Source: Ricordea florida (lineage: Eukaryota > Cnidaria > Anthozoa > Corallimorpharia > Ricordeidae). Taken from it: a DNA stretch of 64,000 nt. Below the pieces are notes generated by a model, which saw nothing but the letters and a program-made list of their open reading frames with translations, was not told the origin of the DNA and did not search any database. Every line of letters starts with the position of its first letter. Position 1 is the stretch's first letter. The position numbers and the translations under genes are program-made. Shown piece after piece: positions 1 to 64,000 of this stretch. Location of the stretch: the NCBI GenBank assembly GCA_949710005.1, contig OX453287.1:7110622-7174621 (forward strand), read 5' to 3'.

Positions 1-12785: not shown

Positions 12786-13640
12786 ATGGAGAAAATGGTT
12801 GCAAAAATTCTTGTCGTTTCTATGATTGCATATCATGTAAGTCTATTCAGCACGCAAAATGTGCTTAACTTAGTAACGTTCCGCATTAGTTTCAATTTTT
12901 TAGTTTGAATGTTAACCGAATGCCATTGAAAGAATGCGTTTTTTCCCAAAATGACCCCACACGGCGGGGCGCATTATGAAAAAGTCCAAATAGGCAAAGA
13001 GATAACCAATGAAACAGCGATCGCATAAATTCTATAATGTAGCCATAGGATGAACATTTCGTCTTGCGCTCATGCAAAAAGCGCCGTAATTGAATATCTT
13101 GTTGCCTTTTGCAGGTGACAAGCGGTTTTGCAACACAGGGAAGCTTAGTGATAAATTCATCAGAAGGTAAGAAAATTCAGCAACAAGTACATCACTATTT
13201 TGCCATTGACGAACCGTTAAGTAGTTAATTATTGTAAAACAGCGCGTTTTTCATCAACAATCCTCTCCAAAATTTTCCCGTTTGCTGCTGTCGTCAAATT
13301 TGTTATAAAAATGTTCGCCATTATGTACAAAGACAATTCTTTGCTTAAATTCCGTTTAAAAAATTAAAATTTTCCCACAATGCTTCTGCGTGTATTATCA
13401 CAGAAGACAATCTTCCTCCTCGGCAAAAGTGCGACAAAGAAATGGTTTTGAAATTGGAAGATGCTGCGTTGTGCAGTAATGAAGTATTCAAAAGTCTTGA
13501 AGAAACCATGAACATAACGCATGTCACTTTGACTCAAGAACGGTTCCAAAAAACATATTTACTTTGGCACGCTGAGCTGCTTGAGATTAAAGGCAGATTC
13601 GTTGACAGAAGGTCGCAATGGGGCGATGACTTTTACGGCT
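12786..13640 (+). CDS. Signal-peptide exons: polycystin 5' end or small secreted protein
   Basis: Exon 12786-12836 encodes MEKMVAKILVVSMIAYH and ends at GTAAGT. Exon 13115-13166 (VTSGFATQGSLVINSSE) follows a good polypyrimidine-AG and ends at GTAAGA in phase 1. Exon 13404 onward continues in phase as EDNLPPRQKCDKEMVLKLED to LLWHAELLEIK, with two cysteines and an N-glycosylation site, and no domain I recognise. Exons 1 and 2 together look like a signal peptide plus a short linker. The LamG exon at 22490 needs a phase-1 donor and has no ATG of its own, so exon 2 could splice directly to it. The third exon has no convincing donor and its frame runs into a MITE at 13609, with a stop at 13640. The alternative is an independent small secreted protein. 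Confidence 0.4.
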
Positions 13641-13757
13641 AACGGTTAATATTTTTGACTGTTTTACGGCTAACGGCTAATTTTTTTGCCTATTTTACGG
13701 CTAACGGCTAATTTTTTTGCCCATTTTACGGCTAACGGTTGACCCCATTGAGACCCT
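13609..13757. mobile_element. Small MITE with TTTTACGGCTAACGG repeats
   Basis: The ends AAGGTCGCAATGGGG and CCCCATTGAGACCCT are inverts with few mismatches. The flanks GTTGACAG and CTTGACAC agree at six of eight positions, which suggests an 8-bp target duplication. Inside, TTTTACGGCTAACGG occurs four times at about 35-bp spacing. It interrupts the open frame beginning at 13404. Confidence 0.65.
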
Positions 13758-13824
13758 CTTGACACTGTTCCGTTTCCTTAGCCAAGAAACTTATCTGTTA
13801 ACTGTCCTTGTTCACATGAGCGTA

Positions 13825-14020
13825 CAGGGTTTTCAATTAGAATTGTAGTAGCAGGAGAATTGTGTAAAGTAACAGGAGAATATTCTGAAAGCGCTCCATG
13901 TCTAAATTTAAAACTAGCTCAGGCCATCTAAATTTGGTCGGAGAATTCTTTGTAATAGCCGGAGAATTCTTCGTAGTAGCCGGAGAATTCTCCGATCTCC
14001 CATGCCTAATGAACACCCTG
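13825..14020. mobile_element. hAT-like MITE (reverse copy)
   Basis: The same family as 3612-3806 and 17358-17553, in the opposite orientation, with CAGGGTTTTCAATT at the left and GAACACCCTG at the right. No clear target duplication is visible here. Confidence 0.75.
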
Positions 14021-14876
14021 CAGTGTATAAAGGGCATTGAACCGTGAGAGCTGTTTGAAACCTTTTTCGCAGTTTAATAACAACTGGTGTCAAAACTGAA
14101 TAAATGTTACCAGCAATTGTGTTCAGAAGAAAGGATGGTAGAAAAACTGAGCCATAACAAGAGCCTTGAAACAGTATGACTAAAAACAAAATAAATTACA
14201 CAATTTGTAATCCATTCTCGCCAGCCCCTTCAAAAATTCAAGTTGCGTTATTTCCTTTTATTGTATAGGACATGCTTGCTGAAACTGTGATTTTTACAGC
14301 TGTCTTTCTAGTCGGAATAAAACAAAGTAAATGTTGCATACGGGTTGCAATTTATTCTGTAAGCTGGGAACTAAGCCAATTTGTCCAAAGCGATTTCGCT
14401 TTAAAAACCTACAATTCTATGACTCCTGCTACAGTTTTTTACAATATTGACTTGACTAAATTGTAGCCTTGTAGGCGGTGCAAAAGGATAGTATTAAGAC
14501 TGTGCGACTCTGATATTTCCAACAAATTCTTGCATAAAACCACGATGTAGAGCTTTTAAGCCCAAAACACCAAGACCCAAAGCCTTTAAAATCCCTGTTT
14601 TCTAAAATCGAGGGGGTGAGATATTTTTTAACGCCATGACTCGGATAGTTTTTAAGAACAGTCCATCCCAAATATGTTATATCAAAATTTGATTTGTCTT
14701 GTGTTCATTTGTACGACAAGGAGCACGAGCCAGCGTTTTAAGGCGCTATTTGGGATCTTAAGCAAAGTGCGAATAGAGCAACTCCAAACCATAGGATTAA
14801 TGAACGACAGTGAAACTGCACGTGAAAAATACAGTCTGAAAGGTTTCTTTGCCGTCCTCTGCAAAACAACGGGTTA
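14021..14876. other. Intron or intergenic, nothing recognised
   Basis: A short open frame at 14272-14466 follows an AG acceptor-like site, but it has no donor, no domain and no phase match to neighbouring exons. I do not call it a gene. Confidence 0.4.
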
Positions 14877-15346
14877 GGGACCTTAAGCAAGGACGACGCC
14901 GACGTCAACGAGAACGACTACGAAAAACATAAATTCGCATTCCTGTAATGAAATTGCAATTATTCCAACACGTTCTCCTTGTGAAACTCATGCTAACTGT
15001 CCAGGAATTTAACTTGCATGAACGGCGTTGATGTTATCCGAGTTAATAATATACACGCAAAATTTGGTTAGCCTTTGAAAAATTTACTCGTGCTGATTTA
15101 TCCCAAATTGCACTCGAAATCATGTGATTACCTATACAAATTGAGCGTTTCTCCACTTGTGCTCTCGTCCTCCACAGAACTTTAAATTTAGTCATTTCAC
15201 GTCGTTGTTTTGGAGAGAACGGCTACGAAATGTACCAAAATGTAAAATGCACGTGCGGGGCGTGCAGAGCCATTGTTTTTGCTTATTATGCCTTTTGTTT
15301 TTTTGGCGTTCTCGTTCTCGTCGACGTCCTCCTTGCTTTAGGTCCC
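14877..15346. mobile_element. MITE with GGGACC termini
   Basis: The left end GGGACCTTAAGCAAGGACGA is mirrored by TCCTCCTTGCTTTAGGTCCC. The next blocks, CGACGTCAACGAGAACG and CGTTCTCGTTCTCGTCG, also pair. About 470 bp, without an intact coding frame. Confidence 0.75.
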
Positions 15347-15674
15347 TGTTAAACAACGTGAAATGAGACAACGGTAAAATAACCCCGAGAAATTCGGAGC
15401 GAAATGCGAACGGTGACAATGGGGATTCCGAAATATCTCTACAGTTCAGAAGAAATATGAAAACAAAATGGAACAATCCACTGAGCCACCAATTAGTATA
15501 GAAGGCAAACAAATATTTTTTTCTTTCTCCCTGATTCCGTCCTTGACGTTGTCGTGTTTGCTTGAGTACAAAACCAGGGCGGCAACTGCATCACAGCGAA
15601 CGCCAGTAATTATGCAATGACAATGACACCAATGAACAACACATCAAAATTGCACATGAAAACGTTTGCTGTCC

Positions 15675-15796
15675 TATGTTTCCGAGTGGTAGAACGTCCG
15701 AACTAGTAATCGGAAGGTTGTTGGTTCGACTGCTATTGGGAGAACTCGGAATTGCCTTCTCCTAGTTTCCCCTTGATAGTACTGAAAAAAATACTA
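15675..15796 (+). mobile_element. SINE with threonine-tRNA-like head
   Basis: Carries GTGGTAGAACGTCCGAACTA, then GTAATCGGAAGG and a B box GGTTCGACTGC, followed by the family body GGGAGAACTCGG. It is truncated where the next SINE begins at 15797. Confidence 0.65.
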
Positions 15797-16092
15797 GGTA
15801 AAAGGTCAAGGCGCACACGAGCCAATCCCCACACGGCCGGAGCGTATCCCGATTTCAATAGCCTGAAGCACCTGGGAGTATTATTACTCCCCCCTGGATG
15901 GGATGCTAGTCCATCGCAGAGTCACCCCCAGCATTATATCGCTGGTACCCATTTATACACCTGGGTGGAGAGAGACAGTGTGGAGTAAAGTTTCTTGTCT
16001 AAGGAAACAACACGGTGCCATCTCCAGGGCTCGAACTCCAAACCTCGTACTCGGAAGTCCGACACGCTAACCACTACACTACTCTGCCTCCA
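15797..16092 (-). mobile_element. tRNA-derived SINE, copy of 33236-33525
   Basis: The minus-strand head reads GGAGGCAGAGTAGTGTAGTG then GTTAGCGTGTCGGACTTCCG, with B box GGAGTTCGAGCCC. The body (CACCTGGGAGTATTATTACT, CCCCCCTGGATGGGATGCTA) is almost identical to the copy at 33236-33525, which has a 13-bp target duplication. Confidence 0.85.
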
Positions 16093-16432
16093 CATCTTTC
16101 AACAATTCTCGAGGCTTTAAATATACCATCTTCCTTATTTAACAGCTCTTTCACTGCGACATTCAAATTATAACAGCACGCAGGATGTTTGTGCCATGAA
16201 CCTACAATCCCCGTCAAAAACCTTGACACCCATACCACACTTTCGTAGTGTTTACTAGAAGAAGTCAATTATCTTTCGGAGCAATGTTGGAGTGTCTTTC
16301 GATTGACATCCCACTGGCGTTCTATCAAACAACATTGCCTCGGGTAAGGGGGTTTGAATATAAGGGAATCGGGAGGGGATATTGTGGTCATTGTCTTCGT
16401 AGGGTGTCAAGGTATATTGACGGCGATTGTAG

Positions 16433-16720
16433 TTTAATGGCCTTGCTCCCACGAATCTCCTATAGCTCAGTGGTAGAGCGTCCGAACTAGTAATCGGAAG
16501 GTCGTCGGTTCAACCCTGCTCCCACGAGTCTCCTATAGCTCAGTGGTAGAGCGTCCGAACTAGTAATCGGAAGGTCGTCGGTTCAACCCTGTTCCCACGA
16601 GTGTCCTCATAGCTCAGTGGTAGAGCGTCTGATCTAACAATATGAAGGTCGTAGGTTTGACTGCTATTGGAAGAACTCGGACTTTCTTTTCCGAGTTTGC
16701 CTGTGACCTGGTGTTGAATA
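16433..16720 (+). mobile_element. SINE with three tandem tRNA-like heads
   Basis: The unit TCTCCTATAGCTCAGTGGTA, then GAGCGTCCGAACTAGTAATC and a GGTTCAACCC B box, begins at about 16456, 16529 and 16602, exactly 73 bp apart. The D-arm GCTC/GAGC pairs. The anticodon loop CTAGTAA resembles tRNA-Thr(AGT), but the T-arm does not pair. The third unit runs into the SINE body (AAGAACTCGG...CCGAGTTTGCC). The element is preceded by TAGTTTAATGGCCTTGCTCC, also found at 40782. Confidence 0.8.
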
Positions 16721-16724
16721 AAAC

Positions 16725-16935
16725 GGTAATACATTCACGTCTTATATTTTGGAGTCGTTCTTCAAGACCTGTTTGAGTTTTCAATCGATAATTACACGAA
16801 AACGTTTGCAGCAAAAAATCTTATACTTCTACACGTTGCTTTGTTTACATGAATTTTTTCAGCAAGATATCTTGAAAAGCAGAAGAGTTACCATGCTTTA
16901 AATATTTGGTGTATATAGGACATGAATGTATTACC
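16725..16935. mobile_element. MITE with 24-bp terminal inverted repeats (copy 2)
   Basis: The same family as 11075-11300, with GGTAATACATTCACGTC at the left and GACATGAATGTATTACC at the right. It sits directly against the SINE at 16433-16720. Confidence 0.8.
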
Positions 16936-17357
16936 AAGAAAATATCTTTCACGAAATAAAGTACTCTTCTAAGTTGTCTAGGGACGCGAGTATACAGCCT
17001 TTAAATTGTCTTAAAATTTCAGGGAGAAGTACAAATTTTGATACTCGGCTATGCTGCATTGTTGAAAAAGAATGCAAAGAATTGAATTAGACAAACAAGT
17101 TACCAAAGTCTCTATGGGAGAAAGCAAATTGGTATATATAATGATTTCTTTCCGTTTTGCCTAAGGCCTCTATCAAACGGTAATAAGAATGTTAACTGTG
17201 GAAATTGGTATACAGCTAAGCACTAATTTGATATTGGATTTGTATTTACTTGGACTTGAGCTCAATTGGTAAATTACAATGTGGAAAAAATGTCTGAAAT
17301 GCTAGTAACAATCCACTCCATATAATCATTGAATTGCGGAAAAATTCAATGACTATT

Positions 17358-17553
17358 CAGGGTGTTCATTTGATATCGGAGATCGGAGAATTCTCCGGCT
17401 ACTACGAGGAATTCTCCGACTATTACAAAGAATTCTCCGGTCAAATTTTGATGGCCTGAGCTAGTTTTAAATTCAGACATGGAACGCTTTCAGAATATTC
17501 TCCTGTTACTTTACACAATTCTCCTGCTGCTACAATTCTTATTGAAAACCCTG
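17358..17553. mobile_element. hAT-like MITE (third copy)
   Basis: The ends CAGGGTGTTCAT and TTGAAAACCCTG. The interior has the GAATTCTCCG-NNN-ACTAC repeats of its relatives. CTATT occurs immediately outside both ends but offset from a full 8-bp match. Confidence 0.75.
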
Positions 17554-17639
17554 CTATTTCACCAGCATCGGCCTTTGCGTTGCCGAGAATATAGACAATG
17601 AGTGTAACTACTGTCACTTTGGTAATAGGGGTGACAGCA

Positions 17640-18322
17640 GTTTTCACTTTCAGCCTGTAAGTTCATTTCGGGTCTATAAACTACTCAGTTCTTTATCTGT
17701 CTGTAAGGCTACTGATATCGCTAAAATATCAGCCAAAGTTTTGAAGTGGACTGCACCAGTTGTTTCTGAATCACTAATGCAGATTTTGAACAGGTCGATT
17801 GCCTCGCATGTTTGTCCAACTGAATGGAAAGTGGCTCGAGCAAACGCCCTTCATAAGCTCTAGAAAGGTCCGCGTAACGTGTTAGACAATTATCGGCCAA
17901 TTTCAATTCTTCCAGCAGTAAGCAAAGTTTTCGAAAGGATATTATATAAGCAACTGGTTGAATATTTAGACGCTGAGAATTTGTCATCAGAGCATCACTG
18001 AATGTGGCTTTAGATGCTCCCACTCCACTGTTTCGGCTTTCCTTGACTGTTCAAACGAATGGTATTGCAACATGGATCGCGGCCTTTATAATCTAGTAAT
18101 TTTTCTTGTCCTACAAATGGTCTTCGATACGGTAAATCACGTGCTCTTGCTTGGTAAACTTGAGGCTTGTGGTATTAGAGAGAATGCACTTAATCTTCTT
18201 GCTTTCTACCTAGCTTATCGGAAGCAAACATGCCAGGTGAATGATAAACAGTCTGGTCTGAGAACAATATCTTGTGGCATCCCTCAGGGTTCAATTCTGG
18301 GCCCACTTTTCTTTTTGGTATA
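17640..18322 (+). mobile_element. Non-LTR retrotransposon, reverse transcriptase part 1 (broken)
   Basis: The translation shows reverse transcriptase blocks in order: KATDIAKISAKVLKWTAPV, CPTEWKVARANALHKL, DNYRPISILPAVSKVFERIL, FDTVNHVLLLGKLEACGIR, and the palm motif CGIPQGSILGPLFFLV. Several internal stops and a missing Q/GF block show it is dead. This is a CR1/L2/Jockey-type LINE. The frame breaks exactly at 18323 and resumes at 18737 (YINHLPN). Confidence 0.88.
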
Positions 18323-18367
<45 letters not shown>

Positions 18368-18736
18368 TGAACTTTATTTGAGTGTCAACTGTATCTAGCA
18401 CTGACGTACTTATCGGGGACGCTGTAAAGTACAAATGAAATAGAATCAAATCATATTAAATTAAATCAAATTAAATCAAATGTTGGTTTTTGTGGAGAGG
18501 GGAAAACCGGAGTACCCAGAGAAAAACTCTCGGAGCAGAGTAGAGAACCAACAAACTCAGCCCACATATGTCGCCGGGGCCGGGAATCGAACCCGAGCCA
18601 CATTGATGGAAGGCGAGCGCTATCACCACTGCGCCAACACTGCTCCCCAACACTGGGCCGACTCTGCTCCCCAACACTGCGCCAACACTGCTCCCCAACA
18701 TTGGGCCGACTCTGCTCCCCAACACTGCTTCCCCCA
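18323..18736 (-). mobile_element. SINE inserted in the LINE reverse transcriptase
   Basis: The flanks duplicate GGTATA (18317-18322 and 18737-18742). Removing the insert and one copy restores the LINE frame LFFLVYINHLPN. The minus-strand head has A box TGGCGCAGTGGTGATAGCGC and B box GGGTTCGATTCCCG. The other end is an ATA microsatellite tail next to ACTTTATTTGAGTGTCAAC. Confidence 0.85.
18629..18735. repeat. Short tandem repeat, CCAACACTGCTCCC units
   Basis: About two copies of a 48-bp composite unit (GCGCCAACACTGCTCCCCAA, then CACTGGGCCGACTCTGCTCC). It is an expansion of the 5' end of the SINE head. Confidence 0.75.
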
Positions 18737-19185
18737 GGTATACATTAATCATTTGCCAAATTGTCGCAAACACACCACACCCCGAATGTTTGTCGACGAT
18801 ACCAGATTAACAGCCTATGGGAAAAGTATTGAAGAAATCGAATTAGAACCTAATGAAGACTTGGAAAAAATTAGATTGTGGCTGCAAGCAAATAAGCTTA
18901 GATTTAATGTTGTGAAGACAGAGTATACGCTCATCGGTTCACGTCAAAGACTGGCTAAGCTTCCCTTGGAACGAAATGTATGTACTGGGAGTGATCCGAT
19001 CAAAAGAATCAGAGATACCAAAATACTTGAATCTCTTACGTGAAGCAAGCATATTGAAGAAATAATTAAAACGATTACAGCATCAATTAGTGCTCTAAAA
19101 CGGCTTATATTAGTGATTTTGCAAGTCGAGATGTACTTGTTTCAGTTTATAATGCTCTAATTATGCCTCACTTTGATTATTGTGA
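18737..19185 (+). mobile_element. Non-LTR retrotransposon, reverse transcriptase part 2
   Basis: Continues the LINE after the SINE: YINHLPNCRKHTTPRMFVDD, with the catalytic box FVDD in place of the usual F/YADD, then ANKLRFNVVKTEYTLIGS and, after a frame disruption, NALIMPHFDYC. The frame stops at the 19186 insertion and resumes at 20395 as EVWDSL. Confidence 0.85.
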
Positions 19186-19190
19186 ATAAT

Positions 19191-19223
<33 letters not shown>

Positions 19224-20394
19224 TATAATAATTTACTAATTTATGTAGCGCGTATTTACATATCCTAATCAATAGCGCTATACAATCATATTTATAAGAG
19301 AAAACGAAAATACGTTACCATAAAAATGAAATAAAGTTATGAATTATAAAAATACTTCTTAAAAAGATAAGTTTTACTGCGATTTTCATAATTCTGCGAA
19401 CTCCCGCGTTCAATTTCCAACCGCCAACTGGCGTCTTTGCTTCCGTCAATCAAACTTCGGATGTCGCTCGAATGGCAGTCGAACAGTTTCCGAAGCACTG
19501 ACTCCGCCCAGCTGGATCAACCCACGTGTGACGGCGAAGATGGCGGATTCTCTTGATGTCAGTTGTAGTTTGGCCGATTCAGAGTCTTTTGATGATGTAG
19601 CGATTGAAGTACCACATATAGAAGATACACAAATCATAGATCAAACTGATGACCAGGTAAAAAATTAAAAATTGATATTGTAAGTTGAAGTAAAAGTGAA
19701 AAGATCTCGACTGTTGTCTTGTCGCATCGGATTGCGATTTCTTGGTCTTCCCCTCGTTTCTCTCGCACGGGCGTCTTCAACTCCTCCTGTTTCCCGGTAA
19801 ATTCTAAGCACTTTGTGTACAAATGTTTTGCCCTGGGATAAAATATCGCAAATATCACTAGGAGAGACACGGTGGGTAATATTCAGGCGAATAATTCGCC
19901 ATCGAAGAGAAGAGCCGAACTTACGTGGCATTTTCTTTCAATGGCGGATGGTCGACCTGGACTCGGAAAATGTTCGGAAATTTGATTGACGGAAGCAAAG
20001 ACGCCAGTTGGCGGTTGGAAATTGAACGCGGGAGTTCGCAGAATTATGAAAATCGCAGTAAGACGAGATTTAAAACTGTCAAGTGATTTTGCTTGACGAA
20101 GCTTCACAGGTAGGCCATTCCAGAGTTTCAGAGCTGCTGCTGAAAATGATCTTGTTCCCAATGTTGTAAGCATCTTTCCCTTGGGATGGTCCAATATGAG
20201 CTTACCAGTAGACCTTAGATTATACAATGAATTCGATTTTATATAAGATTGCTAAGATAAGTTGGCGCTAGGCCATAAATACATTTAAAAGTCAAAAGTA
20301 AAATCTTATAATCAATACGCAAAGTAAACGGCAGCCAGTACAGCTCGTAACGCGCCGCTGTAATGCGAGAAAACTTTCCAATGCCAAGAATAAG
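19186..20394 (-). mobile_element. Second LINE, inverted and 5'-truncated, inserted into the first
   Basis: TTGTGA is repeated at 19180-19185 and 20395-20400. Excising this block fuses the first LINE in frame as [14 protein letters not shown]. On the minus strand it encodes the C-terminal end of a related LINE protein: LPFTLRIDYKILLLTFKCIY, GLAPTYLSNLI, YNLRSTGKLILDHPKGK, SFSAAALKLWNGLP. Its 3' tail is the ATT microsatellite at 19186-19236. A Tc1-like element (19377-20058) splits its last codons. Confidence 0.88.
19377..20058. mobile_element. Tc1/mariner-like element with about 75-bp terminal repeats
   Basis: CTGCGATTTTCATAATTC at the left is mirrored at the right, and the repeats continue for about 75 bp. 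TA flanks both ends (19375-19376 and 20059-20060), the Tc1/mariner target. Removing the element restores the host LINE C-terminus FKSRLKTYLFKKYF on the minus strand. It holds a minus-strand open frame (19665-19931, MPRKFGSSLRWRIIRLNITH, then VSPSDICDILSQGKTFVHKV) like a transposase helix-turn-helix N-terminus. A plus-strand frame from 19540 (MADSLDVSCSLADSESFDD) ends at a possible GT donor at 19657. It is an internally deleted, non-autonomous copy. Confidence 0.8.
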
Positions 20395-20507
20395 TTGTGA
20401 GGTTTGGGATTCATTAGCAAGTGTATTAACCGAAAGGCTTCAGAAACGCCATAGCAGATGCGCTAGGGTAATCATGCGTTGCAAAAATGAGGCTGGACAG
20501 TCTGTCT
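20395..20507 (+). mobile_element. First LINE, continuation after the inserted LINE
   Basis: Reads [20 protein letters not shown] then [15 protein letters not shown], the region following FDYC in this LINE family. It then runs into the ATCC/ATCT microsatellite. Confidence 0.82.
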
Positions 20508-20607
20508 ATCCATCCATCCATCCATCCATCCATCCATCCATCCATCCATCCATCCATCCATCCATCCATCCATCCATCCATCCATCCATCCATCCATCCA
20601 TCCATCC

Positions 20608-20665
<58 letters not shown>

Positions 20666-20684
20666 ATCCATCTATCTATATCTA

Positions 20685-20749
<65 letters not shown>

Positions 20750-20809
20750 CTCTCTCTATCTATCACTCAATCTATCTCTCTATCTATCTATCTATCTATC
20801 TATCTATAC

Positions 20810-20841
<32 letters not shown>

Positions 20842-21174
20842 CTATCTATCTATCTATCTCTCTCTCTATCTATCAATCTATCTCTCTATCTATCTCTCTA
20901 TCTATCTATCTATCTATCTATCTATATCCATCTATCTATATCTATCTATCTATCTATCTATCTATCTCTCTCTCTATCTACCTATCTCTCTCGCTATCTA
21001 TCAATCAATCTATCTCTCTCTATCTATCTATCTATCTATCTATCTCTATCTATCTATCAATCAATCTATCTCTCTATCTATCTATCTATCTATCTATCTA
21101 GCTATCTGTCTGTCTGTCTATTTCTATCTATCTATCTATCTATATCTATCTATCTATCTATATCTATCTATCTA

Positions 21175-21205
<31 letters not shown>

Positions 21206-21338
21206 CTATCCATCTATCTATCTATCTATCTATCTATCTCCATCTATCTATCTATCTATCTAACTATATATCTCTATCTATCTATCTCTCTATCTATCAA
21301 TCAATCTATCTATGTCTCTATCTATCAATCAATCTATC
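20508..21338. repeat. ATCC/ATCT tetranucleotide microsatellite, about 830 bp
   Basis: Starts as a pure CATC run, changes to TATC, then alternates with TC dinucleotide, TGTC and TATATC variants and occasional CAATCAATC. The long open frames here (repeating YLSI or HPSI) are artefacts of the repeat. It replaces roughly 35-40 codons expected in the LINE between CKNEAGQS and [13 protein letters not shown]. Confidence 0.97.
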
Positions 21339-21720
21339 TTAACGGCTTGGCACCTCCATACCTTACCGAAATGTTCACTTTTAATAACGCCTTAAACAAT
21401 TACGGTCTGAGATCTTCTAATTACGACCTAGAACTGCCCAAATGCAGAACAAATTACTATAAGAATAGTTTTGCTTTCAGTGGCGTCAAGGTCTGGAATG
21501 CTCTCCCTCGCTACCTCAAGGAAGAGAGGTCTTTGGAAAAGTTTAAAAGAGGCTTACTACCGGCACTTGTAAAGTAATTAGTTAAAGATCGCCTTGTAAA
21601 TTGTTAAGTTTAAGTACATATTTTTAGTATTGTATTAATTAGTTAGTTCACGGATTTTATGGAAACCAAATTTAAACCTGTATGTTTAATTTGATAAGAT
21701 TTCGTGTATAAATAAAAGAT
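21339..21720 (+). mobile_element. First LINE, C-terminus and 3' UTR
   Basis: Encodes [36 protein letters not shown] and [21 protein letters not shown], a conserved LINE C-terminal block, and stops at 21577. A short 3' UTR ends in AATAAAAGATTCCATCGATC, which merges into an ATCC/ATCT tail. Confidence 0.85.
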
Positions 21721-21786
21721 TCCATCGATCCATCCATCCATCTCTCTATCTATCTATCTGTCTGTCTGTCTGTCTGTCTCTCTATC

Positions 21787-21847
<61 letters not shown>

Positions 21848-21880
21848 ATCTATCTATCAATCTATCTATCTATCTATCTT
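21721..21880. repeat. ATCC/ATCT/GTCT microsatellite at the LINE 3' end
   Basis: The tail of the LINE begins GATCCATCCATCC and becomes a TATC run with a GTCT patch. It has the same composition as the internal array at 20508-21338. Confidence 0.95.
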
Positions 21881-22084
21881 CCCGACTGCGGTCGGCAGAC
21901 GTGCTTCGTGTGAAGCAGAGCAAAAAAGTTGTGAAGCTTTGAAATGCAACGCGTACATTTTCAGAAATCCTCCAACAGCATTGCTTGTCTATCTATAGGC
22001 GAAAAGGCCAGCTCTTGAACCACTAGTTGAATCAGTTTGCTGGTTGGATTTGCATGAATTCAAGTACTGACATGAATCAGTTTA

Positions 22085-22414
22085 GGGACGGACCATTAGA
22101 AAAGTGATGGGGGGGGGGGGACCGGTGGGGAAAAAAAAACAAAAAAAATTCATGCAAGGGAAAATGCCAAGAAAAAAAATTCATGCAAGGGAAAATGCCA
22201 AGAAAAAAAAATTCATGCAAAGAAGAACGTAAAAAAAATTCATGCAGAAGGAAGGTCCAATTGTGACTTTTTCACACGTAGTAAAAAAAAACTCGTGCAG
22301 GGGGGTTCACCTGAAAAAAAAAATTCCTGCACAAGCAGTGAGCGAAAAAAAAATTCGTGCAAGCTGAAAATTCCCCACCCCCCACCCCCCATCACTTTTC
22401 TAATGGTCCGTCCC
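22085..22414. mobile_element. PIF/Harbinger-like MITE (copy 1)
   Basis: The termini GGGACGGACCATTAGAAAAG and CTTTTCTAATGGTCCGTCCC are perfect inverts, flanked by TTA on both sides, a 3-bp target typical of PIF/Harbinger. The interior is made of AAAAAAATTCATGCAAGG-like and TTCGTGCA blocks separated by A-runs. It ends 75 bp before the LamG exon. Confidence 0.85.
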
Positions 22415-22489
22415 TTAGTGTTATGAGTTAGTTGGCAGCCCGTGTAACAAAAACTAATCAAGTCGCCGTTTTCTATTTTTTACAATTAG

Positions 22490-23149
22490 TTTACTTCCAA
22501 TTCTGCGAGTTTCTCGCACGTCCAGTTGCTGTATTCCCGTTTAATAAGGAAACGGCCGCCAATGATGTGTCACCATATAAGGGCAAAGGTCAACGAGTGG
22601 GAACTAGTTATGGTCCCGGCATTCATGGCGAACCTGGTGGATCCATTGAAGTCCATGGCAACGCGAATTCGTATATCGAGTTGGACAGAGGAAATCTGGA
22701 CACTAGGAAATCAATAACTATCTTGGTGAGTGTTTATCCAACGCAGGACCCGGTGCGCAATGCCCCCATAGTCAACTACAAGAAGAACGGGCACGGTGTA
22801 CAGATTTTGGTGCGTAGGGATTCGGCAATCTGGGCCCGAATTAACAAACGCAACGAGCAGTTCACGTCACCGTTAGAAAGTGGGCGTGGATTACTGCGGA
22901 AAAATGAGTGGCACTACATCGGAGTCAGCTATAACTGGTCCACGGGAGTTGCTTACCTTTGGCACAACGGAAATAACGTCACTAGCAAGAAAATTGGGCA
23001 AACGGAAATTGCCACGCGGTTCGAGGTTCGCATTGGTGTACGAGAAGGCGATAACGCTTACTTCAGCGGCCGGGTCGCCTGTTTACAGTTCTATGACAAA
23101 GCTCTTACAAAGCGGCAAATAGAGAAGGCAAGGATAGCGTGCAAACCCT
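22490..23149 (+). CDS. Polycystin exon: LamG-like domain
   Basis: Follows acceptor TTTTACAATTAG, starts in phase 1 without an ATG and ends CCCT|GTGAGT in phase 1. It encodes a concanavalin-like/LamG fold: SYIELDRGNLDTRKSITILV, PIVNYKKNGHGVQILV, NEWHYIGVSYNWSTGVAYLW and FSGRVACLQFYDKALTKRQI, the usual closing strand-helix signature. It probably binds glycan or matrix protein. Confidence 0.9.
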
Positions 23150-26100
23150 GTGAGTAACAGCCAACGGCGTCACAAACGTTTGTTAAAATCAAGCGTGTTT
23201 AGAGGTTAAAGTGGCGTTTTTGTTCCTGCAGCGCTAGCAGAGAATATATTTAGGAGGACCGACCGAGAGCTGTCCCCACCGTGCCTATGATAACCAGATT
23301 GTGTACGTAGTACACGGCTATGTGGGAAAGGAGATGGGCGGGGGACGGAATTGTAGGCAACACTTTCTCTTGTTCGTATTCTGTAATTGTGAAATGATTT
23401 ATCACCACTTTGTGGTTATAAAATTTAGCACTGTTTGCTGATGTGAGACAAGTGCCCGAATACCCGTTTCCCGAAAAACCAGACAACTTACTGGGCCCGG
23501 AAAGCAGTTTCAATTACAACGGGAATTGCAATTTTTGTTGGTTTTTAAGTTTAAGCGAGGCCATTCTAAATTAGTATCACCCAACCAGTGGACTAATGCA
23601 AATGCCGCAATCTGATTGGCTACGCTACTGGAGTAATAGTCCTCGAGTAGCGAAATTCCTGACTCTTCTGCTTTATTCCCAAATAAATATTTCTTCAACT
23701 GGCATTTGCTAACTTTATTATTGCATTTTCTGTCCGACTAGTTGGGTGATACTAAAACAATTAGACCCTTCGCCCTCAAGAGCCGCGGGTCAATACACAA
23801 GAAATTGGGTAAATCAAACGAATTGATTAAGTAAGTTATAACACCGTAAGGTAAAAGGGAGGTGCTGACGTTTCGAGCGTTAGCCATTAGGCTGCGTCTC
23901 TCGGGCTATTGACCCGTAGCCCGCAAGTGCAACGGGTCAAATTGTTAATTAGTTTTGCACATTAGCCTGCTTTGTAATTCAAAAACTACACAAACATTCG
24001 GTAGAGTCCGATTCAAAATGGAGCTCCCGCTCTCTTCTCGGGACCTTCGAGAAACGGGTCTAAGAACCGTTGATCCATAATACTTTGAAACTTTGCTTTT
24101 TTTCTTAGTCTTTGAATTTTACTTAGTCACAAGAATCCAGACCAAGTTATTTTAGTCATCTTTTTGTGGTTGTAATCGTTTTTCTTTTTTTTTTTTTCTT
24201 TTTCTCAAGTTGCGCCTGTGGGCAGCATCGACGTTACAGTGCGGCATAAGAATAAATATATCGAGATATATGAAAATATCTCGATTGTTGTTCAAAATGA
24301 CAAGGGCGTGAAGTTCAGCGAGTATACATTTAATGTCGGAGATGGAAGTTCCATTATTGAAACGGACCAAGACATAATAAATCACCGATATTCAAAACAC
24401 GGTGTCTTCTCCATTGATGCTTCTATCTACAGTCGATGCAGAAACGAAACTTTACGTGTTGGTACCCACGTGACTGTTGAGAAGCCAGTGGAGTTGCTAG
24501 GTAACCTGACATTGACATGTGACGCTGTACCGTTTCCGGCGTTCTTATTGGCTGTACTGATATCGAACAGAGGCACCGACTTTGAGTGTCTTTGGAACTT
24601 TACTGATGGTTATGCCAACAAAACACGTTACCAAGACTTTGGAATGATGCATACACTTCGTCGAGCTTTCATTACCACAGGAAACTACTCCCTTCGCGTT
24701 CTTTGTGAAAATCGACTCAGCAGAGTCGAGGTTTCGACCACAGTGATTGTGCAAACACCCATTAAGGGCCTCTTTATCGATGCACTAACACCGAAACGGC
24801 ATTTAAGAGAATTTAAGGTAAGTTGGCGAGTGCAAAACGGAACAGACATTCGTTACTCGGCAAGTTTTGCAGGCAAAGAGCTTCAAGTATCTAAAAGCCC
24901 AGACGAGTTGCGCGGCTGGGCATGGGTACAACGTAGTCATCACGTGGCCCTAGGTGTATATGACGTCACCGTGACAGCAACCAATCGCGTGAGTGGAATC
25001 TTGCTCGCAACATCCAAGGTTCGTATAGAAAATGAAGTAGAATCGTTTCAACCTCGGTTGTTTTGGTCTGGTAGAGACATAGAAGTGAACGACACTGTAA
25101 TGCTTTTTATGAGTAACATTAATGAAGAAAACGGGGCCAGACCCATTTATAAAATCGATTTGGGAGATGGAGGCAACATGCTTGAAACAAGGAATAAAAT
25201 GATTAATATCAGCTACGCAGTATACGGAAAGTTCTTGGTGAAAGTCAATGCATCCAATAACGTCTCCTCTTTCAACACCTCCATCTCGATTGAGGTCCAC
25301 AAACCAGTGTTGTTGATTGAAGGACTGAAGCTTTCTGTTGAACCGACGATCTTCTTGAATGCAACTAAAATAAACGTTACCGTGGAGCAAGGATCAGATG
25401 TCGTATGTAATGCAACATTCGATAGTGAAAGTCCCACAAGGCTGTTTGATCTCCGTGCACAGTCAATCTGGGACCCAGTCAACAATCCTGAGGTTACCAA
25501 GCTTTCTGTTGTTGGGTTCATAATTGAACATACGTACCCCAATATTGGTGCTTATATCGCGACTGTTTCTTGCCTAAACCGTCTTAGCAGACAGACAGCA
25601 ACAGTTGAAGCCATTGTGCAAATCCCTATTGCTGGAGCTCACCTGACTCAGAACCATCCAATTGAATTTGGTCGGCCATTCAACATAACTTTGGAAATGT
25701 CCTCAGGAACCAACGCAACGATTGAACTGAAATTCCAAGGGCACAAATTCCGACAACAAGTAGATGGAACATCGGCCTTTCAAATGGTTTCCCAAGAAAT
25801 TTATCAATCTGCGGGCCTTCATCAGTTCAACGTCACCCTGTGGAACCTCGTGACATCGCCAATTCATATTAAAGGTTACGTCCTTGTAGAGGTTCCTATA
25901 TCTGGACTCAACATCCACGTCATTAAAGGGTCACGTGGTATTGAAGTCAACGAGACTGTGCGCATTGCTATAGAGGTGCATAACGGGAGTAATCCTGAAT
26001 ACACATTTACCTTTGGTGATGGCAGCTCTTCTTTAACCACCAGAAATTCTACTGTGCAACACATGTTCCATTCTCACGGCATGCATATAGTGAAAGTTGC

Positions 26101-29100
26101 AGCAAGAAACAATGTGAGCCAGCAAATTCGTTCGCTGAACGTCTACGTTCTTAAGCCCGTTGTTTTATTAAAAGGCCTTCATGTCATGACGCAGCCCACG
26201 GCAGTAAACGATACGGCGGATATTTACCTGCATTTATCAGAAGGTTCTGACTTTGCGTGTCATTGGCAGTTCGGAGATGGAAAGAATACAACGTCCAACC
26301 ACACTCATTTGCAATACTATTCTGATGGATTTACGACAGACAAGCGACCTTTTCAAAATCTGATATTTAATGGCCAGCATAGATACAACCCTGAAGGATT
26401 GTTTAGAATCTTGGTTACTTGTCAGAATCGCCTTAGCACGGTGACGGCAACGGCAATAATTGTCATTCAACGATTGATCGAAGGACTTCAAATCCGTCGC
26501 GTTCCTGTCCAGGTCGTGGGCCAAAAATTTGAAGTTTCGTGGAGTATTTCAAGGGGTACGAACGTCACATTCAATGCTTCCTTTCCTGGGGCAAATATAA
26601 CTTCTAGGATGTCTTCATACGTGGTTGGTTTCCTTCGTGTTATACTGAGCAGTCCGGGTGAATATGTCTTTTCTGTTGATGCATACAACTTGGTGAGTCC
26701 AACACAGACTGCATTAGCAGTAATCGTTGCCGAAGTCCCTGTGTCGAACTTGCGTGTTAACGTTACCTACGAATCACAAGATCTAGAAATCAACGAGATT
26801 GTTACTTTCTCCGCTTCTCTTAGCACTGGGACCCTCCCTACGTTTCATTTTGATTTTGGAGACGGCAACAAAATCGCTAATGTCGTTGGAATTGCCCACC
26901 ACAAGTACTCTTTCAATGATGTTTACACGAAGGTGCCCGAGACGACCTACACAGTAAGAGTCAAGGCATTCAATAACGTTAGTTCTATAAACTCTACATT
27001 GAAGGTCACTGTATATAAACCAGTTCTTCCACTGCATAATGTGCGGCTGATGACGTTGCCTTCTAACGTGTCAGAGAATGCAACTATCACTCTAGCGATT
27101 GGTCAAGGGTCTGATTTCCACTGCTACTGTGATTTTGGCGATAAAAATATTTCCGAAGCGATCGCCATTTCGCGCCCTATTTTTCTTGGAGAAGACAGAA
27201 CTCCGATCGAAACATTTCGCAAATTGAATTATCCGATCCGAAAGGTTTACGGAAGACCATGGATTTACCGCTTACATATCGAGTGCAGAAATCGGTTGAA
27301 TAAGGTATCCAATGAGACGGCCATTGTGGTTCAAGAACCAATAGCAGGTCTCAACGTATCCAAGATTCCGCCGATCAGTTTTAACGAAAGTTTTGAGATT
27401 GCATGGGGTATAACCAATGGCACCGATGTCGAATTTGAAGTTGTCTTTGGAAATTTTACTTTTGAAGACGTTGGAAAAGGTCGGAATATTTTCGTTACAC
27501 CAGAAAATTATAAAGTTGATGGTACTTTTCGAGCAATCGTAACTGCTAAGAATTTGGTTTCTCGAGCGCATGTGCAGACAACCATCATCATTGAGAATCC
27601 TGTTTCCACGGTGAGCCTTATCGCCACTTCAGAACATCAAGGAGAGTTCCGTGGCGGGAGCGGTTCATTTAGAAATTATTTTCCCACAGATAACGACATT
27701 ATGTTTAAAGTCTTCGCCAAAGGTAGTAACCTGCTATATCAGTGGCTAACGGACGACGTAACCGTAAAGATTGACAGGGAGCCTTTCCTTCGACGTCGAT
27801 TTAACACAACTGGTATCCACAACGTGTCGGTGATAGTAATGAACAAAGTCAGCCGTGTGCAAGAAAATATCAGCGTCATTATTCACTGCCCAATCAAAGA
27901 TCCCGACCTACAAAGCAACAGTCCTCAAAAGCTCAAGAATCCAATCAAATTTGATCTCGTCGCCACTCACTTTGGCACAGACTCTTGTTTCTTTGTCGAC
28001 TTTGGAGACGGAAGTAATGCTACATTTGGACATCCGGGATATCACGGGAGACACGTGGTACCAAACTTTGTTGTTATATCGCCTGTTGAGAGCGTGCAGT
28101 TCAGTCATATTTACAGTGACATTGGAGAGTACAGAGTTACGTTAAACGCTTCAAATGTGGTATCTTTCATGACGCTTTATGTGGATGTGGAGCTGGTGTA
28201 TGCGTACTGCGCAAGTCCGGAAGTGATTATAGAAAACCTTGGTCTACATTCCAATACGGCGCCAAGGGTCAATCGTTCCAACCCATTCACTGTACATACT
28301 GAAATAAAGCTCGACTGCGAAAGAACAAGCAAAATTTTCTTTAAGTGGCGTGTGCTTTTGTTGGACTTCAGTAATTCGGACCGTAGTTACCATGACAACA
28401 TTGTGCACACTGAACGCGAATTAAACATACCGAGGAAACACCTTGATTATGGCGTTTATGAAGTACACTTCATCGCTCAGATGGCTTTGTCCAACACGGA
28501 TAAATACCGAAGTACAGCCATTGGCTATTTGCGAGTTGTCCCTTCACCTCTCATAGCAAAACTAGACGGCGGCAATCTGATAAGCAGGGGGTTTGGGAAA
28601 GAAATAATAGTAGATGCCTCGAAGTCTAAGGACCCGGATGTTGAGATCGAAGACGATCCTGGTAAGAAATTTCGCTTTACATCTAATTTAGAATAAATTG
28701 AATTCATTAAAGTAATTGGAGATTTGACCTTCAGTATTTACCCAATCTTTACCAATTGCGATTATCTTTGAAACGGGCTTCGAACAAATTACCTCGTGAA
28801 TACCGGTGCGACGCTCAACAATTGAGCAAAACCAGTCGTCTACGCTTGGAGGAGATCGTGATAGTGACTTTATATTTGACCGAGTTGGGGATGTTATTGA
28901 CAATTTAAATATGTACGAGATCATGTATTTGCGCTGCGGTTGGAAACGTAATAGGAGATCGGACCTTAGCTATGGCAATATCAACACAATTTTTAGCCAT
29001 CGGTATGTTTCAGATTTTAGCTCGTGGAGCGTTAGCCTCCAACGCAAACGTTCTTAGGGGTTCGTCACGCGTTCCTACGAACGTGGGGTAGGAACGCGTG

Positions 29101-31213
29101 ACGAACCCCTAAGAACGTTTGCGTGGGAGGCTAGTGGAGCTTTAGCTCAAGAGCTATTGTGATGGATGGGGCAATGGGGATGTCAGACGTAAATGATAGA
29201 ATTTTCAGAACCCAATCGTCTCAAGATCGTTAAAAGTTTCATTTTTTTGACGGTCAATCAAAATTTAGACTAGTAGTTTCTAATAGAAAGGGAAATGCTG
29301 CGAACGGCACTGTTTGAGCCTCAATCGGTAGGCTGTTTCTTTGAGCATCAATTGGCAAAGAGCAAGCTCTATCAGGCAAATACATGAGAGACAACGTGTC
29401 TGTATCTGGGATAATTCGTCTTTCAAATGCGTTTAAGTACATTTTACCTCCTTCAAAAAGAATTTGATCAACAATGGCGTCAGTCCAGCTTTCGATCGAT
29501 AATGTCTGGGCACATAGTAGCGCCGAAAATACTTACTTGTTCTGATTTCTTCAAGCGTGCACCAACAAGACACAAGACCGAGACCAACGAAGTCCCACGT
29601 GCGTTGTGTGCGTGCAGCACGTCACGTACATCCATGATCGATAACGCTGATCATACTGACTGTTTGCTGTCGAGGTGCTCACACACACAGTGACAGACAC
29701 AGGAGATACAGAATCGAGATTTTTCATGGCATATAGCACACAGGGTTCCCAAAAGCAAAGATTAGTGTTGCTGCTCGCCTATCGGCTCGCAGCAAATATG
29801 CCACGTGATCTTTGCATGTGCAACTCAAGTTTGGAAACGTAGCGAGACATGACACGCAGCCCTTTTTGCTCCACGAGCTCACCATAGGATGCCTTTGATT
29901 ACAATTTATGTTGCTGGAGGTGGTTTTATTTTACAAGTCAATTTGACTCACGTTAGTTTTCGCTTATGTTTCATTCCAAGGTTTGAAATTCACCTGGCTA
30001 TGTAGAACTATCTACACGCAGTTTCCCCCCGGGTATTACCCGGGGATAGACCTCAGAACCCCATACGATAAAACAGGACGGACCGGGAGACCCGATACCC
30101 CGCATTCCCTAGGGTGCTATGGCAACAGCAGTTTTATCTTTCCTGGTTATAACAGTTCACTGAAACTAAACACCACGCAAATGAAAGAAAATGAGACATA
30201 TGTGGTGTTTGTGATAGTTGAGAAAGGAGAACGTACAGCGTGGCAGTACCAAGTGATTGAAGTTGTACCAGGTGATCCACCAGTATCACGAATAAAGTGA
30301 GTAAAACCGTCAATTGAACAGTCCCTGTTTAACTCTCGGAATTTTGGCTATTAACTTAGGGACGGACCATTAGAAAAGTGATGGGGGGGTGGGGGGTGGG
30401 GAAAAAACAAAAAAAAATTCATGCAAGGGAAAATGCCAAGAAAAAAATTCATGCAGAAGGAAGGTTCCAATTGTGACTTTTTCACACGTAGTAAAAAAAA
30501 TTCGTGCATAGGGGTTCACCTGAAAAAAAAAATTCCTGCACAAGCAGTGAGCGAAAAAAAAAATTCGTGCAAGCTGAAAATTCCCCACCCCCCCCCCATC
30601 ACTTTTCTAATGGTCCCTCCCTTAGTAAAGCCAATGGTCTAAAAGGAGTGACATCTATTTGGCCAGACACCTTGGTTTTCTTTTTACCTCATGGTATGTA
30701 CTTCATAGCATGAGGTATAGCGATGGATGGATTTGTCTCTCCATTCCCGTTAGACAATTAATTTATGCATTAAATCTGCATTAAATGTGAATTAAACAGG
30801 TTCTCCCCTGTCTCCCCTACTAGGTTTGGTTTTGTCCACATATTTGGGGGGAGGGGGTGACACAAAGCGGCAGAACATGTTTACAAAAATGGCGTCTGTT
30901 GTGTCGAGACCGACGTAAAGATTGTCAAGACGGGTTTTCGTTCCTTTTGCTCCATCTTTGATCAAAATACACGAACAGGAAATGTGTGAATAAACGCTTT
31001 ATGGTCTGGGGAAAGGACAGCACTTCATGGAATAATTACCACATACCATGAGGTAGCTCGAAGGAGCCTATGATATTTTTGTTTGTTTGTTTGTTGTTTT
31101 TTTAAATGAATAACTTTATTTAATGACTGTCAACAGTATTTATGGTGAGACGGGACCTACATTTTATCGTCCTTATCCGAGAAGACTAGAAAGTCTAACC
31201 GTTTGAGAATGTC

Positions 31214-31244
<31 letters not shown>

Positions 31245-34200
31245 ATTTAAAGACCCTGAGTGTTGGTCCGGCTGGGATTTTGAACCCGCAACCTCCCGCA
31301 CGGTAGTCCAGTGCTCTACCAACTGAGCTAACTGGTCAGCGGTTGGCTATCATTAATGAATACATTACTTTTAAAAGAAAAATTTACGCTAACATTTAAT
31401 TAGCAATTAATGAATGAGGCTGAGTAGGATATGAAGATGTGGATAACACCCTTCCGGTTTGAAATTTCGTATCTCCAAGCGGCCATGTAATGTTCTGTTT
31501 ATTTTATAGACACTGATGAAATTTCCACATAAAACAACTTCGACAAATCTTCCTGGATGCTCTGCAAGCTCGGAAAAAATATCGACGTTAAATTTTGGCT
31601 GCTCATCGAGAAAGTCACCCGTAACCATACCGTCTTCGCACCTCGAAGACATTTTTTGAATGAAATTTCAAACGAACCGGCCACGTGCCTGAGCGGGAAG
31701 CTCTCTTGTAATTGGCTAATCATGTTGGTAACCATGGCGACACCAATATCCTCACACGTGAAAGATAAAAATAATATCTTCACTGCGCGCGATGAAGATA
31801 TGATTTTCTCGTCACTGGAAAAATCCTGGTATTTCATCGGTGTCTATATAATAAAGGGTCCTACCCCTTCTACCACTGTCCCCTTAATGTGCATATGTGT
31901 GGCTTTAACATACCATTACTACACTTCGATATTTAAAGACATAAACGTGTACCTTGGTTTACTTGGTATTTTCAAGAAACATTTGGTTAGATAACTGTTT
32001 AATGGGAATATCAAGATTCTCCTAGTTGTAACCACTTGTTTTGTGTCTGTTCTTTGCACAGCTGTAAGCAAAACTGTGAACACAAGATCTGCACTTCCAA
32101 GAGATTGTCCCTCTTTGCAAGCTGTTTTGACGGATGTTTTGGACGCATCTACTACAAATGGGAAGTGTACCAAAACATTGGTAACAGCACAGTAAAAAAT
32201 TGGTTCCCAAAAGAAGATATTTTGCAGTCAAGGCTCGTGAAGGACCCTAAAGGTCCCGTGTTCACGGTCCCTAAGGACGTTTTTAAAGGAGACAGCGAGT
32301 ACCTTATTCGGCTGTATGGGAGTCGATTGAGAGGGGTCAAGGGAAAGTCGGAGAGTGTCCTCATCACGAATGATGTCCCTAAAGGAGGCACCTGCTTTGG
32401 TTCACCGCAGATAGGTGAAGCACTGGTAACTAACTTTCATATATGGTGCAACGACTGGGAAGATGACGACATGCCTTTGAGTTATGAGTTTTACTACAGA
32501 AACGAAGAAGGAAAATTCGACCTGTTTTCTTACGGTTTGCACCATAATACAAATTCAGAGCTTCCGCTCGGAGATCCAACACACAACTACACGCTGGAAA
32601 TTTATATCAAGATCGTGGATTCCCTGAACGGAGAGGCAAACTACTCGTTGGTTTTACAGGTACTGTATTAGTGACAAAGAACTGAAGTAGTTGTCCCTTA
32701 ATTTCCGACAGCGATGTGAAGCCTTGACAAAACGCCGACACGAGGCATTTTAAAATTCCGACAAGCGACCTGGGACCCCCCCCCCCCCTCCCCCTGGCAG
32801 GGCCTCAATATCTGTTGCTTTTCATCTTTAAACATTATATGGTTTCATTTAAGCGCTTGTGATTTGCTATTAACTATCTATCAGAAAAGATCGGGAATAC
32901 GTTCAACAAGCAAACAACAAAATCGGTGATACTGTGCTAGTTGGTCTCTAGTAAAAGAACTTTACATTATGCCTACACTACAACGAAGGTACGTAATAGT
33001 GTAGGTGAATTTACAAGGTAACCTGGATCCAAGATGTTATAAGCATAAAAAGCTAATTGATGTGCCACGCCAGATACGAAAAACCATTAAAAAAAAACAC
33101 TCTTTAGATGTGGCCAAAAAATCTGTGGAAATGTATTCCTCATCTAATGCTGTGGCACCAGACCTTGAGGAAGACGTAGACAGAGCAGATTACAGATTAA
33201 AATAATGACGGTGAACCAAACGACTGACTGACGTAAGGTAAAGGCGCACACGAGCCAAAGGCCCACACGGCCGGAGCTTATCTCGGTTTCACTAGCCTGA
33301 GGCACCTGGGAGTATTATTACTCCCCCCTGGATGGGATGCTAGTCCATCGCAGGGTCACCCCCAGCATTATATCGCTGGTACCCATTTATACACCTGGGT
33401 GGAGAGAGACAGTGTGGAGTGAAGTTTCTTGTCTAAGGAAACAACAGAGTGCCAGCAGCAGGGCTCGAACTCCAAACCTCGTGCTCGGAAGTCCGACACG
33501 CTAACCACTACACTACTTTGCCTCCACTGACTGACGTAGATTATGATTAATATTTCAGGCTAAACTCTTAAATAGCTCTGTAGAGTCACTTGGCAATACC
33601 CGAGCCACTACATCTTGTCGTCAGAATAGCAACTACTGCGTCTCTCATTCATCAGAAATTCCATTATATATCTACTAGCGTTCTATCACAAATGCTGTTC
33701 TCTTATTGGCTACGCTACTCACCATCTTTCTGTGTTAGAAAGTGCGTAAAATGAGTAGCACAACAGCGGGCGGTTGTCAACAAAATCGCGGCCGCTTTTT
33801 CGCGTAGATTTAAATTAAAGAACTAGACTATTCGCTCTCGACGTCTATGCTACTACGCAATGAAGAGTGTTCGCTCACGTGACCAGCAGCCATATTGGTT
33901 TATAGAAACAAAATAAAACATTTACATAAAAATAGAGTTCAATTCCCCAAAGAATCTTTTTCTCCTCCAACATGGCCGCCGTGTCTTTGTTTTCTACTCC
34001 AACATGGCTGCTGTGCCGTCAAGTGAGCACACTCCATAGAAATCTCGAGTTTATTTAAGAAATAGAAAACATGTACCATGTTTCTATCGAGTTTTAGTAT
34101 AAATCTACTAGCGTTCTATCACAAATGCCGCGCTCTGATTGGCTACGCTACCCACTATCTGTTCTGTGATAGATAGTGAGTAGCGTAATGGCGGCCGCTT

Positions 34201-34465
34201 CTTCGGCACCTTTTTCGAAGTGTCCGTGAAGAAGATTTAAACAGTTTACTGGTCGAGGCTGTTCCAGAAAAGACAAAGTTTTGAACGACTAGTAGATTTA
34301 TACTAAAACAATTAGATTATTCGCTCTCGATTTCTATGCGTGATAGTTGACTCGGGCTGCGCCCTCGTCAACTATCACGCGATAGAAATCTCGAGCTCAC
34401 AATCTAATTGTTCAATAGAAACACGAGTGGAAGTTTGGGAGAACGAGACATGCTCTGGGAACACG

Positions 34466-34496
<31 letters not shown>

Positions 34497-35375
34497 GAGT
34501 TCTCCCAAACTTTCACGAGTGTTTCTATAACTCGATAGAAGCACGAAGGACATGTTTTCTATTTCTTTTAGAAAACACCGCGCCGAAAAAAAGAAAAGCA
34601 ACTTGTTAACTTTGATTATCAAAATGTGAATTCTCTTTGGTCGCGTCATCATTACGTCAACAGCTCGTGCTAGTTCTGTGTTTCTATCGAGTTTTAGAAA
34701 CACGAATTCTAACCAATCAGCGCGCGTATTTTCTTAGGACTGTTTTCTAAAATGTAATTGTTAAGTAATTGACCTCTTAGTCGGTAGAGCCGCAAATGCA
34801 AGGTGACGACCTGGATAACAAACTTTCCAACATGACATCTGGAGAGAACAGTGAGCTGACTCGACTGGTGAACATTGGAGACAGTCAAGCGGCTCTGAGA
34901 TTAGTGGCAGCTGTTAACTCGCTTCTCAATGCCCAGAGCTCAAAAGTCTCGTCAAACCAAAGCGAGCAAGAAGATGAAGCAGAGGAAAAAAGAAAATCGG
35001 TAATAATTTTTTGTTGTTGTTCCTGATAAATGAAGTCCTTATGATTGCTATCAGAAAGTGATAAATTCTCTCCGGAAATCAGAGAAAGTGAAATCCCGGG
35101 GGGGGTACTCTAGGAATTTCTGGGTGGGGATGTGCCGCTGGGACCCTGGAACCCTTAACCTATACCAGAGCTAATTCAGCTAAATTTTGCTACCCTATAC
35201 TAGAGTAAACTCCCCAAATCCCCCTATCCTAGAGTAGCTGTTTCCCTAGTCTAGATAAAATCTTCAACCAATTGATCAGTTTCCTGAAAAATGATACCTT
35301 ATTTTAGACCCAAATGTTCTGATTTATATACCCTATCCTAGAGTAAACTGCTTGAAAACCATACTCTTCACAGCG

Positions 35376-35414
<39 letters not shown>

Positions 35415-47300: not shown

Positions 47301-50300
47301 GTACGTTGACTGGAGATCGTTCCAACAGCGGCATTTGTGTCTTGAGAGATGAGAAACGGCTCACGTTTCAAAAAGGAAGCGCGAATTCGTTCATAATCTC
47401 TGTTGAACGGTGGCTTGGACAAATCCAATCGCTGAGGATTTGGCATGATAACTTTGGATTATCGCCTTCCTGGTTTTTGAAGCGCGTTTTACTTCGTGAT
47501 GTACAGACAGGTGAAGTGTGGGTGTTTATCTGTGAACGGTGGTTCGCGCTTGACGAGGACGATGGTGAAATTGTACGTGAGCTAACACCAGCGTGTGAAA
47601 AAGACCTGACAGCATTTTCAAGAATTTTTGGTTGTAAGTTATACAAAGACTTCACCGACGCACATTTGTGGTTCTCTGTGGCATTAAAACCATCGAGAAG
47701 TTCTTTCACGCGAGCACAGCGATTGTCGTGTTGTCTTTGTCTTCTTTGTACAGCGATGGTCGCCAGCGCTATGTTCTATGGACAGGGAGACCACGGTGAA
47801 TCAGACGACCTGGAACTGGGACCAATCACATTGAACTTGAGATCAGTGATGATTGGCTTACAAAGCAGCCTCGTAGTGATTCCTGTCAATCTTGTTGTCG
47901 TTACCCTTTTCAAAAGCGTAAAAGAAAAAGAGAACGAGAAGACCGAGAAAGACAAAGACGCACAAACGTTAAACGAAGAAATCTCCGATAATGAAAACTG
48001 GAAGCATGATGATTTGAAGGAAGGTGGAGGTTCGAAGCTGAAAGAACAGAGAACCGAAAACGGCGTTGTAGCTTTAGAGGACGTTGTTTGTGATCCTGTC
48101 GATGAACATATAGAAAAAGGAAAGTCAAACACGAAATCTGCAAAAGAAAAAGTTGCATTTTTTGGAAAAAGACGAGGCGCTCATTACAAGTATCTTGTCG
48201 ATTCAACGAACAGCATCGACGACCCACAAAGGTGTGAACAAACAGTATTATTTTCTTTTAAAATACTTATCCTTATTCTGCTCGGCTGAAATCCCCCCCG
48301 AATATTATCGCACTTGCTGGCTATAAAATGAGCTCGAAGTTGTTTACACCGTACTCAGCTACGTTTCGTGCATTATTTGGAGTCTTCCTTCATTCATACT
48401 AAAGCGATCTATTACTTATCGAGTTTTAAATAGCACTTTTTTTTCCAATAGGGCATGGTAACAGATAATGCAAACTGATTCGTCCTTATAAGAGGCCTTA
48501 GCGTGGTCTGTATTTTTCTTTCGGTCTCCACAGTCACTGACTCTGAAGGCTTTGCGTGTGTGTGTGTGTGTGTTGGCAACAATTGAAACAATTTTCATAT
48601 CTATGCTTTTAAAGCCTCATAATTAGTTCCTGGAGCTCTACAGCCATGAATGGCATAGTGGGAACGAATTTTACCCGCGGTTTCTAATGATACAGATGAA
48701 CGTAAAAACCCTGGAAAAATTGACCTACACGAACGAGGCAATGGAAAGAAAAAAAAATCAGCAACAACAATTGTTGGCCCGACGGTTTTAGAATATATGG
48801 ACCGACAAGCCGGGAAATAACATATATTACCGGTAATATTTTTTCTTTCATTCTTAGCTTTAAAACCAGTAAAGAAAAGCAAGAAGACAAAAAAATGATG
48901 AAGAAGAAGAAGAAGAATGGTCTCCTGCCTTATTGGTGTTTATATGTGGCTTGGTCCCTGTGTATACTGGCTTGCGTGACATCGGCTCTCTTCACTCTGT
49001 TCTATAGCATGATGTGGGGAAAGGCAAAGTCAGAACAATGGCTTGTTTCCATGCTGTTAACGTTTTCCCAAGACACGCTGATCACTCAGCCAGCGAAAGT
49101 TCTCTTCCTGTCGACGCTCTACGCCATTGTTATTAGAAAGAGCGACGAGGAAGAGGAGGCCGAAGAAACGAACGGGAACGCGGCAAAAGGTAAGAATCCA
49201 ACCTAGCTGGTAACCATGACATAAAGGCTGGTACGCATCTGTAAACACAAACAAACAAACACGACGTTAACGCGTTTAGTCAACAGAAACGTGACGTTAC
49301 AAAGGCAAACACACAAAGTCTTTTGTCCCAGTTCTTTTGCGCTGACCAAAAAAATCGCGGTCTATGGGAACGACAACTAGGCAAGCGCAGTAGCATCAAA
49401 GTTTGGCGCGATTTTGGCGCGAGGTCTGCGTTATAAAGATAGACCGTGACCAATTTCGTTTTTTTTTTAAACTCTCTTTCTTCGTGCTTCGTGCTTATTG
49501 CAGTTGCATTGCATCGTTCGAGAAGACACCACTATAAGTACAACACAAGGAAGTGTGCGCACCAATAAGATTGCATGGCAAAGAGTATTCAGTCTGCCTG
49601 GTTTCGTTGACAGATGAAAAGTAAAACAGCTCTGTACAGACGTTTTCGAAATAATCGTCACATGTACACTGCATGGTTTGATCCACAGATAAAAGCGTTG
49701 GAGCCGCAGTGAATAGTATAAAACAAACAGTGCAACAGTACAGTAGTGTTCAGTAGCTTTCAAAAGAATGGTCGCACTACATGGTTTGATCCACAGATGA
49801 AAAAGTTAGAACCACACTGTATAGTAAAACAAACAGTACCACAGTACAGTACTGTTCAGTAGCTTTACAAAGAATGGTCACACTACATGGTTTGGTCCAC
49901 AAATGAAAAAGTTAGAACCACACTGTATAGTAAAACAAACAGTACCACAGTACAGTACAGTACTGTTCAGTAGCTTTCCAAAGAATGGTCGCACTGCATA
50001 GTTTGATCCACATATGAAAAGGTTAGGACACTTTTGTGTTGCATTTAGGTTACGACGAAGAGTGGCTTCATTTAACCGACAATGAGGAGTCCGAAGTGTC
50101 CAGCAAATCATTAGAGGAACAGCTTGAGCTTTATGAACCGCCAGAGGAGGCCAAACTCAGCGCCTTGCGAGAGAACAAGGTCAGGGAGAAAGAACTAAGA
50201 AACAAGTTTGTCAAGGTTGGAGATTACACACTTGTGTTGACTGTGTTGCTTCTGGCGAGCTCTTCCATCCGGGACCCAGCTTCATACTCATTCAGAAACT

Positions 50301-53300
50301 CGCTGGAACAAGAGCTCATACACCCACGTATCGTCCCCTACCCGCAGGGTCTTAATAAAGTAAGTAAATTCAATGTCCAGTTCCCCAGCCTTACCCCCAG
50401 TGTCCTGGTTGTGTACCCTTGCCTATTCTATCTAACAACCAGCGTTACAAAACGGTTAAACCAATGGACTTGCAGTCCAGAGCCGGGTTGTTCGAAGCAG
50501 GGTTAAAGTAACCCAGGGTTTGTGCGAAATTTAATTGCTGATATGAGAGCTTAAAAAGCACATCCAGTATAATTCTTTTCGAATACAATTTGATGATTGT
50601 ATGCTCTGAATAAAATGGAGAAAGTTATCGGTGAAAACGGTTTTTAACAAGAGGAAAAGGAACCCAGTTAAAAATTCAACCCTAGGTTAGCGCTAATCAG
50701 CCTTCGAACAACCGGCCCCAGAGGACCCAAGCTCAATTCCTTCCCTTGAACTCGTTTGTAAATAGCCAACTCAACGATTCGCCTATAGTCAGTTGTGATC
50801 CTTAACCTTGTTATGTTTCATTTGAATCATTTCTTTTACTCATTTCCTCTGTCTCACAAGTATTAGTGCTTTACCTACCGTCGAGGGTGAATAAACAGTA
50901 TTTATTTATTTAACTACTTATTTTCCCTTCCCAGAGCTATTTTATGGGCCTAGAGGTGTCACTTTTTCTGCCGCTAACCTTTTTTCTTTATTGTTGTTTT
51001 TATTGCACCTTACCTGCCTTAGTCCATTGTCATTGTTATTGTCCTGGTTATTGTTATTGTTATTACATATATGCCATGGCCATTGATATTACCAATGCCC
51101 TTGCTCTTTTTGACGCTTTTTTCTTCTTATTGTTATCGCTATTGTTGTTGTTATTGTTATTTTTATTGTTATTGTTTTCTACTGTTGTTGTTATTATTCA
51201 TGAGTTATGTATTGGCCAAGGCCTCGATGAGGTCTAATTCGTTACATTGCCCAGTATTTTAGAAGTTCGGTTGAAAGGCGGTCTTAAAATGTTCAAGTAC
51301 TTTTTGTTATATGAAGGTAAGCAACATTCCCTTGCTTTGGAAATGGCTGGACTATTCTCTGATACCTGGTTTGTACGAAGACGGCTGGTACAACGGACAT
51401 GAAGTAACTAACCGAACTGGATTTACCAGGGGGAGACAGTCTATGCGCCTTGGACCGACACGTCTACGGCAAGTACGCATCACAAATGGTGAGTGTGAGG
51501 GCCCAATAACGTTTTTTGAAGAACGTTTCACAGACTTGCAAATTGTACATGGCTACTTACGATCGATACACATGCAGTTCCGAATACGATGAGTACGGTT
51601 GAAAGAGAAACAGACAGAAAAATACAATAAACAAACAGGAAAACGAAAACAATACAACTGTTAGATTAGGATTGCATTTCCACGTGAAATGCCCTCTTTT
51701 GAGGATTAAGTTTCACCTTTATACATACAGACTTGCAAATTGTACTGACATGGCTACATACGATCGATACACATGTAGTTCTGAATACGGTGAGTACGGT
51801 TGAAAGAGAAACAGACAGAAAAATACAATAAACAAACAGGAAAACGGACATGAAGTAACTAACCGAACTGGATTTACCAGGGGGAGACAGTCTATGCGCC
51901 TTGGACGGACACGTCTACGGCAAGTACGCGTCACAAATGGTTAGTGTGAGGGCCCAATAACGTTTTTTGAAGAACGTTTCACAGACTTGCAAATTGTACA
52001 TGGCTACTTACGATCGATACACATGCAGTTCCGAATACGATGAGTACGGTTGAAAGAGAAACAGACAGAAAAATACAATAAACAAACAGGAAAACGAAAA
52101 CAATACAACTGTTAGATTAGGATTGCATTTCCACGTGAAATGCCCTCTTTTGAGGATTAAGTTTCACCTTTATACATTCGACTCTCTCGGAATGTAGCTC
52201 GTGTTTTGGAAGTCATCATTATTAAACGGTACTGTTTATCAGGAAAAAAAGGTCTGGAAGTTTTTTTTGCGATAGTTTTTCACTCTAACAACAGTTGTTA
52301 TGATTCGACTTGATCTGTATCCTTCGATAACGTTATAATCTTGAGAAACTTTAATTTACCTTAACTCGTTCGTTAAACACGTCGATCGCTTCACACCTTA
52401 CCAATACAACTCGTAGACACGCCACCCGTGAAGCCTTATGGGTACACCTTGAACTGGTGCACAGTGAGTGTGCTTTGTTGATGATGAATGGTTTCAGTTT
52501 TTAGATTCATTTCTTGCTTTTCTTACTAAAAACAACGAGAACAAAATCTATTATCAGTGATTGACGAGTGGAGTAGAAAGTGGAGTAGCAAGGAGACATA
52601 TTAAAACAGATTGTCTAATTCTGAATGGATCTCCCAAGCTATTTATTGCTAAAAAGGATAATTTATGTGATTAGGGCAGACTACATTTTAATAATTAAAG
52701 AACATTTGTTGATTTTGTTTCCCATAAAATGTCACAGACAATAACACTGAAGGGGAAAATATAACAAAGTTCCGAGTAGAGGTGAAGAGAAGCCCTGAAG
52801 GTTGCCAGCGGATCAGTTCAGTTTTGGAACTGACTAAAATCCTTTATTTGGTCAACTAAATCGTGCTAGTGTAAATACTCAGGTGATTATACAAAATCGC
52901 GCTCTCTGATTGGTGCGCTATCTCGGATTATCAGCCGATAATCACCTCGTCGAACAAAATGGCTGCCAGTCGTTCGCGCGCTTTTGATGAAATAAAATGT
53001 TTTCGTGTTGTGCAATGCTTTTTCTTTTCCTTTTTTGAAATAATCACCTGTGTATTTATACTAAAACAATTATTCACCGATAATCACTGAGCCTGAGGCG
53101 AATAATTGTTTTTCAAATGGATGTTATATAGTGTAAATCAATTTTGGTCTGAAAAAAAAAAACGTTATTTGCTCCACTCAGCAGCTCTGACTTGAATTAT
53201 TAATGCTGACAGTTTCGTTGTGCTTCTCAGGGTCATGCGTTGTTCCAAAGCCAGCTAAGGATTTAATCTTTGAATGCAACTCACCTTACGAAGTGTCACT

Positions 53301-55071
53301 TGAAGAGACGCGGAAGTACAGTCCTAGATGGAAAGACGGTTTCAAAATAGATAGCTCTCTGCTAAAGAAGCGAACGGCCTCTGGGCTGCTATCTCCATGG
53401 CAATACTTGAGTTCAAGCGAATCTAATAGTTCGGGATCATTCTACGGCAGGATTTCCACTTATTCCAGCGGGGGATACGTGGCGGAATTCGGCAAAACTT
53501 TACAGTACTCACAGGCGTTTTCAAATTACCTGAAAGAAGCTGGCTGGGTCGACAAGTATACCCGTGCAATTCTCATAGAAGGAGCGATTTACAATCCTGG
53601 AACCAACCTTGTTGGGGTAATTGAAACAATGATTGAGCTAACAGCAGCGGCCGGTGCTTATCCAAAAGTGAATTTTAAAATTTTTAGGCTGTTCTCTACG
53701 CTGGATCCCTCGTTCGCCTTCAACGCCGTGATGGATATCCTTTTCTTCTTAATTCTACTATACACCCTCTATACTATTGTCAAAGGTGTTTATGTCAAGA
53801 GGAAGGAATACCTCCGGGAAGTGATCAGTTGGCTTAACATAATATTCTTTGCTGATGGTGTTGCTATAGTAGCGGTGTATTTATATCGTGCGAGTCTTCT
53901 CAAGGAAGCTGTAAAGACGATTGAAAATGACCAAGAATCGTTCATCAACTTTTCAGAATGCGGAGCGTACACAGAGGCCATCGTCTATCTCTACGCCTTA
54001 GCGGATTTCATCGCCATTGTGAAGTTTCTTCACTTTCTTAGCTTCACTCGAATCGTTCAAGTCTTATCCACCACAATCTTCCGATCTCTGACCCAGCTCC
54101 AGTCCTATGCGTTGATGTTTTTTATGATCATTATGGCCTACGCGTCAATGGTGTATACGTGTTACGCGCCTTATGCAGAGGACTACAGATCGGTGTCGGC
54201 CACAATGGGCTCGTTAGTGAGCCTCACCATGGGGGTCTTCGACTTTTCGGACCTAACATCCCAGCCCGACTTCAAACTCGTCGGCTATTTCTTTTTGGCG
54301 ACTTTTTCTTGTAGTATGATGTTTATTTTCACCAACGTTCTTCTCACGATTATAAACGTAGTGTACAAAGAGGTTCAGGAAGACGAAAACCTGAAAAAGC
54401 TGCCGGAACTTAGCTTCTACAATCTGATGTTGGATCGTTTGTTCATCTTCGTTGGTCTTCATCAAGGTCCCGAACGGAAACAACCACCTCCGATCGGAGA
54501 ACCGACCATTGAAGAATTGCAGTGGAATTTGAATGTTCAGTATTTGACAGAAAATCAGCTAACACGTATGCACGGACTCATTAATTCGATTTATATGAAT
54601 GACGAAACGAAAGAGATTTTGGTGTTTGCCTTGTTATATGACCTGGAGAGAGAAACTCAGTTGCGATTAAGAATGAAACCTAATTACGGGCAAGTGAAAG
54701 AAAGCTCTGCAAGGCCAGGCATGACAGGGGTCAGCGACGCCGCTGATCACGACATGAAATATGAGCCGATGCTGGAATTTAATAAAACGTCATATACAAC
54801 CGAAAAATGTAATGAGAATCCAAAGAAAGCAAAAGAAACCAGAAAAGGTGATGACGAACGGCACAAAGACACCGTTGAAACGCTCAGCCAGATGATTGCG
54901 AAGAAAACGGATGAGCTAAACAAAATGGAAAGCGAAGAATTTTTTGACGAGGAAGAAAGAATGCATCGTATAAGGGTGATTAAGTGTCTCCAAGATCTTT
55001 TGGACAAGACAGTGGCAGAGAAAAAACTTCGCAATATTTCACTGAGTTACGAAGGCGAGTCGGAAGTGTAG
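22490..55071 (+). CDS. Polycystin-1-like receptor/channel, 14 exons
   Basis: Exons: 22490-23149, 24210-28661, 29981-30296, 32062-32659, 34781-34999, 41828-42127, 42841-43086, 43522-44301, 45288-45524, 47192-48231, 48858-49189, 50049-50359, 51317-51488, 53231-55071. All junctions are GT/AG with matching phases. The 11,504 nt plus the one base owed by an upstream exon make 3,835 codons including the stop. Domains in order: LamG-like, about fourteen PKD-like modules, REJ, GAIN/GPS, PLAT after the first membrane helix, eleven helices with the polycystin extracellular domain, and a C-terminal coiled coil. This is the PKD1-family plan. By analogy it is a cell-surface adhesion receptor, self-cleaved at the GPS, that may pair with a PKD2-type subunit. 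The N-terminus differs from vertebrate PKD1: LamG rather than LRR/WSC. The start codon lies in an upstream exon, possibly 12786. Confidence 0.93.
23765..23940 (-). mobile_element. Penelope-like repeat fragment with degenerate hammerhead core
   Basis: Shares AAGTAAGTTATAACACCGTA and GGTGCTGACGTTTCGAGCGT with 57170-57330. On the minus strand GCTAACGCTCGAAACGTCAG has the GAAAC box and adjacent cleavage-site region of the minimal hammerhead ribozymes known from Penelope-like retroelements. The CUGANGA box is not intact. It lies in a polycystin intron. Confidence 0.45.
24210..28661 (+). CDS. Polycystin exon: PKD-module array and start of REJ
   Basis: A single 4,452-bp exon, phase 1 at both ends. 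It holds about fourteen modules of roughly 90 residues with PKD-type GDG turns: VGDGSSI near 24340, LGDGGN near 25160, FGDGSSS near 26010, FGDGNK near 26860, FGDGSN near 28005. Modules alternate in three types that repeat together about every 280 residues. N-glycosylation sequons are abundant. The last ~160 residues (SPLIAKLDGGNLISRGFGKE, IIVDASKSKDPDV) open the REJ domain. Confidence 0.92.
29031..29136. mobile_element. Near-perfect hairpin element
   Basis: Arms of about 48 bp: AACGCAAACGTTCTTAGGGG then TTCGTCACGCGTTCCTAC are mirrored exactly after a spacer of about 10 bp. It sits in a polycystin intron. Confidence 0.75.
29981..30296 (+). CDS. Polycystin exon: REJ domain, part 1
   Basis: Phase 1 to 2. 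GLKFTWLCRTIY continues the REJ motif from the previous exon (DPDV...LKFTW.C is a family signature), followed by GNSSFIFPGYNSSLKL and ENETYVVFVIVEKGERTAWQ. Acceptor TTCATTCCAAG, donor GTGAGT. Confidence 0.9.
30359..30621. mobile_element. PIF/Harbinger-like MITE (copy 2)
   Basis: The same termini and interior blocks as 22085-22414, with TTA duplicated at both flanks. It lies 62 bp after a polycystin exon. Confidence 0.85.
31090..31340 (-). mobile_element. tRNA-derived SINE (copy 2)
   Basis: Contains the full body of the 16-214 copy, plus the 3' tail AATGAATAACTTTATTTAAT next to a GTTT run. On the minus strand the head has TAGCTCAGTTGGTAGAGC and B box GGTTCAAAATCCC (one base longer than standard). 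Confidence 0.8.
31503..31852. mobile_element. MITE with TATAGACACTGATGAAAT termini
   Basis: The left TATAGACACTGATGAAAT is mirrored by ATTTCATCGGTGTCTATA. The interior has further short inverted pieces. It precedes the second REJ exon by about 200 bp. Confidence 0.65.
32062..32659 (+). CDS. Polycystin exon: REJ domain, part 2
   Basis: Phase 2 to 0, acceptor TTCTTTGCACAG. A cysteine-rich start (NCKQNCEHKICTSKRLSLFA) is followed by YYKWEVYQNIGNSTVK and GGTCFGSPQIGEALVTNFHI then WCNDWEDDDMPLSYEF. This GG.C...P..G....F.I.C..W.D.D.PL.Y.F pattern is the classic end of REJ in PKD1 proteins. Confidence 0.92.
33236..33525 (-). mobile_element. tRNA-derived SINE with 13-bp target duplication
   Basis: Flanked by a perfect ACTGACTGACGTA (33223-33235 and 33526-33538). 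It is a close copy of 15797-16092. The long duplication is the mark of LINE-driven insertion. Confidence 0.9.
33650..34730. mobile_element. Cluster of nested foldback elements
   Basis: Two copies of a family starting TCTACTAGCGTTCTATCACA (33675 and 34107), with TGATTGGCTACGCTAC and a GCGGCCGCTT core. Next come a hairpin at about 34341-34400 (GATAGTTGACTCGGGCTGCG and its mirror) and another centred near 34470 (GAAACACGAGTGGAAGTTTG mirrored by CAAACTTTCACGAGTGTTTC). The edges of individual insertions cannot be set by eye. Confidence 0.6.
34781..34999 (+). CDS. Polycystin exon: stalk before GAIN
   Basis: Phase 0 to 0, acceptor GACCTCTTAG, donor TCG|GTAATA. Encodes SVEPQMQGDDLDNKLSNMTS to QEDEAEEKRKS, a helical, acidic and N-glycosylated stretch where PKD1-family proteins enter the GAIN subdomain A. 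Confidence 0.8.
35095..35418. mobile_element. MITE with CCCGGGGGGGGTACT termini, 8-bp duplication (copy 1)
   Basis: AGTGAAAT is duplicated at 35087-35094 and 35419-35426. The interior carries repeated CCCTATACTAGAGTAAAC-like units. Copy 2 at 41043-41341 has its own 8-bp duplication, which suggests the hAT superfamily. Confidence 0.85.
35641..35933. mobile_element. PIF/Harbinger-like MITE (copy 3, inverted)
   Basis: GGGACGGACCATTAGAAAAG termini with TAA at both flanks. Its interior blocks are in reverse order relative to the other copies. Confidence 0.85.
36765..36872. repeat. Palindromic GCAGCATTATTAAA repeats
   Basis: ACACGCAGCATTATTAAA-type units occur twice in direct and twice in inverted orientation inside the hAT-like element. 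Confidence 0.65.
37708..37828. mobile_element. Foldback element inside the hAT-like transposon
   Basis: AATAGATAATTACTTCGGCT, GCAGCATTATTGGATATAAT and GCAGACAGC are mirrored after a short GC-rich loop. Confidence 0.7.
38554..38906. mobile_element. MITE with CAGGGTTGC termini
   Basis: The left CAGGGTTGCTAAAGTCAGTG and AAAAGTCAGGGAATTTT are mirrored on the right by AAAGTCAAGGAATTTT (same sense) and GTGGCAACCCTG. CAGTGAAAAGTCAGGGAATT occurs repeatedly inside. The CAGGG ends suggest hAT, but no duplication is visible. Confidence 0.55.
39285..39391. mobile_element. PIF/Harbinger-like MITE (copy 4, truncated)
   Basis: Has the left terminus with TTA before it and the first interior blocks, then stops after GAAGAAGGTA without a right terminus. 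Confidence 0.75.
39411..39704. mobile_element. PIF/Harbinger-like MITE (copy 5)
   Basis: Complete termini with TTA at 39408-39410 and 39705-39707. It lies only 19 bp from the truncated copy 4. Confidence 0.85.
39712..39965. mobile_element. MITE with ACGGCGTTTT termini
   Basis: ACGGCGTTTTCACAAGTAAG then GTTATTTTTA is mirrored by TAAAAATAACCTTACTTG and AAAACGCCGT. About 254 bp without a coding frame. Confidence 0.75.
40535..40606. repeat. TTA microsatellite
   Basis: About 24 units of TTA with one interruption. Confidence 0.95.
40782..41042. mobile_element. SINE of the threonine-tRNA-like family, rearranged
   Basis: Starts TAGTTTAATGGCCTTGCTCC as at 16433, then CTGTAGCTCAGTTGTACAGC and a GGTTCGACTC B box. 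It ends with an inverted head (GACCTTCCGATTACTAGTCC). It is interrupted at 41042 by a MITE with an 8-bp duplication. Confidence 0.6.
41043..41341. mobile_element. MITE with CCCGGGGGGG termini, 8-bp duplication (copy 2)
   Basis: GTCCGTAC is duplicated at 41035-41042 and 41342-41349. The body matches 35095-35418 (GGGGATGTGCCGCTGG, GCGGCACATACCTATATAGC). A fragment of about 65 bp beginning with an ATC microsatellite (41077-41146, ACTTTATTTAAACACGG) is inserted within it. Confidence 0.85.
41638..41782. mobile_element. AAGATTT inverted-repeat element (copy 2)
   Basis: GTAAGATTTCCGCACAGGTC and CCTACTTCATTATGCATGCT are mirrored at the right end. It is the reverse of 5385-5532. It ends 45 bp before the next polycystin exon. 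Confidence 0.75.
41828..42127 (+). CDS. Polycystin exon: GAIN region, part 1
   Basis: Phase 0 to 0, acceptor TCCTCTCTTTCAG, donor TTTT|GTAAGT. Encodes NASNEAFGRMTQLLQKGSSD to SELEGESAF-like residues, with a predicted amphipathic helix and PPTCAPFDFTCSEE holding two cysteines. The position before the GPS matches GAIN subdomain A. Confidence 0.82.
42225..42717. repeat. 106-bp minisatellite, about 4.6 units
   Basis: The unit starts AGAACCACACTGTATAGTAA and contains AACAGTACCACAGTACAATA and CACACTGCATGG. Starts at 42331, 42437, 42543 and 42649 give a period of exactly 106 bp. A related array lies in a later intron at 49640-50035. Confidence 0.95.
42841..43086 (+). CDS. Polycystin exon: GAIN region, part 2
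   Basis: Phase 0 to 0, acceptor CAACTACGCAG. Encodes GRDAANDVIGMLGSISKTIL, then STANLNMVVELSDPGSLGNS and FKMPATGKLFGNSLNGSVVE. The F.MP pattern is typical of the GAIN beta-sandwich of PKD1-like and adhesion receptors. Confidence 0.85.
43522..44301 (+). CDS. Polycystin exon: GAIN and first half of GPS
   Basis: Phase 0 to 0. Encodes SLSFSAQGQALEVSNLDETD, PIDIFIPRNAP, GAYFIGIKFADER and ends CLYWNEEFQSWKSDGCQ, the C.YW......W...GC half of the GPS motif. The intron falls inside the GPS. Confidence 0.92.
44351..44453. mobile_element. Hairpin element ACAATTATTCGCCGAAGG
   Basis: Arms ACAATTATTCGCCGAAGGCG and GATTATCGGTGAATATTCAC are mirrored. Related sequence, with an AAATAATCACCTGTGTATTT neighbour in the opposite sense, occurs at 52866-53112. 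Confidence 0.7.
44658..44792. mobile_element. Foldback element with about 50-bp arms
   Basis: AATTATGTCAGAAAATCACT, AACAAATATCGCAGAAATCG and CAAGAATAAC are mirrored with only two or three mismatches. Confidence 0.75.
45288..45524 (+). CDS. Polycystin exon: second half of GPS and first membrane helix
   Basis: Phase 0 to 0. VGNLTTVSQTHCRCTHLTAF completes the GPS with C.C.HLT, the self-cleavage site being before the threonine. The Stachel-like sequence is followed by helix 1, VAVLFMVVFVFVIYPLLLLW. The cleavage tripeptide is intact. Confidence 0.93.
45565..45865. mobile_element. Two adjacent palindromic elements
   Basis: TTATACTACTAC with its mirror GTAGTAGTATAA bounds 45568-45686. ATAGCATGGTTTGTACGTAG-like sequence and its inverse bound about 45695-45863, with ATATTTCAAAATTTCCTC-like arms. 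Confidence 0.6.
46240..46675 (-). mobile_element. SINE with five tandem 73-bp tRNA-like heads
   Basis: AGGAGAC marks each unit, at 46361, 46434, 46507, 46580 and 46653, exactly 73 bp apart. Each unit has an A box (TAGCTCAGTGGTAGAGCG) and a CTAGTAA loop on the minus strand, and four have a GGTTCGACCC B box. The SINE body (GGGAGAACT...CCGAGTTTGCCCGTGAC) follows the last unit. The same family has three tandem heads at 16456. Confidence 0.85.
46741..46783. repeat. TG microsatellite and T run
   Basis: A GTGTGTGT tract followed by poly-T within a polycystin intron. Confidence 0.9.
47192..48231 (+). CDS. Polycystin exon: PLAT domain and helices 2-3
   Basis: Phase 0 to 2. The PLAT/LH2 beta-sandwich includes SYHYELTFFTGQRLGASTTA, SGICVLRDEKRLTFQKGSAN, SLRIWHDNFGLSPSWFLKRV and WVFICERWFALDEDDGEI. 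It is followed by helix 2 (SCCLCLLCTAMVASAMFYG), helix 3 (SVMIGLQSSLVVIPVNLVVV) and a long charged cytoplasmic loop rich in K and E. PLAT domains bind lipid and membrane proteins at the cytosolic face. Confidence 0.93.
48858..49189 (+). CDS. Polycystin exon: helices 4-5
   Basis: Phase 2 to 1. A lysine-rich stretch (MMKKKKKNG) precedes LLPYWCLYVAWSLCILACVT and FYSMMWGKAKSEQWLVSMLL then FSQDTLITQPAKVLFLSTLY, a well-conserved PKD1-family segment. It ends in an acidic loop. Confidence 0.92.
49640..50035. repeat. About 108-bp minisatellite related to 42225-42717
   Basis: About 3.5 units carrying AGAACCACACTGTATAGTAA and AACAGTACCACAGTACAGTA, more diverged in the leftmost unit. It sits just before the 50049 exon acceptor. 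Confidence 0.9.
50049..50359 (+). CDS. Polycystin exon: loop and helix 6
   Basis: Phase 1 to 0, acceptor TTGCATTTAG. Encodes the loop EEWLHLTDNEESEVSSKSLE, the helix-6 stretch VGDYTLVLTVLLLASSSIRD and PASYSFRNSLEQELIHPRI, matching the start of the polycystin extracellular domain. Confidence 0.92.
50480..50720 (+). mobile_element. MITE, family shared with 9137-9346
   Basis: The termini GAGCCGGGTTGTTCGAAGC and CCTTCGAACAACCGGCCCC are inverted relatives. The interior ATACAATTTGATGATTGTAT and TGAAAACGGTTTTTAACAAG match the other copy. Confidence 0.65.
50990..51205. repeat. Degenerate ATTGTT/TTG repeat
   Basis: Imperfect TTGTTATTGTTATTG runs in a polycystin intron, giving artefactual leucine-rich frames. 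Confidence 0.8.
51317..51488 (+). CDS. Polycystin exon: extracellular (TOP) domain, part 1
   Basis: Phase 0 to 1, donor AATG|GTGAGT. LLWKWLDYSLIPGLYEDGWY, then GRQSMRLGPTRLRQVRITN, are the hallmark FW.W....L.PGL....WYN and R.GP.RLRQ.R motifs of polycystins. The last 94 bp of this exon are duplicated at 51846. Confidence 0.93.
51391..52178. repeat. Tandem duplication containing part of a polycystin exon
   Basis: 51395-51726 recurs at 51846-52178, an offset of 451 bp. A shorter intermediate copy of its distal part (AGACTTGCAAATTGTAC to AACAAACAGGAAAAC) lies at 51728-51843. The third copy carries the 3' end of exon 51317-51488 with two amino-acid changes, a donor changed from GGTGAG to GGTTAG, and no acceptor. 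Confidence 0.92.
51846..51938 (+). pseudogene. Decayed duplicate of polycystin exon 51317-51488
   Basis: Encodes GHEVTNRTGFTRGRQSMRLG then RTRLRQVRVTN, differing from the true exon by P to R and I to V. It has no acceptor and no first half of the exon, so it should not be spliced in. Confidence 0.8.
52866..53112. mobile_element. Foldback-family copy related to 44351-44520
   Basis: Contains CAGGTGATTATACAAAATCG, GATTATCAGCCGATAATCAC, AAATAATCACCTGTGTATTT and ACAATTATTCACCGATAATC. These are shared in part with 44351-44520 in inverted order. Confidence 0.6.
53231..55071 (+). CDS. Polycystin last exon: extracellular domain, channel, coiled coil
   Basis: Phase 1 to stop TAG at 55069. The extracellular domain closes with YSSGGYVAEFGKTLQYSQ, GWVDKYTRAILIEGAIYNPG and NLVGVIETMIE. 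Then come helices 7-11: VMDILFFLILLYTLYTIVKG, WLNIIFFADGVAIVAVYLY, AIVYLYALADFIAIVKFLHF, SYALMFFMIIMAYASMVYTC and VGYFFLATFSCSMMFIFTNV. The pore-loop region is SLVSLTMGVFDFSDL, where the acidic residue of the PKD2 LGD filter is absent, as in PKD1-type subunits. The tail has a coiled coil around AKKTDELNKMESEEFFDEEE. Confidence 0.94.
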
Positions 55072-55351
55072 ATTTTTGAATGGCATATGGACAATATCGC
55101 AATACATTTTTTAGCCGAAAATGCTACTAATCGCGCGCTTCTATTCAAAGGCTAGGCTCCTGAGTTCAAAACTGTAAAATGGCCTATTATCGTTGTATCG
55201 GGATATGGGTAAATCAATATTAAGTTTTCCTTCTAAGTCTATTTTATTTAATGGGATTGTTAGGAGACAAAGAGGATAAAACGTCTTCATGCTCCTAGAA
55301 TTATTTCAACTTGGTTCCAGTGTAATCCAAGCGTAAACTGGTGACAAATAC

Positions 55352-55357
55352 ATTAAA
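55352..55357 (+). terminator. Candidate polyadenylation signal of polycystin
   Basis: ATTAAA, 281 bp after the stop, is followed by a GT-rich stretch (GTCTTTGTTGTCTGGGTTGT). No AATAAA is nearer. The 3' UTR would be about 300 nt. Confidence 0.5.
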
Positions 55358-55417
55358 GTCTTTGTTGTCTGGGTTGTTTGAAGTGTCTGCCTTTCCTTTC
55401 CGGTCGCGTAATGATTG

Positions 55418-55890
55418 ATTTTAGCGGAGCTCCACAGCGGCTCGAAGAGCCGCAGAGCGGAGCCCCATAACTACCGTGCGAGGATAGAAATTGAGAAAAC
55501 CATGCGTTTGAGTTTTCATGGTCATCGTGGCTAGCGGCATGGGTCGCGGGCGCGTGCGCCTAGCGACGACGACGACGTTACCGCAACATGCGCCTAGCGA
55601 CGACGACGACGTTGCCCCAACATGGCGGCCATAGTCATCCGGGATATTTAGAAGGTCTTAAACCGAAACGAGGCTTTGTTTTTCGCGGCTTGCCGCGGCT
55701 ACACAACCTACAGCCAGCAGTCTACAATGTTTTGCTGAAGAAACGGACTATTCATAGCGGTTTTGGAGGAAAAATTTTCTTCCTACAAGTTTTCAAGCGT
55801 TTTTGGAGGGACATAAGCATAAAGCTGAGTTCTTTCTACAAGTTTTCAAGCATTTTTGGAGGGACTGTGTGAGGAGCTCCGCTTTTAGGC
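55418..55890. mobile_element. Element with GCGGAGCTCC termini
   Basis: TTTTAGCGGAGCTCC and GGAGCTCCGCTTTTAGG bound the stretch. Inside, GCGCCTAGCGACGACGACGA is repeated twice and a short open frame (55588-55872) has no domain. Probably a non-autonomous transposon. Confidence 0.5.
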
Positions 55891-55961
55891 TTGCCTAAAT
55901 CTATTTAATATCGTTACATCAGGGTTAATTTTATGTTGGGGACACTGGATTGTGATCGTTA

Positions 55962-56225
55962 TATCGAGGCAAGAGAAAATGAGGAAAGAAAACATAACCC
56001 CGAGGGGATAGAATCTATTTTTAGAGTGGAATCTTTTTATAGTTCGTTCCAAGGCTGCGCAGTTTCCACATCGCGCATTGAAATTACAACCACGTGATGA
56101 GAAGGACATCAGCCATTGGTCAGTTAAAATAGTTTACGGATCTAAAAATAGATTCTGTCCCCCTTAACATAGTAAGAGAACCCAGTATGGAAGATACGTT
56201 GTCTTACCTCATTTTCTCTTGATCG
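55962..56225. mobile_element. Foldback element, TATATCGAGG region
   Basis: TCGAGGCAAGAGAAAATGAG is mirrored by CTCATTTTCTCTTGATCGAG, and GGGGATAGAATCTATTTTTA by AAAAATAGATTCTGTCCCCC. Further TCGTTATATCG-type motifs follow to 56355. Confidence 0.6.
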
Positions 56226-56699
56226 AGGATATCGTTATATCGATAGATCGGGGTTTTGGTCCATACATTTAACTATAACGTTAGCCAGGCGGAAAAATGT
56301 TGATCATTATATCGGGAATATCGTGATATCGAAGATCGTTATATCGGGGCTCCACTGCATATGCGGAAAATAGCTGTTGATAGATCGTATTATGCATACA
56401 TTTTGTTTGTAGCTACTTTGATCTCCATAAACCTTTACATCCTTTGCCCAAGAATCATTCTTACAGCCGAGTAAGCGAATAGTAGAGAAGGGGATCAAAG
56501 AGTGCGCGAGTGTAAGACAACGCCAATTTTAGTTGGAACAACTTGAAACAGTTGTCACATATTCTAGTAACTGAGAATTTATAAAAGGATGTTTGCCAGT
56601 TTTGGAGTCATGATGCCAAAGTTACGGTCGCCATGATGGACGCCGAAAATCCTGGGAATGAGTCCCTTCCAGGCTCTCTCTGATAATCCCCGCGCAAGT

Positions 56700-56840
56700 G
56701 CCCAGTCTTGATTTGTGTTTCGGGAAAATTGGTTTGTGTTTTGAGAAATGGTTTTGTGTTTTGACAAATTGATTTGTGTTTCTGGGAATTGGTTTGTGTT
56801 TTGAGGCATTGTTTTTTGTTTTGGCAAATTGATTTGTGAT
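56700..56840. repeat. About 20-bp degenerate minisatellite
   Basis: Seven imperfect units of TTTGTGTTTTGNNAAATTGG type. Confidence 0.85.
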
Positions 56841-57169
56841 TGACCCTTTTGGGCCACCGTGCAAACTTCTGTTTTGGCAAAACACTTGAAAGCTAGGATG
56901 GTGTTGTGCCTTAATATCGTAAAATCACGGGTTTTCAAAGCGCTGTCATAAGTCATTTTATTAAAAACTACTTTAAACGTCTATGCTGTAAAAAAGAACC
57001 GAAGATCGGCCCGTCCCTCCAAAGCTTATTGAAGGAAGTCAATATGTATATAGCTACTAAAATTTGCTCTTTGTCATTACATATACCGCATCATGTTATA
57101 TGTGTAGCTCGTCCATGCGCAAGTAGTGTGGGGATAGTTTCTAAAGAAACTGGTGCTGCGTCGGTGGGG

Positions 57170-57330
57170 AATTGAAGCACAAGAAATTGGGATAATCAAA
57201 CGAATTGATAAAGTAAGTTATACCACCGTAAGGTAAAAGGGGGGGTGCTGACGTTTCGAGCGTTAGCCCTTCGGGAGCGAATGAAGGCATCACCTCCCTT
57301 TTGCCTTACGGTGGTATAACTTCCTTGGGG
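57170..57330 (-). mobile_element. Penelope-like repeat with inverted ends and hammerhead-like core
   Basis: AAGTTATACCACCGTAAGG is mirrored at CCTTACGGTGGTATAACTT. The minus strand has GAAGGGCTAACGCTCGAAAC then GTCAGC, matching the stem II and GAAAC/GUC portions of a minimal hammerhead. The CUGANGA box reads CUCCCGA and is therefore probably inactive. Compare 23765-23940. Confidence 0.5.
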
Positions 57331-57335
57331 CGCTA

Positions 57336-57481
57336 TCCATTTAACAAAAATTCCGACAGGTCAAAGTGGACCTCCTTCAAAGCTAATCCCGAATATTCCG
57401 GTCGGACCAAACCGAAATGGTCCGTTCCATTTGATGTACAACCGAAATGACCGGAATTTTGGGTTGAATGGAAAGCGCCCT
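57336..57481. mobile_element. MITE with GGGGCGCTWTCCATT termini
   Basis: GGGGCGCTATCCATTTAAC and AAAAATTCCG are mirrored by CGGAATTTTGGGTTGAATGG then AAAGCGCCC. Inside are CGGTCGGACC/GGTCCGTTCC pieces. Confidence 0.7.
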
Positions 57482-57807
57482 TCAGTATCCCAATTTCATG
57501 TGCAAGTAGTCCTGAAAATGAGAGATTATGTCCTCGGCTCAGCTTGTCGACTGCACGTCAGTCAGAACTACATGCATCCGGAAGATCGAGCGAGACAACT
57601 GTTGGGACTTCGGAATTCAAACCGTTTACAGTTATTACATTTACTTTCAACTTATCCAAAACAGTCCTATCTCAACCCACCCAAAACTCCGAACTCAAGT
57701 CCTTTATCCTCAATTTGTTGTGCTCCCATTTATAGCATTATATTGATATGTGGCGCAGTTAGTAAGGGTATGGACTTCAAGCATAATTGTCTCAATTAAC
57801 GGGTAGT

Positions 57808-58358
57808 AGGGTCCAACATAGGTTTGGCGGGATGCGGGATTAGAGAAAAAATGGAGACGGGATGCGGGATGACAGAAATTTTAATAACGGGATGCGGGAT
57901 GAAAATAGTACGGCGGGACCGGGATATGCTCCCAGTTTCCTAGGCGGGATAGGGGATGGGACAAGTACAGGCGGGATCATAATTTAGTTCTAGTTAAGAG
58001 TCACACAGTATTTATTTGCGTTATAAACGGGCTTGATTAGTAAACCGCGCTTTAAAAGGCGTGAAATTCAAATCTTCGTAAGTGGAGTTTTTGTGTCTCA
58101 CTTATAAACACACCGAGAAACACTGAACCGTTTTTTTTTAATCAGGCTAAACATGCCTAAGTCTTCGCGTTTCTCCGTAATGAGAGTACATTATCAGTTG
58201 CTAAGGCTGTAAATTGTCCATCGGTTGAAATACGACGGTGAAATATAACAACTTGGGTTTAACTGAGGCGGGATCGGGATGTAAATTGCGGCGGGATGGC
58301 AGGATGGAATGAAAAATAGTCGCGGGATGCGGGATATGAAAGGTCTATTTCGGACCAT
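57808..58358. mobile_element. Transposon with GGGATGCGGGAT subterminal repeats (copy 1)
   Basis: The left end AGGGTCCAACATAGGTTT resembles the right-end mirror ATGGTCCGAAATAGACCTTT. CGGGTAGT/CGGGTAGG flanks differ at one of eight positions, a likely 8-bp duplication. GGCGGGATGCGGGAT-type units occur at least eight times, concentrated at both ends. Confidence 0.7.
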
Positions 58359-59690
58359 CGGGTAGGGAGATCAGAACGTTTTAAGATGGAACGAGGCATC
58401 ACTTACCACTAAATTAGAGAGTGGTGTGGATAATTTTAGAACAGGACTTACAATTCTAAGTCAAGTTCCAAGACGCAAACGTGAGCTGCATTACTGAATA
58501 ATTCAAATCTTCTTAAGCGTCTGGGTTTCGACTAAAATTCCAAGAGGATTTCAACTTAACAAATGTAGATGGAGCCCTTACGTGCGGTGATGGACAAAAC
58601 ACTACCTTTTAAAATTCATTGTTCCAGTATAATTATTCAAAATGGCAGCTGAAGGCCATGTGGAACGATGCGCGCCATTTTGAATAATTATACTGGAACA
58701 ATGAATTAAGGTAGTCCATTGAGTAGTCCATTGGGGTAGTCCATGGACTGGGGGTCAGTGTTTTGTCCATCACCCTTACGTGCTTCGTAAGTAAACTAGT
58801 GTTAACATTCTGTTTGCTTTGATGGTATTGTTTTAGTATTTGTGATCAGCATTGCTTCGTTTAGTGTTGCTGCAATCTTGTGCCCCATTCAGGCCAAGTA
58901 AACACGTTTAGTTAAACCAGATTTTAAGACGTGAAAATTGGGCTCATCCTCGGTGTAAAAACCTGTTACGCTCACGAGTGACGTAGAACAAAGGAAACAA
59001 AGGAAACAAAACAATAGAGACCAGGAAAATAATAGTAAAATAACAAAGAAAATCTTCACAGGTTTTTACATCGAGGATGACCCGAAAATTGGTAACCGAA
59101 CACTGAAACACGGGCTTTTACACAGGATTCAAGTAAACTTTAATATTTTCTTTTTATTCGTGCTAACTTTGTAGTCGACAACGTTAGTAGTAGCTTTTAT
59201 AAAGGAAACAATTTGAAACCGTGCTTAGCTAAACAGCATTTAAACATGTTAAATTAAGCTTCGGTGTGAAGGGGGTATCAAGTAGCTGCGACTTACCCGC
59301 AGCATCTAGACTCTTCACCATATGCATTTTGGGATGTTATTATATGGCTGTGTCTCAGAAGGACTGGGAACTACCGAATTCACGAATTTGATTGGCTGAA
59401 ATCGATATTAACCGCGGTCTAGATTTTCCCATCTAGACCGGCATCTGTACACCGGTTTTATTTTGCGTTGAAAAAGTAGCAAACTAAAATACAAAAATGT
59501 TCATCATTTTCTTTTATTTTCTTCTCAATCATTTATGGAAGTGCCAAAAAGCCTGATGACAAAAAAAAGTAAAGAAGACGAGCAAATTTCGGCAGGTTTA
59601 AGTTAAGCTCATCGCCGTTCGCAAGCAAAATGTCAGCAACCCAGTCACATTAAACGAATTAAAGTTTCCTTCTTTGCCATATAATAAACA
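58359..59690. other. Intergenic, foldback repeats only
   Basis: Holds a hairpin element (58586-58773) and a widely spaced inverted pair (CATCCTCGGTGTAAAAACCT near 58952 and its mirror near 59063). No exon is supported. Confidence 0.5.
58586..58773. mobile_element. Foldback element GGTGATGGACAAAACACT
   Basis: GGTGATGGACAAAACACT is mirrored by AGTGTTTTGTCCATCACC. Inner arms AATTCATTGTTCCAGTATAA and TTATTCAAAATGG are also perfect mirrors. Confidence 0.75.
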
Positions 59691-59800
59691 TCTTATTAAC
59701 CGAGCTAAGTCGGTCTGTATGGGATAATCTTGACCTCGGTCTGTACTCACGACCTCGGTCAAGATTCTCTCATACAGACCCCTAGCTCGGTTAATAAGAG
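59691..59800. mobile_element. Hairpin element upstream of FHIP
   Basis: TCTTATTAACCGAGCTAAGT, CTGTATGGGATAATCTTGAC and CGAGGTC-type arms are mirrored with two or three mismatches. It ends about 130 bp before the FHIP start codon. Confidence 0.7.
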
Positions 59801-59814
59801 TCAAATATTGACAT

Positions 59815-59927
59815 GCGCATATCAGATGACGTCCCAGCTCAGCGAAATTCAAAATGGCGTCGATCGGAAGGGTAGTGTTTTACATGTAGCTGATACATGA
59901 CACCGACTTATTATTCTCTTCCTAAAC
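59815..59927 (+). promoter_or_regulatory. Probable FHIP promoter / 5' UTR
   Basis: ATGCGCATAT, a CRE-like TGACGTCC (59827-59834) and AAAATGGCG (59851-59859), a YY1-type initiator context, precede the ATG at 59928. There is no TATA box. Inferred from motifs and position. Confidence 0.35.

Positions 59928-64000
<4,073 letters not shown>

Follow-up and report, generated by a model that had tools for sequence, protein, structure and literature searches.

A polycystin-1 ectodomain is usually pictured as PKD beads on a string, all equivalent to one another. Does this picture hold for the array of such modules found in the corallimorpharian Ricordea florida, or do the beads belong to a larger repeating unit, and where did such a unit arise? 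The array lies in a window of 64,000 nucleotides, the whole stretch of DNA that was analysed, and all features named below are on its forward strand. A frame scan of the window gave an open frame at 24176–28696, and within it a giant exon is predicted at 24210–28661. Its boundaries fall between CTCAAG and TTGCG upstream and between GATCCTGG and GTAAGA downstream, which are consensus splice sites, and its phase is compatible with the preceding exon. The open frame of the latter (22432–23149; 22432 is the limit of the frame and not necessarily the true start of the exon) encodes a Laminin_G_3 domain (3.6e-17) and is followed by a phase 1 donor GTGAGT at 23150. The giant exon matches the Pfam profiles PKD (PF00801, 3.7e-67, 10 stretches) and REJ (3.2e-19). 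The REJ domain (PF02010) extends across three consecutive open frames: it starts at 28232–28661 (profile 2–117, 74.2 bits) and goes on at 29947–30300 (profile 120–208, 29.6 bits) and at 32003–32671 (profile 209–412). Two frames within 43522–45551 (43522–44310 and 45198–45551) hold the split halves of a weakly matching GPS motif (14.9 and 17.4 bits, both under the cut-off of 22.5). Further downstream, a PLAT domain is encoded at 47168–48289 (1.7e-17, 64.7 bits), the start of the polycystin domain at 51275–51592 (2.8e-8), and the polycystin domain plus cation channel at 53191–55071 (PKD_channel 1e-27, Polycystin_dom 1.4e-24). Judged by this domain set (LamG, PKD, REJ, PLAT and polycystin channel), the predicted gene is a member of the polycystin-1 (PKD1/REJ) family.

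A sequence-only reading of this DNA had placed a three-module super-repeat at 24210–28661. These positions delimit the exon as a whole, which encodes 14 modules of the PKD type and the first part of REJ, whereas the four blocks occupy 24212–27613. As had been claimed, the first 12 modules read A-B-C four times; the architecture of the gene is (ABC)4-X-Y-REJ. The A modules (A1, 24212–24505; A2, 25049–25327; A3, 25910–26179; A4, 26753–27043) all possess a GDG turn. The turns are at 24338, 25163, 26015 and 26858, and the resulting spacings of 825, 852 and 843 nt agree with the predicted period. Three of the four A modules score above the Pfam cut-off of 23.5 bits for PKD (A2, 32.6; A3, 52.3; A4, 37.8); A1 is a divergent A module lacking NNVS and reaches 21.4 bits. 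When submitted alone, only one of the four B modules exceeds this cut-off (B1, 24506–24772, 22.4 bits; B2, 25328–25639, 21.3 bits; B3, 26180–26488, 31.6 bits; B4, 27044–27352, no match). None of the C modules does so on its own (C1, 24773–25048, 12.5 bits; C2, 25640–25909, 20.2 bits; C3, 26489–26752, no match; C4, 27353–27613, 14.6 bits). In AF2 models of two blocks, the C modules form a beta-sandwich with a like order of strands, and for this reason they are, on the modelled structure, classified as diverged PKD-like modules. The remaining two modules fit the A, B and C profiles poorly: the penultimate x5 (27614–27904) is not clearly of any type and is similar both to B1 and to the modules at the same place in paralogs, and y5 (27905–28231), the last one before REJ, is of a GTD.C type, as in the paralogs. 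The short motifs which had been proposed to define the types are less strict than first worded. The GDG turn also occurs in B3 and y5; only A2 and A4 have NNVSS to the letter; an exact SDFxC is confined to B3 and B4, B1 having TDFEC and B2 SDVVC; NRLS is replaced by NRLN in B4; and NLVS reads NRVS in C1 and NLVT in C2.

The period does not depend on these motifs or on the module borders. A self-comparison of the unsegmented exon translation gave peaks at lags of 285, 575 and 860 aa (27.5, 18.0 and 12.8 per mille), the three-module period that had been expected. Off-period peaks were smaller (10.2 at lag 1042, 7.9 at lag 951), and the value at lag 90 was 6.4; in 50 shuffles, the mean maximum was 2.7 and the highest 7.6. 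Among all 5775 ways of splitting the 12 modules into three groups of four, the A/B/C grouping had the top score, also after masking of the cysteines, GDG, NxVS/NRLS, GSD/GTN and the linker. Leave-one-out profiles recovered the own type of each of the 12 modules. The identity is 29.5 percent within a type and 25.6 percent between types. At the DNA level, the exon contains six repeat families with a longest member of just 39 nt, and blastp of the exon translation against itself gave no off-diagonal matches.

A tree of the 14 modules likewise groups them by type rather than by neighbour, as had been anticipated, with B the weakest. A, B and C are each on one side of a branch; the support is moderate (A 80/79, or 74/69 once x5 and y5 are counted; B 41/63; C 89/88), in a tree whose long branches, like those of the block tree described below, have a median of about 2 changes per column. 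A clade formed by an A-B-C block was rejected for each of the four blocks (AU p 0.0007–0.006). Once the linkers had been removed and the cysteines hidden by a mask, A (89/90) and C (93/92) stayed together and the B clade was lost. When 30 modules of six loci of the genome were placed in one tree, the support was 89/88 for A, 98/92 for B and 100/99 for C; here, the type changes twice, which is the minimum, and the locus 18 times. Note that the paralogous part of this tree consists of 18 modules of five loci, which were chosen because A-B-C is visible in them; L014, L018, L022 and L023 were left out.

The most distinctive feature of the B modules is a pair of cysteines. It had been claimed for every repeat and was found in all four, with codons at 24587 and 24704 (B1), 25406 and 25571 (B2), 26258 and 26420 (B3), and 27122 and 27284 (B4). 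The two cysteines of a pair are 39 to 55 residues apart. Of the 11 cysteines in the 12 core modules, 10 are located in B modules, where B1 (24518) and B4 (27128) have a third one besides the pair. In AF2 models of two blocks (pLDDT 81 and 81, pTM 0.62 and 0.61, both built on an alignment of just the window's four blocks), the cysteines are in the third and sixth strands of the B domain: residues 117 and 171 in strands 115–120 and 163–172 for B3, and residues 124 and 178 in strands 122–127 and 170–179 for B4. Strands three (C) and six (F) are neighbours in the PKD fold. A classical immunoglobulin domain has its disulfide between strands B and F; this pattern was considered for the B module and rejected, as no cysteine is in the second strand.

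The cysteine pair is also kept in other loci. When profiles with masked cysteines were used to type 51 modules of paralogs (27 A, 10 B, 14 C), 8 of the 10 B modules had the pair, in seven cases within the segment and in one (L022) with the first cysteine just outside. The remaining two B-typed modules, a Y module of L015 and a partial one of L022, lack it. A cysteine was flagged by the F-strand pattern in 2 of the 27 A and 1 of the 14 C modules as well, in none of which the pair is present: an A module of L014, flagged for both strands, has its cysteines elsewhere by sequence, and the other two have no C-strand flag; the unflagged A and C modules were judged by the cysteine pattern alone. Since both cysteines are in strands of one domain, nearly all core cysteines belong to B modules and the pair is kept in paralogs, a cross-strand disulfide inside the B module is plausible and fits the modelled positions. 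Alternatively, the cysteines could form bonds between modules or between chains, or remain unpaired. The third cysteine of B1 and B4 and an extra N-terminal cysteine in several paralogous B modules would suit such an arrangement. It is made unlikely by the sites in A and C modules which are equivalent to the B cysteines: with anchors placed by hand, 6 of the 7 readable modules have both sites swapped together for an aromatic/alanine pair, as expected of neighbouring sites, and the seventh has isoleucine/leucine. The third and sixth strands found in both models also speak for a bond within the module, with the reservation that the same four blocks were used for both.

Did the block multiply within this exon, as the sequence-only reading had suggested? 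Using type profiles built from the window alone, the A-B-C block was also detected at five other loci of the genome: L020/L031 and L021 on contig 15, L015 and L016 on contig 4, and L017 on contig 8. Among the confidently typed neighbour pairs at other loci, 18 of 22 follow the cyclic order A-B-C, as compared to 6.7 expected, and none of 20000 shuffles reached this value. The order is broken by four pairs: A-C occurs twice in L014 and once in L017, and B-B once in L022. REJ matches are found downstream of A-B-C blocks at paralogous loci. One paralog reads (ABC)2-X-Y-REJ and another one ABC-X-Y-REJ; X and Y modules precede REJ in all three loci compared (L020/L031, L021 and L015). With X and Y borders of the paralogs placed by hand, x5 is closer to B1 of the window than to three of five paralogous X modules. 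The second block of L020/L031 is divided between two open frames, separated by about 2.8 kb, which by their order and strand presumably belong to one gene.

Forcing the four blocks of the window into one clade was disfavoured (AU p 0.016, uncorrected, one of six clade questions), and in the block tree, which is poorly resolved and whose bootstrap is unsettled, the first block of the window (W1) groups with the first block (P1) of L020/L031 on contig 15 (81/80). At four-fold sites, modules of the same type are identical at 64 of 226 positions (0.283, versus 0.259 by chance); these sites are saturated and there is consequently no sign of recent copying. A dating by synonymous change was dropped for the same reason, the value for different-type pairs being no lower (0.311 of 454 sites). 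The cyclic order in paralogs, the clade result and the saturated sites together argue that the block is probably older than the window gene and did not expand solely inside exon 24210–28661. Likewise, the disfavoured window clade, the grouping of W1 with P1 and the block at other loci suggest that at least part of the block duplication probably took place in an ancestor of several genes. A duplication of one block to four copies within the single exon would explain why the four share one intronless exon with order and linkers kept, and a smaller later step of this kind, e.g. comprising W2–W4, is compatible with the data (one clade, AU p 0.087). As the origin of all four copies it is quite improbable in view of the five other loci, the clade result, the W1/P1 grouping and the absence of any trace of a recent copy. 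That the array is an ordinary one, in which the modules are alike and the types result from selective reading or linker convergence, may be argued from the common beta-sandwich fold of the models and the small identity gap, but this is hardly credible, being contradicted by the unsegmented lag profile, the first rank among 5775 splits with masked motifs, the leave-one-out result and the cyclic order recovered elsewhere with window-only profiles.

We therefore consider it likely that this polycystin-1 family gene has a stalk of the form (ABC)4-X-Y-REJ, whose block is an inherited family cassette with a B module that is likely clamped. According to this proposal, A would be a canonical PKD beta-sandwich with GDG turn and KPV linker, B a PKD module whose third and sixth strands are very likely disulfide-joined, and C a module that lost the GDG turn and has a linker of its own. 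The cassette would have been inherited within the gene family: paralogs hold one or two in the same order, at least two of them ahead of the same X-Y-REJ end, and whole-block duplication probably began before the genes separated, the window gene now having four. Most probably, the cassette would be the unit by which the structure of a linear stalk repeats, in which type-specific linkers would determine the angle between domains and the copy number the length of the stalk. A clamped B module could cap the unfolding of each block under pull, as expected if the protein is a polycystin-like receptor-channel with a mechanosensory role; a modular, disulfide-clamped stalk of such a receptor may be the function of the array.

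If the stalk is built from three specialised beads, one of them disulfide-clamped, the results of stretch experiments and the effects of variants should be interpreted according to the type of bead and not by position alone. Moreover, a single genome whose paralogs carry one, two and four blocks would offer a natural length series for relating stalk length to sensitivity.

The tandem PKD array of polycystin-1 is known; A-B-C module types are without an earlier report in the literature searched. In these works (most subscription papers were outside the scope), neither PKD module types nor a polycystin super-repeat is reported. Human polycystin-1 (PKD1) resembles the window gene in having a long run of PKD modules in tandem, after which come REJ, PLAT and the polycystin channel. 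Its modules, which number 15 or 16 according to how they are counted (PMC1934368, PMC10487028), are largely encoded in one giant exon, as at least the stretch from p.Ala1124 to p.Gln1975 falls within exon 15 (PMC3206831). The portions of the two accounts available to us mention neither a three-type period nor a B-type cysteine pair (PMC1934368, PMC10487028). In the human protein, the array is preceded by a C-type lectin and an LDL-A motif (PMC10487028), here by a LamG exon. In the parts available, zebrafish pkd1a is shown with eight PKD hits in a row, mostly about 85 aa apart, and beyond these, individual modules go undetected at intervals of three (PMC5318412), a pattern that would fit equally with and without a three-module period. 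Among cnidarians, the coral Acropora digitifera has a skeletal matrix protein with a REJ domain, in which WSC, PKD repeats, REJ, GPS and PLAT are united in a single multi-pass protein (PMC4890752), and polycystin 1 of Nematostella (GenBank OK338071), with 3457 aa, occurs in hair cells (PMC8846589); the available passages of these accounts leave module types or a super-repeat unmentioned (PMC4890752, PMC8846589). The paralogous loci share the A-B-C order, the B cysteine pair and the downstream REJ and differ in having one or two blocks instead of four. It is a rather doubtful extrapolation that the A-B-C cassette with its clamped middle domain is the true period of polycystin-1 stalks, inherited from early animals, with the copy number setting the length and stretch of each paralog, and that the human array (15 modules in one count, i.e. 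five times three) hides the same period.

The exon protein had no match among viral contigs, and its best hit by sequence among solved structures had an E-value of 0.84. For block 3, the Foldseek list is headed by many unrelated Ig-like and FnIII strings; a match of the whole block consequently says no more than that it is a string of beta-sandwiches. B3-C3 superimposes on 6fg9, the SorCS2 ectodomain, with 4.5 Å over 175 residues at 14 percent identity; we take the matched stretch to be its PKD pair. A3 superimposes on the archaeal surface-layer PKD domain 1l0q with 2.1 Å over 77 residues at 22 percent identity. Both proteins differ from the window gene in their architecture. Finally, the block alignment, when compared to genome and viral contigs, matched three bacterial and two viral loci, mainly in the A module.

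The giant exon of the polycystin-1 type gene was placed at 24210-28661 (plus strand) according to its open frame, which extends from 24176 to 28696, its acceptor and donor, which both match the consensus, and a phase compatible with the preceding Laminin-G exon (plus strand, ending at 23149). On its 3' side follow open frames with further REJ segments, two weakly matching halves of a putative GPS motif, PLAT, and the polycystin channel. An RVT_1 reverse transcriptase fragment (17970-18320; 2.6e-9) lies 5' of the Laminin-G exon, and a long, degenerate TCTA tetranucleotide array of about 216 copies (20501-21339) contains long plus-strand open frames. Shortly 3' of the giant exon, there is a near-perfect inverted repeat (29033-29133) with 46-nt arms, which are 98 percent complementary, and a 9-nt spacer.

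A self-comparison of the 1483-residue translation, performed without segmentation, gave peaks at lags of 285, 575, and 860 residues, which far exceed the one-module lag (90) and the maximum among 50 shuffles; the off-period peaks at 1042 and 951 were both smaller. Segmentation at the linkers yielded four A-B-C blocks (W1-W4), i.e. twelve PKD-like modules of 87 to 104 residues each, followed by two modules fitting no type well (x5, y5) and by REJ. The assignment to A, B, and C is the top-scoring one among all 5775 splits of twelve modules into three fours and remains so after masking the linkers and the signature motifs of the sequence-only reading; only 6 of the 34650 possible arrangements in which each type occurs four times are perfectly periodic. 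Thus, the roughly fourfold A-B-C period noted in that reading is confirmed. Its second expectation, clustering by type rather than by neighbour, held as well, though weakly for B in the tree: Leave-one-out profiles assigned 12 of 12 modules correctly, and in a likelihood tree of the exon modules all four blocks were rejected as clades (AU p 0.0007 to 0.006), the support for the type groups being moderate (80/79, 41/63, 89/88). However, upon removal of linkers and cysteines the A and C groups persisted, whereas the B group was lost.

A is the canonical PKD module: All four copies possess the GDG motif and three pass the Pfam cut-off for single modules, which is reached by one of four B and by none of four C modules. 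The linkers are specific for the junction, namely KPV (A-B), QxPIxGL (B-C), and an EVPVSGL-like motif (C-A). The twelve core modules contain 11 cysteines, of which ten are located within B; eight of these ten occupy two aligned sites, and each B module has kept its pair, as previously noted. In two modelled blocks (pLDDT 81 and 81), these cysteines fall in the third and sixth strands, which are adjacent in the PKD fold; in contrast, immunoglobulin domains possess a B-F bond. At the equivalent sites of A and C modules, an aromatic residue is combined with alanine in six cases and isoleucine with leucine in one, among the seven modules with both sites readable (A1 excluded, anchors set by hand). 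Such pairs are expected for two contacting residues; a disulfide within each B module, as proposed in the sequence-only reading, is plausible.

The four blocks had been attributed to duplication inside the giant exon. This is not supported by a block tree, which disfavours W1-W4 as a single clade (AU p 0.016; one among six clade questions) and pairs W1 with block 1 of L020, a locus on contig 15 (81/80); L015 and L016 from contig 4 pair as well (95/92), and the remaining forks are weakly supported or unresolved. A further tree, built from 30 modules of six loci (12 of the window, plus 18 of five paralogs picked for showing a full block), confined each type to one side of a branch, with 89/88 for A, 98/92 for B, and 100/99 for C; two changes, the minimum, are needed for type and 18 for locus. 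At four-fold sites, same-type modules are identical in 64 of 226 cases, which is about chance level. Grouping by type, the disfavoured W1-W4 clade, and the four-fold sites argue that A-B-C is probably a cassette inherited within the PKD1/REJ family. At least two block copies probably predate the split of the window gene from the contig-15 gene. The window gene now has four copies, and a later partial expansion, with W2 to W4 as a clade (AU p 0.087), may have taken place in it.

In a polycystin-like paralog (L014:1985-5689), the array starts A-C-A-C, and no cysteine-pair B is found among its typed modules; this paralog may simply lack B or may have lost it. The genome (538 megabases, 48 contigs) contains 91 REJ matches on many contigs, which constitute a large REJ gene family. 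Many are on contig 13, for which no PKD match is among the matches listed in the genome PKD search. On contig 8, near 22.086 Mb (L019/L036), a 4939-residue open frame comprises at least two PKD matches.

As coral polycystin-1 proteins with PKD, REJ, GPS, and PLAT are on record (PMC4890752) and the human PKD array likewise lies mainly within one giant exon, according to variant tables (PMC3206831), both the protein and the giant exon have precedents. The literature searched, mostly without subscription papers, yielded no description of module types or of a period of three modules. The human ectodomain is extensible, its PKD modules unfolding and refolding when force is applied (PMC3677617, PMC1934368), and Nematostella has a hair-cell-specific polycystin 1 gene (PMC8846589). 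From these analogies we infer that the cassette is most likely the repeat period of a mechanical stalk, in which the junction-specific linkers would fix the angle between neighbours, the block copy number would set the length, and the putatively disulfide-clamped B domain would restrict extension. Sea urchin REJ proteins have an adhesive role in gamete recognition; by analogy, the protein may have such a role.

A tRNA-like unit of 73 bases is tandemly repeated at two places in the window: at 16444-16657 (about three copies, plus strand) and, in opposite orientation, at 46308-46667 (about five copies), where the array separates the GPS frames of the polycystin gene from its PLAT frame. ARAGORN, run with the bacterial code, made no calls for these units; the copy at 46294-46366 (minus strand) scored 35.5 bits, above the Rfam tRNA threshold. 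A 106-base satellite unit, apparently the same, occurs at 42229-42716 (4.6 copies) and at 49667-50026 (3.3 copies).
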